A stretch of 64,000 nt of DNA from Methanoregulaceae archaeon. Lineage in GTDB: Bacteria > Armatimonadota > Fimbriimonadia > Fimbriimonadales > Fimbriimonadaceae. The notes below the pieces were generated by a model. The model was not told where the DNA came from and made no database searches. It worked only from the letters and a program-made list of their open reading frames with translations. Shown piece after piece: positions 1-64,000 of the stretch. The position numbers and the translations under genes were made by a program. The first letter of the stretch is position 1, and every line of letters starts with the position of its first letter. The stretch covers positions 1-64,000 of the forward strand of contig JADZEW010000008.1 in NCBI GenBank assembly GCA_020850325.1. Reading direction: 5' to 3'.

Positions 1-1
1 A

Positions 2-109
2 CACCATCTCACCATCATCTGCGCCGTGATGCACAAACTCGCACGAAGAGCCATCTCCGTCGTGCAGAGAAACACCCCTTGGGAGAAGAACATCGAACTG
101 AGCGCTTGA
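2..109 (+). CDS. IS110-like transposase, C-terminal end (partial)
   Basis: Only the last 35 codons are in the window, entering from the left edge. The tail contains a CAVMHKLARR segment followed by VVQRNTPWE, which resembles the C-terminal end of IS110/IS1111 transposases (typically an AxMRKLL stretch followed by a short basic/PW segment). The family call rests on this short match. It is directly followed by about 140 bp of non-coding DNA with three inverted repeats, and then by the tail of gcvPA on the other strand, so the insertion sequence end probably lies here. Confidence 0.5.
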   Translation, partial: HHLTIICAVMHKLARRAISVVQRNTPWEKNIELSA

Positions 110-139
110 CTTCCTCTTACGCTATCTCGCAGGGGAGGA

Positions 140-251
140 TCTTCGCGCTTTGGCGCGAAGAGGTGGGGTGAAAGTCTCGGTTATCGAGGCCACCCCATCC
201 CTGTTCGCTACCGCTCGCAGGCCTCTAGGGGAAGGTTGGGTAATGCCCCTA
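140..251 (+). other. Three consecutive inverted repeats next to the transposase end
   Basis: Stem 1 is a perfect 9-bp arm pair, 140-148 with 153-161, and a 4-nt loop. Stem 2 pairs 165-170 with 191-196 and encloses 176-179 with 185-188. Stem 3 pairs 226-231 with 246-251, reaching the gcvPA stop codon. The stretch could be an insertion-sequence right end, a structured guide (bridge) RNA as in IS1111-group elements, or partly the gcvPA terminator. No run of T follows any stem. Confidence 0.35.
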
Positions 252-1580
252 CCGAATCGCTTCGTAAATCGCCGAAGCGAAGCGGTCGATCTCGTCGCGC
301 GTGCGGGTCTCGGTTACCGCGACCAGCAGGCCGTTCGCGAGTTCCGGATAGTAGTCCCCAAGCGGCAGTCCAGCCAGGAAGCCATCTTCCAGCAATCGAT
401 CGCGCACCGCGACCGGGTCCTTGGGCAACTCGACGACGAACTCACCGAACACCGGACGCTCGAATCGCAGCTTGGCTCCGGCCTCGCCGAGCTTCTTGAT
501 CGCGTACTGCGTGTTGCGCACCGAGGTCTCCGCGATGCTCTCCATGCCGTTCTTGCCTAGGCACGTCATGTACACCGTGGCGGCGAGCGCCATCAGCGCT
601 TCATTTGTGCAGATGTTCGACGTCGCCTTCTCGCGGCGGATGTCCTGCTCGCGGGTGCGCAGCGTCATCACGTAGCCGGGGGTACCTTGCGCGTCGGTCG
701 TTCGACCCACGATACGTCCCGGAATGCGGCGTACGAGATCCTTCTTGCACGCAAACAGCCCTAGCAGCGGTCCGCCGTAGCCCATCGCGATACCGAGCGG
801 CTGGCCTTCGCCGACCACGATGTCCGCCCCGTACTCGCCGGGCGGTTTCAGCAGCGCACACGCAGTCGGATCGGCGACCACGATGAGCGCGGCACCGACG
901 CGGTCGGCCTCGGCTCGAGCGCGCTCCAGGTCCTCGATCACGCCAAAGAAGTTCGGATACTGGACGATTACGCACGCGGTGTCCTCATTGAGGCCGCTGT
1001 AATCGCTCGTTTCGCCGTCGGTGGTGTCGATCTCTTGAACGTTCAGCTCGACCGACCAGCCGTACGTGCTGAGCACCTGGCGGTAATGAGGGTGGACTGC
1101 ACGGCTCACCGCAATCGTATTCCGGCCTTTGATCCCATGGGTAAGGATGGCGGCCTCGGCCATGGCGGTCGCGGCGTCGTACATCGACGCGTTGGCGACT
1201 TCCATCCCGTACAGTTCAGCGACCATCGTCTGGAACTCGTAGATGGTCTGCAGGTAGCCCTGGCTGAGTTCCGGTTGGTATGGCGTGTACGCGGTCAGGA
1301 ACTCGCCTCGGGAGATGATGGCGCCGACGCTGGCCGGAATGAACCGGTCGTAAATGCCCGCGCCAAGGAACGACACCTTGTCGACCAGGTTGATGTTGCG
1401 CGAAGCCAGCTCGGCCAAGTGGCGGAACAGCCGATCTTCGTCGAGCGCCGAGGGGATGTCGAGCTCGCCTTTAACGCGCAGGTTCTCGGGAATCTCGCGG
1501 AACAGTTCGTCGATCGAAGACGCGCCGATGGTGTCGAGCATGGCCCGAACGTCGGCTTCGGTATGGGGGGTGTAGGGCAT
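249..1580 (-). CDS. gcvPA: Glycine dehydrogenase (decarboxylating) subunit 1 (P-protein N-terminal half)
   Basis: A 443-residue protein of the usual length for the alpha half of the split P-protein. Opening MPYTPHTEADVRAMLDTIG and the segment NASMYDAATAMAEAA are typical of the family. With GcvPB it forms the PLP enzyme that decarboxylates glycine and passes the aminomethyl group to lipoyl-GcvH. The PLP lysine resides in the GcvPB half, so this subunit cannot act alone. The gene follows gcvH after 10 bp and has an AAGGA ribosome site 5 nt before ATG. gcvPB, which usually follows, is not in the window: an IS110-like end lies immediately downstream. Confidence 0.95.
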   Translation of the reverse strand: MPYTPHTEADVRAMLDTIGASSIDELFREIPENLRVKGELDIPSALDEDRLFRHLAELASRNINLVDKVSFLGAGIYDRFIPASVGAIISRGEFLTAYTPYQPELSQGYLQTIYEFQTMVAELYGMEVANASMYDAATAMAEAAILTHGIKGRNTIAVSRAVHPHYRQVLSTYGWSVELNVQEIDTTDGETSDYSGLNEDTACVIVQYPNFFGVIEDLERARAEADRVGAALIVVADPTACALLKPPGEYGADIVVGEGQPLGIAMGYGGPLLGLFACKKDLVRRIPGRIVGRTTDAQGTPGYVMTLRTREQDIRREKATSNICTNEALMALAATVYMTCLGKNGMESIAETSVRNTQYAIKKLGEAGAKLRFERPVFGEFVVELPKDPVAVRDRLLEDGFLAGLPLGDYYPELANGLLVAVTETRTRDEIDRFASAIYEAIR

Positions 1581-1590
1581 GGATTCCTTG

Positions 1591-1965
1591 TTAGTGGGCG
1601 ATCGAAGCGGAGTAAGCGTCGGCGTCGAGCAGTCCTTCGACGGACGAGGACATGCGGATCTTGATCAGCCAGCCTGCGCCAAACGGGTCGGAGTTCAGCA
1701 GTTCGCTCTGGGCGCCGAGGGCACCGTTGACTTCGGTCACTTCGCCGGGCACCGGAGCGTACACGTCGGAGACCGTCTTTACGCTCTCCACCGAGCCAAA
1801 GGTGTCGCCCACCTGAAGCACGCGGCCCGGGTTCGGCAGCTCGACAAACACGATGTCGCCCAGTTCAGACTGTGCGTGATCGGTGATGCCGATGGTGGCG
1901 ATGTCGCCCTCGATGCGGACCCACTCGTGGGTCGAGGTGTAAAGAAGATCGGAGGGAACGTTCAC
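1591..1965 (-). CDS. gcvH: Glycine cleavage system H protein
   Basis: A 124-residue lipoyl carrier. The lipoylation motif ESVKTVSDVY puts the modified lysine at residue 63, the expected place, and the N-terminal THEWVR box is present. It shuttles the aminomethyl group between P- and T-proteins. The GTG start at 1965 is chosen because it aligns with the family N-terminus and lies 7 nt after a TAAAAT -10 box, implying a leaderless mRNA. It is first in an operon with gcvPA; the T-protein gene is not visible here. Only 35 bp separate it from the divergent DUF3088 gene. Confidence 0.95.
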   Translation of the reverse strand: MNVPSDLLYTSTHEWVRIEGDIATIGITDHAQSELGDIVFVELPNPGRVLQVGDTFGSVESVKTVSDVYAPVPGEVTEVNGALGAQSELLNSDPFGAGWLIKIRMSSSVEGLLDADAYSASIAH

Positions 1966-1972
1966 ATCCCGG

Positions 1973-1978
1973 ATTTTA
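1973..1978 (-). promoter_or_regulatory. -10 box of gcvH (leaderless)
   Basis: On the minus strand TAAAAT is followed by 7 nt and then the GTG start of gcvH. No ribosome site fits in between. Confidence 0.55.
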
Positions 1979-2000
1979 CCAAGGTAAGGTGGGCTCGATC

Positions 2001-2354
2001 ATGCCCGCCGAGCGCCCGATTCTGTTCCTGCTTCCGCCCGACTTCTTGGACCCTGAAGAGGGCGAGGGGCCGTTCGTGTGTCCGCACTGCATGGCGGTCG
2101 AGGGGTTGCTTAGCGTGTACCCTCGTCTGCGCCGGGAGCTGGACATCCAGTACGTGCCCTTCAAGCGTCCGCGGACCGCGATCATCGACGTGATCGGGGA
2201 GGAGCATCAATCCTGCCCCGTACTGGTGCTGCCTGAAGGGTGGGAATCTGGAGTCGCGGCCCAGCAGTCGAGTCGGAGGCGCTTGTTCTTCGTCGGCGAG
2301 CACGCGATCGCCGCGGCTCTAGCGGAGGCCTTCGGTACCGCTCGAATGCACTGA
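2001..2354 (+). CDS. DUF3088-like thioredoxin-fold protein
   Basis: A 117-residue cytosolic protein beginning MPAERPILFLLPPDFLDP, with a CPHC motif at residues 29-32, a short VPFKRPRTA segment and a conserved SCPVLVLPEGW stretch, as in DUF3088 proteins. The CxxC suggests a thioredoxin-like fold, but no activity is established for the family. ATG at 2001 is preferred over the in-frame GTG at 1989 because AAGGTAAGG (1981-1989) is placed as a ribosome site. The gene diverges from gcvH. A decayed copy of its last ~25 codons is found at 8939-9016. Confidence 0.75.
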   Translation: MPAERPILFLLPPDFLDPEEGEGPFVCPHCMAVEGLLSVYPRLRRELDIQYVPFKRPRTAIIDVIGEEHQSCPVLVLPEGWESGVAAQQSSRRRLFFVGEHAIAAALAEAFGTARMH

Positions 2355-2623
2355 GCAGTCGTTATCCGCTCCTCGTCCTGCCAAGTTCTGGCACGTCGAC
2401 CTCGTTAGGGCATGTTAGGCTTCCATTCGTCGGTGACCCGCCTGCACAATAGCATGGAACTTGACCGCTCGCTGCATATCTGTGTGCGGGTATGAGCACG
2501 TCCTAGGTTGGCACGTAGCTTCAGCTAAACGCGCGAAGTATGGGTCCTTGGGTGCGCGAGGTTCGTTCTTAGTCGCTGGCCCAACACAAGGTTGCGCCAC
2601 GACATCAGGAGGTTATTCTAGCA
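2355..2623. other. Intergenic stretch without recognised gene
   Basis: About 270 bp with no coding-like frame and no convincing hairpin. Its right end holds the AGGAGGT ribosome site of the following gene. Confidence 0.5.
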
Positions 2624-3823
2624 ATGAAATCTAAGGCGGCTATCGCCATTCTCACGTTCCTCATGGGTGTTATCCCGAGTCTTGCCTTGGCGAGCGAGCC
2701 CATTGAGGCTGCCGAATACGCGGTTCGGCAGCTGATCCGCGGGAAGATGGGATCCCAATATCGCGTCGTCTTCGAAAACAGTACGGAGAGCTTTCTCAGC
2801 TTCAGCGAGATGGTGGTTACCGGGACCGGGCATATCTACGATGGTAGCAACTGGGATTTTGATCGCTCGTTTAGCTACAAGATCAAGGTTCGGAACGACG
2901 GTGCAAGCACCCGCGAACTCGTCGTCACGTTTACGAACGGCGAGAAGCACGCCGACACCGGCAGCTGGACGCCGTCAAAGCACAAGGATCAATCGATCCA
3001 TCTGGTTAGTCCGCGATGGTACGAGAACGTGAATTCGGGGGGCGTCGTCTTCGAGGGGACTGCAGCTCGGAACGTCTCGATCGAAGTCTTCGACCGCAAT
3101 AACCGCAAGGTCGCGGCCGAAGCGGCCAATGTCAGCAACGGTCGGTTTCGCGTTGTGGTCAACGTTCCTAACGGCCAGTATCGCGCCGTCGTTTCGCCAG
3201 GCGGCTGGGAGATCGGCGATGAGGTTCGCTTCACGGTGAACAGCAACGGGCAGGACTGGGGACAGCCGGAGGCGTACCTCAAGGTTGCAGAACCTGCAAG
3301 GAACTCGCGGTTGACCAACTCCCGCGTCACCTTCTCGGGCAATAGCTCCGAGCGCTCGATGTACCTCCAGGTCTGGGACGATCGCAACAAGCGCGTCGTT
3401 GAGCGAGACATCCCGGTCAAGAATCGATATTGGAACTCTCAAGTCGTTCTTGGCGACGGTTCATACCGTTATACGGTGTCGGCGGGACGCGACGCGGAAA
3501 CCCGTAACTTCATTGTTGATACCGGGAAGAGTAAGCCCAAGCCGAAGCCCACTCCCGGCTCAGTCTCGGTTCGAATCTATGATCCGAGAAATGAGAGCTC
3601 GGTTGGCAGTAGCCGGGTCCTCCTCAACGGAACTTGTCCGGACAGCGCCGTGCTGGTGCAAGTCTTCGATGACCGAGGCAGCAAGCGCTACGAGCAGCGA
3701 GTCAACACGAATCGGGGAAGCTGGAGCACAACCGTGCCGAAGATGAACCCCGGTCGATACCGACTACGCGTTACCGGCCACAGCGGATCGAACTACGACG
3801 AGATCTGGTTCAACGTCCGTTAA
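2624..3823 (+). CDS. Secreted protein with Ig-like repeats, function unknown
   Basis: 399 residues. Residues 1-23 form a Sec signal peptide (MKSKAAIAILTFLMGVIPSL, ending near ALAS). The rest contains three related beta-rich units at about residues 125-205, 220-300 and 320-399, each with a pattern of strand, small turn, V-x-V-F/W-D-x-x-x-K/R and a closing Y-R-x-x-V strand, resembling bacterial Ig-like or Gmad2-like domains. A Lys/Pro linker (KSKPKPKPTP) separates units two and three. A strong AGGAGGT ribosome site lies 9 nt upstream. It is probably a periplasmic or surface adhesin-like protein; no enzymatic motif is seen. Confidence 0.75.
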   Translation: MKSKAAIAILTFLMGVIPSLALASEPIEAAEYAVRQLIRGKMGSQYRVVFENSTESFLSFSEMVVTGTGHIYDGSNWDFDRSFSYKIKVRNDGASTRELVVTFTNGEKHADTGSWTPSKHKDQSIHLVSPRWYENVNSGGVVFEGTAARNVSIEVFDRNNRKVAAEAANVSNGRFRVVVNVPNGQYRAVVSPGGWEIGDEVRFTVNSNGQDWGQPEAYLKVAEPARNSRLTNSRVTFSGNSSERSMYLQVWDDRNKRVVERDIPVKNRYWNSQVVLGDGSYRYTVSAGRDAETRNFIVDTGKSKPKPKPTPGSVSVRIYDPRNESSVGSSRVLLNGTCPDSAVLVQVFDDRGSKRYEQRVNTNRGSWSTTVPKMNPGRYRLRVTGHSGSNYDEIWFNVR

Positions 3824-3828
3824 CTGAC

Positions 3829-3863
3829 ACGGGCGGGGCAGTTGCAAGGACTTCCTCGCCCGT
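3829..3863 (+). terminator. Possible terminator after the Ig-repeat protein gene
   Basis: ACGGGCG at 3829-3835 pairs with CGCCCGT at 3857-3863, followed by a pyrimidine tract CTTCCTTTG. The loop is large (21 nt), so this is weak. Confidence 0.3.
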
Positions 3864-3894
3864 CTTCCTTTGCTAAGCACACACATCAATCGCC

Positions 3895-4938
3895 ATGTCA
3901 ACACTCGCACTACTTGCTATCGCCGCAATGTCGCCCAATGCACTGGATGGTCAGGAGGGCTATGAGTATCGCAGTCTGAATCTGTCTCGCAAGGGATACT
4001 ATGAGTCGACCGCGCGCTACTTCTCCACGAATCAGACCGGACTGCGGGGGGCGTCGGCCAGCAGGAGCCGAGTGATGGCTAAGGCCGCGCAGACTGAGTT
4101 CTTTCAGCAGGCGCGCGGCGCATTCGAGTCGCTGGGCAGGCCGACGGCCCCATGGACGAGCGACTGGAAAGCAACGGTCACCGCCTTTGCACCGGAACTC
4201 TGCTCCTTCATGGTCGAGATCCGCGAATACACGGGTGGAGCACACGCCAATACGAATCTCGTCGGCACGACCATGGGGGTCGTCGCGGGACAAGCCGTCA
4301 ATCTGAAATGGTCTCACGTGGCGGATCCATCACACGACGCGATCGTTAAGCATCTGATCGTCGATGTGGTCCGAGCAAAGAAGGCTCGGATGGGAGACAC
4401 CGAGGGGCAAGTAGTCATTCCAGACCTTGCCTTGGACAACTTTGTTGCCTCTCCTTACGGCATTACGTGGCTTTTCGGACAAGGTGTCATGGGCTCGGAA
4501 GCGGAGGGACCGACGATCGCGAAGATTTCATGGCAAGAACTCGCGCCGGCTCTCAAGGGCGAGAGCCCGGTGACGCGCTACGTCTCCCGCAACACTATCT
4601 TGTCGGACTGGGAGTTTGTCGAGTTTCAGAGTATGGACGATACGGTTGAGAGGGTGCCCCAGGGCCTGTTTACACTTCGAATCGGCCTCGATGGCACGAT
4701 GTCCGGACGTGTCGATGTCAACCGGTTCTCAGGTGCGGCTCGCGTGAGGGGCAGCGAACTCAAACTGACGGTTGGCGCAACTACGCGCGCGATGCCCTTG
4801 CCAGGTTCTTATCACGACCGATACCTCAAGAACTTGACCGACGTCCGAAGCGCCGTTCTGAAAGGGGATGAACTCTTCCTCGCTTTGAAGGTCGATGCTG
4901 GCATCATGCGGTTCCGGCGAATCAACCCCGGACCGTAG
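3895..4938 (+). CDS. DUF3298 (RsiV-like) domain secreted protein
   Basis: 347 residues. A short hydrophobic N-terminus (MSTLALLAIAAMSPNALDG) lacks the usual basic residues, so secretion is likely but not certain. Residues about 85-225 match the DUF4163/DUF3298 pattern of RsiV and PdaC relatives: EYTGGAHANTN, an FxxxxxGITWLFGQG stretch and an ISWQELAPAL end. A separate C-terminal beta domain of about 100 residues follows. RsiV proteins bind lysozyme, which may be relevant because the next gene resembles a lysozyme inhibitor. This one is not an obvious anti-sigma factor: no cytoplasmic N-terminal domain or membrane anchor is present. Confidence 0.7.
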   Translation: MSTLALLAIAAMSPNALDGQEGYEYRSLNLSRKGYYESTARYFSTNQTGLRGASASRSRVMAKAAQTEFFQQARGAFESLGRPTAPWTSDWKATVTAFAPELCSFMVEIREYTGGAHANTNLVGTTMGVVAGQAVNLKWSHVADPSHDAIVKHLIVDVVRAKKARMGDTEGQVVIPDLALDNFVASPYGITWLFGQGVMGSEAEGPTIAKISWQELAPALKGESPVTRYVSRNTILSDWEFVEFQSMDDTVERVPQGLFTLRIGLDGTMSGRVDVNRFSGAARVRGSELKLTVGATTRAMPLPGSYHDRYLKNLTDVRSAVLKGDELFLALKVDAGIMRFRRINPGP

Positions 4939-5047
4939 TTCGGCGGGTTTATGGATGGTTATGAAGCCTGCAAAACCTTGGCAGGATCGAGCGCGCTGGC
5001 GGCCATCGACGCCAGTCAACGCCGAGTAGATTTCTTTGGAGGATTTC

Positions 5048-5761
5048 TTGAAACGTAAAACTCTCATCACATTACTGGTCGCCGCATTCGCGGTTCCGGC
5101 TTTTTCGCAATCGACAGTCGATGTCCGGCTCGGCGGGACCGGTTCAAAGACGCTCAAGGGCACGATCAAGGGGCGAGACTACATCGACTATCGGGTCAAT
5201 GTGGGTGCCGGCCAGACGTTGGCGGTCTCTATGACCACCAGGAGTACAGCCGCCTACTTCAATATCACGCCCCCGGGGACCGAGTGGGCCATGTTCAATG
5301 GCAGCATAGAGGGCAACTCAGCGAGCCGAAGGATTCCTGCAGGCGGGCGGTACACAGTACGCGTCTACCAGATGGCATCGGCGGGACGACGTGGCGACAA
5401 CGCCAACTTCACGCTCAAGCTATCGGTCACCGGGAAGAGCCTGTCCCCGATTCCTGGTGCCCAGGACGCGGTCATCCCAGGGACGAAGTTCCATGCGTCT
5501 ACCGAGATGCCCGTCAAGGTTGAGGGAAGTTCAAATCCGCAGAACTGTAAGGCGTTCGTGACGCGGTATCGCGGCGGATCCGCGACGCTCGAGGTTCACT
5601 TGCCGCAGGAGCGTAAGCTCCGGCTGCTCTTTGTTGGAAACTCCGTCGTCGGATGGTCGTCCACAGACAAGCCGAAGGCTTCGAGGAAGGGCGAGGAAAC
5701 CAGCATCACCGTTGATGGTTTCTCCTTCACGGTCGTCGACGCGCTACTCTACGGCGGCTAG
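5048..5761 (+). CDS. Secreted beta-sandwich protein resembling g-type lysozyme inhibitor (PliG-like)
   Basis: 237 residues with signal peptide KRKTLITLLVAAFAVPAFSQ. Residues about 20-125 carry the layout of the PliG/PPC-like fold: KTLKGTIKGRDYIDYRV, a GQTLAVSM strand, SAYF-like AAYFNITPPG, and a closing YTVRVYQMASAGRRGDNANF with the Arg-Arg-Gly turn often seen in PliG proteins. The C-terminal 100 residues are unassigned. TTG at 5048 is chosen because TGGAGGA at 5037-5043 serves it; a TTG at 5036 lies within that ribosome site. With the DUF3298 gene upstream this suggests lysozyme defence, an inference only. Confidence 0.55.
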   Translation: MKRKTLITLLVAAFAVPAFSQSTVDVRLGGTGSKTLKGTIKGRDYIDYRVNVGAGQTLAVSMTTRSTAAYFNITPPGTEWAMFNGSIEGNSASRRIPAGGRYTVRVYQMASAGRRGDNANFTLKLSVTGKSLSPIPGAQDAVIPGTKFHASTEMPVKVEGSSNPQNCKAFVTRYRGGSATLEVHLPQERKLRLLFVGNSVVGWSSTDKPKASRKGEETSITVDGFSFTVVDALLYGG

Positions 5762-5823
5762 CGTAACCCGAGTGTGGTCGGCGGAGATCCGGCCACACAC
5801 GGAATGTCTGCTCGTTCACGTCG

Positions 5824-5829
5824 TAGAAT
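5824..5829 (+). promoter_or_regulatory. -10 box of the AraC-family gene (leaderless)
   Basis: TAGAAT followed by 5 nt and the ATG at 5835; no ribosome site precedes the ATG. Confidence 0.5.
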
Positions 5830-5834
5830 GAGCA

Positions 5835-6839
5835 ATGGCTCATTCGGCCCCGTTTCTTCTGCCGAACTACAAGCTCTTCGAGACGCGGAGTCTCAGTGGT
5901 TTGGAGGCGCAGTACAGCGAACTGACCCAACCGAATCGCCTCTTTCAGGCATCGGCAGAGATTTTTGTCCGCTTGGCGCAAGTGGCTTGGACTCAAGGGC
6001 GCATTACGTACTCCGAACTTCGCGGCAAAATCATCAATGCCTCGGTGTCGCCGGGAAGAGAGGTGGTCGTTGGTGTTCTCGAGGAGGGCAATGCGGAAGT
6101 CATGCATAACTTGGTTCCGCGTTCGATGCGCGTAGGCGATGTCATCCTGTATCTGCCGGGCGACGAGTGCGTACACCTGCTCGACAACATCAAGATCTTC
6201 TCCCTGCGCGTCCCGATCGGCCACGAGCGGCTCATCCGGTTGCGCAGTCGGCCGTTCAAGTCCGCCGCGATGATCAATCGAAGATTGGAGCACTCGACTG
6301 CACTCGATCTAGGGTCTCTCTGTCGATTTATGGCGCATGAAGCCGAGCGAGTCCACGGGCTTCCGAGCGGGCCTGACCAGATCGAGGCTATTGGTCTTGC
6401 GCTGACGGAGCGGGTGCTTCGTATCGTAGAGCAGCATTCCCCCAGCCAAGAAGTGGACCCCAGCATGCTCCAGATATGCCGCACCTGTGATACAGCGATC
6501 GAGTCCGCGCATCGCCACTACAGCGCCCATGAACTCTCCGACATCGCTTGCTGCAGCCACCGGCAACTCTACCGGGCCTTCGCGAGTATCGCGGACTCAA
6601 CCCCCATCGACTACCAGCGGAGAGTTCATCTCACCCGCGCCCGTTCCTATGCACTCAGGAATGTAGATCGGAGTGTAAGTTTGAGCAGGCTTGCCGAGAA
6701 GTTTGGCTTTGGCTCAGCGGCCCAACTCCGGAAGGCATATCTAGACGAGTTTGGCCAGACCCCGGCTGAGTCCGTCCACCACCGCCGGGAAGTGATCGCC
6801 CAAATGCTGCATTCAGGGGCGGACTCAGTGATCGCTTGA
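5835..6839 (+). CDS. AraC-family transcriptional regulator
   Basis: 334 residues. The C-terminal 95 residues form the two helix-turn-helix motifs of AraC/XylS: YSAHELSDIACCSHRQLYRAF with IDYQRRVHLTRAR, then SLSRLAEKFGFGSAAQLRKA with the closing GQTPAESVHHRRE. The N-terminal 200 residues look like the EutR/OruR type sensing half (GREVVVGVLEEG, LPGDECVHLL) rather than a plain cupin. It probably activates or represses a catabolic or stress operon; its target cannot be told from the window. The flanking protease gene is convergent. Confidence 0.85.
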   Translation: MAHSAPFLLPNYKLFETRSLSGLEAQYSELTQPNRLFQASAEIFVRLAQVAWTQGRITYSELRGKIINASVSPGREVVVGVLEEGNAEVMHNLVPRSMRVGDVILYLPGDECVHLLDNIKIFSLRVPIGHERLIRLRSRPFKSAAMINRRLEHSTALDLGSLCRFMAHEAERVHGLPSGPDQIEAIGLALTERVLRIVEQHSPSQEVDPSMLQICRTCDTAIESAHRHYSAHELSDIACCSHRQLYRAFASIADSTPIDYQRRVHLTRARSYALRNVDRSVSLSRLAEKFGFGSAAQLRKAYLDEFGQTPAESVHHRREVIAQMLHSGADSVIA

Positions 6840-6844
6840 GCTCA

Positions 6845-8833
6845 TTACAGCGATCCTGATTCTTTGGGCAACTCAGACTTCAGAATCCGGATGGCCTCTT
6901 CGAGGACGACGTCACGTCCCGCAAACTTGGCCAACTCATTCTCCAGAGTCGTCGGAACTCGAACATCTGCCTTAACACCCTTGCCCTCGATATTGGGCTC
7001 CTTGGTTCCCTCGAAGAACATCTGGCCACCGGTGTAGGTGAATATGACGTTGTTCGGCATGAGCACTTGCCTCATGCTGCCCCCTGCCCCATCCGTGCCC
7101 ATCTCAGCAACAACGCGCGCTCGGCCAAGCCGTTGAAGGTACTGGCTGAAGAACTCGGCCGAACTCGCCGTTCCCGCGTCGACCAAGATGATCACTTTCC
7201 CGGAATACGCAAGAGACGGTCGCGGGGAATGCAACATTGGCGCTGGACCCGCACCCGCGAGTTCAAAGCGCTTGCTTGCCGCGTTGTACTCGTACGAGTC
7301 GATCCACCTGACCTTGGCGGGCTTGTCTTCGGTGAACAGGTACGACGCCATCGTATAGTAGAGCGTTTGCGGGTCCCCGCCATTGCCTCTCAGATCGATG
7401 ATCATGGCTGGGCGGCCCACCATTCCTGCCAAGAAGTGCTCCCAAGCGGCGATGTTGAGCCCGAGAGTCTCAAAGGAGCGCCACTGAACGTAGCCAATGG
7501 CACCTTCGGCGAGGATGCTGGAGCTGAACGGTTGGCTCGCATTGCGCGGGAAGGACTCGTATGAAGGCTCGTCCCCTTCCTCAGGCTCCATCGTGGCGGT
7601 CTGGACGGTTGGTTCGCCGGGCAGGCGATAGGCGATGTCGACCTTTGTCCCCTTGGGAAACGACAGCAAACGCATCATCTTCATGGCCTCGATCCGTTCA
7701 GGCGTTCCTGCCGACAGGAGTTGGGGAACCGTAAGGAGGCGTTCTTCGATCGACTTGCCATCAACTTTGACGATCTCTGTTCCGGGAACCCACCCGGCCT
7801 TTGCGGCAGGTGAGCTTGGCCGAACTGCCGTGACACAGACCTTCCCGTCCGAGAGCCTTTGGATTGTGGCACCGACATTGCCCCACCACATTTCACTTAG
7901 TGTCTTGAACCAGTTGGTCCTGAGACTATAAGGTATGACCGCCGAGACATGTCCGTCCTGCAACGTGTGAGACAACTCCCGTAGAAGGTCAGCATAGCCT
8001 TCACTATCCCCAGCCTTTTCGAGGGCCTCGGCCCTTGGCTGGAGACGGCTGCGGATTGACTTCCAGTCAATCTTTCGATGCTCCGTGTAGGCGTACCTCT
8101 CCGACAAGAGATCGAGCAGCGCGTTGTAACTCCCGAGGATGCCCTGCTTCGAGAAGTCTGGCGTTTCCGACGCGACCTCCTCCAACAAACTCATCTTGAA
8201 CTCGTCGTACAGCATGGCCACGGAACCGTCGGGAAAGATCTCCATCAGGGAATAACCCTTTGGAATGAGGGCTACGGGATCGTCAGCTGTGAACAGCTGA
8301 CCGTCCTTGCCAGGTGCAGCAGGGAACTGCTGCTTGCCGTCTGGCGAGTAGATCAGCAAGGTCCCGCGGCGGATCTTCCCCGACTGAGGATCAGAGAGGA
8401 TCGACATAAATCCTCCCTGCTCAAGTTGTTCCAGATAGCTGTCGCCGAACAAGTTGGTCGCCATGATAGCGGCGTAAATCTGAACCCCTCGGTCGGGCTT
8501 GCCATTGAAGTCCACGTCGACGTAGGCGGCTCTCGGCTCGATGGGTAGGTCAACCTCAAAGGAAAGCGGCGACTTCTCGACTGGCGAGGTCAGCCGACCT
8601 AGAATCTGCCCCGATGTCGGTACAAAGCGGCCCGTGGGCCCCAAGATGGACTCGCCGACGCTGATCAATCCGACTGTAGCGCAACCTTGGAAATACTTGG
8701 GAATGATGTAGTTCTGGTACTCCATCCAACCCTTGACCTTGGTGGGACTGGACGATTGGGCTGCGGTTCCGCTGATGATGCATGCGAAGGCGCTTACGCA
8801 CCACGCGAACTTCTGAATCCATTGTGAGGGCAC
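6845..8833 (-). CDS. PDZ-containing S41 family (C-terminal processing type) peptidase, secreted
   Basis: 662 residues, with a signal peptide (SAFACIISGTAAQ). A unique N-terminal region (to about 220) precedes a helical segment, a PDZ domain at about residues 315-390 (VTAVRPSSPAAKAGWVPG) and the S41 peptidase core (IDLRGNGGDPQT; DAGTASSAEFFSQY, with the nucleophile serine in TASSAE; GGQMFF). The canonical lysine lies some 25 residues after the serine in many relatives; here that position reads Met-Gly-Thr-Asp-Gly, so the catalytic base should be verified. GTG at 8833 follows a TAGAAT -10 box by 6 nt. Likely a periplasmic tail-specific or interphotoreceptor-retinoid-binding-like protease. Confidence 0.85.
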   Translation of the reverse strand: MPSQWIQKFAWCVSAFACIISGTAAQSSSPTKVKGWMEYQNYIIPKYFQGCATVGLISVGESILGPTGRFVPTSGQILGRLTSPVEKSPLSFEVDLPIEPRAAYVDVDFNGKPDRGVQIYAAIMATNLFGDSYLEQLEQGGFMSILSDPQSGKIRRGTLLIYSPDGKQQFPAAPGKDGQLFTADDPVALIPKGYSLMEIFPDGSVAMLYDEFKMSLLEEVASETPDFSKQGILGSYNALLDLLSERYAYTEHRKIDWKSIRSRLQPRAEALEKAGDSEGYADLLRELSHTLQDGHVSAVIPYSLRTNWFKTLSEMWWGNVGATIQRLSDGKVCVTAVRPSSPAAKAGWVPGTEIVKVDGKSIEERLLTVPQLLSAGTPERIEAMKMMRLLSFPKGTKVDIAYRLPGEPTVQTATMEPEEGDEPSYESFPRNASQPFSSSILAEGAIGYVQWRSFETLGLNIAAWEHFLAGMVGRPAMIIDLRGNGGDPQTLYYTMASYLFTEDKPAKVRWIDSYEYNAASKRFELAGAGPAPMLHSPRPSLAYSGKVIILVDAGTASSAEFFSQYLQRLGRARVVAEMGTDGAGGSMRQVLMPNNVIFTYTGGQMFFEGTKEPNIEGKGVKADVRVPTTLENELAKFAGRDVVLEEAIRILKSELPKESGSL

Positions 8834-8839
8834 CCGAGA

Positions 8840-8845
8840 ATTCTA
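8840..8845 (-). promoter_or_regulatory. -10 box of the S41 peptidase gene (leaderless)
   Basis: On the minus strand TAGAAT, 6 nt, then GTG. A TTGACA string lies directly upstream of it without spacer, too close to be its -35. Confidence 0.5.
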
Positions 8846-8938
8846 TGTCAAGGGAATCGGCTAAGACCTCCACGATTGAGTGCAATCCTGCCGTCTGTCG
8901 GCAGAGTTCCCACTTGAATCTTCTCACCGCAATACATC

Positions 8939-9016
8939 CTCTGCAGATTGGTCGTAGGCGAACACGTGACCGCCGCGGCTCTAGCGTAGGCCTTCGGCAC
9001 CTGGTCGCATGCACTA
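8939..9016 (+). pseudogene. Decayed partial copy of the DUF3088 gene 3' end
   Basis: In one frame this reads LCRLVVGEHVTAAALA, stop, AFGTWSHAL. It lines up without gaps with the C-terminus encoded at 2279-2352 (RRLFFVGEHAIAAALAEAFGTARMH). At the nucleotide level the block GCCGCGGCTCTAGCG and the following GAGGCC/TAGGCC TTCGG are shared. The in-frame stop and absence of an upstream half mark it as a relic of a duplication or insertion. Confidence 0.6.
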
Positions 9017-9027
9017 GTATCAATGCG

Positions 9028-9053
9028 AAAACCCCGCCCGTAGGCGGGGTTTT
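9028..9053 (-). terminator. Rho-independent terminator of the PD40 propeller gene
   Basis: Perfect 11-bp arms AAAACCCCGCC / GGCGGGGTTTT around the 4-nt loop CGTA. It stands 65 bp beyond the stop of the minus-strand gene; the flanking A and T runs make it usable in both directions. Confidence 0.8.
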
Positions 9054-9118
9054 AGGAGGGCAAGTCTCAGGTTGCCTGCTTGCCACATTCTTGGGCGTAC
9101 GGTCTCTCCCCTTGTGAG

Positions 9119-10519
9119 TTAGTACGGCCCGCGTCGGAAGACGTCCATCTTCCCGTTGGTATCGCCGCTGACGAGATTCGACGCGTAGGACGCGAACATC
9201 ATGAACTGGCCGTTGGCGCTCATCGAGACGCCGCAGGTGTTCAGCCCACCGCTCGATCCATTGGCCAGCTTTTTCGCCGGGGTGACCGAGACCATCACCG
9301 TCGAGTTGGTGGAGCGATTGCGAAGGAAGATGTCCTCGAGGTTGTTCGTGTCCTTCGACGTGAGGTTCTTGGCCAGCGACTGGAACAACACCCGGCTTCC
9401 GTCTCCGCTGATCGCGATGCCCCAGCCGTTGCTGTTGCCGCTCGCGCCGTTGCCTTGCACACCGTTGGCTCCGGTGGCGATCGAGACTCGGGTCGTCGTG
9501 CTCGTATTCGTGTCCCTAACGAAGACGTCGCCAACGTTGTTGGTGTCCCCGTTGACCAAGCCATTGTAGGATTGGAACGCCACGATGCTGCCGTCGGTGC
9601 TCAGAGCGCAGGAGTTGCTGCTGCCTAGACCCTGCAGGCCGGTCGTGGTTTGCGAGATGAGTGTCGTCGCATTGGTGGTCAGATTCCTCGTGAACACGTC
9701 GTTGACATTGCCATTCGTGTCCGATGCCACGAGGTTTGAGGCACCCGAAGTGAAGCCGACCGTCGAGCCGTCGCCGCTGATCGCGGTTTGAACCCAACCG
9801 CTGTCTCCGTTGCCTTGGGCCGTTCCGCCGTCGACCGCCGAGACCAGAGACGTCAGGTTGAAGTCCGTCTCGCGGACGAAGACCTGCGAACCGGTTGTTC
9901 CGCCGTTGATCAGATTTCCCGCGCTCGACCGGAACGCGACCTTCACCGAACTCGCACCGTTGGACCAAATCGAGGGCGAGTCGCTTGCCGCGTTGCCGGG
10001 CGTGACTCCATCCGAGCCCACCGACACGAGCGTCGTGATTCCGGTCTGTCGGTCATGCAAGAAGACATGGGAGCCCGAAGTGCCCCCCGAGACGAGATTC
10101 GTTGCCGTGGACGAGAACGCCACAAATCGGCCGTCGGCGCTGATGCAGGGGTTGTTGCTGTCGCCTCCGACCGCTTGTAGACCGAGAGGGCCGACCGAGA
10201 CGCGGGTCGTTGCGTGGGTCGTTGTGTCGCGAACGAACACGTCCGCTTTGCCGTTGGTGTCTCCGGCGACGAGGTTGCTCGCCGCGGAACGGAACACGAC
10301 GAACTGTCCGTTGCCGCTGATCTTGGCTCCGACCAGGGGGCTGTCCCCGTTGCCCAACGCTCCACTAAGGCCGCTGGCGCGAGAAACGAGGGCCGTGGTT
10401 TGCGCTCCGGCGTTGACGAGAAGACCCGCAAGAGCGCACATGCCGAGTGCGAAGCGAAGAGTCCGTCGGTTGTTCGTTGCGTTATTCACTCTTGATCTCC
10501 CGAAAATGGTCTGTGCCAT
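9119..10519 (-). CDS. Secreted TolB/PD40-like beta-propeller protein
   Basis: 466 residues. A basic N-terminus and hydrophobic core (FALGMCALAGLLVNAGAQ) give a signal peptide. The remainder is a series of about seven repeats of roughly 55 residues with the PD40 consensus ISADGRFVAFSSTATNLV followed by a GDTNGxxDVFVRD loop; the Asp/Asn-rich loops could bind calcium. No enzyme domain is attached. Such proteins are common as exported repeat proteins of unknown partner. A strong terminator follows. It diverges from the AAA-WD40 gene across 76 bp that contain an inverted repeat. Confidence 0.8.
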   Translation of the reverse strand: MAQTIFGRSRVNNATNNRRTLRFALGMCALAGLLVNAGAQTTALVSRASGLSGALGNGDSPLVGAKISGNGQFVVFRSAASNLVAGDTNGKADVFVRDTTTHATTRVSVGPLGLQAVGGDSNNPCISADGRFVAFSSTATNLVSGGTSGSHVFLHDRQTGITTLVSVGSDGVTPGNAASDSPSIWSNGASSVKVAFRSSAGNLINGGTTGSQVFVRETDFNLTSLVSAVDGGTAQGNGDSGWVQTAISGDGSTVGFTSGASNLVASDTNGNVNDVFTRNLTTNATTLISQTTTGLQGLGSSNSCALSTDGSIVAFQSYNGLVNGDTNNVGDVFVRDTNTSTTTRVSIATGANGVQGNGASGNSNGWGIAISGDGSRVLFQSLAKNLTSKDTNNLEDIFLRNRSTNSTVMVSVTPAKKLANGSSGGLNTCGVSMSANGQFMMFASYASNLVSGDTNGKMDVFRRGPY

Positions 10520-10538
10520 TGAGGATATGATGCGGAGC

Positions 10539-10579
10539 GAACTGTGATCAATTCGTGACGGAGTTCATCACAGTTCATC
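10539..10579. promoter_or_regulatory. Operator-like inverted and direct repeats between divergent genes
   Basis: GAACTGTGAT (10539-10548) is perfectly inverted as ATCACAGTTC (10567-10576). Overlapping the right arm, the heptamer GTTCATC occurs twice (10563-10569, 10573-10579) with a 10-bp period, ending 3 bp before the -10 box of the downstream gene. Direct heptamers on one DNA face next to the -10 are the typical layout of SARP binding sites, and a SARP gene lies 5 kb away. Confidence 0.5.
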
Positions 10580-10582
10580 CTG

Positions 10583-10588
10583 TACAGT
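10583..10588 (+). promoter_or_regulatory. -10 box of the AAA-WD40 gene (leaderless)
   Basis: TACAGT, 7 nt, then the ATG at 10596. Confidence 0.55.
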
Positions 10589-10595
10589 AGAGGAC

Positions 10596-13500
10596 ATGGA
10601 TAGTCAGTCCACGTTCTTTCGGCCTGGCGGAACGCTCGAGCCAGGGGCCGAGTGCTACATCGCGCGCAAGGCGGACGAGCAGCTCTTGAGCGCGCTCCTG
10701 CGGGGCGAGTACGTGTTCCTGCTCGACTCACGCCAGAAGGGCAAGTCGTCCCTCATCGCCCGCAGCATCCTGAAGCTGCGGGAGGCGGGAGTGCGCCAGG
10801 TCAAGCTCGACCTGCAGCGCATCGGCGCCAACGTGACCCCCGAGCAATGGTACGCCGGGCTCGCGGTCGGGGTGGGGCAAGAGCTTGGACTGCACGCCAA
10901 GGTGCTCGAGTATTGGCAGGAGCGGCAGGCCGTCGGACCGCTTGCGCGGTTTGTCGGAGTCCTCCAGGACGTGATTCTGCCCAACACAACCGAGCCTCTG
11001 GTGATCTTCGTGGACGAGGTCGACTTTGTACGCGCGCTCACTTTTCCCACCGACGAGTTCTTCGCCGCCATTCGGGAGAGTTTCAACCGACGATCGAGCG
11101 ACGACTCCTTTAAGCGGCTCACGTTCTGCCTTGTCGGCGTGGCGACGCCGGGCCAACTGATCCGCAACCCCGACATCTCGCCGTTCAACATCGGCCTTCG
11201 GATCGACTTAACCGACTTCACGCTCGAGGAGACGTTGGTGTATTCGGACTCGCTGAACGGCAAACGCGATGGAGCCAAGCTGGTGGCGCGGGTGCACCAC
11301 TGGGTCTCCGGCCATCCGTATCTCACCCAGCTGCTTTGCGGGCGCATCGCAAGCGAACCGGGCGTGGTGACGACCGCCGATGTCGACCGCCTCGTGCGGA
11401 CGCTGTTCCTTTCCCCGGAATCTCGCCAGCGCGAACCCAACCTGTCCGACGTCGAGCGGCGGATGCTGGATCCCGACGTGCCGGGATTGACGCCGGAAGA
11501 GCGCCGAGTTCAGGTGCTCGAGCTTTACGGCCGGATGCTCCGGGCCAAGTCGGTCGAAGCGGTCGAGCAGAATCCGGTGGTCGCCACGTTGCGGCTCTCC
11601 GGCGTCGGATTGGAGCATGACGGCGTGCTGCAGGTGCGCAACCTCGTGTACCGAACCGTCTTCGACGAGACGTGGCGACGGCAGAACCTCCCGGATGCGG
11701 AAGTGCGCCGCCAAGCCGGCGCATCGAGGCGGGCCACGTTCCGAACGGCGGCGATCGCGGGCCTCGCGCTTCTGGCTGTATCGGCGGGCAGCTTCGGCAT
11801 GTGGAGATTGGCCAACGAACGGGAGCAGGCCCTGGTCAAGCTTCAAACTCGGACGAACGATCTGAAGCAGGTCTCCGACGAGCGGCAGAATGCGCTGACC
11901 GACTTGCAGGTCCGGACCGGTGATCTAGCGCGGACCTCCGCCGAGCGTCAAGATGCGCTCCAGAAACTCACCGCGAGCAGTGAGGAGATGAAAGTGCTGT
12001 CCGCTCAGCGCCTTCAAGCCTTGTCTGCCCTTGAGGTGACCAACAAGGACCTCAAGTCGACCGCTCAAGGACGCCAACGCGCCCTGGCAGAGTTGCAGGC
12101 TAACTCGGAGATATTGCAGCGCGAGAACTATGCGGGCATCATGGCGAGCATCCACCTTGCCCTTTCCCAGAAACGTTGGGCGAACGTGAGCGATCTTCTC
12201 GATTCGTCGAGCAAGAGCCCCAGCCGAGGTTGGGAGTGGGGACACGTGAAGTTGCTGTCCGGAGCGCCCGTGTTCGAGCAGCGCTTTCCCCAGTTGGGGA
12301 ACTACTGGAACGGCCCAAGGTTCGAGAGGCTCCCAGATGGTCGAGTTAGAGTCGCTACCGTTCATGGACTATACGACTTAACCGCCACGGGTACAAAGTT
12401 ATACCGGCGGTTCAATGGAAAGCCATTTCGAACGCTGCGATCGGTCAGAGGCGTGAGATGGGCAACCGATCTGGAGACCAATAATACTTTCTTTATGGAT
12501 GCGGAAACCGACCAGATCTTGGCTAAGATCAGCGATCCATCCCTCAATGTTCTCGATGTTTGGAAGACAACCATGCTAACCTCTGGAGGTAAGGGTTCTG
12601 AGGGCACGTGCTTCCAACTTCGCTCTTTAGACGGTAAACGCATCTTAGCGTCATTTAAAGGCACGTCGCCGGCCATCCAAGGGACATTTCGTGAGGATGG
12701 AACCTACTTCACTTCCGATGGCAGTCGAACCTTGTCCCGTTGGGACCGTGATGGCAACATCATCGCTTCGGTCAAGGTTCCTTACGAACCAGCGCTCAGC
12801 CATGGCAGTAAGGCCAAGACGTTCACTATCTACGATGCAGTTAGCCAACGAATCGAGATTCGAAGCGCGGGCGATCTCAAAGTGATCACGACGTTAAACG
12901 ATGTTCCACTCGTTTGGCGTTCGCAAATGAACCCGGATGAGACGCGCCTCTTGGTTGCGACGCGTGACTCGGGTATTCGGCTGTACGACCTAACGTCGGG
13001 AAGACTCCTCCGGACCGTTTGGGGCTATTCCGACCTCATCTCGCAAGTGCAGTTTCTGTCGGACGAGCACTTTGCCAGCGTCGATATGACCGGGTGCTTG
13101 AAGGTCTGGCGCACGACGGAAGAACCCGCGATCGAGACCTTTGACCGCGGGGACGATCCGGTCACCTTTGCTGTTCTTGAGGCGAACTGGCTCCTCATGC
13201 GAACGGCCAAGAATGTGTTGGTTAGTCGAGATATGAGGACGGGTAGGGAGGCGCGCTACAACAAGAGTCCTGCCGAGGGCGCCGTCAGCAATTCTGAGAA
13301 GTACTTGTACGCGGGCCAGCCAGACGGAACCATTGAGAGACTGCTTCTTGATGGATTTCGACCAGCTGGATCTATACGCGCCTCGACGAAAGCAATCCAT
13401 CGTCTTTACCTGCTCGAGAGCCGGTTGATCGCGGAGGTCAATCCACCGCCATGGAACCGCGATACTGAGTTTGTTGTCATCGATCCGGAGTCGATGTCTG

Positions 13501-14045
13501 TGGTCAGTCGAATCGAGTATCACTGGCCATCCAAAGATCGCTCTCTCCCCGATGTAACGTTTTCTTATGACGGGAGGATCCTTGCCGTGTCCACGAATGA
13601 ATACAACTTCGTGGATCGGGCTGGGCAACGCAATGGCGTCATCCACGTCTATTCGACGAGAACCGGGCGTGTCATCACAAAGATCCAGCGGAAGGACCCG
13701 ATCTTTGATATCGCCCTCTCATCGGATGGCTCCGAGATCTATGCAGCTTCTACGGCGCCTAACGAAAAGAGTCGAATCACGGTTTATAGAACGGACGGCG
13801 GCCGGTTGATCAGCACCTTTGATCCACCGCCCCTTGGTCGGCTTGTCACCGACATTTGGCCAGAATCCACGGGCAGGTTCCTCGCGGCAAGCCAGTGGCC
13901 AGGGGGCGAGTGGCTTGTCTGGCGAACCGCCGATGGGAAGTTGACCGGTCGGATCGGTGTCGGCGCGGACGTTTCTGCCATTCGATTCTCTTACGATGGA
14001 GAAAGAGTGATCTCAGATTCGATTGGCATGCCCCCGACCATTTAG
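10596..14045 (+). CDS. AAA_35-type ATPase / transmembrane / coiled-coil / WD40 protein, ends at an in-frame amber codon
   Basis: 1149 residues. An AAA_35-like P-loop domain occupies residues about 10-270, with DSRQKGKSS at 44-52 (first Gly of Walker A replaced) and Walker B VIFVDE at 136-141. A winged/helical region follows, then a single membrane segment near 385-405, then repeated heptad-like units (ALTDLQVRTGDLARTSAERQ and relatives) to about residue 520, then WD40-type blades. The layout resembles STAND-like sensors that couple a propeller to an ATPase across a membrane. It ends with TAG where the last blade would read TI-W-DSHTG; the frame stays open for 64 more codons (see 14046-14240). 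Confidence 0.8.
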   Translation: MDSQSTFFRPGGTLEPGAECYIARKADEQLLSALLRGEYVFLLDSRQKGKSSLIARSILKLREAGVRQVKLDLQRIGANVTPEQWYAGLAVGVGQELGLHAKVLEYWQERQAVGPLARFVGVLQDVILPNTTEPLVIFVDEVDFVRALTFPTDEFFAAIRESFNRRSSDDSFKRLTFCLVGVATPGQLIRNPDISPFNIGLRIDLTDFTLEETLVYSDSLNGKRDGAKLVARVHHWVSGHPYLTQLLCGRIASEPGVVTTADVDRLVRTLFLSPESRQREPNLSDVERRMLDPDVPGLTPEERRVQVLELYGRMLRAKSVEAVEQNPVVATLRLSGVGLEHDGVLQVRNLVYRTVFDETWRRQNLPDAEVRRQAGASRRATFRTAAIAGLALLAVSAGSFGMWRLANEREQALVKLQTRTNDLKQVSDERQNALTDLQVRTGDLARTSAERQDALQKLTASSEEMKVLSAQRLQALSALEVTNKDLKSTAQGRQRALAELQANSEILQRENYAGIMASIHLALSQKRWANVSDLLDSSSKSPSRGWEWGHVKLLSGAPVFEQRFPQLGNYWNGPRFERLPDGRVRVATVHGLYDLTATGTKLYRRFNGKPFRTLRSVRGVRWATDLETNNTFFMDAETDQILAKISDPSLNVLDVWKTTMLTSGGKGSEGTCFQLRSLDGKRILASFKGTSPAIQGTFREDGTYFTSDGSRTLSRWDRDGNIIASVKVPYEPALSHGSKAKTFTIYDAVSQRIEIRSAGDLKVITTLNDVPLVWRSQMNPDETRLLVATRDSGIRLYDLTSGRLLRTVWGYSDLISQVQFLSDEHFASVDMTGCLKVWRTTEEPAIETFDRGDDPVTFAVLEANWLLMRTAKNVLVSRDMRTGREARYNKSPAEGAVSNSEKYLYAGQPDGTIERLLLDGFRPAGSIRASTKAIHRLYLLESRLIAEVNPPPWNRDTEFVVIDPESMSVVSRIEYHWPSKDRSLPDVTFSYDGRILAVSTNEYNFVDRAGQRNGVIHVYSTRTGRVITKIQRKDPIFDIALSSDGSEIYAASTAPNEKSRITVYRTDGGRLISTFDPPPLGRLVTDIWPESTGRFLAASQWPGGEWLVWRTADGKLTGRIGVGADVSAIRFSYDGERVISDSIGMPPTI

Positions 14046-14240
14046 GATTCCCACACGGGACGAGCTCTCTTTGTGCTCGACGACCCTTCGACCGCTAAGG
14101 GTTTGGGCCGGGCCACATTCGGCGTGTTCACACCTGGTGGGCGCGACGTCGTTGTGACTGGCGCGGATGGGAACGTGCGGATCTATCGCAGCGCTCCCTG
14201 GAAGGATCAGCCCAAAGCCGCCGCCAAGAAGGGACCATAG
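14046..14240 (+). pseudogene. Detached final WD40 blade of the AAA-WD40 protein
   Basis: After TAG at 14043-14045 the same frame continues DSHTGRALFVLDD, then FGVFTPGGRDVVVTGADG and NVRIYRSAPW, a complete WD40 blade ending in a Lys/Ala tail and stop at 14240. TAG differs by one base from TGG, which would restore the classic Trp-Asp. It overlaps the 3' end of the convergent SARP gene by 34 bp. A nonsense mutation, sequencing error or stop read-through would each explain it. Confidence 0.75.
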
Positions 14241-15982
14241 CCTGGAACTCTGAACTCGGCCCTGGCATCTGCGCTCAGAGCGAGAATCCCCGCGGCCATC
14301 AGTCGGAACCGCGTCGTGGGCTTCGAAAATTGCTCGCCCGCCTGCATCCGCTTCACCTCGGCGACCAACTCGGCATCCTGCAGGATGACGCCGAGCACCC
14401 CTTGCAGGTGGTCTCCGAACGGCCCGTCCGGCAGGGTACAGGTCGCCTCCAGTTCGGCGGCGGAGCCGCCTTGGCTTAGAAAGGCGAGGGCTCGCCGGGT
14501 AAGGAACGGATGGCCGTGGGTCGTCCGGTAGGCGGCGTCGATCGCCTCCTGCGTGGTGATGCCGTAACGCGCGGCCAGTTCACCGACCTCGGTGCGTGAG
14601 AAGTCTCGCAGAGGCAGACGAACGCCCACGTTGAACGGCGACTGATTCAGATCGGTGATGAACAGGTGAGCTTCTGTCGCATACGCCAGAGCCATCGTGA
14701 GCTTGCCCCAAGGCCCGGAGGGGTCGAGCGCGCGTCGGTTGTGCCAGCTGCGCAGCAGCCCAAAGAAGTCGTTGACGTACGGGCGTCCGAAAAGGCGGTC
14801 GGCTTCGTCGATCGCCCAGCAAACGTGGCCCTCGGTCTTCTCCAGGAGCTTGCCCATGACCACGTCCAGATTCATGTTCGGCCCGAGCCAGGTGCTCCAC
14901 AGTGCGGCCAAGTCCACATCCACCTTCAACTGGCTAGCCACACTATGAGCGAGCCCCTTATAGAACCGCTCTTCATCGGCCAGCTGCGATTCGCCGATGG
15001 TCTGAAAGTCGTTGAGTACGGTCGCGCAACCGTTCTCGCGCGCGTAGGCAAGCGACCGGGCGAGAAGGGAACTCTTGCCCACCTGACGGGGACCTTGGAG
15101 GAGCACCACGCTCTCCCCCCGACTGAGGCAGGCTTCGGCTTGGTCGTCGGCGATCCGTCGGATGTAGGACGGCGACGTGGCCGACATCGCGCCGCCGGCG
15201 GACTCGGGTTCGACGGGGACCGGGCGAGAGGGCGGGCGGACCGACCGTGCCGCTCCCTCCAGCGCCTCGCGGGCGGCCGAGGAGGGGGGCTCGCCCCAGG
15301 TGTCGTCCATAATCCGCTCCAGATCTTCAAACTGGCGCAGGGCCTCGGTCTCTAGCCCCGCTTGGCGATAGCTACGGATGAGGGCAATATGGATGTCTTC
15401 TCGGTTCGGAGCCAGCAGCAGCGCGCCTCGCGCCACTCGGACCGCTTCTTTGGCCAGCCCAGATTCGATTCGAAGTGAGCAGAGCCGCTCGACGCACTGC
15501 CCAAACCGCTCCTCGAACTCCAGTCGGTAGGGATAAATCCAATCATCCTCGATGGAGTTCAGCAGCGGCCCCCGATATTCGGCCACCGCCTCCAACAGCG
15601 CATCTTCGTCCGAGGATTTGAGGCCTCGTTCGCTGAGGTCCAAGAACCGCACCGTGTCGGCATCGACGGTATCTGGGCGACACGCCACCACATCGCGTCG
15701 GGTAGCGATGATCGCACCGCGATCGAGCCCCTCGTCGAGCGCATCGCGCAAGTCGGCAATCGCCCGACGGAGGTTCTGGGCTTGACGATTCGTGTCGCTC
15801 TCGGGCCAAAAGGTCTCTTCGAGAAAGAAGCGGGAAACCTCCTTGCCGGGGTGGAGCAAGAGGTACGCGAGGAGGGAACGACAGGACTTCGATCGGAACT
15901 TAGGTTGCTCACCCAGCCGACTAGTAACGTCAAAGCCGCCCAACATGCGTACGGCCCAGACGTTGCCTTGCTCCAATGGCAT
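14207..15982 (-). CDS. SARP-family regulator with BTAD and AAA_35 ATPase domain
   Basis: 591 residues. Residues about 8-100 form an OmpR-type winged helix (VRMLGGFDV, FRSKSCRSLLAYLLLHPG); about 100-245 a bacterial transcriptional activation domain with TPR-like repeats (RVARGALLLAPNREDIHIAL); about 285-530 an AAA_35-like ATPase with a canonical P-loop GPRQVGKSS and Walker B CWAIDEADR. The segment LNQSPFNVGVRLPLRDFS closely parallels the AAA domain of the WD40 protein, so the two convergent genes share a module. ATG at 15982 is chosen because it follows TACAAT by 5 nt and begins at the winged helix; a longer frame would overlap the divergent gene. Confidence 0.85.
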   Translation of the reverse strand: MPLEQGNVWAVRMLGGFDVTSRLGEQPKFRSKSCRSLLAYLLLHPGKEVSRFFLEETFWPESDTNRQAQNLRRAIADLRDALDEGLDRGAIIATRRDVVACRPDTVDADTVRFLDLSERGLKSSDEDALLEAVAEYRGPLLNSIEDDWIYPYRLEFEERFGQCVERLCSLRIESGLAKEAVRVARGALLLAPNREDIHIALIRSYRQAGLETEALRQFEDLERIMDDTWGEPPSSAAREALEGAARSVRPPSRPVPVEPESAGGAMSATSPSYIRRIADDQAEACLSRGESVVLLQGPRQVGKSSLLARSLAYARENGCATVLNDFQTIGESQLADEERFYKGLAHSVASQLKVDVDLAALWSTWLGPNMNLDVVMGKLLEKTEGHVCWAIDEADRLFGRPYVNDFFGLLRSWHNRRALDPSGPWGKLTMALAYATEAHLFITDLNQSPFNVGVRLPLRDFSRTEVGELAARYGITTQEAIDAAYRTTHGHPFLTRRALAFLSQGGSAAELEATCTLPDGPFGDHLQGVLGVILQDAELVAEVKRMQAGEQFSKPTTRFRLMAAGILALSADARAEFRVPGYGPFLAAALG

Positions 15983-15987
15983 ACCGC

Positions 15988-15993
15988 ATTGTA
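15988..15993 (-). promoter_or_regulatory. -10 box of the SARP gene (leaderless)
   Basis: Minus-strand TACAAT, 5 nt, ATG. It stands back to back with the plus-strand -10 at 16021-16026, 27 bp apart, so both promoters interleave. Confidence 0.55.
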
Positions 15994-16020
15994 ACACGGA
16001 CACCCGCCGGTTCCTTCTCG

Positions 16021-16026
16021 TATGAT
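16021..16026 (+). promoter_or_regulatory. -10 box of the SDR/SRPBCC gene (leaderless)
   Basis: TATGAT, 6 nt, then GTG at 16033. Confidence 0.5.
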
Positions 16027-16032
16027 TAAGAC

Positions 16033-17517
16033 GTGACTTCATCCGCTGGGCAATCGATCCCCATTCAGCGGGTCTTCCTAACCGGGTCAACCGGATACAT
16101 CGGGGGAAGACTTGCGCCACGGTTGCTCGAGAAGGGCTACCAGGTGCGGTGCTTCGCGAGGAGCGTAGCCAAGCTGCGCGATCGGCCGTGGGCCTCGCAC
16201 GAGGCTGTCGAGCTCTTCGAAGGTGACGTGTCGGATGAGGCGGCGGTGATCGAGGCGCTGAAGGATTGCGATGCCGCCTACTACTTGATTCACTCCATGG
16301 AGGCCTCCGTCGGCGAGTATCGCTCTCGCGACTATGCCCTGGCCGAAGCCTTCGGGCGGGCTTGCGCCAAGGCGGGCGTCAAGCGGATTCTCTACCTGGG
16401 CGGGTTGGGCGAGATCGGCGAGGGGCTGAGCACCCACCTTGCCTCGCGACGCGAAGTGGAGGCCGCCTTGGCGGCGGGCGGGGTCCCGGTGACCGTCTTC
16501 CGAGCGGCGATGATCATCGGCTCGGGCTCGGCGTCGTTCGAGATCTTGCGCTACCTGGTCGAGCGATTGCCGATCATGGTCACCCCCCGCTGGGTGTTCA
16601 CAGAGTCGCAGCCGATCGCCGTCCGCGACGTGCTCTTCTATCTCATCGAGGCGCTCACCGTGCCCGAGACCATCGGCAAGACCATCGACATCGGCGGCCC
16701 CGACATCCTGTCGTATTCCGATCTAATGCGAGAGATGGCGCTCGCGCTGAAGCTTCGTCGGCGGATCGTCATCCCGATTCCCGTGCTGACGCCGCGCCTC
16801 AGCTCGCTATGGATTCACCTCGTGACCCCGCTCCATGCGAGCATCGCCCGGCCGCTGGCCGAGGGTTTACGAAACCGGGTCGTCTGCCGGAACGATGAGG
16901 CGACTCGCATCATGCCTCACTCATGCCTCACGGTTCGCCAGGCGATCGAGGCGTCACTCGAGAAGATGCAGGTCCGATCCGTCGAGACGTCTTGGTCCGA
17001 TGCGGGCGTGATGCCCGGCGATCCTTCGTGGGCGGGGGGCACGGTGTACATCGACCGGCGGGAAGCGACGACGAGCGCTTCGCCGCAAGCGGTTTGGGCA
17101 TCGGTATCGTCGCTCGGTGGCGGACGAGGTTATGGTGGCGCCGACTGGCTTTGGCGGTTGCGGGGTGCGTTAGATCGGCTCGTTGGGGGGCCGGGGCTGC
17201 GCCGGGGCCGTCGAGACGCCGAACATCTGCGGTTCGGCGACTCGCTCGACTTTTGGCGCGTTTCGGCCATCGATCCGCCCCATCACCTGGAACTGACCGC
17301 GGAGATGAAGCTTCCCGGCGTAGCGACCTTGACCTTTGACATCGAGCCCTCGGGCGAGACGGAGAAGGAGACACGCCTCGTGATGACGGCGCGGTTTCGC
17401 CCCCGCGGACTCTTCGGGATCCTGTACTGGTACATGGTGGTGCCGCTCCACGGGATCGTGTTCAGCAAGATGCTCGACGGGTTGGTGCGCAGAGCTGAGG
17501 AAGTTCCGACAAGGTAG
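16033..17517 (+). CDS. NAD(P)-binding SDR fused to DUF2867 (SRPBCC-like) domain
   Basis: 494 residues. N-terminal Rossmann fold with VFLTGSTGYIGGRLAPRLLE (residues about 10-30) and atypical-SDR features (IHSMEASVGEYRSRDY); C-terminal DUF2867 domain from about 330 with a hydrophobic pocket pattern (WRVSAIDPPHHLELTAEMKLPG). Relatives annotated as NAD(P)H-binding/DUF2867 proteins are thought to act in quinone or lipid-related redox, but no substrate is established. Codon use matches its surroundings. It diverges from the SARP gene with interleaved promoters, so it may be a target of that regulator. Confidence 0.85.
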   Translation: MTSSAGQSIPIQRVFLTGSTGYIGGRLAPRLLEKGYQVRCFARSVAKLRDRPWASHEAVELFEGDVSDEAAVIEALKDCDAAYYLIHSMEASVGEYRSRDYALAEAFGRACAKAGVKRILYLGGLGEIGEGLSTHLASRREVEAALAAGGVPVTVFRAAMIIGSGSASFEILRYLVERLPIMVTPRWVFTESQPIAVRDVLFYLIEALTVPETIGKTIDIGGPDILSYSDLMREMALALKLRRRIVIPIPVLTPRLSSLWIHLVTPLHASIARPLAEGLRNRVVCRNDEATRIMPHSCLTVRQAIEASLEKMQVRSVETSWSDAGVMPGDPSWAGGTVYIDRREATTSASPQAVWASVSSLGGGRGYGGADWLWRLRGALDRLVGGPGLRRGRRDAEHLRFGDSLDFWRVSAIDPPHHLELTAEMKLPGVATLTFDIEPSGETEKETRLVMTARFRPRGLFGILYWYMVVPLHGIVFSKMLDGLVRRAEEVPTR

Positions 17518-17609
17518 CTGACCCGGTTTTTATGGACAAAGAATTCCTGACAGCAAAGCACGGCTACCCGAGCCTGCCCACCCCGTGCCATATGTGAGGT
17601 GGAGGTCCT

Positions 17610-20231
17610 ATGAAACGCTTGTTCTGGATTCTCGGAACGGCTACGATCCTTGGAGCAGGAATAGCCTGCTTTAACAAAGGTAATGAACCCGCGGTCGAAC
17701 TGTCAAGGCCGAAAGTGTCGGAGCCCTTCACCACCAACTACGAGTTTGACGAGAAGGCCTTGCCCTTCTTCGTGGACAACGACACCACCGGCAATATCTA
17801 CGGTTCAAGTCCGTTCTACTTTGGCAAACAGCCATTGCCGTTTGCCGAGGGCCTCGAATACGAGAAGGTCAGGGCGGCCAAGGTCGAAGAGATCAAGGCA
17901 GTCGCCAAGCAGATCGTGGACGAAGCCAGCGCCGGCGAGGCGGATGCCCAAACCGCGATCGACGCCCTGTGCGCTTATCTTCAGGTCGTCATCAAGCTGG
18001 AGCCCAAGGCCGAGAAGTCGGTGAAGACGGCCCTGGCATCAATAGCCAAGTCGCGATCCAAGCAAAGGATCGACATCGCCCTCTACGAAGGGCTCGCCAA
18101 GCAGCATGCCGACAACGCCTTTCCCCAGTCGATGGTGGATTACTACGCCGTCGTGAAGGCGATCGAGGTCGGCGACAGCGCGACGACGCTGAGCCTGCAG
18201 GTCGCCACGATCGCGGCCGGTTTCTATGAAGCCACGAAGGACTCTCCCGTTGCGGCCGTCAAGGACGCTGCCGCCAAACTGGACGCCGACATGGCGATCA
18301 TGGACTCCGTGATGGAGCGGAACCGCAAGGTGCTCGGCGGAATGGCGGGAGTTCGTCAAGGTCTGCGGCAACTGAAGGCGGCAGACGTGCGCTATGCCAA
18401 GGCTGCCCTCGCCTACATGGCGCAGGAGATCCCGAAGATCCGGGAGACCCTGAAGTCCGTGCAGCCAAACGAGAATCTACCAAAGGAGATCCTCGAGATG
18501 TCCAAGCAACATCTCGCTTACTGGGATGGATTCCAGAAGGGGCTCTCGGCGAGTCTAGGCAAGATTCCGGAGGAGAACTTAGCCCCAGTGCCGAAGGCAC
18601 CTCAAGCGGTCTCGCTTATCCCTGATGCCTACGCATCGACACGGAGCCACTATGAGGACGCCTACGGGACGGCGAGCCAGAAGATCAACACCGGTTGGAC
18701 CTTCGGCGGCATGCTGGAGAGTGGCTGGAATGGCGTCAAGGCGGTTGGGTCGGGGGTGAAGACCGCCGTCCATGGAATCCAAACCGGCATCGGCGTCGGC
18801 CTCGACACCGTGGATGCAATCGTCCAAGCGCCGATCCGAATCGGCTACGACATCTACACCCGAAACACCATGGACAGTCTGGCCGGGAAGAAGCTCACAG
18901 ACAAGTATCCGCGCTTCAACGATCGCATCGACAATGAGTTCAAGAATGACACCGTGAGGGAGATCGAGAGCGACTTCCGGCAGATCGGAAAGAACTTCGA
19001 TGAGTGCAAGTCCGGTTCAGAAATCTTGATCACAACTAAGCGATTTCTGGACTATGGCGAAGAGGTCATCTCGCAAACCGCGGAGAGCGCGGCCAAGACG
19101 CAGTTCGGCGAGGGTTGGACGAGCAAAGGCGTCGGTTTGGTATCCAAGCTCGGCGCGGGCATCCTCACCGGCCTCGGCAAGGGCGTTGCCCTCATCGGTA
19201 ATCGGCAGGCCAGCGGCAGCGACTACGTCATGGGTGGTTTGGAACTCGTCGGTGTTGCCCTCGGCGGTTCGAAAATGCTGGTGAAAGGAACACAGCTTCC
19301 CCAAGTGGCGAAGGGCGCTGGTGAAGTCGGTTGGCTCGGTGCCCAGCGGGTCTGGGCGTCGGTTCGAAACTGGGCGACCGCCGACCTGCGGAGCGACATC
19401 GCGGCCGGTGTGAAGCACCTGCGTTCGAAAATCGCCGAGGCTACGAAGGCGGGGATGAAGGAAGAAGCTGAGCAGCTCACCCGGCAACTCGCCTCGCTCT
19501 CGGTAGACGTTGCCGCCGAGCAGGCGTTCAAACGTGCCACTAAGCAAGCGATCGCTGAGATAGGTGTCAAGTTTAGGGACATCATCGCAGCCATGGGCGC
19601 CGCCATGAAGGCAAACGCGGGCACGACGATGCGCGAGTCGTTGAAGGAGTTCATGGACGGAATCCTGCGCCGGAACATCCAGGAGGCCACCGAAGAGATC
19701 AGCAAGACCTTTGGCCAAAAGGCGGCCGCGGCGGTTGGCAGCGCGATCGACGAGCTGTTCGCCGAAGGCATGGACGACCTCATCAAGGGCCTCGTCGAGG
19801 AAGCGATGGCCGAAGCACCCACCGCGGACGAGATGAATGGAACGTGGCGCGGATCGGTGACAATCACTTCCGTCACCATCCCCCCTGGCGCGCAGAGCAA
19901 GAACAAGGACTGCGACTTTGCCGGAGCCTTGAAGGAAATGCAAGGCAAGACCGTGCCCGCAGAGCTGTCGGTGAAGATCGGCAACTCAGGCTTTGGCAGC
20001 GGCACGTTCAAAATGGGCAAAGCGGGCGACAACTGGTCCGTCCCCGTCGAGATCGACTACCGTGAAGGTGCGCTGAGCGCAACCGGTGGTGTCAAGGAAG
20101 GCACGATGTCGCTCACTGGCAACGCGAACCGCGCGGACAAGGGATACGGTATGGCGGGGAAAGCCCGGCTGTCGGGGACCGGCAAGAGCGCGGGCTTCGC
20201 GATCTCGATGAGCCTTAAGCTGAGCAAATGA
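17610..20231 (+). CDS. Large exported, probably lipid-anchored protein, function unknown
   Basis: 873 residues. N-terminus KRLFWILGTATILGAGIACF looks like a lipoprotein signal with Cys at about residue 20, although the -3 position is Gly rather than Leu. Residues 70-340 are strongly helical and Lys/Glu/Ala-rich; 360-520 contain several Gly-rich amphipathic stretches (GVKAVGSGVKTAVHGIQTGIG); 570-770 are helical again; the last 110 residues, starting MNGTWRGSVTITSV, form a lipocalin-like beta domain. GGAGGT at 17601-17606 is the ribosome site. The next gene overlaps by ATGA and is Lgt-like, which fits a lipoprotein partner. No family recognised. Confidence 0.65.
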   Translation: MKRLFWILGTATILGAGIACFNKGNEPAVELSRPKVSEPFTTNYEFDEKALPFFVDNDTTGNIYGSSPFYFGKQPLPFAEGLEYEKVRAAKVEEIKAVAKQIVDEASAGEADAQTAIDALCAYLQVVIKLEPKAEKSVKTALASIAKSRSKQRIDIALYEGLAKQHADNAFPQSMVDYYAVVKAIEVGDSATTLSLQVATIAAGFYEATKDSPVAAVKDAAAKLDADMAIMDSVMERNRKVLGGMAGVRQGLRQLKAADVRYAKAALAYMAQEIPKIRETLKSVQPNENLPKEILEMSKQHLAYWDGFQKGLSASLGKIPEENLAPVPKAPQAVSLIPDAYASTRSHYEDAYGTASQKINTGWTFGGMLESGWNGVKAVGSGVKTAVHGIQTGIGVGLDTVDAIVQAPIRIGYDIYTRNTMDSLAGKKLTDKYPRFNDRIDNEFKNDTVREIESDFRQIGKNFDECKSGSEILITTKRFLDYGEEVISQTAESAAKTQFGEGWTSKGVGLVSKLGAGILTGLGKGVALIGNRQASGSDYVMGGLELVGVALGGSKMLVKGTQLPQVAKGAGEVGWLGAQRVWASVRNWATADLRSDIAAGVKHLRSKIAEATKAGMKEEAEQLTRQLASLSVDVAAEQAFKRATKQAIAEIGVKFRDIIAAMGAAMKANAGTTMRESLKEFMDGILRRNIQEATEEISKTFGQKAAAAVGSAIDELFAEGMDDLIKGLVEEAMAEAPTADEMNGTWRGSVTITSVTIPPGAQSKNKDCDFAGALKEMQGKTVPAELSVKIGNSGFGSGTFKMGKAGDNWSVPVEIDYREGALSATGGVKEGTMSLTGNANRADKGYGMAGKARLSGTGKSAGFAISMSLKLSK

Positions 20232-20998
20232 ATGCCTATGGCGCTTGGCAACTGACTGCGGTCCTGGCCGCGAGCGTGATCACGCTCGCGGCCTTGGCGC
20301 GTGATCGTTTCCTGGGCTGGCGCCCTCTGTTGGCGGTTTTCGTTGCCGGTCTTTGCGGGCTCGCTGGCGCGAGGTTGCTTAAGGTCGCTTTTCATCTCGC
20401 GGAAGCCCGCGAGGATTCCTCTTTGATCTGGTCGTTGGATTTTCGAGGGTTGGATATGGCGGGGGTCGTGCTGGGCGGAACGCTGGCTGGCGGGCTCCTT
20501 GCCCTGCTTCTTCACCTACCTTGGGCTCGGCTGGCCAATGCCGCCATTCCCGGCTTGGCGGTTGGAATGTCTCTTTCGAAGGTCGGCTGCTGGGTAGCGG
20601 GTTGCTGCTTCGGAAGGGTGTATGAAGGTCTCGGCGCGGTAGCGGTCGAGAGATTCTCGGATGCTCATCTCGCAGAGATCGGCGCTGGGGTGGTGTCGCC
20701 CTTCGGCACGCCGCGCACGATGTTCCCCGTGCAGCTCTTGGAGGTTACGATCCCGCTGGTTGCTTTGGCATTCTGGATGAGGTTCAAAGGTGAGGCTCCA
20801 CGAGGCCCGTTGGTGTTCCTCGCCGTATACGGAGTGCTCAAGGCTCTAGCCACACTCTTCCGATTCCCCGACGCAGCGGGTGATCCACCCCTCGTGCATC
20901 TGGCCTTGTACTTGACCCCGGTGGCGGCCCTTGTTTGGGTTGCCGCGAGCACCTCCACCAAGCTTGAAACGGCCCATCCTTCATCTTCCCGGTCCTGA
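20228..20998 (+). CDS. Prolipoprotein diacylglyceryl transferase-like membrane protein
   Basis: 256 residues, about seven membrane segments. The stretch GLAVGMSLSKVGCWVAGCCFGR mirrors the Lgt core pattern (R-x-GCFxxGCCYG), and FPVQLLEVTIPLV matches the HPTQLYE box with substitutions. It is shorter and more divergent than housekeeping Lgt, and the usual His of the HxxGGL segment is not seen (VVLGGTLAGG instead). It overlaps the preceding gene by four bases (ATGA), implying translational coupling. It could be a specialised lipid transferase for the upstream product or a non-catalytic relative. Confidence 0.65.
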   Translation: MNAYGAWQLTAVLAASVITLAALARDRFLGWRPLLAVFVAGLCGLAGARLLKVAFHLAEAREDSSLIWSLDFRGLDMAGVVLGGTLAGGLLALLLHLPWARLANAAIPGLAVGMSLSKVGCWVAGCCFGRVYEGLGAVAVERFSDAHLAEIGAGVVSPFGTPRTMFPVQLLEVTIPLVALAFWMRFKGEAPRGPLVFLAVYGVLKALATLFRFPDAAGDPPLVHLALYLTPVAALVWVAASTSTKLETAHPSSSRS

Positions 20999-21023
20999 TG
21001 TTCGCCGTCGTGAATCGCCCCGG

Positions 21024-21029
21024 TATAGT
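21024..21029 (+). promoter_or_regulatory. -10 box of the SGNH esterase gene (leaderless)
   Basis: TATAGT, 7 nt, then ATG at 21037. Confidence 0.55.
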
Positions 21030-21036
21030 TCGGGGC

Positions 21037-21960
21037 ATGCTCTCATCGCTCCTGATCGTCGCATTGGGCATGACCCCGCCCCAGAAGGCTCCTCCCCTAA
21101 AGGTGTTCGTCTTGGCTGGCCAGTCGAACATGGTCGGCCATGGGTTCGTGGCCGCCGACCCCAAGCGCAATGGGGGCAAGGGAAGCCTCGAGCAGCTCGC
21201 CCGAGATCCCAGGAGCGACAATAAGTTCAAGCAGCTGCTCAACAAGGATGGTAGCTGGCGGGTCCGCGATGATGTCTGGATTCACTACTTCGATCGCAAG
21301 GGCAAGCTCACGGTTGGGTACGGAGCAGGAACCGATACGATCGGGCCGGAGCTTGGATTCGGCAACGTCGTCGGAGATTCGATCCGCGAGCCCGTCCTCC
21401 TCATCAAGCTGGCATGGGGCGGCAAGAGCCTTGCCGTGGACTTCCGTCCGCCGAGTTCGGGCGGCACCGTCGGCCCGTTCTACAATGAGGTCGTCCAAGG
21501 CACCAAGGCAGCGATTGCGAACTTGGGCACCGACTTTCCGCAGTGGAAAGGCCGATCCGTCCAACTCGTCGGCTTCGGATGGCACCAAGGCTGGAACGAC
21601 CGCATAAACGGGGAGTTCGTTGCCGAGTACGAGCAGAACATGGCGAACTTCATCCGCGACATCCGGAAGGACCTAAATGCGCCCAACCTACCGTTCGTGA
21701 TCGCGGAAACCGGGATGGGAGGCATGGAAGAGAAGAACGAGCGCGCACTCGCCTTGATGAATGCCCAGGCCGCGGTCGCCCAGCATCCGGCGTTCAAAGG
21801 CAATGTCGCATTCGTGGGCACCCGCGCCTTCTGGCGAACCGCCGAAGCCTCGCCCAGCGATCAGGGCTATCACTGGAACAGCAGCGGTGAGACCTACTAT
21901 CTCATCGGCGATGCGATGGGACGCGCGATGAACGATCTGCTCAAGCGAGTCAAGCGATAA
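21037..21960 (+). CDS. Secreted SGNH-type carbohydrate acetylesterase (sialate O-acetylesterase-like)
   Basis: 307 residues with a short export signal (MLSSLLIVALGMTPP). Block I VFVLAGQSNMVGHG holds the nucleophile Ser; WGGKSL is the oxyanion Gly block; GWHQGWNDR corresponds to the family's HQGExD; DQGYHWNSSGETYYLIGDAMG carries the terminal catalytic His. Members remove acetyl groups from xylan or sialic acids. ATG 21037 is chosen over an upstream in-frame ATG because the latter overlaps the previous gene and the TATAGT box fits 21037. It sits in front of an unknown exported protein and near a fucosidase, consistent with glycan degradation. Confidence 0.85.
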   Translation: MLSSLLIVALGMTPPQKAPPLKVFVLAGQSNMVGHGFVAADPKRNGGKGSLEQLARDPRSDNKFKQLLNKDGSWRVRDDVWIHYFDRKGKLTVGYGAGTDTIGPELGFGNVVGDSIREPVLLIKLAWGGKSLAVDFRPPSSGGTVGPFYNEVVQGTKAAIANLGTDFPQWKGRSVQLVGFGWHQGWNDRINGEFVAEYEQNMANFIRDIRKDLNAPNLPFVIAETGMGGMEEKNERALALMNAQAAVAQHPAFKGNVAFVGTRAFWRTAEASPSDQGYHWNSSGETYYLIGDAMGRAMNDLLKRVKR

Positions 21961-21965
21961 ACCTG

Positions 21966-23564
21966 ATGCATCTCGCCTTGATGGCCACGATGGCGGGTCA
22001 GCCGCAGGCTCCGCAGCTCACCGAGATGGCCGGCTACCTCATCGTGCCTCACGAGAAGGTGGCGGCAACCTACAACGCGGGCTTCTCGATGTACGTGGCT
22101 GCGTGGCCACTTCTCAAAACCTATCCGGGTTCGCGGTTCCAGAGCGGCCTATTCGGCACGTGGATGTTCCCCCAGTTCGAGGGCCAAGCTCCGAAGGACC
22201 ACTACACGGATATCGAAGGGGGACTCGGCTGGTGGCGGGATACGCGGTTCGCCACCGAGACGCCGAAGTTCATCATGGGAGGCGTCACGCTCAACTTCGC
22301 CGAGTGGGCCAATGGCCCGGGAGCGGGTAAGGGAAGAGACTGGAAGAACCCGACCGGGCTCTACGGCGTTGCCCAACTCAGCCCTTGGGTTTTGTGGCCG
22401 CCCGATGGTTTGAATCTTAAGCAAGGCACCCGCGGCGAGCTCTTCGGCTACGGCTATCTTCCTCTGCCGCTGACCGATCCGAAGACCAAGACAGCGGGTA
22501 AGGATGTGCCGACCGGCAACCACTGCTGGACACTCTTCCTCAACACCGCGAACTTCAAGGGCCCGGTGGCTTCCTTCACGCCCTACTTCTGGTCGAAGGC
22601 GTCGGCGGAGAATCCGAGTCTCGCGGGGAAGTTCCTCGACACGCGCCCATCCGAGCCCAACAAGGCCGTGCAGATGGAGACTCAACACGTTCCGGCGATG
22701 ATTGCCAAGGATCGTGCCGGGATCACCTATGCCCGCATTGCGCCGACCCACTTCCCGGGCGAGCACGCACCCCTCATCCACCGGATCACCGCGTACTCGA
22801 AGGACGCGCTATGGAATCAGGTGGACCGCTGGTTTGGCGGTGGCCCGGCGGCATCGGGGTCGGTGAACGCCACGGCCTCGAGCGTGCATACCTTCAAGGG
22901 CGGCGGCTACTCGACGTGGAAGATCTACCTGCCCGGTGGTGATCGCAACAGGGCTCCTGAAGTCGATTGGGCGTCGTATGCGACTCCGATCGCCCTGAAC
23001 GAGACGACCTACGGGATTCGGTGGAAGCGCGACCTACTCAGTCGCGCGGGATCCTCGGAGTCGCTCGTGACCTTGCCTGAGTACTACCGCTTGGTGAAGG
23101 CAACGGACGGCAAGGAACGGTGGGTGGTGGTGAAGTCCGAAGAGGTTCCTTCCGAGACGGGACTACTCGAGGCGAAGTTCCCCGATCCAAACCGGTCCGC
23201 CGAGCCCTACGTGACTCCAGAAGAACCTGCCTCCGCGTGGAAGAAACCAGGACCAGCGGCCGGACCGTTCAAGCGCACGCTGGGCGACGGGAGCGAAGTG
23301 ACGTTCTCCTGGTACCGCTTCGCCGACCAGCCCGCCTTGCAGAATGCGGATCTCTCTACGACTGAACGCGAGGCGATCCAGAAGCGAGTCGAGAAGATCC
23401 ACCGAAGCTGGACGCAGAATCGCAACTACCTTCCCGCAAACTCGGTCGGAAGGCTGGCGAGTATCGATCCCGCGCTGATTGTGAAGCCGCCGAAGGGGCT
23501 CGAGGTGGGATACGTGCCGATCGTAACGCGGCAGGGGTGGGGCACCGCGGGAAGAGCGCGGTAA
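21966..23564 (+). CDS. Probably exported protein of unknown function
   Basis: 532 residues, starting 5 bp after the esterase stop, so co-transcribed. The first 15 residues (MHLALMATMAGQPQ) are weakly hydrophobic. The body is rich in Trp, Tyr, Gly and Pro, with strand-like blocks such as LGWWRDTRFATETPKFIMGG and GIRWKRDLLSRAG, suggesting a large beta-structured protein. No catalytic motif or named family is recognised. The end is convergent with the fucosidase gene, and a short C5/G5 hairpin at 23567-23581 lies between them. Confidence 0.65.
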   Translation: MHLALMATMAGQPQAPQLTEMAGYLIVPHEKVAATYNAGFSMYVAAWPLLKTYPGSRFQSGLFGTWMFPQFEGQAPKDHYTDIEGGLGWWRDTRFATETPKFIMGGVTLNFAEWANGPGAGKGRDWKNPTGLYGVAQLSPWVLWPPDGLNLKQGTRGELFGYGYLPLPLTDPKTKTAGKDVPTGNHCWTLFLNTANFKGPVASFTPYFWSKASAENPSLAGKFLDTRPSEPNKAVQMETQHVPAMIAKDRAGITYARIAPTHFPGEHAPLIHRITAYSKDALWNQVDRWFGGGPAASGSVNATASSVHTFKGGGYSTWKIYLPGGDRNRAPEVDWASYATPIALNETTYGIRWKRDLLSRAGSSESLVTLPEYYRLVKATDGKERWVVVKSEEVPSETGLLEAKFPDPNRSAEPYVTPEEPASAWKKPGPAAGPFKRTLGDGSEVTFSWYRFADQPALQNADLSTTEREAIQKRVEKIHRSWTQNRNYLPANSVGRLASIDPALIVKPPKGLEVGYVPIVTRQGWGTAGRAR

Positions 23565-23646
23565 GACCCCCGAGGTGGGGGCGTTGTCACAAGACTCATG
23601 GTAGCGATGGATGATAGGTGCCGTCGAGCCGGTTGCGTCTGGCCTA

Positions 23647-24960
23647 TCAACGATCGAACGACAAGGTCAGCGGGCGGGGTAAGTCCTCGATTCCCACGGG
23701 AAGCGTGAAGCGGCAAACGCCGTCTTCCTTGTTCCAAGGCACCGGTAAGTCGTGCCCAAGCAGCCTCAACTCCGAGCCCGGCGCGGGCCGCAATGATCTC
23801 AGCGTGGATGCGGACTCATCAACGACGAACGCGAAGACGCGGTTCCCTTTTTGGGTGAACCGGACGCCCTCTTCGTGGTACGGAGCAACCGCACGCGTGC
23901 CGTAGATCGCGTCGCCGTTGATCTTCATCCACGCGCCAATCTCCTTGAGTCGCTCGACGGCTCCGGCCGGGAACTCGCCATCGGGCGTCGGTCCAAAGCC
24001 GATTAGGAAGTTGCCGCCTTTCGAGACGATCTCGATGAGCATCCGCAGGATCTCGCCCACCGGCCGGAAGACCTCGCCCTCCGCGTACTTCCAACTCGTG
24101 CCCATGCAGAGGCAGGACTCCCACGGCTGATCGAGCGGCTCGTCCGGGATCTGGTGCTCGGGGGTGATGAAGTCCTCGAACTCGTCGCCGACGGTGCGAT
24201 TGGCGACGATAAGGCCCGGTTGAAGCTCACGCGCCATGTCGATCATGCCCGGCATATCGAGGTCTTCGCCGCGTTCCTTCTTCACCCAGCCGGCATCGAG
24301 CCAAAGCACATCCACCTTGCCGTAGTTGGTCATGAGTTCTCGGATCTGGGCATGGGTGAACCGCACAAACTCAGCCCAGAGCGGCGTGCCGACGGTGTTG
24401 GCTTGCCGGGTGGTGACGGGTGCATCAGGCGACCAATAGGCGGGCGAATGCCAGTCGGCCTTCGAGAAGTACACCGAAACGCCGAGCCCGCGCCGCTGGA
24501 ACGCGTCGCAAAACCCCTTGTAGACATCGACGGGATAGGGGCTCTCGGGGCCGGTGATCTTGTAGTCGGTCTCGGCGGTGTCCCACATGCAGAAGCCGTC
24601 GTGGTGCTTGGCGGTCAGCGAGACGTAGCGGATGCCGGACCCGTCGACAGCCTCGGCCCACGCTTCGGGATCGAACTTGACGGGATTGAACTCCTTGTTG
24701 AGCGCCCAATAGTCGGATTGAAACCGCGCGAGGTCCTTGCCTCGGCTGGTCCAGCAGACCATGTTGTCGTTGCGCGCCCACTCGTCTCCGGGCGAGAGCG
24801 GCCACGACTCGCAGCAATCCCAGAGCGCGTAGGGCCCCCAGTGGAGCAGGAGCCCGAACTTCTGATCCTGAAACCACTCAAGCCGTTCACGTAGCCACTC
24901 GGGTTTCTCATGCTCGAGTGAGGTCGTATGCGCGATGACGTCGAGTCGCTTTTCTGCCAC
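23647..24960 (-). CDS. Alpha-L-fucosidase, GH29
   Basis: 437 residues. GH29 core: FGLLLHWGPYALWDCCESW, YVSLTAKHHDGFCMWD, a catalytic nucleophile Asp in VDVLWLDAGW, then FEDFITPEHQIPDEP and SKGGNFLIGFGPTPDGEFP, followed by a small C-terminal beta domain. No signal peptide is seen, so it may be intracellular. The longer frame would overlap the divergent gene; GTG at 24960 follows TACAAT by 8 nt and removes an unconserved basic N-terminus. It hydrolyses terminal alpha-linked fucose, in keeping with the neighbouring esterase. Confidence 0.9.
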   Translation of the reverse strand: MAEKRLDVIAHTTSLEHEKPEWLRERLEWFQDQKFGLLLHWGPYALWDCCESWPLSPGDEWARNDNMVCWTSRGKDLARFQSDYWALNKEFNPVKFDPEAWAEAVDGSGIRYVSLTAKHHDGFCMWDTAETDYKITGPESPYPVDVYKGFCDAFQRRGLGVSVYFSKADWHSPAYWSPDAPVTTRQANTVGTPLWAEFVRFTHAQIRELMTNYGKVDVLWLDAGWVKKERGEDLDMPGMIDMARELQPGLIVANRTVGDEFEDFITPEHQIPDEPLDQPWESCLCMGTSWKYAEGEVFRPVGEILRMLIEIVSKGGNFLIGFGPTPDGEFPAGAVERLKEIGAWMKINGDAIYGTRAVAPYHEEGVRFTQKGNRVFAFVVDESASTLRSLRPAPGSELRLLGHDLPVPWNKEDGVCRFTLPVGIEDLPRPLTLSFDR

Positions 24961-24968
24961 GGTGCGGG

Positions 24969-24974
24969 ATTGTA
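24969..24974 (-). promoter_or_regulatory. -10 box of the fucosidase gene
   Basis: Minus-strand TACAAT, 8 nt, GTG. It faces the divergent -10 at 25005-25010, 30 bp away. Confidence 0.45.
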
Positions 24975-25004
24975 TCTGCCGCCGCGATGGCGATGCTCTT
25001 CCGG

Positions 25005-25010
25005 TAGTCT
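25005..25010 (+). promoter_or_regulatory. -10 box of the homocysteine methyltransferase-like gene
   Basis: TAGTCT, 8 nt, ATG at 25019. Confidence 0.4.
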
Positions 25011-25018
25011 GGAGCATC

Positions 25019-25966
25019 ATGCGGCGGCAGTTCCCACCACCGACGAAGGGCATAGCCTATCTCACCGAAGGCGGTCCGGAGACCGAGATCATGTATCGAT
25101 TCGGGCACCACTTGCCCGAGTTTGCGATGTTTCCTTTGCTGGACCGTCCTGACGCGGTCGCAACGCTGAAGACGATGTATGCGCGCTACCTCGAGGTGGC
25201 GTCCGAGGCGGGTCTATCCGTCGTCATGGGTGGTCTGGACTACCGCGCGAGTCCAGACTGGGCTGACAAGCTGGGCTACAATCCTGAGGCGCTGGCCTAC
25301 GCGCAACTGCGTTGCATCGACTTCCTGCGCGAAGTCGCAGAACCCTTCCGTGGGCGCGTTCCATCCATCCTCATCGCTGGACTGGTCGGGCCGCGCGGGG
25401 ACGCCTACTCGCTCAACCGGACGATGACCGCCGGTGAAGCCGAGGCCTACCACCTCCAGCAGTTGAACACGCTGGCCCGAGCAGGGGTCGACGTGGTCAC
25501 CGCCCTAACGTTCAATTCCGTCCCTGAAGCCGTTGGCATATCCCGAGCGGCCGCACAGGTGGGCCTGCCGCTGGGTGTTTCGTTCACGTTGGACAGCGGA
25601 ACGTCGCGCTTGATATCCGGTCCGTCACTTCGCGAAGCGATCGAAGCCACCGACCGCGAATGTGGCGAGGCCAAGCCGGACTTTTGCGGCATCAACTGCT
25701 CGCATCCCTTCGAGTTTCTTCCGGCGCTGGATCCCGGGGATTGGATCGAGCGAATCCGCATGCTTCGACCTAACGCATCGGCCATGGACAAGCTCGCTCT
25801 GTGCAAGATCGGTCACTTGGAGGAGGGTGACCCACAGGAACTCGGCAGGTTGATGGGCGAGCTTGCGCGGACCTACCCGCACATCGATATCTGGGGAGGA
25901 TGCTGCGGCACTTGGGACCAGCATCTCGGCCACATCGCCCGGCAGATCGTCCAGGCGCGCGCCTAA
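25019..25966 (+). CDS. Homocysteine S-methyltransferase family protein
   Basis: 315 residues, a TIM-barrel Zn enzyme of the MmuM/MetH-N type. Zn ligands: Cys in FCGINCSH and the pair in IWGGCCGT near residue 295; the N-terminal YLTEGGPETEIMYR replaces the usual LDGGxxTEL. It would transfer a methyl group from S-methylmethionine or a related donor to homocysteine. Standalone single-domain form, so not the full MetH. ATG 25019 matches the -10 spacing and excludes an unconserved upstream extension. The divergent neighbour is the fucosidase; no functional link is apparent. Confidence 0.85.
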   Translation: MRRQFPPPTKGIAYLTEGGPETEIMYRFGHHLPEFAMFPLLDRPDAVATLKTMYARYLEVASEAGLSVVMGGLDYRASPDWADKLGYNPEALAYAQLRCIDFLREVAEPFRGRVPSILIAGLVGPRGDAYSLNRTMTAGEAEAYHLQQLNTLARAGVDVVTALTFNSVPEAVGISRAAAQVGLPLGVSFTLDSGTSRLISGPSLREAIEATDRECGEAKPDFCGINCSHPFEFLPALDPGDWIERIRMLRPNASAMDKLALCKIGHLEEGDPQELGRLMGELARTYPHIDIWGGCCGTWDQHLGHIARQIVQARA

Positions 25967-26050
25967 CACCTAACTGGCAAGTTCAACGAGCTTGTCCTTG
26001 ATTTCATGGACATGGCAACTCCTAAGTGCTTGCAGAGCAATAGGCTCGTG

Positions 26051-26056
26051 TACACT
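26051..26056 (+). promoter_or_regulatory. -10 box of the acyl-CoA mutase operon (leaderless)
   Basis: TACACT, 7 nt, GTG at 26064. A possible -35, TTGCAG, is at 26030-26035 (15-bp spacer). Confidence 0.5.
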
Positions 26057-26063
26057 GGCCTTG

Positions 26064-27095
26064 GTGGGAACCGATAACGTTCGCATCGACGATTTGTCGA
26101 ACTTGAGTGCTGGCGTAGCTCCGGCCCTCGCTGAGGGGCTGTGGACCTCTTTCTGGGCTGGAGACCGAAGGGCGTGCGCTCGGCTTATCTCCAAGGTCGA
26201 GAACGAACCCAACGCAATCCCGGCGATTCGAGAACACTTGGCGGGCAAGTTGGGCCATGCCATCCGCATCGGCGTCACCGGGCCACCGGGCGTCGGCACG
26301 AGCACGCTTTGCTCGGCGATCGCCCTCGGCCTTGCAGATCGGCAACACCGTGTGGGCGTTATCGCTGTCGACCCGTCGAGTCCGTTCACCGGCGGTGCGT
26401 TTATGGGTGATCGAGTCCGTATGGACAAGTTCGTCGGGGATGATCGGATCTTCATGCGATCGTTGGCCTCACGGGAAGGCCGCGGGGGCCTCTCACCATC
26501 TACGCCGTCCGTTGCCGACGTCATCGAGGCGTTCGGCATGGATCGGATCCTCATCGAGACGGTCGGCGTCGGCCAGGCCGAGTTGGACGTCATGAACACC
26601 GCCGATCTCGTGGTGCTGGTGCTTCAGCCGATCACCGGGGATGCGATCCAGTCGATGAAGGCGGGAATCATCGAGGCCGCCGATCTGATCGTCGTGAACA
26701 AGTCAGACTTGCCTGGGGCCGATACCGTGCTCCAGTCGCTCCGCTTCGTGTACAGCTTGGGCAGCGCGAAGTCAGGGAAAGCGCCACCGCTGCTCGCAGT
26801 ATCCGCTCAACAGACCGAGGGCATCGAGGAACTTGTCGACACGATCGAGCAACTTTCCACATCGATCGTTCAATCGGGACGGCATCAGGAGCTGCGGCAG
26901 ATGCGCCTGGTAGAAGAGATCAAGAGTGGAATCGTGGACGAACTGTGGCAGCGATACTTGAGACAGAGCGACGCCGAGCGCGTGATCGAAGAAGCTGCGA
27001 AGCAGCTGGTCGCCTCGGGTGGATCGGCTTATAAGTTCGTGAGAGAGATGTGCTCCAAGATCCAACTGACCGTAGACCCAAAGGCAAACGCATAA
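26064..27095 (+). CDS. meaB: MeaB/ArgK-type G-protein chaperone of acyl-CoA mutase, P-loop lysine replaced
   Basis: 343 residues. G3-family SIMIBI GTPase that gates cofactor loading and protects B12-dependent mutases. Visible motifs: P-loop [41 protein letters not shown] (Walker B/switch) and NKSDLPG (guanine specificity). The P-loop lysine expected in GxGK(S/T) is Thr here (ACG codon); all other motifs are intact, so nucleotide hydrolysis may be impaired. GTG 26064 is chosen since it follows TACACT by 7 nt. It is first in the operon and overlaps the mutase start by one base (TAATG). Confidence 0.88.
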
Positions 27096-28726
27096 TGGCA
27101 CAAGGAACGACACCCATCGAGTCACCCGAAACCGAACCCGGACGAGACTTTACCACCGTTTCTGGACGAGAAGTGAAGCCCGTCTACAGCGAATCCGATG
27201 TCGCCCCCGGTGATCTCGAAGCCAACCTGCCGTTGCCGGGAGAGTATCCGTTTACTAGGGGGATTCACCCTTCGATGTACCGCGGGAAGCTCTGGACCAT
27301 GCGCCAATTTGCCGGCATGGGAACCGCGGAGCAAACGAACGAACGCTTCCGCTTCCTGCTCTCACGAGGGCAGACGGGCCTTTCGACCGCCTTCGACAAT
27401 CCGACGCTCTACGGCTGGGATTCGGACCACCCACTGTCGGAGGGTGAAGTCGGAAAGACCGGCGTGGCGATGGACTCGCTCCAAGACATGGAGCGGTTGT
27501 TCGACTCGATTCCCCTCGATCAGGTCTCGACGTCGATGACCATCAACGCGCCGGCCGCGTGGATTTTCACGATGTTCCTCGCCAATGCCGAGCGGCGCGG
27601 AATACCCTTCGAGAAACTCCGTGGCACCCTGCAGAACGACATTCTCAAGGAGTACATCGCCCAGAAGGAGTGGATCTTCCCGCCTGCGCCGCACATGCGG
27701 ATCATCACCGATCTGTTTTCTTTCTGCGCTGAGCATGTTCCCCAGTGGAACACCATCTCGATTAGCGGTTACCATATTCGAGAAGCGGGTGCCACTGCGG
27801 CCCAAGAGCTGACGTTTACGCTTCAGGATGGATTCACCTACGTAGAGCATGCCCTCGCTGCGGGAATGTCGATCGACGATTTCGCTCCCAGGCTCTCATT
27901 CTTCTTCAACTCGCATCTCGACTTCTTCGAGGAAATCGCCAAACTTCGGGCCGCCCGACGGATCTGGGCGAGACACATGAAGGAGCGATACGGTGCCAAG
28001 AATCCTCGTTCCTGGCTGTGTCGATTCCATGTTCAGACGGCAGGCTGCAGCCTCACCGCCCAGCAACCGGAGGTGAACATCGTTCGCACGGCTTTGGAAG
28101 CCCTTGCCGGTGTCCTGGGCGGATGCCAAAGCCTCCATACGAACTCGATGGACGAGGCTCTTGCCTTACCATCCGACAAGGCGGTCGAGATCGCCCTTCG
28201 CACGCAGCAGGTGATTGCGTTCGAGAGCGGTGCCGCGAACGTTGCCGATCCTCTGGGTGGCTCCTACTTCATCGAGCGGCTAACGCGAGACTTGGAAGAC
28301 GAAGCCGAAGCCTACTTTGCTCAGATCGAGGCGATGGGAGGCATGATCAAGGCGATCGAAAAGGGGTTCCCTCAGCAGGAGCTCACCCGAGCGGCTTATG
28401 AGTATCAGCGGGCTCTCTCGGACAAGCGGAAGATCATCGTCGGAGTCAACGAGTTCGTGAATGAGGATGAGGAACTGCTCATTCCGATCTTGGAGATCGA
28501 TGAGTCGGTAGAGCCGGATCAGATTGCCGCCGTGAAGAAGCTGCGGGAATCCCGAGACAACATCGCAGTGAGCCGAGGTCTGGACGCTCTGGAGCGTGCC
28601 GCGCGCACCAAGGACAATCTCATTCCGCACTTGCTCGATTGCTCTCGGGCCTATGCAACCGAGGGCGAGATCACGCAGACGCTGATTAAGGTCTTCGGCG
28701 AGTTTCGCGAGCAGTCGTTCTTCTGA
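27095..28726 (+). CDS. B12-dependent acyl-CoA mutase large subunit, isobutyryl-CoA mutase type
   Basis: 543 residues, lacking the C-terminal B12 domain, which is supplied by the next gene. The substrate-binding TIM barrel has [34 protein letters not shown] and [12 protein letters not shown]. Phe72 (RQFAG) and Gln190 (IAQKEW) occupy the positions that are Tyr and Arg in methylmalonyl-CoA mutase and Phe80 and Gln198 in isobutyryl-CoA mutase IcmA, with a constant 8-residue offset. I therefore predict interconversion of isobutyryl-CoA and butyryl-CoA. The ATG overlaps the meaB stop by one base. Confidence 0.9.
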
Positions 28727-28737
28727 AGTGATCAAAA

Positions 28738-29157
28738 ATGAGTGGATCTCCAATCAAAGTTGTCGTCGGAAAGCCTGGCCTCGATGGGCATGATCGCGGA
28801 GCCAAGGTGGTTGCCCGCACCCTTGTCGAAGCGGGAATGGAAGTTGTCTACTTGGGCCTACGGCAAACTCCCGAGTCGATCGTCGCGGCCGCACTCGAAG
28901 AAGATGCCGACGTCATCGGACTGTCGGTGCTCTCGGGGGCTCACATGACCCACTTCAAACGGGTCCGAGCCTTGATGGAAGAGAAGGGACTCGGGGATCG
29001 GCTCCTGACCGGTGGAGGCATCATTCCGACCAAGGACCAAGAGACGCTCGCCGCACTTGGGGTGGGGAGGCTGTTTGGTCCAGGCGATGACCCGGACGCG
29101 ATCGTCGATTACATTCGCGATTGGGTTCGAGAGCACCCGCGAGAGGATGCCGTCTGA
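28738..29157 (+). CDS. Acyl-CoA mutase small subunit (cobalamin-binding)
   Basis: 139 residues, only a B12-binding flavodoxin-like domain. The cobalamin motif DxHxxG is DGHDRG at residues 16-21, making His18 the lower axial ligand; SVLSGAH and GGGIIP are the further family motifs. It pairs with the upstream large subunit to form the two-chain mutase (Icm/Mcm type). It starts 11 bp after the large subunit and its TGA overlaps the next ATG by one base. Confidence 0.92.
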   Translation: MSGSPIKVVVGKPGLDGHDRGAKVVARTLVEAGMEVVYLGLRQTPESIVAAALEEDADVIGLSVLSGAHMTHFKRVRALMEEKGLGDRLLTGGGIIPTKDQETLAALGVGRLFGPGDDPDAIVDYIRDWVREHPREDAV

Positions 29158-30302
29158 TGGACTTCACGTTTTCCGAAGAGCATCTGCTGATTCGCGACAT
29201 GGCGCGCCGGTTCGCCGAGAAGGAGCTCGCACCCGTCGCTTCCGAGTTCGATGAGAAGCAAGAAGTTAACTTTGCCGCGCTCAAAGCCTTGGGCGAGCTC
29301 GGCTTCTACGGCATGACCGTGCCTGAGCAGTATGGGGGCAATGCGATGGGTGCCCTCGCCTACGCAGACGTCATGATCGAGCTCAGCAAAGTCGACGCAG
29401 GAACCGCCGTTGCTGTCTCCGTTCAAAACTCGCTGGTCAACGACACCATCGTCAAGTGGGGAACCGAAGAGCAGAAGCGCGAGTTCCTCCCGAAGCTCTC
29501 GACAGGCGAGATGATGGGCTGCTTCGCCCTGACCGAGGGTGGCGCGGGATCCGATCCCGGCGGCATGAAGGCGACCGCAACCCGCGACGGCGACTATTTC
29601 ATCCTGAACGGCACCAAGAACTTCACGACCAACGGCGGGTTCGCCGACCTCATCATCGGCTTCTTCCAAACCGACATGGCGCTCGGTTCTAGGGGAATCT
29701 CCGCCTTCCTCGTTCCCAGTTCGACTCCCGGCTTCGCCGTGGGCCGGCATGAGAACAAGCTCGGCATTCGCTCCTCCAGCACGACCGAGATGGTCTTCAC
29801 CAACTGCCGCATCCCCACCGTCAACCTCCTCGGCACCGAGAATAAGGGTCTCAACATCGCGCTGACGACCCTCGATGGCGGCCGGATTGGTATCGCGGCT
29901 CAGGCCGTAGGGATCGCCGAAGGAGCCCTCGAAGAGGCGGTCAAGTACGCCAAGGACCGCGCGCAGTTCGGCAAGAAGATCGCCGACTTCCAGGCCATCC
30001 AGTTCATGCTCGCCGACATGGCAACCGAGCTGGAGGTCGCCAAGACCATGCTTTACCGTGTCGCCTGGATGAAAGATCAGCACGTGAAGCATTCTAAGGA
30101 GTCAGCGATGATCAAGCTCTACGCGGCAGAGATGGCCCACCGCGTATGCCACAAGGCTCTCCAGATTCATGGCGGCTATGGGTACATGAAGGAGTTCAAG
30201 GTCGAACGACTGTATCGCGATCAGCGGATCACCGAAATCTACGAGGGCACGAGCGAGATCCAGCGACTCGTGATTTCTCGTGCCCTTCTCAGTGATGGCT
30301 AG
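29157..30302 (+). CDS. Acyl-CoA dehydrogenase
   Basis: 381 residues, of the short-chain/butyryl type. Family blocks: CFALTEGGAGSDPGG, IKLYAAEMAHRVCHKALQIHGGYGYMKEF, and the catalytic Glu in YEGTSEIQRLVISR. FAD enzyme oxidising acyl-CoA to enoyl-CoA; with an isobutyryl-type mutase upstream, butyryl-CoA or isobutyryl-CoA is the likely substrate. It overlaps the small mutase subunit by one base and is the last gene of the operon. Its end overlaps the convergent DHODH-like gene by 4 bp. Confidence 0.93.
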   Translation: MDFTFSEEHLLIRDMARRFAEKELAPVASEFDEKQEVNFAALKALGELGFYGMTVPEQYGGNAMGALAYADVMIELSKVDAGTAVAVSVQNSLVNDTIVKWGTEEQKREFLPKLSTGEMMGCFALTEGGAGSDPGGMKATATRDGDYFILNGTKNFTTNGGFADLIIGFFQTDMALGSRGISAFLVPSSTPGFAVGRHENKLGIRSSSTTEMVFTNCRIPTVNLLGTENKGLNIALTTLDGGRIGIAAQAVGIAEGALEEAVKYAKDRAQFGKKIADFQAIQFMLADMATELEVAKTMLYRVAWMKDQHVKHSKESAMIKLYAAEMAHRVCHKALQIHGGYGYMKEFKVERLYRDQRITEIYEGTSEIQRLVISRALLSDG

Positions 30303-31297
30303 CGGTGGCCCGAGTAGCTCTGCAGCACCTTCAAGTAGTTCGAGCGCACAAAGGCCTCGGGCTCCGCGCAGTTCTTGAGGCTCATCGAGCCCTTCATTTG
30401 CTCGACCGATTCGAACCCGTGAGACGACATCCACTCTTGGAGGTCCGTGAGCAAGGTCGCGATGTGCCCCTCACCGTGCTTCAGCAGGGATGACGTCGTC
30501 ATCACGGCATCGGCTCCCGCCATCAGATACTTGACGACTTCGAGCGACGAGTGAACTCCCGTGGTCGCGGCGAGCGAGCAATGGAGGCGGTCGAAGAGAA
30601 CGGATATCCAGAGCAGGGGGAGGCGAATCTCACTGGGTTGACTCAGGTCGAGCCGGGACTGGACGACTCGACCCTCGACATCGAAGTCGGGTTGATAGAA
30701 TCGGTTGAAGAGTACGAGTCCCTTGGCACCGGCTTCCACCAACCGCCGTGCCATGTGGCCGGTCGAACTGAAGTAGGGAGAGAGCTTTACGGTGATCGGA
30801 ACCGAGACCGCAGAGCTGACGGTTTCGACGACCCGGACGTACTGTTCCTCGACTTCTTGAGACGTGGTCATGATGTCCACCGGGAGGAAGAAGATGTTCA
30901 ACTCGATGGCGCGGGCACCTGCATCGACCATGTCTTTGGCGTAGTCGACCCATCCATGCTCGGTGATGCCGTTCAGGCTGGCGATGATGGGCACGTCGAC
31001 CGCTTGAGTAGCCTGATAGATCAACTCCAGGTATTCGCCGGGGCCAACTGAGTACTCAGCAGATTGAGGGAAGTAGCTTAGTGACTCCGCACTGCTGTAC
31101 GTCGTTCTGCCAATAAGAAAGTCGACGCTTTCCTGCTCGGCCCTGATCTGCTCTTCAAACAGCGAGAAGAGAGTGATCGCAGCGGCACCGGCGTCGGCCA
31201 GGCGACGGATTCCGTCCAGAGTCTTCGATTGTGGCGACGACGAAGCCACGATCGGGTGCTTGAGGTCGAGTCCGAGATACCGTGTTGATAAGTTCAT
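30299..31297 (-). CDS. Dihydroorotate dehydrogenase-like protein
   Basis: 332 residues, a class 1 DHODH-type FMN TIM barrel beginning MNLSTRYLGLDLKHPIVASS. The catalytic-loop sequence typical of DHODs (ELNxSCPN) is ELNIFFLP here, so the Cys/Ser base is absent and pyrimidine synthesis is unlikely. ITVKLSPYF and GADAVMTTSSLL bind FMN phosphate in relatives. Such proteins are often encoded next to NifJ, as here (22 bp downstream, same strand), suggesting a redox role with pyruvate:ferredoxin oxidoreductase. An AAGGA site precedes the ATG; the longer frame lacks one. Confidence 0.85.
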   Translation of the reverse strand: MNLSTRYLGLDLKHPIVASSSPQSKTLDGIRRLADAGAAAITLFSLFEEQIRAEQESVDFLIGRTTYSSAESLSYFPQSAEYSVGPGEYLELIYQATQAVDVPIIASLNGITEHGWVDYAKDMVDAGARAIELNIFFLPVDIMTTSQEVEEQYVRVVETVSSAVSVPITVKLSPYFSSTGHMARRLVEAGAKGLVLFNRFYQPDFDVEGRVVQSRLDLSQPSEIRLPLLWISVLFDRLHCSLAATTGVHSSLEVVKYLMAGADAVMTTSSLLKHGEGHIATLLTDLQEWMSSHGFESVEQMKGSMSLKNCAEPEAFVRSNYLKVLQSYSGHR

Positions 31298-31319
31298 TGA
31301 GGCATGTCCTTGATTTCTG

Positions 31320-34300
31320 TTACTGGGCCATCCTCTCATAGAGAGCCCAGTGTCGGGTCACTTGCTGTTGAGCCATTTCGAGGAGGCGTGCGGCCTCTTC
31401 CGGCTGCGTGTATCTGAGTGCGCGGTAGCGCAGTTCGTTCTCGCAAAAAGCGTTCAAAGAAACCGATGGTCGCGCCGAATCCAAGATGAACGGATTGTCG
31501 CCAACCTCGACCAACTCGGGGTTGTAGCGGATGAGGGGCCAATAGCCTGAGTGAACGGCCAGGCGTTGCTGCTCCATTCCGTGTTCCATATTGATGCCGT
31601 GGGCGATGCAGTGGCTGTAAGCGATCACGAGCGATGGGCCAGGGTACGCCTCGGCTTCGCGAATGGCGGTCAGCGTTTGCTGAGGATTGGCGCCCATGGC
31701 GATACGAGCAACGTACACGTTGCCATAAGCGATCGCCTGGAGAGCCAGGTCCTTCTTTCCGCTGCGCTTACCGGCACTTGCGAACTTCGCAACTGCGCCG
31801 AGGGGCGTCGCCTTGGATGACTGGCCGCCGGTGTTGGCATAGACCTCGTTGTCCAAGACCATCAGATTCACGTCCCGGCCACTGGCCAAGACATGATCGA
31901 CGCCGGAACTGCCGATGTCGTAGGCCCAGCCGTCACCGCCGATGATCCAAACGCTTCGGCGCACGAGGGAATCGGCAACGGAGAGGAGGCGTCGGGCCTC
32001 TATGGCCTTCTCACCCTTGAGCGTCGTCAACTTCGCTTTGAGTGCAGTCACTCGTGCGCGCTGCTTTCGGATGTCGGACTCGAGACGTTGCGGACTGTGG
32101 ATCAGTTCGTCCACCAGAACCTCACCGAGCTCAAGGCTCAGCTTGCCGAGAATCTGATGTGCGAGCTGCATTTGACGGTCGGCGGACAGACGCATGCCCA
32201 GACCGAACTCGGCGTTGTCTTCGAAGAGCGAGGTTGCCCAAGCCGGTCCGCGCCCCTCATGATTGACTGACCAGGGTGTGGTCGGAAGGCTCCCTCCGTA
32301 GACCGAACTGCACCCGCTCGCGTTGGCCACGATCATTCGATCGCCAAAGAGCTGAGAAGTGAGCTTGAGGTAGGGCGTTTCGCCGCAACCTGCGCATGCT
32401 CCGGAGAACTCAAACGTCGGATAGAGGAACTGCACACCACGGACGGTGCCGAAGTCGACGAAGGAGCGATCGTTCACAGGCAGAGTTTCAAAGAACGCGA
32501 GGTGACGTCGATTGTCGATCTCGAGGCCGTCCTTCTCGACCATGTTGATCGCTCTGACGCTGGCCTTCTCTTTGGTGCGGACCGGGCAAGCATCGACGCA
32601 TAGGCCACACCCCGTGCAGTCCTCCATGTAGATCTGCAATGTGTAGCGGGTCTCGGGGAATCCCTTCGCGTCGATCGCGATGGATTCGAATCCTGCGGGA
32701 GCATTGTCGAGCAGTGAGTCGTGGAGGAGGCGGGTTCGAATGCAGGAATGGGGGCAGACGAAGCTGCAGTTGCCGCACTGAATGCAGTCCTTGGCGTTCC
32801 AAACGGGAACCGTATCGGCAACGTTCCTCTTCTCCCATTTGGCCGAGCCGCTGGGGAATCCTCCATCGACGGGCAGAGCGCTGGTCGGCAGGGATTCGCC
32901 CTCGCCGGCGATGATCTTCGCGGTCACGTTCTTGATGAAGTCGGGTGCGCCATCCAGATCCATCCAAGCGATGGGTGGAAGACGCGATGGATCATCCAAC
33001 TTCTCAGGCAAGACGACTCGATGTAGATTGGCCAAGGTCTGGTCCACGGCGTCGAAGTTCCGTTGGACGACCTCCTTACCCTTGCGGCCGTAGGTGACTT
33101 GGATCGAGTGCTTGATCTTCGCAATGGCCTGTTCTCTAGGCATCAGGCCGGAAATCGCGAAGTAACACGTTTGAAGCACCGTGTTCGTATGCGATCTCAT
33201 GCCGGTTTCTTTGGCAACTCTGGTGGCGTCGATCACATAAAGCGTGATGCGTTTGGAGATCATCTGCGCCTGAACATGCCGAGGCAAACGGCTCCAGACT
33301 TCATCCGGTCCGAACTGGCAGTTGAGAAGCAGCGTCGCACCGTGTGCGGCACGCGCCAGAACGTCCATCTTGTTCAGAAAGCCGAACACGTGGCATCCGA
33401 TGAACTTTGCCGAGCGGATGAGATAGTTCGAGCGGATGGGCGTTGGCCCAAAGCGGAGGTGGGAGACCGTTTGTGAGCCGCTCTTTTTCGAGTCGTACAG
33501 GAAGTAGGCTTGAACGAAGAACTCGGGGTCATCGCCGATGATCTTGATCGTGTTCTTGTTGGCACCGACGGTCCCATCTGCGCCTAAACCGTAGAAGATC
33601 GCAGCATGGGTCGAGTCGGGCTCGACCGCGAAGTTCTCATCGAAATCTAGGTGCGTGTCCCCTTGGTCGTCGTAGATGCCGATGGTGAAGTGGTTCTTCG
33701 GAACAGGCTTCCGCAGTTCATCGAAGATGGCCCTCACCATGCCGGCGTGGAACTCTTTGCCACCAATACCGAAGCGCCCTCCGGTGATCGAGGGGCGGCT
33801 GGCGGCACTCCGACGCTCCGCGAACGCGGCGACGACATCGAGGTACAACGGCTCGCCCAAGGAGCCGGGTTCCTTGGTTCGATCGAGGACGGCGACCGCC
33901 TTCGTCGTCTTGGGGAACGCGTCAATGAACGCTCCGACATCGAAGGGTCGGTAGAGCCGCACTTGGACGACGCCGACTTTCTCGCCCTGCTCGGCCAAGA
34001 ACTCGGCGGTTTCCCGTGCCGCCTCCGCTCCGGATCCCATGAGGACGATCACGCGCTCGGCCTCGGGATGGCCGGAGTACTCGTAGGCCTTGTAGCGCCG
34101 CCCGGTGAGTTCCGCAAAGCGATCCATCGTGCGCTGAACGATGCCGGGACAGCGGTCGAAGTAAGGGTTGGCAGCCTCGCGCGTCTGGAAGAACACGTCC
34201 GGGTTCTGGACGGTCCCCCGCATGTTCGGCCGATCGGGGCTCATGGCTCGGGCGCGATGGGCGAAGATCAGCTCTTCATCCAGCATTGCCCGCAGGTGCC

Positions 34301-34907
34301 CGTCTTCCAACATCGTTACCTTGGCGATCTCATGGGAGGTTCGGAATCCGTCGAAGAAGTGAAGGAACGGGATTCGCGACTCGAGGCTTGCCGCTTGGGT
34401 GATCAGGGCGAAGTCGTGCGCCTCTTGAACATTCGCCGAAGCCAACATCGCGAAACCGGTTTGCCGAACCGCCATCACGTCTTGGTGGTCGCCGAAGATC
34501 GTAAGGGCATTGGTGGACAGCGCTCGGCTGGCAACATGGATGACGCAAGGCAGCAACTCGCCAGCTACCTTGAACATGTTGGGAATCATGAGCAACAAGC
34601 CCTGAGAGGACGTGAAGCTCGTTACGAGGCTACCGGCCTGCAAGCCTCCGTGGAGGGTGCCCGCCGCCCCAAGTTCGCTCTGCATTTCGACGACGTCGGG
34701 GACCGTGCCCCAGACGTTCATGCGTCCTTCTCCGGCCCACTGGTCGGCAAGCTCCGCCATCGAAGTTGCGGGCGTGATCGGGAAGATCGAGCAAATCTCG
34801 TTCACCCGGAAAGCCACGTCGGCGCATGCTTCGTTGCCGTCAATGGTAGCCGTTCGAGGTTTCGAATCGGCCGATTCGAGGCCATCGGCGTATGCCTGTT
34901 GGTTCAT
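31320..34907 (-). CDS. nifJ: Pyruvate:ferredoxin (flavodoxin) oxidoreductase, copy 1
   Basis: 1195 residues, the single-chain form. Order: pyrimidine-binding half (TIDGNEACADVAFRVNEICSIFPITPATSMAE), domain II, domain III, two-cluster ferredoxin insert (CIQCGNCSFVCP and CTGCGLCVDACP), then the TPP domain with CAGCGETPY cluster ligands and GDGWAYDIGSSGVDHVLASG. It converts pyruvate and CoA to acetyl-CoA, CO2 and reduced ferredoxin. The ATG at 34907 is preferred because GAGAAGG lies 8 nt before it; an in-frame ATG at 34961 would add 18 unconserved residues. A second complete copy lies at 37002-40574 on the other strand. Confidence 0.95.
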   Translation of the reverse strand: MNQQAYADGLESADSKPRTATIDGNEACADVAFRVNEICSIFPITPATSMAELADQWAGEGRMNVWGTVPDVVEMQSELGAAGTLHGGLQAGSLVTSFTSSQGLLLMIPNMFKVAGELLPCVIHVASRALSTNALTIFGDHQDVMAVRQTGFAMLASANVQEAHDFALITQAASLESRIPFLHFFDGFRTSHEIAKVTMLEDGHLRAMLDEELIFAHRARAMSPDRPNMRGTVQNPDVFFQTREAANPYFDRCPGIVQRTMDRFAELTGRRYKAYEYSGHPEAERVIVLMGSGAEAARETAEFLAEQGEKVGVVQVRLYRPFDVGAFIDAFPKTTKAVAVLDRTKEPGSLGEPLYLDVVAAFAERRSAASRPSITGGRFGIGGKEFHAGMVRAIFDELRKPVPKNHFTIGIYDDQGDTHLDFDENFAVEPDSTHAAIFYGLGADGTVGANKNTIKIIGDDPEFFVQAYFLYDSKKSGSQTVSHLRFGPTPIRSNYLIRSAKFIGCHVFGFLNKMDVLARAAHGATLLLNCQFGPDEVWSRLPRHVQAQMISKRITLYVIDATRVAKETGMRSHTNTVLQTCYFAISGLMPREQAIAKIKHSIQVTYGRKGKEVVQRNFDAVDQTLANLHRVVLPEKLDDPSRLPPIAWMDLDGAPDFIKNVTAKIIAGEGESLPTSALPVDGGFPSGSAKWEKRNVADTVPVWNAKDCIQCGNCSFVCPHSCIRTRLLHDSLLDNAPAGFESIAIDAKGFPETRYTLQIYMEDCTGCGLCVDACPVRTKEKASVRAINMVEKDGLEIDNRRHLAFFETLPVNDRSFVDFGTVRGVQFLYPTFEFSGACAGCGETPYLKLTSQLFGDRMIVANASGCSSVYGGSLPTTPWSVNHEGRGPAWATSLFEDNAEFGLGMRLSADRQMQLAHQILGKLSLELGEVLVDELIHSPQRLESDIRKQRARVTALKAKLTTLKGEKAIEARRLLSVADSLVRRSVWIIGGDGWAYDIGSSGVDHVLASGRDVNLMVLDNEVYANTGGQSSKATPLGAVAKFASAGKRSGKKDLALQAIAYGNVYVARIAMGANPQQTLTAIREAEAYPGPSLVIAYSHCIAHGINMEHGMEQQRLAVHSGYWPLIRYNPELVEVGDNPFILDSARPSVSLNAFCENELRYRALRYTQPEEAARLLEMAQQQVTRHWALYERMAQ

Positions 34908-34996
34908 GAAGGTTGCCTTCTCGGAGAGCATACTGAACAACAGTGCCCGATCTCTGTCCATTAAAATTGGGTCATATCTCGCTACCCCGTTACGGC

Positions 34997-35002
34997 TAAG
35001 AT
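34997..35002 (+). promoter_or_regulatory. -10 box of the 105-aa gene (leaderless)
   Basis: TAAGAT, 7 nt, ATG at 35010. Confidence 0.45.
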
Positions 35003-35009
35003 GGGCATG

Positions 35010-35327
35010 ATGGAACGCAACGCTCTATCTGTCGATCGATCGAAAATGGATCTCATCGGCCAGTTGGTTGAGGTCAAGTGGACGCTTGGCCACACGCTCG
35101 GCAAACAACACTCTGAAGAGTGCGTGTTTGTTGTCCGCGGTATCGACTCCGATATGCTCTGCCTTGCCCTCGCTTACGGAAATGCCGAAGATTCTCGCAA
35201 TCCGAATGCCGTTTACTGGGTCAACGTTCTTGCCGTTCAGTACCTTCGCGTGCTGTCCGAGCGGGAAGCGAAGCTCAGGATCGAGCGCTTCGAGCGCGAG
35301 TTTGAAATGACCCACCCTCGAGACTGA
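35010..35327 (+). CDS. Small conserved-looking protein between the two PFOR operons
   Basis: 105 residues, no signal peptide and no Cys pair. It starts MERNALSVDRSKMDLIGQLV and ends in a charged helix REAKLRIERFEREFEM; the middle (VFVVRGIDSDMLCLALAYG) looks like a small beta barrel. Function unknown. It opens the plus-strand group that continues with the GltD-like and second NifJ genes, 22 bp before the former, and is divergent from nifJ copy 1. Confidence 0.6.
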   Translation: MERNALSVDRSKMDLIGQLVEVKWTLGHTLGKQHSEECVFVVRGIDSDMLCLALAYGNAEDSRNPNAVYWVNVLAVQYLRVLSEREAKLRIERFEREFEMTHPRD

Positions 35328-35349
35328 CGGATTCTGCGCGCGTTCCTCA

Positions 35350-37005
35350 ATGGAGTTTCCTTTGAGCAAAGAGCGCCGTGACTTGACCTTGCCGCCGGAC
35401 CTGACCCAGCATCGCGCAACGGGCGCGGTTCGCTCTCGGCGTCCGATCTACCTTGACTTGATGCCGCCCTGCAATGCGGCATGTCCGGCAGGAGAGAACA
35501 TCCAAGGTTGGCTCGCCAAGATCGTCGAAGGCGATGATCGGGGGGCTTGGGAGATTCTCGTTCAAGACAACCCCATGCCCGCCGTTCACGGGCGCGTCTG
35601 TTATCACCCTTGCGAAACCAGCTGCAACCGGGGCCAGCTAGAGAGCCCGGTCAGCATCCACGCGGTCGAGCGATATCTGGGCGATCTCGCGATCCAGGAA
35701 GGGTGGCGGTTCCCCGCACTGCAAGCCGTTTCTGGAAAGCGTGTGCTCGTTGTGGGGGCGGGGCCCGCGGGTCTCTCGTGCGCCTACCAACTGGCGCGTC
35801 GGGGTCACAAAGCGGTGATCCTCGAGGCGGGGCCGATGGCGGGTGGCATGATGCACTTCGGCATTCCGGCCTATCGACTGCCGCGCAACATCTTGGAAGC
35901 CGAGATCGCGCGCATCCAGGATATTGGAGTCGACATCGTCTTCAATCACAAGGTCGAGGACCTCAATGCGGAAATGACGGCGGGCGGCTTCGACGCGGCC
36001 TTTGTCGCCGTCGGTGCGCATCTCGGCAAGAAGACGGACATCCCCGCCCGAGACGCGGGCAAGGTTCTCGACGCCGTCAGCTTCCTCAAGAGCGTCGAGC
36101 TGGGCGAACAGCCGCGACTCGGTCGGCGGGTAGCCATCTATGGCGGAGGAAACACGGCGATGGATGCGGCGAGGGTCGCTCGCCGCTTGGGTGTCGAGCC
36201 CCTCATCATCTACCGCCGAGACAGGGACCACATGCCCGCTCACGCCTTCGAGGCGGACGAAGCGGTCGAAGAGGGCATCAAGATCCACTGGCTCCGAACG
36301 ATCAAATCCGTCGGAGAGGGAACCGTCGAGATCGAAGTCATGGCCCTGGACGAAAACGGTCGCCCCCAGCCGACCGGTGAAATCGAGACCTTGGAAGCGG
36401 ACGACTTGATTCTCGCGCTCGGTCAAGACACGGACACCACGTTCCTGCGTCAGATGGACGACATTGCCTTCCAGCCCGACGGCGTCGTGGTCGTGGATGA
36501 CACCATGATGACGGGCCGCCCCGGGGTCTTCGCGGGCGGGGACATGGCACCCTCCGAGCGCACAGTCACGGTTGCAGTCGGTCATGGCAAGAAGGCGGCC
36601 AAAAACATCGACGCGTTCCTTCGCAACGAGGCGGTGGAGCCTAAGGTGAGCAAGGATATTGCTACCCTGGAGAAGCTGCGGCTGTGGTTCTTCGCCGATG
36701 CGGCGGCACGTACTCAGAACCGGATTCCGCTCGATGAGCGCACGGGGACGTTCGGGGAAGTCACGAAGGGCTTGGAGACCGTAGACGCCCAGTTTGAGGC
36801 TCGCCGATGCTTCTCGTGCGGGAACTGCTTCGAGTGTGACGGATGCTACGGCGCGTGTCCCGAAGACGCCATCGTCAAACTCGGCCCAGGATTGGGATAC
36901 AAAGTCAACTTCGACCTCTGTACGGGTTGCGGAACGTGCTTCGACCAGTGCCCGGTTCACGCGATCAGCCTTGTTCCCGAGCCCGTTGGCGAGGCGACGC
37001 TATGA
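35350..37005 (+). CDS. GltD-like NAD(P)H:ferredoxin oxidoreductase with C-terminal 2x[4Fe-4S]
   Basis: 551 residues. N-terminal helical Fe-S module as in glutamate synthase small subunit (CNAACPAGENIQGW, CYHPCETSCNRG); FAD Rossmann VLVVGAGPAGLSCA near residue 140; NAD(P) Rossmann VAIYGGGNTAMDAARVARR near 262; FAD closing GVFAGGD; C-terminal ferredoxin domain with CFSCGNCFECDGCYGACP and CTGCGTCFDQCP. Without GltB nearby and overlapped by nifJ copy 2 (ATGA), it most likely passes electrons between NAD(P)H and the ferredoxin used or made by PFOR. Confidence 0.88.
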   Translation: MEFPLSKERRDLTLPPDLTQHRATGAVRSRRPIYLDLMPPCNAACPAGENIQGWLAKIVEGDDRGAWEILVQDNPMPAVHGRVCYHPCETSCNRGQLESPVSIHAVERYLGDLAIQEGWRFPALQAVSGKRVLVVGAGPAGLSCAYQLARRGHKAVILEAGPMAGGMMHFGIPAYRLPRNILEAEIARIQDIGVDIVFNHKVEDLNAEMTAGGFDAAFVAVGAHLGKKTDIPARDAGKVLDAVSFLKSVELGEQPRLGRRVAIYGGGNTAMDAARVARRLGVEPLIIYRRDRDHMPAHAFEADEAVEEGIKIHWLRTIKSVGEGTVEIEVMALDENGRPQPTGEIETLEADDLILALGQDTDTTFLRQMDDIAFQPDGVVVVDDTMMTGRPGVFAGGDMAPSERTVTVAVGHGKKAAKNIDAFLRNEAVEPKVSKDIATLEKLRLWFFADAAARTQNRIPLDERTGTFGEVTKGLETVDAQFEARRCFSCGNCFECDGCYGACPEDAIVKLGPGLGYKVNFDLCTGCGTCFDQCPVHAISLVPEPVGEATL

Positions 37006-40000
37006 CCACCACGAGTGCCCGCGAAGATCAGTCCAGCCCTGCTGTGAACCAGCCCCAAACCGCGACGATGGATGGCAACGAAGCCGTCGCCTACGTCGCC
37101 TATCGGTGCAATGAAGTCTGCGCAATCTATCCGATCACCCCTTCGTCGACCATGGCGGAGTGGGCGGATCAATGGTCGAGCGAAGGGCTGAAGAACCTGT
37201 GGGGAGTCGTCCCCGACGTCATCGAAATGCAAAGCGAAGGCGGCGCTGCGGGTGCGCTTCACGGTTCCCTCCAGGCCGGAGCGCTGACGACCACCTTCAC
37301 CGCATCCCAGGGTCTGCTCCTGATGATCCCGAACATGTTTAAGATCGCCGGCGAGCTCACCCCGACGGTGTTTCACGTGGCTGCACGTTCTATCGCCACG
37401 AACTCCCTTTCGATCTTCGGCGACCATCAAGATGTCATGGCGATCCGCCAAACGGGATTTGCCCTGCTGGCGTCCGCTTCTGTTCAAGAAGCGCACGACA
37501 TGGCACTGGTCGCCCAGGCGGCAACCCTGGCTTCCCGAATCCCCTTTCTGCACTTCTTCGATGGATTCCGAACCTCCCACGAAGTCAGCAAGCTCGAGTT
37601 GATCGACGATGACCACATGCGGGCTCTGCTGAGCGAAGTAGACATCCTGGCTCATCGGAAGCGAGGATTGAACCCGGATCACCCATCCGTCCGAGGAACC
37701 GCCAGCAACCCAGACACCTACTTCCAGTCTCGCGAGGCGTCGAACGCGTTCTACCTCGCGTGCCCCGACATCGTCGAGGAAACGCTAACTCGCTTTGCCG
37801 CCCTCACCGGCAGGCAATACTCGATCTTCGAATACTATGGCCCGCAGGACGCAGAACGCATTATCGTGCTGATGGGGTCGGGTGTCGAGACCGTCAAGGA
37901 AACCGTCGATCACCTGAGTGCACAAGGAGACAAAGTCGGTCTGGTGCAAGTTCGGCTCTACCGGCCCTTCGACACCAAACGCTTCCTCGAATGCCTACCC
38001 AAGACAGTGAAATCCATCGCTGTTTTGGACCGAACGAAGGAACCCGGCTCCTTGGGCGAACCCCTCTACTCAGACGTGGTGCTCACGCTGAGCCGCGTCT
38101 CCGGTGACGCGCCACGGGTCATCAACGGCAGGTACGGACTCTCCTCGAAGGAGTTCACGCCGGCGATGGTCAAGGCCGTGTACGACGAGCTCGCAAAGCC
38201 AGAACCCAAGAACCACTTCACGGTCGGCATCGACGATGACGTCACGCACCTGAGTATCGACTTCGACCCGAGCTTCACGACCGAAGACGCGGATGTCTTC
38301 CGCGCCGTGTTTCATGGCATCGGATCCGATGGAACGGTCGGTGCCAACAAGAACACGATCAAGATCATCGGTGACGACCCTCGGTTCTTCGCCCAGGGCT
38401 ACTTCGTTTACGATTCGAAGAAGTCGGGATCGAGAACGGTGTCCCATGTGCGGTTTGGAAAGCGGCCGATTCGTTCTGCCTATCTGATCCAGGATGCCCA
38501 CTTCGTGGCCTGTCATCATTTCGGCCTCGTTCAGAAGTTCGACGTCTTATCGCTTGCCGCGCCGGGGGCCACGTTCCTCCTCAACTGCCCGCATGGGCCT
38601 GATACCGTGTGGGATTTGCTTCCACGATCGGTGCAAGAAACGATCATCCAGAAGCGCTTGAGGCTCTTCGTCATCGATGCCAATCGGGTTGCCCGCGAGA
38701 CCGACATGGGATCGCATACGAACACGATCATGCAGACGTGTTTCTTCGGAATCTCCGGCGTTCTGCCTCGCGACGAAGCGGTGAAGAAGATCAAGCACTC
38801 GATCGAGAAAACCTACGGTCGGAAGGGTCGCGAGATTGTGCAGCGCAACTGGCGTGCGGTCGATCATACGCTCGCCCATCTCTACGAAGTAGTGATTCCC
38901 GATACTGCGACGAGCACCGTCGAAATGGCGCCGATTGTCTCGCCGAATGCTCCGGAAAGGATTCGTGATTTCGTCGCGCGCTTGATGGCCGGTGACGGAG
39001 ATTTGATGCCCGTCAGCGCCATGCCCGTGGACGGAACATTTCCGAGTGCTACGTCACGCTGGGAAAAGCGCAACATCGCCGAGACGATTCCCATTTGGGA
39101 CCCTGACGCGTGCGTCCAGTGCGGGAACTGCAGCTTTGTGTGTCCGCACTCGGCGATCCGCGCCAAGCTCTTCCACGCCTCACACCTTGAAGGTGCAAAT
39201 GCCGATATGCCTTCGGCTCCGATCGATGCTCGAGGATTCCCCGAGACGCGATACCTGCTGCAGATCTATGACGAAGACTGCACCGGTTGCGGTCTCTGCG
39301 TGCAGGTGTGTCCGGTGAACCATCCCGACGATGCAAAGCGTCGGGCAATCAACATGGCCCCCAAGGAGGCGGGCTCTGAAGCCGCGCAAACGAGCATGGA
39401 GTTCTTCGAAGCGTTGCCGGTGAACGATCGGGCGGCCGTCGATTTCTCAACCGTTCGTGGAACCCAGTTCCTTGAGCCGACCTTCGAGTTCTCGGGGGCC
39501 TGTGCGGGGTGCGGCGAGACGCCGTATCTCAAGCTGCTATCGCAGCTCTTTGGCGACCGCATGATCGTCGCGAACGCGACAGGTTGTTCCTCGATCTATG
39601 GGGGCAATCTCCCGACGACACCTTGGGCCATGAATAGCGAAGGCCGTGGCCCCGCGTGGGCCAACTCGCTCTTCGAGGACAATGCCGAGTTCGGACTTGG
39701 CATGCGTTTGGCGGCCGATCGCCACTTGAGCGAAGCCCAGTCGATTCTGGCGGAACTGGAGCCGGAACTTGGCACCGAACTGGTGCAGAGTCTCATCGAC
39801 CAGCCCCAGGTTCTCGAAAGCGATGTCCGTAAGCAGCGCGTGCGGGTCGCCGAACTGATCGAGCGGCTCAAGCAGATGGACTCGCCCAGGGCCCAGCGAC
39901 TGCTTTCCATCGCCGACCACCTCACGCACCGAAGCGTGTGGATCGTCGGCGGAGATGGCTGGGCGTACGATATCGGCTCGGGTGGCCTCGATCATGTTCT

Positions 40001-40574
40001 GGCCTCTGGCCGGAATGTGAACATCCTTGTCATGGACACCGAGGTGTATTCGAACACGGGCGGTCAGGCCTCTAAGGCGACTCCGCTGGCGGCGGTCGCC
40101 AAGTTCGCGACCGGCGGCAAGCTGGTCGGCAAGAAGGACATCGCCCTGCAGGCGATTTCCTACGGCAACGTGTACGTCGCCCGAATCGCGATGGGAGCCA
40201 GCGCCCAACAGACCTTGCAGGCATTTCGCGAGGCCGATGCTTACCCAGGCACCTCACTCGTCATCGCCTACAGCCACTGCATCGCCCATGGCATCGATAT
40301 GGAACAGGGCCTCAAGCAGCAGCACCGTGCCGTTCACTCGGGTTACTGGCCGCTGTTGCGTTACAACCCGCAGCTCCGCGAGCTCGGCGAACCGCCCTTC
40401 CAGCTCGATTCTCAGCGAGCCACCTGCAACTTCGCCGAATACACCCAAAACGAGCTTCGCTATCGGATGCTGCGGCAGACCAACCCTAGTCACGCCGACG
40501 AGCTGATGGCCATGGCCGAAGAACACATCGCCAAACGATGGATGCTGTACGAGCAACTCGCGCAGATTCGATGA
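37002..40574 (+). CDS. nifJ: Pyruvate:ferredoxin (flavodoxin) oxidoreductase, copy 2
   Basis: 1190 residues, same domain order as copy 1: TMDGNEAVAYVAYRCNEV, ferredoxin insert CVQCGNCSFVCP and CTGCGLCVQVCP, CAGCGETPY, GDGWAYDIGSGGLDHVLASG. Long blocks are identical to copy 1 (such as KNTIKIIGDDP and YGNVYVARIAMGA). The ATG overlaps the stop of the oxidoreductase gene by four bases (ATGA), so the two are translationally coupled. The pair of copies arranged head to head with a dedicated oxidoreductase may separate oxidative and reductive (pyruvate synthase) directions; inference. Confidence 0.95.
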   Translation: MTTTSAREDQSSPAVNQPQTATMDGNEAVAYVAYRCNEVCAIYPITPSSTMAEWADQWSSEGLKNLWGVVPDVIEMQSEGGAAGALHGSLQAGALTTTFTASQGLLLMIPNMFKIAGELTPTVFHVAARSIATNSLSIFGDHQDVMAIRQTGFALLASASVQEAHDMALVAQAATLASRIPFLHFFDGFRTSHEVSKLELIDDDHMRALLSEVDILAHRKRGLNPDHPSVRGTASNPDTYFQSREASNAFYLACPDIVEETLTRFAALTGRQYSIFEYYGPQDAERIIVLMGSGVETVKETVDHLSAQGDKVGLVQVRLYRPFDTKRFLECLPKTVKSIAVLDRTKEPGSLGEPLYSDVVLTLSRVSGDAPRVINGRYGLSSKEFTPAMVKAVYDELAKPEPKNHFTVGIDDDVTHLSIDFDPSFTTEDADVFRAVFHGIGSDGTVGANKNTIKIIGDDPRFFAQGYFVYDSKKSGSRTVSHVRFGKRPIRSAYLIQDAHFVACHHFGLVQKFDVLSLAAPGATFLLNCPHGPDTVWDLLPRSVQETIIQKRLRLFVIDANRVARETDMGSHTNTIMQTCFFGISGVLPRDEAVKKIKHSIEKTYGRKGREIVQRNWRAVDHTLAHLYEVVIPDTATSTVEMAPIVSPNAPERIRDFVARLMAGDGDLMPVSAMPVDGTFPSATSRWEKRNIAETIPIWDPDACVQCGNCSFVCPHSAIRAKLFHASHLEGANADMPSAPIDARGFPETRYLLQIYDEDCTGCGLCVQVCPVNHPDDAKRRAINMAPKEAGSEAAQTSMEFFEALPVNDRAAVDFSTVRGTQFLEPTFEFSGACAGCGETPYLKLLSQLFGDRMIVANATGCSSIYGGNLPTTPWAMNSEGRGPAWANSLFEDNAEFGLGMRLAADRHLSEAQSILAELEPELGTELVQSLIDQPQVLESDVRKQRVRVAELIERLKQMDSPRAQRLLSIADHLTHRSVWIVGGDGWAYDIGSGGLDHVLASGRNVNILVMDTEVYSNTGGQASKATPLAAVAKFATGGKLVGKKDIALQAISYGNVYVARIAMGASAQQTLQAFREADAYPGTSLVIAYSHCIAHGIDMEQGLKQQHRAVHSGYWPLLRYNPQLRELGEPPFQLDSQRATCNFAEYTQNELRYRMLRQTNPSHADELMAMAEEHIAKRWMLYEQLAQIR

Positions 40575-40627
40575 GGTCTTCACAACACGGGTCCGCGGTA
40601 AACAGGAGGGGCGACTCGATGCCCAGC

Positions 40628-40657
40628 TTGGCCTGCGGCTGGCCCAGCGGGTATCCT
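40628..40657 (+). promoter_or_regulatory. Promoter of tRNA-Ala
   Basis: TTGGCC (40628-40633), 18-bp spacer, TATCCT (40652-40657), ending 12 bp before the tRNA. Confidence 0.5.
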
Positions 40658-40669
40658 CTGGGGGTCCGT

Positions 40670-40745
40670 GGGGGCATAGCTCAGTTGGGAGAGCACCTGC
40701 TTTGCAAGCAGGGGGTCAGGGGTTCGAGTCCCCTTGCCTCCACCA
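40670..40745 (+). tRNA. tRNA-Ala (UGC)
   Basis: Complete cloverleaf: acceptor GGGGGCA pairs with TGCCTCC with one G-U; D arm with AGCTCAGTTGGGAGAGCA; anticodon arm CCTGC-TTTGCAA-GCAGG with anticodon TGC; T arm GGGG-TTCGAGT-CCCC. CCA is encoded at 40743-40745. Its 3' third is overlapped by the end of the convergent serine recombinase frame, so it is the probable integration site of the module to the right. Confidence 0.97.
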
Positions 40746-42269
40746 ATCTTCAGATTTCACTTTTGCGAGGCCGTTCTTGGCGGTCTCGTTTTCGTTTTGA
40801 GCCCCGGATTTGACGAGATTCAGCATCAAATCGAAGAACTCGTGGAGTTCCACCTCCAGCCTTCCGTCCACCCAAGAGGAGTTCGAACACATCAACTTGA
40901 TCAGTTCGCGCTTTTGCTCGGAATCGGCGCTCTTGAACCTGAGGTGGGCGGTGGAGGCAAGTTCGAACACCCGCATCGCTTCATCGATCAGAACAGGCTC
41001 GGTGCGGTCCAACGCGGCCAGTTCGAGCTTCATTTCGGTGACCCTCGCCTCCCACTTCGCTCGGGTCTCTCGGTAGAACTCGGCGGAGATCTCGCCTTCC
41101 ACCTTGTCGAGGTAGAGCTTCTCAAGTCTGGAGCTGATGGCTGCGCACTCGGCTCGGATCTCTCGCTCCCTCTTTGCCCGGGAACCGTGGCGATCCGCAT
41201 CGGCCTGACGGAGACCTTCCTGAATCCAGGGCAGCATCTCGCCTGGCACCGTGAGGAGTTTCAGAAGATCGGCATACGCAGCGTCGATCTTCGACTCGGC
41301 GATGTACGGGCGGCCGCAGATATCTCTCTTGCGCCCCGTGCAGTGATAGTAGGTGTATCGACCCTTCTTGACTTCCCCGGTGAGCAGATCGCCGCACTTG
41401 CACGCGATCAAGCCCCGGTAAGCAAAGGGTAGGGTACCGAACCCGGTCTTGCGGTTGCCCCTCCCCTTGCGGATATCTTGCACCCTGTCCCAGAGTTCCT
41501 TGGAGACGAGCGGCTCGTGGATCCCAAGCACTTCGCGACCGTTCCAGCGGATGATGCCGCAGTAGGCCGGTTGCTTGAGTATCTGATCTATCGCGCTCTT
41601 CGCCAAAGGATGCCTCTTCTTCGACACAAGGCCGCGCTTTCTGGCGTGCGCCACCAGCATTTCGAGGGAGTGGGCTCCGGCAGCGTACAGCTCGAAGAGT
41701 TCCCTCACCTGGTGAGCCCGCGACGGATCGGGCACGATGACCTTGCGCTTCGTCCCTGACTCCAAGGCGTTGAGGTAGCCGAGCGGCGAGTGGGTGGGAT
41801 AGATGCCTTGGGCCGCCTTCTCGTTGAGACCCTTTCGGATCTCCTCGGAGAGGTTGTCCACGTAGTTCTTCGCCATGAGGACGCGGATGCCGTGCATGAA
41901 CTTGTCCTGACTCTTCGACGACTCCCCAATGACCATGCTGTCTTTGACGAAGTGAAGCTCGACGCCCAGGTGATCCACCTTCACGTAATCCGCGAAGTTG
42001 CGATACAGCCTGTCCACTTTCTCGACAAGGATGACGTGGCCCGGATGGGACTCAAGGAAGCGCAGCATCTCGCCAAAAGCCCGGCGACCCGACTGCTTGG
42101 CCGTCTCCGCTTCGGTGAACTCGCGGACGACGTCCACCTCCTGCTCTGCGGCGTAGGTCCGTAGAAGCCGGAGTTGGGCGTCTACGCTGAACCCTTCCGC
42201 CTCCTGCTCCTTGGAGCTGACCCTGGCGTAGATAACAGCCTTTGTCCTGGCAGCGACACGCTTTCTCAT
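40716..42269 (-). CDS. Large serine recombinase 2 (reading into tRNA-Ala)
   Basis: 517 residues. Catalytic domain AVIYARVSSKEQEAEGFS with the nucleophile Ser in RVSS at about residue 19; the recombinase domain (KRHPLAKSAIDQILKQPAYCG) follows; a zinc-ribbon with CKCGDLLTGEV, HCTGRKRDICG; then a coiled-coil near 360-440. The last residues (WWRQGDSNP) are merely the tRNA-Ala 3' end read in antisense, so the native C-terminus was probably different and the frame was fused to the tRNA on integration. ATG overlaps the upstream recombinase stop (ATGA). Confidence 0.88.
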   Translation of the reverse strand: MRKRVAARTKAVIYARVSSKEQEAEGFSVDAQLRLLRTYAAEQEVDVVREFTEAETAKQSGRRAFGEMLRFLESHPGHVILVEKVDRLYRNFADYVKVDHLGVELHFVKDSMVIGESSKSQDKFMHGIRVLMAKNYVDNLSEEIRKGLNEKAAQGIYPTHSPLGYLNALESGTKRKVIVPDPSRAHQVRELFELYAAGAHSLEMLVAHARKRGLVSKKRHPLAKSAIDQILKQPAYCGIIRWNGREVLGIHEPLVSKELWDRVQDIRKGRGNRKTGFGTLPFAYRGLIACKCGDLLTGEVKKGRYTYYHCTGRKRDICGRPYIAESKIDAAYADLLKLLTVPGEMLPWIQEGLRQADADRHGSRAKREREIRAECAAISSRLEKLYLDKVEGEISAEFYRETRAKWEARVTEMKLELAALDRTEPVLIDEAMRVFELASTAHLRFKSADSEQKRELIKLMCSNSSWVDGRLEVELHEFFDLMLNLVKSGAQNENETAKNGLAKVKSEDWWRQGDSNP

Positions 42270-44383
42270 CCGATCCTCCGGCGGTTGCTCATCGAGATGG
42301 GGAGGAACTCTTCGGCGGCCTCCAACCTTATGAGGGCCGCCTTTGCCGTCTTGCGATCAAGCTTCTCGAGGGCGGCACTCAGCAACGCGGAGACCCGCTC
42401 CTGGCTGATCCCGGTATGGGCAGAAATCGCCGGTTCGGACTTGCCTTCGGCAGCCAGGATGAGAACCTGATACTCCATCGTTTTGAGTTTGGTGGCCGAG
42501 CGTTTGATCTTTGATGCTCTTCCGAACAAAGGCAGTTGGGACTGAACACGGCGGATGTGATGCTCCGCGCGCCTTGCGGCCTCACGGTGCCCCTTCATGC
42601 CCGGTACCTCTACGCCCAGCTTCTGACGTGCACGGTTGAGCAACGAGAATACGCTGGTGGGGCTGGATTCGAAGTACACCGCAATCTGGTTATAGTCCGC
42701 ATCGTCAAGCGTGTGCTTCAGCGCGGCCAGCTCTCTGGCCGTGAGGAGTGCTACGCCGTCGAGCTTGCCTGAGCGATACCGTTCCGCGCCGCGTAGAACT
42801 TCGATTTCAATCGGTTCCTCATCGAACACGAACTTGACGCGAATCCACTTGCGCTCGTCACGGGCGAAGACCTCCAGTTTCTCGATGGAGATGTGCAGCG
42901 CCTCGCGCCGCTCCGCGTCGCTCAGATACCCCCAGACTTCGGTGAAGCGGTGGAGTGCTTGCTGTGCATTTCGCACCTGATCTGTTCGCCGAGCCGAAGC
43001 AGAGAGCTGGGCCTCGATGCCAAGCTCTTCCTCCAAGAGAGCTTGAGTAGCTTCCTCCAAGCCTTGGATTTGCTTCCTAGCGGTGGCGTTCGAAAGAACG
43101 CCGGAGGCGATGGCATCGACAATGCGCCCGATTTTGACCTGGGTCTCCTGCAGTGTGGAGCGGATCTTGACGAGCCTGCTATGCAGTTCGCGATCTTGTC
43201 TACGGATTAGGGACTCGATCTTATCCTCGATCTGGGACTGCATTTCCGGGGAACGGGCGATTACGCCCAGTTGGGCAACGACGAGCTCTTCAAGCACCTT
43301 GGCCGAGATGTACACGTGAGAGCCGTCGTCGGAGGTCCCATTGCCAAGGCAACGGTAGCCGGGCGACTCGGTGTGGAACGAGCCGTTTAGCCGCCTTCTG
43401 CAATGGCCACAATAGGCGATCCCGTTGAAGAGGCGGAAGGGTTGCGTGTGGGCAACGCCCTTAAGCCTCTTCCGGTTCCGCTCCAGACGATCCATGATTT
43501 GGGCGAGCACCGACTCGTCGTAGAACCGGTCCTCGTAGTGAAGTCCGGGCGCGAGCGAGCCGTCTGGCTGGCGCACCTGACCGACGTGCGTGGGATTCGT
43601 CAGCACGAGCGCGACCGTGTTGTTCTTCCAACGCCCGATGGTTCGCTTGTGGGGGACGCCCTCGCGGTTGAGCATGTTGGCAATGGCCTGCATACTTGTT
43701 CCCGACAGATAAAGATCCTTGATGCGGAGGACGACCTCGCGCTCAACGGCCTCAGGGACGATGTTGGTTCGTCCCCCAGGGCATTCGGACGCCACCTGCC
43801 TTCTCCAGCCGTAGGGCACCGTGCCAAGGTAGTAGCCATCCCTTCGCTTGCAATCCAAGTTGCGCTTGATGTTCTCGCTAATCTGGTGCCGTTGCAGCTC
43901 GGCGACCCCCGCGATGACGCCTTGGGCAAAGAGCCCCTCGCTCGTAGTGTCGAACGACCCGGTGACGAATACGAACTGGATTCCCCTCGGCTTCATGATC
44001 TCGGAGTACAACGCCAAGTGCCCCAGATGGTCCCGATAGATGCGGTCAGGATGGTAGGCGGCCACATGGGTGAACTCCCCGTTGGTGAGCCGCTGGATCA
44101 GTTCGAAGAGCCCTTTGCGGTCCCGGGGCCGTCGGGCCGTCGCCCAAGGTTTTGGGCCCGAACCTCCGCTTTTGCCTTCGTCGGTGAAGATCTCGTAGGT
44201 ATAGCCTCCCTTGCCGAACCTCTTGTCCAACTCCTGAAGCACCATCACGGGCTGGTTCTCGAGCGAGATTCCGTCATCAGCTTGCTTCATCGTCGAGACC
44301 CGACGGTAGATGGCGACGTGAGGAACGCTCACGCCTCGTCCCCTCCGAAGAGGCTCAGCTGGGTTAACGGCGGTATTCGACAT
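42266..44383 (-). CDS. Large serine recombinase 1
   Basis: 705 residues. Resolvase-type catalytic domain HVAIYRRVSTMKQADDGIS (nucleophile Ser in RVST near residue 29), YHPDRIYRD, then a recombinase domain (GTSMQAIANMLNREGVPHKRT), a zinc-ribbon (YCGHCRRRLNG), a coiled-coil (380-470) and an extra C-terminal part of two helix-turn-helix-like regions (AEGKSEPAISAHTGISQERV). ATG at 44383 follows TAATAT by 6 nt within an AT-rich patch; a GTG at 44332 overlapping the upstream small frame (GTGA) is the alternative. It is translationally coupled to recombinase 2, which suggests both act together, as in two-recombinase integration modules. Confidence 0.9.
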   Translation of the reverse strand: MSNTAVNPAEPLRRGRGVSVPHVAIYRRVSTMKQADDGISLENQPVMVLQELDKRFGKGGYTYEIFTDEGKSGGSGPKPWATARRPRDRKGLFELIQRLTNGEFTHVAAYHPDRIYRDHLGHLALYSEIMKPRGIQFVFVTGSFDTTSEGLFAQGVIAGVAELQRHQISENIKRNLDCKRRDGYYLGTVPYGWRRQVASECPGGRTNIVPEAVEREVVLRIKDLYLSGTSMQAIANMLNREGVPHKRTIGRWKNNTVALVLTNPTHVGQVRQPDGSLAPGLHYEDRFYDESVLAQIMDRLERNRKRLKGVAHTQPFRLFNGIAYCGHCRRRLNGSFHTESPGYRCLGNGTSDDGSHVYISAKVLEELVVAQLGVIARSPEMQSQIEDKIESLIRRQDRELHSRLVKIRSTLQETQVKIGRIVDAIASGVLSNATARKQIQGLEEATQALLEEELGIEAQLSASARRTDQVRNAQQALHRFTEVWGYLSDAERREALHISIEKLEVFARDERKWIRVKFVFDEEPIEIEVLRGAERYRSGKLDGVALLTARELAALKHTLDDADYNQIAVYFESSPTSVFSLLNRARQKLGVEVPGMKGHREAARRAEHHIRRVQSQLPLFGRASKIKRSATKLKTMEYQVLILAAEGKSEPAISAHTGISQERVSALLSAALEKLDRKTAKAALIRLEAAEEFLPISMSNRRRIG

Positions 44384-44580
44384 AACTCAATATTACCGTC
44401 TTTAACAGAAGTCACCTTATCAACATTATTATGATTATTCTCAGGTTCAAGGTCCCCTGGAATCTCGATGTCTGAGGCGCATCGCACCGCGGCCGCAGCC
44501 AGGAGCGCGGCGAGCGCGGAAAGGGCGTCAGTTCTCGTAATCTGCGGATACTTCGTCGGGTGCTCGGGTTTCCTGGGCAT
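44329..44580 (-). CDS. Small protein upstream of the recombinases (uncertain)
   Basis: 83 residues, MPRKPEHPTKYPQITRTDAL then an Ala-rich helix and a charged, AT-rich coded tail ending LSLFGGDEA. GGAG precedes the ATG. It overlaps the recombinase start by 55 bp and contains the recombinase promoter, so either it or the upstream start is wrong. Position suggests an excisionase or accessory factor, but no helix-turn-helix is recognisable. Confidence 0.35.
   Translation of the reverse strand: MPRKPEHPTKYPQITRTDALSALAALLAAAAVRCASDIEIPGDLEPENNHNNVDKVTSVKDGNIELCRIPPLTQLSLFGGDEA
44390..44395 (-). promoter_or_regulatory. -10 box of serine recombinase 1 (leaderless)
   Basis: Minus-strand TAATAT, 6 nt, ATG at 44383. 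It sits in an AT-rich island (44384-44450) unlike its GC-rich surroundings. Confidence 0.5.
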
Positions 44581-44695
44581 CTTCGTCTCCGACCGGCATC
44601 TTGCTTAGCAGCGCGAAGAAAGCGATCACCCGCCGCCGACTCTCATCGAGCGGGGTTGAACTGGCTGTCTCTCCTGCCTTTGCCAAATCCGGCAT
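44528..44695 (-). CDS. Small protein in the recombinase module (uncertain)
   Basis: 55 residues reading MPDLAKAGETASSTPLDESR, then RRVIAFFALLSKMPVGDEDA and an acidic tail. It has a codon pattern like that of neighbours and starts 36 bp from the divergent gene at 44731, with TTCACT 6 nt before the ATG. It overlaps the 83-residue frame; perhaps only one of the two is translated. No family recognised. Confidence 0.35.
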   Translation of the reverse strand: MPDLAKAGETASSTPLDESRRRVIAFFALLSKMPVGDEDAQETRAPDEVSADYEN

Positions 44696-44716
44696 GTGCA
44701 CAGTGAACTTCCGGAG

Positions 44717-44722
44717 TAGAAT
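44717..44722 (+). promoter_or_regulatory. -10 box of the 130-aa gene (leaderless)
   Basis: TAGAAT, 8 nt, GTG at 44731. GGAAGG abuts the GTG directly and is too close to act as ribosome site. Confidence 0.45.
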
Positions 44723-44730
44723 TCGGAAGG

Positions 44731-45123
44731 GTGGATGACACGCAATCTCCGAAAATCAGGCCCCCGGCGCTCATTGAGGAAGCCTCGCAACTCGATGAAG
44801 AGCGAGGCAAGGTCTCGCCCGAACAGCACAGGAACGCTCACCTGGGCCACCTCTATTCGCTCGTCCTTGACGACCCTGACTTCGCACATCTAAAGCCGCA
44901 CCTGACGAAGCTGGTCGGTCACCGCAAGGTCGCAGGCCGCGACGTGCCGGGCGTGGCCGAGCTGGTTTCGAAGCCCGCTGCCGAGATAAGGATCAACTCG
45001 TCGTTGCTTGCTCTTGCCGCGATCATGTGGTCACGCGAAGCGGAAGTCCACCCGTATGAGATCAAGGGAAGCGCCGAGCCGTTCTTCTCCAGGATCGTCT
45101 GCTTGTTGTTGACCTCGTCATAG
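44731..45123 (+). CDS. Module-borne protein with C-terminus fused to an Rhs relic
   Basis: 130 residues, mainly helical and charged: IRPPALIEEASQLDEERGKV, YSLVLDDPDFAHLKPHLTKL, HRKVAGRDVPGVAELVSKPA. Function unknown. From about codon 115 on (GSAEPFFSRIVCLLLTSS) the DNA is antisense to an Rhs YD repeat, the same stretch as 50119-50167, so its authentic C-terminus was lost and replaced at a recombination junction. It diverges from the recombinase operon. Confidence 0.6.
   Translation: MDDTQSPKIRPPALIEEASQLDEERGKVSPEQHRNAHLGHLYSLVLDDPDFAHLKPHLTKLVGHRKVAGRDVPGVAELVSKPAAEIRINSSLLALAAIMWSREAEVHPYEIKGSAEPFFSRIVCLLLTSS
45075..45122 (-). pseudogene. Rhs YD-repeat fragment
   Basis: On the minus strand this reads YDEVNNKQTILEKNGS. 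The same sequence with D for N is encoded within the main Rhs core (50119-50166); over about 47 bp only some four bases differ. Nothing of the Rhs remains on either side. It marks a former Rhs copy or a recombination end. Confidence 0.75.
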
Positions 45124-45160
45124 CAGCATACAAAACAGTTCGAGCAAGTTCGCGTACGAC

Positions 45161-46063
45161 TTACAAGTTAAGCAACGCTTTAATGGAGAGACGACCAATG
45201 CTCCTTTCCCCCTTTATATACAGATATCTGCCATCAAATGACGTGGCAAGCAGACCGACACCTTCCGACCCTCCCTCAGGCGTACTTGGAATACTAAGTT
45301 TTATCACGGGAGTCGTCAACCGTGTGGAAAGATTGACCTTAAAGAGATACCCTACCGCCTGCGGCTCCCCATCGCCCAACCGAAAAGCCGTCTTGCTCAA
45401 CAACAATTCATCTGCAATTGTGCTTCTCTTGCCCCCAGGTGTCTGCCCAATTTGCCACAAGCCACCGACAAAGCAAACAGTATTTGCGTCAACAAACAAG
45501 AGGTCGTTACATCCAGGTGCGATCGCAGCAAGTCCGATTCGCTCAATTTCTGGCGTTATCACCTCACCCCTCTCCAACCACTTCCCGTCGGCATAACAAA
45601 ACGTCCTTAAGAGCCCCGCGCTCATGGGCCTCTCAAATGTCACTACTGTGTCTCCCGCAGCGTTGACCCCAATACCACACCAGTTATCAAACGTAGAGCG
45701 AGAAAAAATGCCCCTCTTCGTTACCACCAAAAGCCCACCACCAACACGTATTAGTGAGTCATTCTGCATAAACACTGTGGTTAATGGAGAGGCTAATGAC
45801 ACTTGTCCTCGCGAAACGGTCAGCTTACGATAGGTCCATTCAATACCCGACTTCGCACTATATCTAAGTGGCACCATACCCGGCGAAGGAGGCACTGTCT
45901 TTACCAACACACCGTCCTGCCCGAAAATGGAAACATAACCAGCCTCACTTACTGAGCATACACCTGGTGCATCCGCAACGGGGAGCAGACGTGAAAATGT
46001 GTGCATGCTCCAGTCTGGATCAAATGCCAGCTGTTGGGATAGGAAACAAACAAGCGCTATCAT
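45161..46063 (-). CDS. Exported protein in immunity position of Rhs tip 2
   Basis: 300 residues with a short signal-like N-terminus (MIALVCFLSQQLAFDP). The rest consists of short beta repeats (PGVCSVSEAGYVSIFGQDG, LIRVGGGLLVVTKRG, LLATSFDGRYLYIKGE), probably a propeller. The ATG overlaps the stop of tip 2 (ATGA), so both are made together, as expected for an immunity protein; a periplasmic or surface position would then match the toxin target. The gene is clearly richer in A and T than the flanking metabolic genes. No named family recognised. Confidence 0.55.
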   Translation of the reverse strand: MIALVCFLSQQLAFDPDWSMHTFSRLLPVADAPGVCSVSEAGYVSIFGQDGVLVKTVPPSPGMVPLRYSAKSGIEWTYRKLTVSRGQVSLASPLTTVFMQNDSLIRVGGGLLVVTKRGIFSRSTFDNWCGIGVNAAGDTVVTFERPMSAGLLRTFCYADGKWLERGEVITPEIERIGLAAIAPGCNDLLFVDANTVCFVGGLWQIGQTPGGKRSTIADELLLSKTAFRLGDGEPQAVGYLFKVNLSTRLTTPVIKLSIPSTPEGGSEGVGLLATSFDGRYLYIKGERSIGRLSIKALLNL

Positions 46064-47142
46064 GATTTAGTTATGCGACTGCATTCTTTGCCGCATTGAT
46101 CCTCCCCATAGTTTGCTTTACAGATGCAACAACCGAGCTTGTAGACAAAATCTAACGACCGGCTCATGTCAATGCCTGGTATCGGCTCTTCCCCAGCTGG
46201 ATGCCCCAATGTAGAACAGTGTGCTAGCTCGTGGTAGAGGATGGCACAGGGCGTCTCGATCTGAATCCCCGGCTCCGCTAGATTAGTGAATGCCCGATCG
46301 CAAATCACAACACTACACGCGCATTTTCGCCCCGTTGGCCCCTTATAAATGTCACTGCACTCTGGACCTGGCGGACCGTACTCAACTAGTTCGCATCGGT
46401 CCTTAATGCCTGCGGGAAGGGGCTGCGGACCCGGAGGATAGGCAATCCCCCAAAGGTTCTTTGTTGTCTTGCATGGATTAGGGCATTTGGATGGCCAAGA
46501 CGGTAAGTCGTTATCCGGTCCCCCGCACCGAACACAAACCCTGTTCGAACCATCATTTGCGCCTGTTCCAGAGCAATAGCGTTGGATTACGTCAAGGAAC
46601 CAATCAACATCCGAGTCAAGAACAGGGTATGGGAAGCCAAAGCCTTTTCGCTTCATGCACTCCTTTACTTTGGTTCTATCCAGAGAGCCGGGTGCCATCT
46701 TGCGACAACAATCTGAGAGTTTGGCCCCCTTAACTCCGTCACAGCCAATGAATTCTGGGGCGAGGCCAGAGGCATCTGCATAGGATACGGGGGAGCTATG
46801 AGCGTATCTGAGTTGCGGCTGATAGGGCCAGAATGAGTCAACCGATGACCAGCTTGCATGCTTTTGGGCTAAATGCCTGCGTCTAACATATGACAAGGCA
46901 TCAGTTTTTCGATATCCCCATCCGCCGACCCATTGAAACGTCGGATCGCTGCCAATGCCCGTCTTGCTCACTTGCTGGCCGTAACCAGCCCAGCGGTACG
47001 TGTTCTCGAGAGTCCCGTTCGTCTTGATCGTTCCTACGACCGAGCCCAAGGCATCCAGTTGATAGTCCACCGGTCGTGCTCCGCTTGATGATGTTTCACC
47101 CAGGATCTGCCCGTTGACAGTGTTGTAGGCTCTCCAAGCCAT
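46060..47142 (-). CDS. Rhs tip protein 2 with HExxH metallopeptidase-like C-terminus
   Basis: 360 residues. Residues 1-78 (MAWRAYNTVNGQILGETSSS through WGYR) are nearly identical to tip 1 and correspond to the end of an Rhs core (LDALGSVVGTI, YRWAGYGQQ). The family motif RxRTYxxxxGRWxxxDP is eroded (RRRHLAQKHASWSSVDS). The variable part contains about 18 Cys and HELAHCSTLGH: His304, Glu305, His308 and His314, with the metzincin spacing although Gly is shifted. Its ATG overlaps the stop of core 2 as TGATG. Probably a Zn-protease toxin or surface protease; activity not shown. Confidence 0.7.
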   Translation of the reverse strand: MAWRAYNTVNGQILGETSSSGARPVDYQLDALGSVVGTIKTNGTLENTYRWAGYGQQVSKTGIGSDPTFQWVGGWGYRKTDALSYVRRRHLAQKHASWSSVDSFWPYQPQLRYAHSSPVSYADASGLAPEFIGCDGVKGAKLSDCCRKMAPGSLDRTKVKECMKRKGFGFPYPVLDSDVDWFLDVIQRYCSGTGANDGSNRVCVRCGGPDNDLPSWPSKCPNPCKTTKNLWGIAYPPGPQPLPAGIKDRCELVEYGPPGPECSDIYKGPTGRKCACSVVICDRAFTNLAEPGIQIETPCAILYHELAHCSTLGHPAGEEPIPGIDMSRSLDFVYKLGCCICKANYGEDQCGKECSRITKS

Positions 47143-48362
47143 CAGGTCATCTCCTCCATATCGAGCCGAGTGCCGACCAGGTTCAGCCCTGTGCACTTGC
47201 CGTTCTCGTCATATTGGTAGGCTTGCGCGAACCCGATGGCATCGGTCTGCCCGCTCTGCCTGCCCACCGGATCGAAGCTGTACGTGCTGGTGCCGCCCCA
47301 GTCCACCATCGTCGTTCTTCGGCCCACTTGGTCGAAGGCAAACGTCGCGATCTTGCCATCGGGGAACTGAGTGACGGTGTTCTGGCCCGCCGCGTCAAAG
47401 GTGTAGCTGCGCACCCGGTTTGCAGCGTCCGCCATCGTGACGATCCGGTTTGCGAGGTCGTAGCCATATTGCCTGGCGTTTTCGCCAAGTTGGTTTTGCA
47501 CGACGGCCAGGCGGCCCACGGCGTCGTAAACGTTGGTGACGTAGCCCCCGTTGGCGTCCCTGGTTGAGACCAATCTGCTCTGCTGATCGAACGCATAGGT
47601 GGTCCGGTACCCCATGGCGTCGATCGTCGCTTCAGGAAGATTTCTGTTGCTGAAGTAGGAGGTTGTCGTCAGCTTGCCGTTGGCGTCCTGCACCACGTTG
47701 CGGTTGCCCGCTGAGTCATAGCTGTAGCTGGTCCGGTATCCAAGCTGGTCTTGGCTTGCTGAAAGCTGGCCCGCCGCGTCGAAGATCTGGGTCGTCCTGA
47801 ATCCCAGCGGGGAAACCGAGGCGATCTGCCTTCCCACTTTGTCGTAGACGCTGGTGGCGAGGTTCCCTTGAGGGTCCATGCGGGCCACGAGATCCCGGTT
47901 GTCGTAGACGCTCGTCCAAACGTTGCCTCTCGGGTCCTGCACCCCGGTGAGGCGGCCAGCGAAGTCGTAGCTGTAGCTCGTCCTGTATCCCAGGGCGTTC
48001 TCGTCCGCCACTTTGCGGTTTCCGGTGTAATGGACCGTCGTGAGGTTGCCCAACGCGTCCATCATCCCCGACGGGCGGTTCATGTTGTCGAAGTTGTAAG
48101 TCGTCACGTAGCCGAGCGGGTTCATCTCCGTCACCCGGCTCTTGAAGCGGTTGTAGGTGTAGCTGGTTCGCTCGTTCAGGGGGTTCGCCACCGCCACGAG
48201 GAGGCAGGAATCCCAAACGTAGGTCGTTCTCGCCCCATTGAGGTCCACCGAGGCGACGAGGTGGTCCCCCGCGTCGTACACCATCGATCTGGCGACCGAA
48301 TCCCCCGGATGCTGCACGCTCGTCCTTCGCCGCGATTCCCATTGTCCAATGGCACGAAACAT
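47142..48362 (-). CDS. Truncated Rhs core 2 (displaced YD-repeat cassette)
   Basis: 406 residues, only YD repeats (TTYVWDSCLLVAVANPLNER, YGYDLANRIVTMADAANRVR, FAFDQVGRRTTMVDWGG). It lacks the N-terminal half of core 1. It has its own ribosome site AAGGAGAG 7 nt before ATG 48362 and a short unrelated N-terminus (MFRAIGQWESRRRTS). It ends at TGATG shared with tip 2. Such truncated cassettes downstream of a full Rhs locus are commonly interpreted as spare tips that can recombine with the main gene. Confidence 0.75.
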   Translation of the reverse strand: MFRAIGQWESRRRTSVQHPGDSVARSMVYDAGDHLVASVDLNGARTTYVWDSCLLVAVANPLNERTSYTYNRFKSRVTEMNPLGYVTTYNFDNMNRPSGMMDALGNLTTVHYTGNRKVADENALGYRTSYSYDFAGRLTGVQDPRGNVWTSVYDNRDLVARMDPQGNLATSVYDKVGRQIASVSPLGFRTTQIFDAAGQLSASQDQLGYRTSYSYDSAGNRNVVQDANGKLTTTSYFSNRNLPEATIDAMGYRTTYAFDQQSRLVSTRDANGGYVTNVYDAVGRLAVVQNQLGENARQYGYDLANRIVTMADAANRVRSYTFDAAGQNTVTQFPDGKIATFAFDQVGRRTTMVDWGGTSTYSFDPVGRQSGQTDAIGFAQAYQYDENGKCTGLNLVGTRLDMEEMT

Positions 48363-48381
48363 CTTCAAGTCTCTCCTTCCT

Positions 48382-48867
48382 TTAATGCACAATCACTCTG
48401 CCATTGACATCCTGGACTGCCGTTGTTGTGCCGTCAACAACATATCCTCCCTCAAACATTGAGTCCCAGGAGACGACAAATGCGTTGCCTGTCCAAGACC
48501 ACCTGAGCCTTCCTGAATTCCTGATCACTCCTCTATCATGTAGTGCCTCCAAACCTCTACGGAGTAGAGTCGCTTCAACACCGTGAACAAGACTCAGGCG
48601 GCTGCTTACCACTGGTTCTCCAGAAGCACTTAGGTCTAAAACGCTGGATGGCTGGCCAGGAATCAATGCTTCCCATCGCCCTTCTCCTGGCAGCTCTCTG
48701 AAGACAATCTTCCTACTAGCAGGTATACTACTCACATGCTCAACGAGATATCTACCTAAGGTAATAGGAACACTTTCTCTCGACGACGTTCGATAGGCGT
48801 GCAGCAGAAATGCTATGATTACTGTTAAGAGCGCTACGCTACCTACACAAATGGACATTTGTCGCAT
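48382..48867 (-). CDS. Membrane-anchored protein in immunity position of Rhs tip 1
   Basis: 161 residues from the ATG at 48867 (an ATG at 48858 is also possible). One membrane helix (ICVGSVALLTVIIAFLLHAY) followed by a small soluble domain (VFRELPGEGRWEALIPG, LRRGLEALHDRGVIRNSGRL, WSWTGNAFVVSWDSMFEGG). It overlaps the 3' end of tip 1 by about 25 bp on the same strand. Position, anchor and AT-richer DNA suggest an immunity protein; no family recognised. Confidence 0.5.
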   Translation of the reverse strand: MRQMSICVGSVALLTVIIAFLLHAYRTSSRESVPITLGRYLVEHVSSIPASRKIVFRELPGEGRWEALIPGQPSSVLDLSASGEPVVSSRLSLVHGVEATLLRRGLEALHDRGVIRNSGRLRWSWTGNAFVVSWDSMFEGGYVVDGTTTAVQDVNGRVIVH

Positions 48868-49694
48868 ACCTTCGGTAGTTCCTTGCATCCGTATGACCGT
48901 TTCATTTTGTAGCACGAGTCGCAAACATACTTCTCATACTCTTTCACGCATGCCCACTTCTCTACGAGCGACAGTTTTAAGCACTCCTTAACCATGTGCT
49001 TTCTCATGCACTCGATGCTGATCATATGCGCCTTGCACTCTGACGTATTGGGCCATTCAAACTGCGTAGTGCATGGTCCATCTTTTCCAGGAGTGCACTT
49101 GCAATCCTTCACGTGAGACTCTTCATGGCGTCGGATGCATAGCCAGATGCCAAAGCGGTCGTATGGGTGATAGTAGACGCATGGCATCTTGACTCCGTTG
49201 CAACAGGTGACCGTTCCCAAGGTTCCCGCCTTAAACCAAGATTGTTGCCGCGCCCACTCGCAGGGTCCGCCCGGGGTGGAAGCACACGGTGCGTGGCAAC
49301 CTATCCACCAGATCGAAAGACCGGATGGATCTGCGAATGTAGCTGGGCTTGCGCTTGCGTACCCATAACTAGGTTCCAGCGGCCACATAGGATCAATTGC
49401 AGTCCACCTTCCAGATTGTGCAGTGTAGGTGCGCTCCCGTACGTAGACAAGACCACTCGATCTGTACCCCCAACTGCCAACCCACAGGAACCTGGGATCG
49501 CTTCCCAGTCCCGTTTTGTTCACTTGCTGGCCGTAGCCTGCATAGCGATAGGTGTTCTCGAGGGTCCCGTTCGTCTTGATCGTTCCCACAACCGAGCCTA
49601 GGGCATCAAGCTCGTAGTCAAGCGGCCGTGCGCCAGAGGAAGAGGTTTCGCCCAGTATCTGCCCGTTGACCGTGTTGTAAGCTCTCCAAGCCAT
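48843..49694 (-). CDS. Rhs tip protein 1 with HExxH motif
   Basis: 283 residues. Residues 1-78 are the conserved adapter shared with tip 2; YVRERTYTAQSGRWTAIDPMWP is an intact Rhs core terminal motif; GYASASPATFADPSGLS follows as in many Rhs proteins. The C-terminal 155 residues are unique and contain 23 Cys, many in CxxC pairs, with RRHEESHVKD: His190, Glu191, His194, a Zn-peptidase-like signature. The start ATG shares its A with the TGA of core 1 (TGATG), so expression depends on coupled re-initiation or a -1 shift. Confidence 0.75.
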   Translation of the reverse strand: MAWRAYNTVNGQILGETSSSGARPLDYELDALGSVVGTIKTNGTLENTYRYAGYGQQVNKTGLGSDPRFLWVGSWGYRSSGLVYVRERTYTAQSGRWTAIDPMWPLEPSYGYASASPATFADPSGLSIWWIGCHAPCASTPGGPCEWARQQSWFKAGTLGTVTCCNGVKMPCVYYHPYDRFGIWLCIRRHEESHVKDCKCTPGKDGPCTTQFEWPNTSECKAHMISIECMRKHMVKECLKLSLVEKWACVKEYEKYVCDSCYKMKRSYGCKELPKVCDKCPFV

Positions 49695-52600
49695 CAGGTG
49701 ACGTCCCCCAGATAGTCAATGCCGTCCCACACGATCGTGGTCGTCGCCCCGTTCAAGGCAACCTCGGTGCGCTTCAGATTGTCCCCATCATAAACATAGC
49801 TTGAAACCTGGGCACCAGAATCCAGCCGTGTCATCCGGTTCTCTTCGTCGTACACCATTGTCAGCGCTTGGCCCGTGTCCAGGGTCAGATTTCCTGGTGC
49901 GCTATACGTGCACGTCGCGAGAACCGCGTCCGCCACATACGTCACAATACGCGTCGCCGGGTCATAGGTGTAATCAGTTACGAGCGGAGCCGCCGTGTTT
50001 TCCCAGCGCGTCCGGTTGTCCGTCCCATCGTACACGTGCGTCATCCGGTAACCGCCCGTACCCGCCCGGTGCTCTCCAACCAAGCGGTCGCGCGCATCGT
50101 TCACATAGGTCGTGATCGAGCCGTCCTTCTCCAGAATCGTCTGCTTGTTGTTAACCTCGTCATATGTGTAGCTGAACCTCTCAAGCAGGCTGCCGCCGGG
50201 CGCAGTGTCGATGATCGAGACGACGTTGCCATTGCCATCGTAAGAAAAGTCTCGCAGAACTCCCGAAGGCAGGGTCACCCGCTGTTGCCTGCCGAGCCCG
50301 TCATACGACATCGAGTAAGTGCGGCTCGTGAAATCCTGGAAGACCGTGTTCCGCCCGTCCGCGTCGTGCGTGTACGTGCGAATCCCTCCGAAGGGCTCGA
50401 CGAGCGTGGTTCTCCGGTCGAGGGCGTCGTAGCCGTATCCTTGAGAGAGCCCCTGTTCGGTCTTGCCACTCATCCGGTTCAGCGCGTCGAACGAGTAGCT
50501 GCAGATCCCCACGGAGTCGAGCATCGTCGTTCGGTTGGACACCTGATCGAACGCATAAGTGACGCGTGAACCGCTATGGTAGACAACGCTCACCACTCGG
50601 GAAAGGGCGTCGTGGGTATAGGTCGTAAACTTGCCATCTGCCAGCTGACGGGTGATCTTGTTGCCCACCCCATCGAATCCATAGCTCGTGATGTTGCCGA
50701 TCTGATCAGTGATCGCCACCATCTGCGAGCGGCCATCGTAAGCCATCGTGATGAAGTAGCCGCGCTGGTCTTGAATGACGGTATGGCGACCGTCTTTGTC
50801 GAAGCTGTTCGTGACGATATAGCCGAGCGGATCCTGAGTTGCGATGCCGCGATCCAAGGCGTCGAAGGTGGTCGTCCAGATGTAGCCTCTCGCGTTGAGC
50901 AGGGCGGTTTGGTTGCCAACAGCATCGAAGCTGTACGAGGTGGAATACCCTCTTCCATCAGTCTGGACCGTCATCCGGCCAACGGCGTCGAACGCCCTTA
51001 TGATGGTGTTGCCGACGGCGTCGATCATCGTGGTGGCCCGGTTCACCGGGTCATACAGCATCGTCGAGACATAACCCAGCGGCGTGATCATGCTCACCGT
51101 TCGCCCGATCCCGTCGTAGCTCGTGGTGTGAAGGTTGCCAAGGGCGTCTTGGGTTGCGATATTGCGACCGTTGGCATCGAAGACGTGGCTCGTCAGATAT
51201 CCCAAGGCGTTCTGAACGGCTTTGACTCTTCCAGCGAGGTCGTAGATAGAGGTCGTGATGTAGCCGCGAGCATTCTGAATCGCCGTCTGCTGTCCGGCCA
51301 AGTCATAGGTATACGAGGTGAGGAAGCCGAGTGCGTCTTGAACTGCGGCGAGGCGGTTCGAGTTGACTCCATAGATCGAGGTGGTTACATATCCTCTCGC
51401 GTCCCGTGAGGTCTGGCGATTGGACGCCCCATCATAAGTGAAGGTATTCCGGAACCCCAAGGGGTCGATCGTCGCCGAAAGTTGTCCCGCTCCGTCCCAG
51501 ACCTGGGTGGAAACAAATCCGAGTGGCGTCTGACTCGCTTGTCTTCTGCCCAGTTTGTCCCAGATGTTGGTCGCGATATTGCCCAGAGCATCCATCTGGG
51601 TGACGACCTGGCTCTTGGCATCGAGTCCATATGTCGTAATGTAGCCTCTCGCGTTCTGAGTTGCGATCAACCGGCTGCCGAAGTCGTAGCTGTAACTCGA
51701 CCGGTTGCCCAAGGCGTCGACATCGGCGATCTTCCGGTGGTAGAGGTCGTAGACGATCGTCGAACGGTTCCCCAAGGCGTCGACCGTCTCCGTCTGGTAC
51801 GCCATGTTGTCAAAGACGAACGTGGTGACGAACCCGAGCGCGTTCTGCACGCTGGTCCGCTTCTTGAACCGGTCATAGGTGTACGACGTCCTAAAGCCCA
51901 ATGGGTCGACCTCCGCCACCAGCATACAGGAGTCGTAGATCCAGCGGCGCTGCTCGCCCATCGCGTTGGTCATCGAGACCATGTTGTCGGCGACGTCATA
52001 ACCATAGCTGGTGATCCGGCCAAGCTGGTCGATCATCGTAGTGACCCGGCCGTACACGTCGTGCTGATATGAGACGATTCCGCCATCGCTGAACAGCGTG
52101 CTCGCAAGGTTGCCGAACCCGTCGTAGGCGTGGGTGGTGAAGAGCCCTCTCCCGTCCTGGCTGCTCAGCAGCGTCCCGTCCCCGTTCCAGGCGTAGGTGG
52201 TCCGCCTGCCCAAGGGGTCGATCCGCGCCGTCATCCGCTTGCTTGCGTCGTACGTGAAGCTCCAAACATTCCCCAGAGCGTCCGTCATCGTCGTGAGGTT
52301 CAGGCTTGCATCGTACGCATAGGTCGTCGCGTACCCAAGAGCGTCGAAGGCCACCAGCGGCTGCCCCGAGCCGTTGTAGCTGACGCTGGAGACGGTGCCG
52401 TAAGGCTCGATCCGCTTGGTCTGATATCCGTTGCTGTCGTAGGCGAAGCTCGTCGTGTACCCTTCGGGGTGGATGATCCTCTCGATCCCGTGGCCGCCCG
52501 CGATGTAGGTGGTGATGGCACCGCTGGGGTCTTGGCGCTGGGAGCCGCTCCAGGTCATCGGCCCGCCGTAGGCGTACGTCCACACCCCCGAACCTGCCGC

Positions 52601-53488
52601 CACGCTCGCCACCCGGTTTGCTCCATCGTAGGCGTATGTCGTGGCAAACCCTCTCGGATCTTCGATCCGGGTGAGCAGGTCCCCCGTGTAGGAGTTCTTC
52701 GTCGTGCAGCCAAGCGGAGTCGTCAGGGTCGTCAACTGCCGCGAGCCGTCGTACATCATCGTCCAGCGACGGCCGCCCCAGTCCTCGATGTGGTCGAGCA
52801 GGCTGGTCGGAGAACCGCCCGCCGTGTATGCGAAGGTGACGAGCCGCCCTCCCGGGACCTCGATGCTCTTCAGCAGGTTCGTTTCCGGGCTCGTCCCGTA
52901 CGTGAAGGTGTGCCGGTTTCCGCTGGGGTCTTCCACCCGTCCGACCTGGTACCTGACCGGACTGCCGCCCTGGTTCTTGTCGTACACCATCTTCTTCCCG
53001 TCGGGGAAGGTCTCGATGAAGGCGTCCAGGTTCGAGTTGTAGACGAGGCTGGTTCCTGCGTACTGGGTGGAGACCCCGCTGTACGTCGTCGTGAAACCGC
53101 TCGTGGAACCGGCCGTGAACTCGTACACCTTCTCGTCGCCTCTCACCACCTGGGCCGTGCTTCCAAAGTCGTCGTCCGTCTTCAGCACGTAACAGTTCAC
53201 GCTCGCCGAGCGCTTCTTGCCATATCCCCCGTCCGTGCTGGACCGCGAGTTATAGAAAAGGTTGATCTCGAGGTCGAACCCCTTGGCTTTGAGCAGGATG
53301 TCGGGGTCGACGAGCAAAGCTCCCGATACCGGGTCGGGGTGCGGAAAGTGGGGGTTGTGCAAAACCGGGTCCACAACCGAGCCGTGGCTCTGAGCGCTCT
53401 GCCGCTGAGTCCCGCCCGCCGAAGGAGAACGATCCCAAGGAGAAGGAGCGCTCGCGTCGAAAGATCTGGCGGGGGACGAAGGGGTCAT
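49694..53488 (-). CDS. Rhs core protein 1 (YD-repeat shell without tip)
   Basis: 1264 residues. A polar N-terminus (MTPSSPARSFDASAPSPWDR) without signal peptide leads to an HNPHFPHPDPVSGALLVDPD segment and an N-terminal FDLEINLFYNSRSS domain, followed by several dozen YD repeats (GYATTYAYDASLNLTTMTDA and similar). It ends GATTTIVWDGIDYLGDVT and TGA exactly where an ordinary Rhs would continue into its terminal core; that piece is made by the next gene. The start follows the Cys-rich peptide gene by 6 bp. It presumably forms a cocoon around the tip, with export route unknown. Confidence 0.85.
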   Translation of the reverse strand: MTPSSPARSFDASAPSPWDRSPSAGGTQRQSAQSHGSVVDPVLHNPHFPHPDPVSGALLVDPDILLKAKGFDLEINLFYNSRSSTDGGYGKKRSASVNCYVLKTDDDFGSTAQVVRGDEKVYEFTAGSTSGFTTTYSGVSTQYAGTSLVYNSNLDAFIETFPDGKKMVYDKNQGGSPVRYQVGRVEDPSGNRHTFTYGTSPETNLLKSIEVPGGRLVTFAYTAGGSPTSLLDHIEDWGGRRWTMMYDGSRQLTTLTTPLGCTTKNSYTGDLLTRIEDPRGFATTYAYDGANRVASVAAGSGVWTYAYGGPMTWSGSQRQDPSGAITTYIAGGHGIERIIHPEGYTTSFAYDSNGYQTKRIEPYGTVSSVSYNGSGQPLVAFDALGYATTYAYDASLNLTTMTDALGNVWSFTYDASKRMTARIDPLGRRTTYAWNGDGTLLSSQDGRGLFTTHAYDGFGNLASTLFSDGGIVSYQHDVYGRVTTMIDQLGRITSYGYDVADNMVSMTNAMGEQRRWIYDSCMLVAEVDPLGFRTSYTYDRFKKRTSVQNALGFVTTFVFDNMAYQTETVDALGNRSTIVYDLYHRKIADVDALGNRSSYSYDFGSRLIATQNARGYITTYGLDAKSQVVTQMDALGNIATNIWDKLGRRQASQTPLGFVSTQVWDGAGQLSATIDPLGFRNTFTYDGASNRQTSRDARGYVTTSIYGVNSNRLAAVQDALGFLTSYTYDLAGQQTAIQNARGYITTSIYDLAGRVKAVQNALGYLTSHVFDANGRNIATQDALGNLHTTSYDGIGRTVSMITPLGYVSTMLYDPVNRATTMIDAVGNTIIRAFDAVGRMTVQTDGRGYSTSYSFDAVGNQTALLNARGYIWTTTFDALDRGIATQDPLGYIVTNSFDKDGRHTVIQDQRGYFITMAYDGRSQMVAITDQIGNITSYGFDGVGNKITRQLADGKFTTYTHDALSRVVSVVYHSGSRVTYAFDQVSNRTTMLDSVGICSYSFDALNRMSGKTEQGLSQGYGYDALDRRTTLVEPFGGIRTYTHDADGRNTVFQDFTSRTYSMSYDGLGRQQRVTLPSGVLRDFSYDGNGNVVSIIDTAPGGSLLERFSYTYDEVNNKQTILEKDGSITTYVNDARDRLVGEHRAGTGGYRMTHVYDGTDNRTRWENTAAPLVTDYTYDPATRIVTYVADAVLATCTYSAPGNLTLDTGQALTMVYDEENRMTRLDSGAQVSSYVYDGDNLKRTEVALNGATTTIVWDGIDYLGDVT

Positions 53489-53494
53489 GGCACG

Positions 53495-53770
53495 CTAGAT
53501 GGCTTTACAAGTGGGTGCAGCAACAAGATCCGCCGACGAGGGAACATAGGGCGGCAGGACATCAACCCCACCGCCACAGCAATCCGAGCAGTCGATGGGG
53601 GAGAGTGCGACGTTGCCGCAGGTGTTGGTCGCGCTTCCAGGGTCATTCTGCGCCCAATACCAATATCCAGAACCAGGATCCGGCTTGCCACCGAACGGGC
53701 TCTTATCTGGACCAGACCCAACTCCGCAACTGCAAGCTGACGGTGTACTGAAAGGCTTGTTGCTACTCAT
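53495..53770 (-). CDS. 91-residue Cys-rich peptide upstream of Rhs core
   Basis: 91 residues starting MSSNKPFSTPSACSCGVGSG. Seven Cys at 13, 15, 51, 61, 64, 65 and 88, many Gly, Pro, Ser and an aromatic YWYW cluster at 36-39; no signal peptide, no helix propensity. A strong GGAGG site stands 8 nt before the ATG, and the ATG overlaps the IscU-like gene (ATGA). Possible roles: adapter or linker for Rhs, metal/Fe-S client of the IscU-like protein, or a modified-peptide precursor. No family recognised. Confidence 0.65.
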   Translation of the reverse strand: MSSNKPFSTPSACSCGVGSGPDKSPFGGKPDPGSGYWYWAQNDPGSATNTCGNVALSPIDCSDCCGGGVDVLPPYVPSSADLVAAPTCKAI

Positions 53771-54126
53771 TTCATATCCTCCGAGAAAGCTCTCTTGATG
53801 GCGTCGACGACCAGCGCCGGACAATGCCCTTTGCCTTCCGGCAGACCACCAAGAAGCAGGGCAATATCGCGAGCATCCAGCGCGAGGGCTTGACCGATCG
53901 ACTTGCCTTTCAGGAATTCGGCGGCGAAGCTCGCGCAGGCGACAGCAGCCGGGCAACCGTACGTTTCGTAAGAGCCTCGCAGAATGGTTTGGCCTTCGAC
54001 TACAAACCAAAGGAGAGCGTAAGGACCGCCTCCAGGATCGCCAGCCTGTCCGAAACGGTTAGCACCTTCAAGGGCACCCGTATTGCGCGGGTTCAGCGTG
54101 TGATCAAGAACTGCGGCGCTGAACAC
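53767..54126 (-). CDS. IscU/NifU-N-like protein lacking the first ligand Cys
   Basis: 119 residues with the Fe-S scaffold fold: DHTLNPRNTGAL, YETYGCPAAVACAS, FLKGKSIGQAL, GHCPALVVDAIK. Two of the three IscU cluster Cys are present (Cys58, Cys102, with His101), but the first, normally in PxCGD, is Gly in GDPGGGPYA. It is therefore unlikely to be the housekeeping scaffold. It starts with GTG and overlaps the Cys-rich peptide gene by four bases, tying it to the Rhs locus. Confidence 0.8.
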   Translation of the reverse strand: MFSAAVLDHTLNPRNTGALEGANRFGQAGDPGGGPYALLWFVVEGQTILRGSYETYGCPAAVACASFAAEFLKGKSIGQALALDARDIALLLGGLPEGKGHCPALVVDAIKRAFSEDMK

Positions 54127-54209
54127 TCCCAGAAATCCCTCTAGATGATTATGATACGCCTAATCTCTCCCAGTAAGTTCACCAAATTTCACGAAGATTT
54201 CCCAGAAGC

Positions 54210-57041
54210 TCATAGGCGATGAGTTATGCCCGCATCTTGCATCCAGTCGGTACGCATCCTGTGCCACGTCTCGCTTCGCCCATCGAATCGTTCGATATGG
54301 TCCAAGCAGTCCTTTGCGGTCTTGAGATCGCCGAAGGCGCGGGCCATCGAAAAGAGTTCGACCACGATGGCGAGATCTCCCGGCTTCATTGCAATCGCGG
54401 CACGTAAGTTCTCGCCCGCTTCTCGGTAGTTGCCGAGCCTGGCAAGTGCAAGCGCGAGATTGATGCGGAGCCCTGGGCCAAGGATGCCCAATTCGATGCT
54501 GGAGAAGTGTCCGGAGATGTCTTGCCCCATGACCGCACGGTAGGCCTCAACCGCTTCGGAGGGCCGGTCGGCGTCGGCCAGAAATTGGCCCTTCCGGTAA
54601 AGAAGTTCGGGATCGCCAGGGCATGCCTCAAGCCCAGCCAGAACCGTCTGCATTCCTTCCTCCTTCTTGCACTGCAGGTTTTGGGACACCGCCAGCAACG
54701 CGTACGCTTTCCTGAGGATCGTCTCCCCGGCCCGGCAACGCTGGATGCTTCGTGAGAGGAACTCCTCCGCCTCCACATACTCCTTGTTGTAGTGATGGGT
54801 CATCCCGATGTTGAACAGCACGAACGGGTGGTCCGGCTTTTCCTTGAGTTCGAGCGCAAGGAGTTTGGCATCACGCTCCCGTTTTCGCGTTTGCCCCTCT
54901 TCACTAGTGTCGTAGCCCGAGTGGAGCACCTCGACGTTCAGGTAGCCAACGTCCCCGACCGTCTCTCTGATGGATGGCAGAATCTGTTCGTGTATCCGGT
55001 GTTCCCACTCCAGCGTAGGCTTGTTGCGAAAGAGTTTAACATGGTCCACAACCGTTCCGAATGTGGGATCGTCGGTGACGAACCGGACTTTCATGTAGAA
55101 CCCGGCGAGGTCTGGCGGCGCGTTGAGGACGGCGTGGATCATTCCCTCACCAGTAGCCCACGGCAGCGTGTCATCCGCGTCCATCCAAAACAGCCACTTG
55201 CCGGTTGCGTACTTCATGGACTCGTTGCGAGCGGCGGCGAAGTCGTCACACCACTTGAACTTGTGGACTTCAGCGCCATGCTCCTTGGCGATCTCAATCG
55301 TCTTGTCGGTCGAGCCGGTGTCGACGACGACGATCTGGTTGAAGAACGGCTTCGCTGATTTCAGGCAGTCGCCTAAGACGCGCTCCTCGTTCTTCGCGAT
55401 CATGAAGAGACTGATGTCCGCTCGCTTCACAAGCTTGGCGAGTTCCTTCTCCACCTTGTTGGGTCGGCGTTCTGGCTTGAATTTGATCGGGTCTGGATTC
55501 TCAAGTCCTGGCAAGTGAGAAACGAAGCCGGTCTCGACGTCCCGCTTCCATTTGGCTTCGTAGTACCGCTGGTTGCTGGCAAACATGGCGAACTTGTCCT
55601 CGGGACTCCGTTCCAAACTCTGATTGCCCTCATGGTGGACGAACGCCCGGTTAGAAATGAGCATTCGGTATCCAGCCCTCCGTAAACGGTAGCAGAAGTC
55701 GTTGTCCTCGAACATGCCGATGCCAAAGCCCGTGTCGAACGGCCCCACCTCGTTCCAGACCGACCGCTTGACTGCAAGACAGAACCCCACGAGCATATCC
55801 GTTTCCGTATCATCAACCTCGCGTGTTGCAAAGTCTTCGGCGAAGAGTTCGATCCCGGTCTTCTGGGTGTAGGTCACGCCGGTCCGCTGAAAATGGCCCA
55901 CATAGTTGCTGCGAGGACCTGCTGCCGCGACGGTGCCGCCCTGGCCCAATGAATCCACTAAGCGGATGAGTCCCGCCTTTGGCACGATCGTGTCGCTGTT
56001 CAGCAGCACTACCACCTCGCCAGACGCCTCAGAGACGCCACGATTGCAGGTTGCCGCGAACCCGAAGTTCTCGGGATTTCGAACAAGGCGCGCGAAGGGG
56101 TATCGCTCCACGACTTCTGGCGCGTGGTCCGGCGACTTGTCGTCGACCACGATCACCTCCGAGATGAGGCCCTGACAACGCTGGAGACTGTCAAGGCAGG
56201 CTTCGATGTCCTCTGGTCCACCGTAAAGAGGGATGACTACAGATAATCGCGGCCAGATGCCTTCTGGCTCAACTGGTTCTGGGTGAAGAGGGTCATCGCC
56301 GCCGTTTGCAGCGAGGTATGCCTGCCAAGCTGGTATTAGGACTTCAGGCAATGGAATTCGCTCGGCAAAGCCGTAACACTCGGGATGCGTGGGATGCAGG
56401 TTCATGAGCAACCTCTCGGAATCCCATTGATCCCAGATGCGTTCCTTCCATCCTTCCACTACTTCGTCTTTGTGGGACCAAGACCCAATCTTCTGAAGGA
56501 TACGTTTGTCCGGCCCACAATAGCTTAGGTGATGGAGCACCCCTAACTCGGCAGTCAAGGCGAGAGGCCGTTTCCCTTGATATTCCCTGATGAACTTGTG
56601 GTCGACTGTTTGAGGGTTGATGAGGAGGACCGGACGAATGCGCTCCCGAGGGCGGATCACATACTCCGGGCTCTTCCAATATGTGTCCATGTCAACATGA
56701 ACCTCGTCGGACAACTCGGTTGCCGCGATTTCGAGCAGCGTCCCAAGTAGCTCGGGCGACAGCACCTCGTCGGTGTCGGGGATGAGAAGACGATTGATCC
56801 CCTGCGCGCGGGCCCACTGAATCGTCGCGGCGCGGTGCTCACTCTCGCCATCCCACGAACCCTCAATGATCTCAGCGCCTAGGGCCTTTATCGCCTTTCG
56901 CGCCGCTTGCCACTTCCCAGCCTTGCCCGACCATGCCTTGCGGTTCAGGAACACAGTCGCTGGGATGTCTGGCCCCAAAGACCTGAGGACAGCCTCAAGG
57001 TAGAGGACGTCATCGTGACAGACTAGGGCGGCACGCAGCAT
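54210..57041 (-). CDS. Multidomain glycosyltransferase (two GT2 domains plus TPR)
   Basis: 943 residues. Residues 1-250: GT-A-like domain (LLIPDTDEVLSPELLG gives a DxD); 265-500: GT2 domain RLSVVIPLYGGPEDIEACLD, VVVLLNSDTIVPKAG, MFEDNDFCYRLRRAGYR; 545-700: second GT2 of the SunS-like type, SLFMIAKNEERVLGDCLKSA, VVDTGSTDKTIE, MDADDTLPW; 700-943: TPR repeats. Soluble, no membrane segments. It lies 83 bp upstream of the IscU-like gene on the same strand and could be transcribed with it. ATG 57041 follows TACAAT by 5 nt. SunS-type enzymes glycosylate peptide Cys, so the Cys-rich peptide is a conceivable acceptor. Confidence 0.88.
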   Translation of the reverse strand: MLRAALVCHDDVLYLEAVLRSLGPDIPATVFLNRKAWSGKAGKWQAARKAIKALGAEIIEGSWDGESEHRAATIQWARAQGINRLLIPDTDEVLSPELLGTLLEIAATELSDEVHVDMDTYWKSPEYVIRPRERIRPVLLINPQTVDHKFIREYQGKRPLALTAELGVLHHLSYCGPDKRILQKIGSWSHKDEVVEGWKERIWDQWDSERLLMNLHPTHPECYGFAERIPLPEVLIPAWQAYLAANGGDDPLHPEPVEPEGIWPRLSVVIPLYGGPEDIEACLDSLQRCQGLISEVIVVDDKSPDHAPEVVERYPFARLVRNPENFGFAATCNRGVSEASGEVVVLLNSDTIVPKAGLIRLVDSLGQGGTVAAAGPRSNYVGHFQRTGVTYTQKTGIELFAEDFATREVDDTETDMLVGFCLAVKRSVWNEVGPFDTGFGIGMFEDNDFCYRLRRAGYRMLISNRAFVHHEGNQSLERSPEDKFAMFASNQRYYEAKWKRDVETGFVSHLPGLENPDPIKFKPERRPNKVEKELAKLVKRADISLFMIAKNEERVLGDCLKSAKPFFNQIVVVDTGSTDKTIEIAKEHGAEVHKFKWCDDFAAARNESMKYATGKWLFWMDADDTLPWATGEGMIHAVLNAPPDLAGFYMKVRFVTDDPTFGTVVDHVKLFRNKPTLEWEHRIHEQILPSIRETVGDVGYLNVEVLHSGYDTSEEGQTRKRERDAKLLALELKEKPDHPFVLFNIGMTHHYNKEYVEAEEFLSRSIQRCRAGETILRKAYALLAVSQNLQCKKEEGMQTVLAGLEACPGDPELLYRKGQFLADADRPSEAVEAYRAVMGQDISGHFSSIELGILGPGLRINLALALARLGNYREAGENLRAAIAMKPGDLAIVVELFSMARAFGDLKTAKDCLDHIERFDGRSETWHRMRTDWMQDAGITHRL

Positions 57042-57357
57042 GATCTATTGTACAATTGACGACATTGCGCTGTCGTAGCAAGCGAGCCTTTCAGCGCGAT
57101 GACCTGGCATCGGCGAGGCAGTTCTAAGAGCGTCCACCAATCTCCACCATTGATAGGATCACAGGGCGCAAATCGCAACTCGCACTTTTCGAAATGCGTC
57201 CAGGAATCTCCACCACGAGTTCGTCGTTTCGGGCCTATTCAAGGGCCAGAGCTTTCTTCAGGCTCAGCGTACAGCGCTTCGTACGCCTCACGGATTCTCC
57301 TCGACTTTGGGCAGTCTCTCATGCGTCTGATTGACTTTTTGACGACAGTGAAACTCT
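57042..57357. other. Intergenic stretch with a 20-bp imperfect direct repeat
   Basis: GCGTCCA-NN-AATCTCCACCA occurs at 57130-57149 and 57196-57215 (18 of 20 identical, 66-bp period). On the minus strand 57239-57322 could encode a 27-residue charged peptide (MRDCPKSRRIREAYEALYAE and on); its frame is open back into the hydrolase gene, so I give it little weight. No tRNA or terminator seen. Confidence 0.4.
57047..57052 (-). promoter_or_regulatory. -10 box of the glycosyltransferase gene (leaderless)
   Basis: Minus-strand TACAAT, 5 nt, ATG. Confidence 0.55.
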
Positions 57358-59214
57358 TTACTTCGTCGCCTTTCCAAACTGCTCTGCGCCGCCGATTACG
57401 GGCAGCGTCAGCTTCGTGGCCCCGAGGTCCACGGTCAGCTTCGTGCCCGCCTTCGGCCACAGCGTGAAGTCGCGGTCGCTGGAGAAGATCATCAGCCCGA
57501 TCCGTTTGCCGGCGGGGATGATCTGGTCGTCTGGCTGAAGGTCGAACGTCAGCGTCACGAACTCGCCCGGCTTCAGCGGCGTGCCGCGCTCCATCGACTG
57601 GAAGTCGCCGCCCTTGGTCAGGGCTCGCCAGTTCTGGGGATCCGCCCACCCGCGAGTGATCAGGTTCGCGGTGCCGATCGGTCCGTCGGTCCATGGCAGC
57701 TGCACCAAGTACACGGACAGATTCGCGGCGGGTGCGCTCGAAGCTAGCCGGATCGTGATGCGCGGCGTCCCCGAAAGGTGCAGGGGCGATTTCAGCTCGG
57801 GCGTTGCGAACAGAAGGCGGTTTGGCGAAGCCTCGGCCTTGGCGAGGGTCGGCGCATCGAACTGCACGTCATCGGTCAGAGACTCTTGCCCGGACTTCGA
57901 CGAGGACTCGGTCGTCAAGCCACCAACCGAACTTCCGCCAGCCGTGAGTGAAAGCGTCACCGCCGAGGCGTCGGGATGCGGGTAGTCGGGATACTGCGTC
58001 GGCTCGCCCGCGGATCGGCGACCGCCGCCCGCACTTTCCCGCACGATGTACGACTTCGGACCCTTCTCCACGCCGTTCTCGACCCCGTAAAGGAACCGAG
58101 TGAACCACTTGTTCATCAGGTCCAGAGGGGGATCGCCGCCGTGGCCGCCTTGGTGGAAGTACTGCACCAGCGGCACCCGACCCCGCACCGCATTGCTGAT
58201 CCGAACACTGTGCTCGGGCATCACGTTCCAGTCGTTGAACGCGTGGGCCATGAGAACGGCCGCCTTGATGTTCTGCGTGTGCCGAAGCAGGTCACGCTCG
58301 GCCCAGAACGGGTTATAGTCGCCGGACTTCCGATCGCGATGCTGCGCGAAAAGACCGTCGCGGTACAGTCGATCGCTGGCCTCGCGAAGTGCAGGGTCGC
58401 CGCTGTTGATGAAGTCGTACAGCGAGTCGATGTCCTCACCCAACCAGCCGCCAGGATGGCGCACAAGCCCGTGCGATCGATAGTAGTGGTAGTAAGACGT
58501 GTTCGGCGCGACGGGGATGATGCACTCCAGGCCGGCTACGCCGGTGGTCGCCGCCGCGACCGGGATGGTGCCGTTGTACGACGTGCCGGTCATACCGACC
58601 TTGCCGGTGCACCAGGTTGCCCTCACTTCGGTGGTCCCGTCGATGGTGGTGTAGCCCTTCGCGCGGCCGTTCAGCCAGTCGATGACCGCCTTGGGCGCGA
58701 ATCGCTCGGGGTCGCCGCCGACGGTGGGGCTGCCGGTCGAGAGGCCCGTGCCCGTTGCCTCAGAATGGACCACGGCGAAGCCGCGTGGGACCCAGATGTT
58801 CACCAGCGAGTTCGAGATGCGTGTTCGATTCGGATTGAATGGAATCGCGGCCGGTCTCGAGCGGGGCGGCGATTCTTCGCCGAGCTCCTGCCTCACATCC
58901 CAGAGAATCGAGCGTCCGTTGGCCGTGCCTGCGAAGTAAGGCGACGACTCGTACACGACCGGCACCTTCAGCCCTTCGGTTTCGGTCTGTTTTTGGCGAA
59001 TGACGCCGACGTGCACGCGGTCTTTCTTGCCGTTTTGATCGGAGTCGAAGTCGGTCTCCACCCACAGCCGCTCGCGAATCCACTCTTCGGCGTTTGCGAA
59101 GGCGGGGACGATCTGCGCCTGGCCGTCTTGGAAGACCGGCTTTGTGGACTGCGCCGACGCAAGGCTGGCCAAGAGGACAAGGGCAAGGAGAGCTGGCTTC
59201 GCGAGTGCGGACAT
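57358..59214 (-). CDS. CocE/NonD-type alpha/beta hydrolase (X-Pro dipeptidyl-peptidase S15-like), secreted
   Basis: 618 residues, signal peptide SALAKPALLALVLLASLASA. Alpha/beta hydrolase core with the nucleophile elbow GKVGMTGTSYNGT (Ser in GTSYNG), SEATGTGLSTGSP in the oxyanion region, YFHQGGHGG carrying the catalytic His, and a C-terminal jelly-roll (TPRITIRLASSAPAANLSVY) characteristic of CocE/NonD and S15 peptidases. Substrate may be a peptide or an ester. ATG follows TATAAT by 8 nt. Confidence 0.88.
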   Translation of the reverse strand: MSALAKPALLALVLLASLASAQSTKPVFQDGQAQIVPAFANAEEWIRERLWVETDFDSDQNGKKDRVHVGVIRQKQTETEGLKVPVVYESSPYFAGTANGRSILWDVRQELGEESPPRSRPAAIPFNPNRTRISNSLVNIWVPRGFAVVHSEATGTGLSTGSPTVGGDPERFAPKAVIDWLNGRAKGYTTIDGTTEVRATWCTGKVGMTGTSYNGTIPVAAATTGVAGLECIIPVAPNTSYYHYYRSHGLVRHPGGWLGEDIDSLYDFINSGDPALREASDRLYRDGLFAQHRDRKSGDYNPFWAERDLLRHTQNIKAAVLMAHAFNDWNVMPEHSVRISNAVRGRVPLVQYFHQGGHGGDPPLDLMNKWFTRFLYGVENGVEKGPKSYIVRESAGGGRRSAGEPTQYPDYPHPDASAVTLSLTAGGSSVGGLTTESSSKSGQESLTDDVQFDAPTLAKAEASPNRLLFATPELKSPLHLSGTPRITIRLASSAPAANLSVYLVQLPWTDGPIGTANLITRGWADPQNWRALTKGGDFQSMERGTPLKPGEFVTLTFDLQPDDQIIPAGKRIGLMIFSSDRDFTLWPKAGTKLTVDLGATKLTLPVIGGAEQFGKATK

Positions 59215-59222
59215 ATTCCCGC

Positions 59223-59228
59223 ATTATA
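59223..59228 (-). promoter_or_regulatory. -10 box of the CocE-type hydrolase gene (leaderless)
   Basis: Minus-strand TATAAT, 8 nt, ATG at 59214. Confidence 0.55.
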
Positions 59229-59340
59229 GATGCTTTGCCTTTGGCGACTCGTTCGATGAGCCGAATGACCTTGGCCGGGGAGGGCTGGACGATCGGATGC
59301 TCCCCTTGCGACCGCCAGAATCTGGTAGAACCTACCAGCC

Positions 59341-60042
59341 ATGTTGCGCACCGAAGGGATCAGCGTGTTCTATGGAGCCATCCAGGCTCTCAACGATGTG
59401 TCCATCGAAGTGAAGCAGGGCGAAATCGTAGCCATCATCGGCTCGAACGGAGCCGGCAAGAGCACCCTTCTCCGCACGATTAGCGGATTGCTTCGGCCGC
59501 GTACCGGCGAGATCTTCTTCGAGGACCAGCCGATCCACGAAACCCCGCCGCACGAGATCGTGAAGCTCGGAATATCTCACAGTCCCGAGGGCCGCCGCAT
59601 TTTCACCAACATGTCGGTGATGGAGAACCTCCAGCTCGGCGCGATCACTCGCAAGGACGCTGGGATCGCTGCGGACTTGGAGGCGGTGATGCAACGGTTC
59701 CCGAGGTTGCGCGAGCGCATCAAGCAGAACGCGGGCACGATGAGCGGCGGCGAGCAGCAGATGCTCGCGATCGGACGCGCCCTCATGTCCCGCCCGCGAC
59801 TGTTGCTGCTCGACGAGCCAAGCTTGGGCCTAGCGCCTAATCTGGTCACCGAAATCTTCCGAATCGTTACCGATATCAATGGCGACGGAACGACGGTGTT
59901 GATTGTCGAGCAGAATGCCCACCGGGCCCTTGAGATCGCCCATCGCGCCTACGTGCTCGAAACGGGCAACATCGTTCTCACTGATACCGGCAAGAATCTG
60001 CTCGCGAATCCCAAGGTCAAAGAGGCGTACCTGGGCGGCTAG
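59341..60042 (+). CDS. livF: Branched-chain amino acid ABC transporter ATP-binding protein
   Basis: 233 residues. Walker A IIGSNGAGKST, signature MSGGEQQM, Walker B LLLLDEPSLGLAP, H-loop replaced by LIVEQNAHRAL, which is typical of LivF. Energises uptake of branched-chain amino acids or related compounds. The other Liv genes are not in view on either side, and it is followed after 3 bp by rimI, so it is either an orphan or the last of a Liv cluster broken by the divergent hydrolase gene. A weak TAGAAC stands 9 nt before the ATG. Confidence 0.9.
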   Translation: MLRTEGISVFYGAIQALNDVSIEVKQGEIVAIIGSNGAGKSTLLRTISGLLRPRTGEIFFEDQPIHETPPHEIVKLGISHSPEGRRIFTNMSVMENLQLGAITRKDAGIAADLEAVMQRFPRLRERIKQNAGTMSGGEQQMLAIGRALMSRPRLLLLDEPSLGLAPNLVTEIFRIVTDINGDGTTVLIVEQNAHRALEIAHRAYVLETGNIVLTDTGKNLLANPKVKEAYLGG

Positions 60043-60045
60043 GCG

Positions 60046-60492
60046 ATGGTCCTTCGCTTCGAGAAACTGGCCGAAAACCACTTGCCGGACGTTTTGCGGA
60101 TCGAGGCCGAGGTCAACACGGCTCCGTGGTCGGAGCGTGCCTTTCGCAATGAACTCACCAACCCCGAGAGCTGTTTCTTGGTAGCGATCGTTGATGGGCA
60201 AATCGCGGGCTATGGAGGCTATTGGCGGTGCATCGACGAGGCGCACGTGACGAACGTTGCGATCGATCCGCCCAAGCAGCGGCAGGGAATCGGTCGGCGG
60301 CTGATGCTCGAGTTGATTGAGCGTGCAAAGGAAGAGGGCATGACGTGCTCGACCCTGGAGGTCCGTGCCAGCAACGAAGCGGCGATCAAACTGTACGAGA
60401 AGTTAGGCTACGACGTCGTCTCGCGCCGCAAGCGTTACTACCCCGACAACCAGGAAGATGCGCTCGTGATGTGGTGCCATGATCTGGCATGA
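60046..60492 (+). CDS. rimI: Ribosomal protein S18 alanine N-acetyltransferase
   Basis: 148 residues, GNAT fold: VAIDPPKQRQGIGRRLM is the acetyl-CoA loop, LEVRASNEAAIKLYEKLGY the C-terminal signature, and RKRYYPDNQEDALVM the RimI-specific end. It acetylates the N-terminal Ala of S18. It overlaps tsaD by 14 bp, a pairing seen widely because both are linked with the TsaB/TsaD group; TsaB is not in the window. Confidence 0.9.
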   Translation: MVLRFEKLAENHLPDVLRIEAEVNTAPWSERAFRNELTNPESCFLVAIVDGQIAGYGGYWRCIDEAHVTNVAIDPPKQRQGIGRRLMLELIERAKEEGMTCSTLEVRASNEAAIKLYEKLGYDVVSRRKRYYPDNQEDALVMWCHDLA

Positions 60493-61540
60493 GGGACCGT
60501 TGCTGGCGATCGAATCCAGCTGTGATGAGACCTGCGCCGCGGTCCTGAGGGGTCGTCGAGTTTTGTCGAACATCGTCGCCAGTCAGGCCGACATGCACGA
60601 GCGATGGGGTGGGGTGGTGCCCGAGGCGGCGGCGCGTGCCCACGTCGATGCCATGCTTCCGGTGGTCCAAGACGCGTTGTCTCATGCGGCGGTAGGGCTG
60701 GACCGCATCGGGGCGATCGTGGTCACGAATCGCCCGGGACTCATCGGCGCACTGAGCGTGGGCCTGACCACCGCCAAGGCGCTTTCGTTCGCGCTTCGGG
60801 TGCCGATGATCGGCGTCCATCACATCGAGGGCCACTTGCTCAGCCCGTTCGCCGTGATCGACGGCTACAACGATCCGCCTAACTTTCCGCACCTATCTCT
60901 AGTTGTATCGGGTGGGCACACTGAGCTTGTGCATGTCTTGGCTCCGGGCCGATACCGGCTGCTCGGTCAGTCGATCGATGACGCCGCCGGCGAGGCGTTC
61001 GACAAGTCGGCTCGCCTGATGGGATTGCCCTACCCCGGAGGACGAGCCATTCAAGAGCGCGCGCGGGCAGGCAAGCCACGTTATGCCTTGCCGCGAGGGC
61101 TTAAGGGCGACACGTTCGATTTCTCGTTTGCAGGGTTCAAGACCGCCGTGTCAAGGCTCGTCGAGAAGGAAGGCGACCGGCTCAACATCGACGACTTGGC
61201 GTCGTCGGTGCAAGAGACCATCACCGAGGTGTTATCGGCGAGAGCGGTCGCGGCGGCGGAAAGCGTTGGTGCGAAAACGATGACGGTTGTTGGCGGCGTG
61301 GCCGCCAATCAGCGCCTGCGCGAGCGACTAGCGGAGCTTGCCGCTCGCTCGGGTATCCGGCTCATTGTGCCGCCCATCGAACTCTGTACTGACAACGCCG
61401 CGATGATCGGATTGGCCGGCTCATGGCGACTCGCCGTCGGTCAGAGAGACGACTTCACGCTCGATGCCTTCCCTAATGCGGAGCTACCCGCCGACGCGGA
61501 TGAGCCGGAACTGGGGCCCATCGACGAGAGTTTCGCCTAG
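60479..61540 (+). CDS. tsaD: tRNA N6-adenosine threonylcarbamoyltransferase
   Basis: 353 residues. Starts with LLAIESSCDETCAAVL; metal ligands His115 and His119 in HHIEGH; LVVSGGHTELV; DDAAGEAFDKSARLMGLPYPGG; GGVAANQRLRERL; third metal ligand Asp in CTDNAAMIG. The G-P-G-L loop reads NRPGLIG, an Arg in place of the usual Gly. Transfers the threonylcarbamoyl group to A37 of ANN-decoding tRNAs with TsaB and TsaE. Its last 57 bp overlap the convergent membrane-protein gene. Confidence 0.96.
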   Translation: MIWHEGPLLAIESSCDETCAAVLRGRRVLSNIVASQADMHERWGGVVPEAAARAHVDAMLPVVQDALSHAAVGLDRIGAIVVTNRPGLIGALSVGLTTAKALSFALRVPMIGVHHIEGHLLSPFAVIDGYNDPPNFPHLSLVVSGGHTELVHVLAPGRYRLLGQSIDDAAGEAFDKSARLMGLPYPGGRAIQERARAGKPRYALPRGLKGDTFDFSFAGFKTAVSRLVEKEGDRLNIDDLASSVQETITEVLSARAVAAAESVGAKTMTVVGGVAANQRLRERLAELAARSGIRLIVPPIELCTDNAAMIGLAGSWRLAVGQRDDFTLDAFPNAELPADADEPELGPIDESFA

Positions 61541-63343
61541 GTCGCGCATGTCGGAGATCGAGCGCCCTTGCGTCAGTTCTTCGATCTGCGGAAACGCCTC
61601 GGGCACCGGGGCCACGACGTACTCGATCCCCGCTTGCTGAAGGAATGCCCTACGCGCTTCTAAGTCGGGCACAAGGAACAGCATCGTCGCGTCGCCACGC
61701 CGCTGGTTGTAGTTCGGCGTTTCGCTCCAATGGCCAGCATAGGTGTAGGCACCGGTGAGACCGCTCAAGATCGCATTGAGGTCGGGCAGGTAGGGCGTAT
61801 CGTACCGATCGACCTCGATGGGTCGAGGGATGCCGGGCATTGCGATTACCGTCTTGCGCCCGTCTTGCCGATCCAACGCTTCCAAAATCTGCTGGACGTT
61901 GGGGGAGAGGTACATCGGGTGAACGGTGGTGTTCGAAACATTGGCCCGAATAAGCGTCAGGTCTCGGGCGAACCACTGGAGCGACGTGGCCCCCAGCAAC
62001 GCCATACCGAAAGCCACGCCGAGGTTGCGCACGCCTCGCTCGCGTTGGCCGAGCAGCCAGCCAAAACCAAGCGTTGCGAGGATGGCCCACGGCACCGCCA
62101 GTCCCATCGCGAGCTTTCGCTGGAACAAGGCGGGAAAGTATGGGGCGAGCAGTCCGATGAGCGCCCAGCAAAGGACCAGGTCGTGGCCCGGATGTCCGGT
62201 CCGCAACTGGGTCGCGAGCGCGATGACCAATCCGAATCCGACTCCAAATGCGAGCGCCCCCATCCAATAGCCCTCGGCGTGCCGCAGCGCCAATCCGTAA
62301 GCGGCGACCATGAGGATCACAGTGGCCCAGACGGCCATTTGCCGGTATCGATCAGAAGCGGGCTTGCCAATGAGGTCGTCGCGCCCGTCGGTCTTGGTCT
62401 GGAGGAGCCCGATCAGCGCCAGTACGATCAGCACCGAGAACCCCATGAGAACGGTCTGGAAATTTGGAGAATACGTTTCCGTCGCGGCACGAGCTTGGAA
62501 GACTGCATCCTGACGCAGCACGTACATGAACCACAGTGCGCTGGGCACGGCTCCTAGTCCGATCACGGCGGCGCGGGCAACCCAAGCGCCGGTCACCAGC
62601 CGGCTTGCCGCACTGACGACGAGGAAAGCGACGAGCACGAACGTGATCAGCAGCACGTCGTAGCTGTGGATGTTCATCAGCACCGCCATCGCGAGCACGC
62701 CGTAAGGCACCGGCCGCCAACTCTCGCGGCTATCCAGCACCGCGATGAATACGGCAATGATGAGGCAAAGCGACGCCATGAAGAGGCCGTTCTCCAGCAT
62801 CGAAGGGAAGACAAACGCTTCGGTTTGCCACACGTCGACCGGCAGGCGGCCTTGGGTCAACGGCGCGAGAGGAGAGCCCTTGGTGTGGGCGATGCCAAAG
62901 TGGTGCCACACCAGAAACCCAAGTCCGCCGCCAATAACGGTCACGATCACGCCGAGCTTCTGCACGTAGTTGTCGGTGGTTACCCGGCGGATGAGCTGGT
63001 ACACCGCCCACACAAACAGGCCGGAAAAGACGATTCGGGCCGCGCTTAAGGCAAGGGTGATCCCTAGCCCTTTCGCGAGGATCCCCAAAAACCAGAAGTA
63101 GAGGTGAATGGTTAGCCCGGGTTGGGCATCGAGGGTAAACCGGTTATCAAAGAGGAACCTTCCGTCCATCGCCTGACGCATCCAGGCGGCGTACACCATG
63201 TTGTCGTCCGCGGCAATCGGCACCCCCAGCAACGCCGAGCCCGGGGGGGCGGCGAGCAGTCCGTAGAGGTAGGGCAGGAAGGCCACGAGGGCCGCAACAA
63301 TGGCGGCCCGGATCGCAAAACGGCGTGCGGAAGGATCTTCCAA
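61484..63343 (-). CDS. Polytopic membrane protein, GT-C/PMT-like topology, function unknown
   Basis: 619 residues with about eleven membrane segments. Layout: an N-terminal helix, a large loop with a DDNMVYAAWMRQAMDGRFLF stretch (Asp pair after the first helix as in GT-C enzymes), many helices, and a C-terminal soluble domain of about 140 residues (VIAMPGIPRPIEVDRY, AYTYAGHWSETPNYNQRR). This is the usual shape of GT-C mannosyl- or arabinosyl-type transferases, but no specific family is recognised. TTG at 63343 directly follows the upstream stop and lacks a ribosome site, so the true start may be slightly downstream. Confidence 0.7.
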   Translation of the reverse strand: MEDPSARRFAIRAAIVAALVAFLPYLYGLLAAPPGSALLGVPIAADDNMVYAAWMRQAMDGRFLFDNRFTLDAQPGLTIHLYFWFLGILAKGLGITLALSAARIVFSGLFVWAVYQLIRRVTTDNYVQKLGVIVTVIGGGLGFLVWHHFGIAHTKGSPLAPLTQGRLPVDVWQTEAFVFPSMLENGLFMASLCLIIAVFIAVLDSRESWRPVPYGVLAMAVLMNIHSYDVLLITFVLVAFLVVSAASRLVTGAWVARAAVIGLGAVPSALWFMYVLRQDAVFQARAATETYSPNFQTVLMGFSVLIVLALIGLLQTKTDGRDDLIGKPASDRYRQMAVWATVILMVAAYGLALRHAEGYWMGALAFGVGFGLVIALATQLRTGHPGHDLVLCWALIGLLAPYFPALFQRKLAMGLAVPWAILATLGFGWLLGQRERGVRNLGVAFGMALLGATSLQWFARDLTLIRANVSNTTVHPMYLSPNVQQILEALDRQDGRKTVIAMPGIPRPIEVDRYDTPYLPDLNAILSGLTGAYTYAGHWSETPNYNQRRGDATMLFLVPDLEARRAFLQQAGIEYVVAPVPEAFPQIEELTQGRSISDMRDLGETLVDGPQFRLIRVGG

Positions 63344-63733
63344 CTACTTGGGAATGGGACGGCCCATGCTGCGATAAATGCCTTCGATCAGTTCGATCTG
63401 CTTCTTTGCGTGCACGTTCTTGGCGTCGACCTTCTTGACACCACGATACAAGCGGAGTGACTTCGGATACTTGTCCTTCGGAGCAAGCGCCGGGCTGATC
63501 AAAACCGCGTCGGCCAGCTTCGTTGCAGCGTCGATGTGCGCCTTCTTCAGCTTCGCATCGCTTGGCTTCTTCTTGTAGGCCGCCTCAGCGGCGACATGCT
63601 TCTTCTCAAGACCGGCCAGCATCGCCAGTTCCTTCTTGTCCATGTCACTCAACTTGGCTTGGGCAGGCGCCGAAGCAGTCAGCGAGGCGAAGAGGCCGAG
63701 AACAAGTGCACAGGTAAGGCTAATCGTACGCAT
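63344..63733 (-). CDS. Small secreted Lys/Ala-rich protein
   Basis: 129 residues: signal peptide RTISLTCALVLGLFASLTAS with cleavage after APAQA, then a highly charged helical repeat-like body (KKELAMLAGLEKKHVAAEAA, KKPSDAKLKKAHIDAATKLA). This resembles a TPR-like or coiled helical exported protein; function unknown. ATG 63733 follows TATAGT by 6 nt. Its stop abuts the start of the membrane protein gene, so they form an operon. Confidence 0.7.
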   Translation of the reverse strand: MRTISLTCALVLGLFASLTASAPAQAKLSDMDKKELAMLAGLEKKHVAAEAAYKKKPSDAKLKKAHIDAATKLADAVLISPALAPKDKYPKSLRLYRGVKKVDAKNVHAKKQIELIEGIYRSMGRPIPK

Positions 63734-63739
63734 CACACT

Positions 63740-63745
63740 ACTATA
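63740..63745 (-). promoter_or_regulatory. -10 box of the small secreted protein gene (leaderless)
   Basis: Minus-strand TATAGT, 6 nt, ATG. Confidence 0.55.
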
Positions 63746-63747
63746 AC

Positions 63748-64000
63748 TCAGAACCGCGAACGACGGGTTCCGTCGCTGCGGACTTTGCGGCGACTGGCGA
63801 TCCGCTCCTTGCCGACAAACGCGGTCACTTCCCGATCCAGGTCCATGGCCACACGAATCGCATCCTGGGGGCGGATGCGCTCTTGAGAAGCGATTTCCAC
63901 CTCGCGGTAGATGTGCCTGAGCGACTCGGGAATACGCGCGCTCCAAACCGCCCACTCCGTACCTCTAGCCAGCTTCAACTCGCTCAGAATCTTGTGGCGC
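63748..64000 (-). CDS. Partial protein of unknown function, enters from the right edge
   Basis: The frame is open to the window edge, so the N-terminus is missing. The visible 83 residues include ILSELKLARGTEWAVWSARI, SLRHIYREVEIASQERIRP and a basic tail (KERIASRRKVRSDGTRRSRF). A TTG at 63978 exists but the coding pattern continues upstream of it. Basic, possibly nucleic-acid binding; no family recognised. Confidence 0.5.
   Translation of the reverse strand, partial: RHKILSELKLARGTEWAVWSARIPESLRHIYREVEIASQERIRPQDAIRVAMDLDREVTAFVGKERIASRRKVRSDGTRRSRF

What the first reader, a model, noticed from the sequence alone, without database searches (positions are those of the whole stretch)
53495..54126. 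IscU-like protein without its first Cys and a 7-Cys peptide coupled to an Rhs locus
The IscU-like gene and the 91-residue Cys-rich peptide overlap by four bases, and the Rhs core starts 6 bp later. An Fe-S scaffold with Gly in place of the first ligand Cys is unexpected in a toxin operon. Cys-rich peptide plus Cys-rich tips suggests a common need for metal or thiol chemistry, for example loading or oxidising the tip before export.
Basis: partly seen in the sequence, partly recalled or inferred. Interest (0 to 1): 0.72.

Follow-up and report, generated by a model that had tools for sequence, protein, structure and literature searches.

The report
IscU-derived helper of cysteine-rich Rhs toxins
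In an overlooked bacterial phylum (Armatimonadota), a stripped-down relative of the iron-sulfur scaffold IscU, a small cysteine-rich peptide and a sugar-transferring enzyme travel together with one special class of Rhs toxins whose toxic ends are packed with an odd number of cysteines, which points to an undescribed way of preparing toxins through their cysteines.

Summary
The window (Fimbriimonadaceae-type genome, Armatimonadota) holds GT2/TPR glycosyltransferase > IscU-like > 91-aa peptide > Rhs core > Cys-rich tips. The same module recurs across the phylum and, rearranged, on a planctomycete plasmid. In 63 Rhs-linked IscU-like proteins the first ligand Cys is lost in 61 (usually Asp or Glu, Gly here); only the second is invariant (63/63). 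The predicted fold is IscU. Rhs tips of this class have a median of 8.2% Cys (n=149); tips of IscU-free Rhs loci in related genomes have 0.3% (n=50). Two unexpected rules emerged. Cys-rich tips carry an odd number of cysteines (109 of 134), as do the peptides (38 of 42). The Rhs core has one near-invariant Cys (54 of 56) that 12 of 14 control cores lack. The full-length glycosyltransferase, closest in the PDB to GmaR and the S-glycosyltransferase SunS, occurs only in this module in the home genome. I infer a dedicated maturation module for Cys-rich Rhs effectors, with IscU repurposed as a single-thiol helper and one spare thiol per component S-glycosylated or tethered. The association is solid; the chemistry is inferred and untested.

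The parts
54210..57041 (-). GT2 / GT2_4 / TPR glycosyltransferase (943 aa), first gene of the operon
   Evidence: Pfam; residues 539-769 match GmaR and SunS chains in the PDB, E 1e-23 and 6e-23; TIGR04195 SunS E 1e-27 but 97 bits against a cut-off of 350; one of only two full-length copies in the genome, both directly upstream of an IscU-like gene
53767..54126 (-). IscU/NifU_N-like protein, 119 aa; Gly33 in place of the first ligand Cys, Cys58 kept (invariant in the family), Cys102 kept (variable in the family)
   Evidence: Pfam PF01592 E 6e-22; AF2 pLDDT 94, best PDB fold matches are IscU structures; family residue counts
53953..53955 (-). codon of the invariant Cys58 of the IscU-like protein
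   Evidence: 63 of 63 Rhs-linked members
53495..53770 (-). Cys/Gly/Pro-rich peptide, 91 aa, 7 Cys, last Cys 4 residues from the C-terminus
   Evidence: counterpart ORF in about 40 loci; odd Cys count in 38 of 42
49694..53488 (-). Rhs core (YD shell), 1264 aa, no signal peptide seen
   Evidence: PF05593 E 6e-80, TIGR01643
52706..52708 (-). codon of core Cys261 in the motif P-x-G-C-x-T, near-invariant in this Rhs class
   Evidence: 54 of 56 cores; absent from 12 of 14 control cores
48843..49694 (-). tip gene 1 (283 aa): Rhs-C domain plus 158-aa tip with 19 Cys and HEESH; 1-nt overlap with the core gene
   Evidence: TIGR03696 40.6 bits, above cut-off; AF2 pLDDT 83, no PDB fold match
48382..48924 (-). 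candidate immunity gene with one predicted N-terminal hydrophobic segment
   Evidence: position and hydropathy only
47142..48392 (-). partial second Rhs core (416 aa)
46060..47196 (-). tip gene 2 (378 aa): 234-aa tip with 21 Cys and HELAH
   Evidence: TIGR03696 below cut-off
45161..46063 (-). candidate immunity gene after tip 2
   Evidence: position only

Best explanation
This is a dedicated accessory module for one class of Rhs polymorphic toxins whose toxic tips are Cys-rich, disulfide-type domains. The shown parts are: glycosyltransferase, degenerate IscU-like protein, Cys-rich peptide, Rhs core with one near-invariant Cys, and Cys-rich tips, conserved together. Inferred: the IscU-like protein no longer builds Fe-S clusters. 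It lost the first ligand Cys and Asp35, and often the third Cys, while a normal SufU remains elsewhere in the genome. Its one invariant thiol (Cys58) helps handle a cysteine of the toxin components. Inferred with less certainty: each tip and each peptide keeps one cysteine that is not used in an internal disulfide, and this spare thiol is used once, either S-glycosylated by the SunS/GmaR-like enzyme (as in glycocins with 5 or 7 Cys) or joined to the core's Cys261. That would mature the toxin, or hold it in the shell until release into an oxidising compartment of the target.
For: Rhs core or tip directly downstream in 63 of 80 IscU-like proteins outside the cross-phylum scan hits. Tip Cys 8.2% against 0.3% in IscU-free Rhs loci, Mann-Whitney p 4e-26. 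Odd Cys in tips: 109/134 at 90% clustering (p 1e-13) and 72/93 at 25% clustering (p 1e-7); 27/28 in the most Cys-rich bin, peak at the tip boundary, no bias in cores. Odd Cys in peptides 38/42. Core Cys 54/56 against 1-2/14 controls. Glycosyltransferase upstream of the IscU-like gene or elsewhere in the same locus, most like GmaR/SunS. IscU fold with ligand loss. Planctomycete plasmid with IscU-like, GT homologue (E 5e-144), and Rhs with 11-Cys tip and the same core Cys. Glycocins use 5 or 7 Cys with one S-glycosylated (PMC12457901). A bacterial teneurin-like Rhs protein has a toxin-to-plug disulfide (PMC13018210).
Against: No direct evidence for glycosylation, disulfide state, export or toxicity. 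The GT scores below the SunS equivalog cut-off and could be an O-glycosyltransferase. One genome with the module (G044) showed no GT. About 19% of Cys-rich tips have even Cys counts, and related tip families are not fully independent. Asp or Glu at position 33 could still allow metal binding. The tip partner of Cys261 is not identified.
Confidence: 0.5

Rival explanations
1. The IscU-like protein is still a metal or Fe-S carrier. Asp/Glu33 and Cys58 of the scaffold, plus cysteines of the peptide, hold zinc, iron or a cluster that is loaded into the Cys-rich metallo-tips (HExxH) before export.
For: Position 33 is acidic in 52 of 63 and Cys102 is kept in 26 of 63; fold intact; 29 of 154 tips carry HExxH against 0.5 expected in shuffles; peptides share a small number of conserved Cys.
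Against: The Asp35 equivalent is Pro in 52 of 63, the LPPVK chaperone motif is changed to LPEGK, and no Cys other than Cys58 is invariant. Many tips are not metalloenzyme-like. The odd-Cys rule is not explained.
Confidence: 0.2
2. The IscU-like protein has no thiol chemistry left and is only a structural chaperone or adaptor for the peptide, the Rhs core or the glycosyltransferase. The module is mainly a protein-glycosylation operon.
For: Strong loss of ligands. Two IscU-like genes (L209 and the planctomycete L274) lie among glycosyltransferase genes. The GT is dedicated to the module.
Against: Cys58 is invariant in 63 of 63 despite great sequence divergence, hard to explain without thiol function or a buried structural role.
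Confidence: 0.22
3. The genes are hitch-hikers: mobile cargo near recombinases and Rhs arrays, without functional coupling.
For: Two large serine recombinases lie beside the window locus, and integrase-like genes lie upstream in several relatives.
Against: Same order and tight spacing across the phylum, class-specific Cys-rich tips, and the set reappearing on a planctomycete plasmid.
Confidence: 0.05

Closest known systems
IscU / NifU N-terminal domain / SufU (Fe-S scaffold or sulfur acceptor)
   Same: Fold (TM 0.89 to A. fulgidus IscU), length, second ligand Cys, GGLPxxK region
   Different: First ligand Cys lost in 61 of 63, Asp35 to Pro, third Cys not conserved, LPPVK to LPEGK, not in an isc or suf operon; all NCBIfam equivalog scores below cut-off
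Rhs / YD-repeat polymorphic toxins
   Same: YD-repeat shell, Rhs_assc_core ending in DPxG, variable tips and orphan tip arrays
   Different: Core and tip are usually separate genes, tips 8-13% Cys with odd counts, one near-invariant core Cys, accessory GT, IscU-like and peptide genes
Glycocin systems (SunS/ThuS S-glycosyltransferases)
   Same: SunS-like GT domain next to a small peptide with mostly 3, 5 or 7 Cys and a Cys near the C-terminus
   Different: GT has extra GT2 and TPR regions and scores below the SunS cut-off; genes sit in an Rhs operon with an IscU-like protein; no glycocin exporter or thioredoxin-like gene noted in the window locus (not systematically tested)
GmaR flagellin glycosyltransferase
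   Same: Best PDB sequence match of the GT domain (E 1e-23)
   Different: No link to flagellin genes seen at the locus
Bacterial teneurin-like protein (PMC13018210)
   Same: YD shell with a disulfide between the toxin domain and the plug
   Different: Single polypeptide; that Cys lies in the plug, not at the P-x-G-C-x-T position; no IscU-like partner reported

Membership tests
IscU/NifU Fe-S scaffold | IscU fold | tested here: met
   Pfam E 6e-22, AF2 and Foldseek
IscU/NifU Fe-S scaffold | three ligand cysteines (33, 58, 102 in this numbering) | tested here: not met
   Gly33 in the window; family: Cys33 lost in 61/63, Cys102 kept in 26/63
IscU/NifU Fe-S scaffold | Asp next to the first ligand (Asp35) | tested here: not met
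   Pro in the window and in 52/63
IscU/NifU Fe-S scaffold | curated equivalog score | tested here: not met
   TIGR01999 60 of 192 bits, TIGR03419 91 of 188 bits
IscU/NifU Fe-S scaffold | binds a cluster and donates it | not testable with these tools
   needs biochemistry
Rhs polymorphic toxin | YD/RHS repeats | tested here: met
   PF05593 E 6e-80
Rhs polymorphic toxin | Rhs_assc_core domain before a variable tip | tested here: met
   tip 1 40.6 bits, cut-off 32.5; tip 2 only 17.7 bits
Rhs polymorphic toxin | immunity gene after each tip | tested here: inconclusive
   small ORFs follow most tips; only a weak trend to hydrophobic N-termini
Rhs polymorphic toxin | tip is toxic | not testable with these tools
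   needs expression in a laboratory strain
SunS-type peptide S-glycosyltransferase / glycocin | SunS-like GT domain | tested here: met
   PDB SunS chains E 6e-23, GmaR slightly better
SunS-type peptide S-glycosyltransferase / glycocin | TIGR04195 equivalog score | tested here: not met
   97 bits against a cut-off of 350
SunS-type peptide S-glycosyltransferase / glycocin | peptide with paired Cys plus one acceptor Cys | tested here: inconclusive
   odd Cys in 38/42 peptides, glycosylation itself untested
SunS-type peptide S-glycosyltransferase / glycocin | leader peptide and C39 peptidase ABC exporter | not tested
   none noted among window ORFs, no systematic search

The most novel reading that the evidence does not exclude
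A multi-component Rhs toxin held together or activated through single dedicated thiols. Cys58 of a repurposed IscU, Cys261 of the shell, one spare Cys of the peptide and one spare Cys of each tip form a relay, with a dedicated S-glycosyltransferase capping one of them. This would be a new post-translational maturation pathway for polymorphic toxins, shared between Armatimonadota and Planctomycetota.
Probability: 0.3. Interest if true: 0.92.

Novelty: new variant of a known kind. Interest (0 to 1): 0.78.

Why it matters
It appears to be an undescribed class of polymorphic toxin with its own maturation genes: full-text searches of 5.39 million open papers found no report linking NifU/IscU to Rhs. 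It would show an essential Fe-S scaffold recruited for another job while keeping one thiol, give a simple sequence rule (odd cysteines) that predicts a chemical modification, and offer an expressible system to test whether Rhs toxins are S-glycosylated or disulfide-tethered. It also suggests extracellular-type, disulfide-rich enzymes (phospholipase A2-like and HExxH tips) are delivered by Rhs shells.

Tried and rejected
Scan with the full 34-sequence alignment failed for lack of conserved words; a 7-sequence alignment worked but finds only close relatives, so presence in other phyla is under-sampled. A phylum search centred on the planctomycete plasmid is not possible. PADLOC: no match. Fold of tip 1: no PDB match, so the zincin reading rests on motifs only. 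Immunity-protein localisation: trend not robust (p 0.03 at one threshold, 0.4 at others). No phage-tail/eCIS-type sheath in the genome (PF04984), so the export route is unknown. L085 considered as a family member and rejected: canonical PPCGD motif, 1049 bp from a different Rhs with 1.1% Cys, and its core lacks the conserved Cys. The clade of degenerate sequences excludes all intact scaffolds, but with weak support (0.53), so a single origin is not claimed. Peptide ORFs were chosen by a score favouring Cys, Gly and Pro, so their Cys richness is partly by selection; their parity is not.

Full report
Observation. On the minus strand the IscU-like ORF (54126..53767) overlaps the peptide (53770..53495) by four bases, and the Rhs core (53488..49694) starts six bases after the peptide. 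The IscU-like protein matches Pfam NifU_N at E 6e-22 and scores below all NCBIfam equivalog cut-offs for NifU, IscU and SufU.

Home genome. There are four degenerate IscU-like copies (the window, C26, C39 and C24) and one ordinary scaffold in a suf-type operon on C16 with the Cys intact. C26 and C39 end 28 bases after the IscU-like stop, as expected if assembly broke at a repeated peptide/Rhs sequence. The C39 copy has the same glycosyltransferase upstream; the C24 copy runs directly into a Cys-rich tip gene.

Neighbourhood. A family search with the window IscU-like protein alone found homologues in 31 of 61 genomes. Fetching the surrounding DNA showed the same order almost every time: IscU-like, one small Cys/Gly-rich ORF, Rhs core, tips. 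A phylum search with a 34-sequence profile extended this to other families and classes. In the final tally of 90 proteins, 63 have an Rhs core or tip within 1.6 kb downstream on the same strand, 7 run off contig edges, and 20 have none; 12 of those 20 are the cross-phylum scan hits and ordinary Fe-S scaffolds included for comparison. The named close relatives are Armatimonadota MAGs labelled Fimbriimonadaceae, Chthonomonadaceae or Chthonomonas.

What was lost. Among the 63 Rhs-linked proteins, Cys58 is present in all. Position 33 is Asp in 31, Glu in 21, Gly in 4, Gln in 2, Cys in 2, and Ala, His or Arg in one each. Asp35 is replaced by Pro in 52. Cys102 is kept in 26. The AF2 model has mean pLDDT 94, and the leading PDB matches are IscU structures, the best an A. 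fulgidus IscS-IscU complex (TM 0.89), followed further down by SufU. So the fold was kept and the canonical ligand set was not.

Tips. I compared tips of this Rhs class (149) with complete tips from IscU-free Rhs loci in ten genomes that also hold the module (50). Median Cys content is 8.2% against 0.3%; 90% against 0% exceed 4%; Mann-Whitney p 4e-26; no IscU-like gene lies in any control locus. The first set includes orphan tips identified by their Rhs-C domain, so the statement is about the Rhs class, not about each tip having an IscU-like gene beside it. The tips are diverse: 29 of 154 carry HExxH (0.5 expected in shuffles), 8 carry HExxHxxGxxH and 9 carry a phospholipase A2-like CxxHDxC-type motif.

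Odd-cysteine rule. Tips above 4% Cys have odd counts in 109 of 134 clusters at 90% identity (p 1e-13) and 72 of 93 at 25% identity (p 1e-7); Cys-poor tips show no bias. The bias is strongest in the most Cys-rich tips (27 of 28 above 10%), peaks when the tip is cut at the Rhs-C boundary, and is absent in cores (15 of 33). The peptides show the same rule: 38 of 42 odd, 28 of 31 after clustering. Relatedness among tips makes the p-values approximate. The simple reading is pairs plus one spare thiol. Glycocins show this pattern: 5 or 7 Cys, two or three disulfides and one S-glycosylated Cys (PMC12457901).

Core cysteine. Aligning 56 cores downstream of IscU-like genes showed one Cys column present in 54, in the motif P-x-G-C-x-T (window residue 261). 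The exceptions are L085, rejected as a member for other reasons, and one divergent core. A comparable motif was seen in only one or two of 14 control cores.

Glycosyltransferase. It lies directly upstream of the IscU-like gene on the same strand in about half of the loci. In five genomes where it does not, the full-length enzyme lies at the far end of the same locus, just past the tips; one genome (G044) had no match. The home genome has two full-length copies, both directly upstream of an IscU-like gene. Its C-terminal GT domain is closest in the PDB to GmaR and SunS, but the SunS family cut-off is not reached, so S-glycosylation is an inference.

Second phylum. Plasmid pPL62-2 of Planctomyces sp. 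SH-PL62 carries an IscU-like gene with Gln at position 33, a 1336-aa relative of the window glycosyltransferase (E 5e-144) and an Rhs gene whose phospholipase A2-like tip has 11 Cys; its core has the same conserved Cys, and a Cys/Gly-rich reading frame lies just upstream of the Rhs gene. The order differs, so co-occurrence rather than gene order is conserved there.

Interpretation. Shown by sequence: the components, their association, ligand loss, class-specific Cys-rich tips, parity and the core Cys. Inferred: the IscU-like protein is a repurposed one-thiol helper, and the spare thiols are modified or joined. Not known: the sugar acceptor, the partner of the spare tip Cys, the export route and the targets.

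Noticed in passing
window 40716-42269 and 42266-44383 (-): Two large serine-recombinase genes lie beside the Rhs tips; integrase-like genes lie upstream of the module in several relatives (L067, L068, L198, L217, L232).
   Followed up: partly
L075, L080 6513-7154, L221, L224: In these loci the peptide slot is filled by a longer Cys-containing protein that appears to end in a Hint (intein-like) domain; only L080 was scored (Pfam Hint E 0.001, below cut-off).
   Followed up: partly
L083, L084, L132, L144, L154, L165, L168, L169, L274: Phospholipase A2-like tips (CxxHDxC-type motif) on Rhs proteins of this class.
   Followed up: no
L078, L080, L081, L166, L214, L226, L228, L068: Tips with HExxHxxGxxH, a metzincin-like zinc motif in a Cys-rich context.
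   Followed up: no
window 49694: Core and tip are separate genes overlapping by one nucleotide; this split is common in the family, and orphan tip arrays are frequent (L130-L169).
   Followed up: partly
L063 8453-8863: The one convincing member that keeps Cys33 has a different 244-aa, 13-Cys peptide and tips with only about 2.5% Cys.
   Followed up: no
window 31320-34961 and 36843-40574: Two paralogous pyruvate:ferredoxin-type oxidoreductase genes close together on opposite strands.
   Followed up: no
L249-L252: Acidobacteria-type IscS plus NifU-like pairs keep Cys33 but have lost Cys102, a second route of ligand loss away from Rhs.
   Followed up: no
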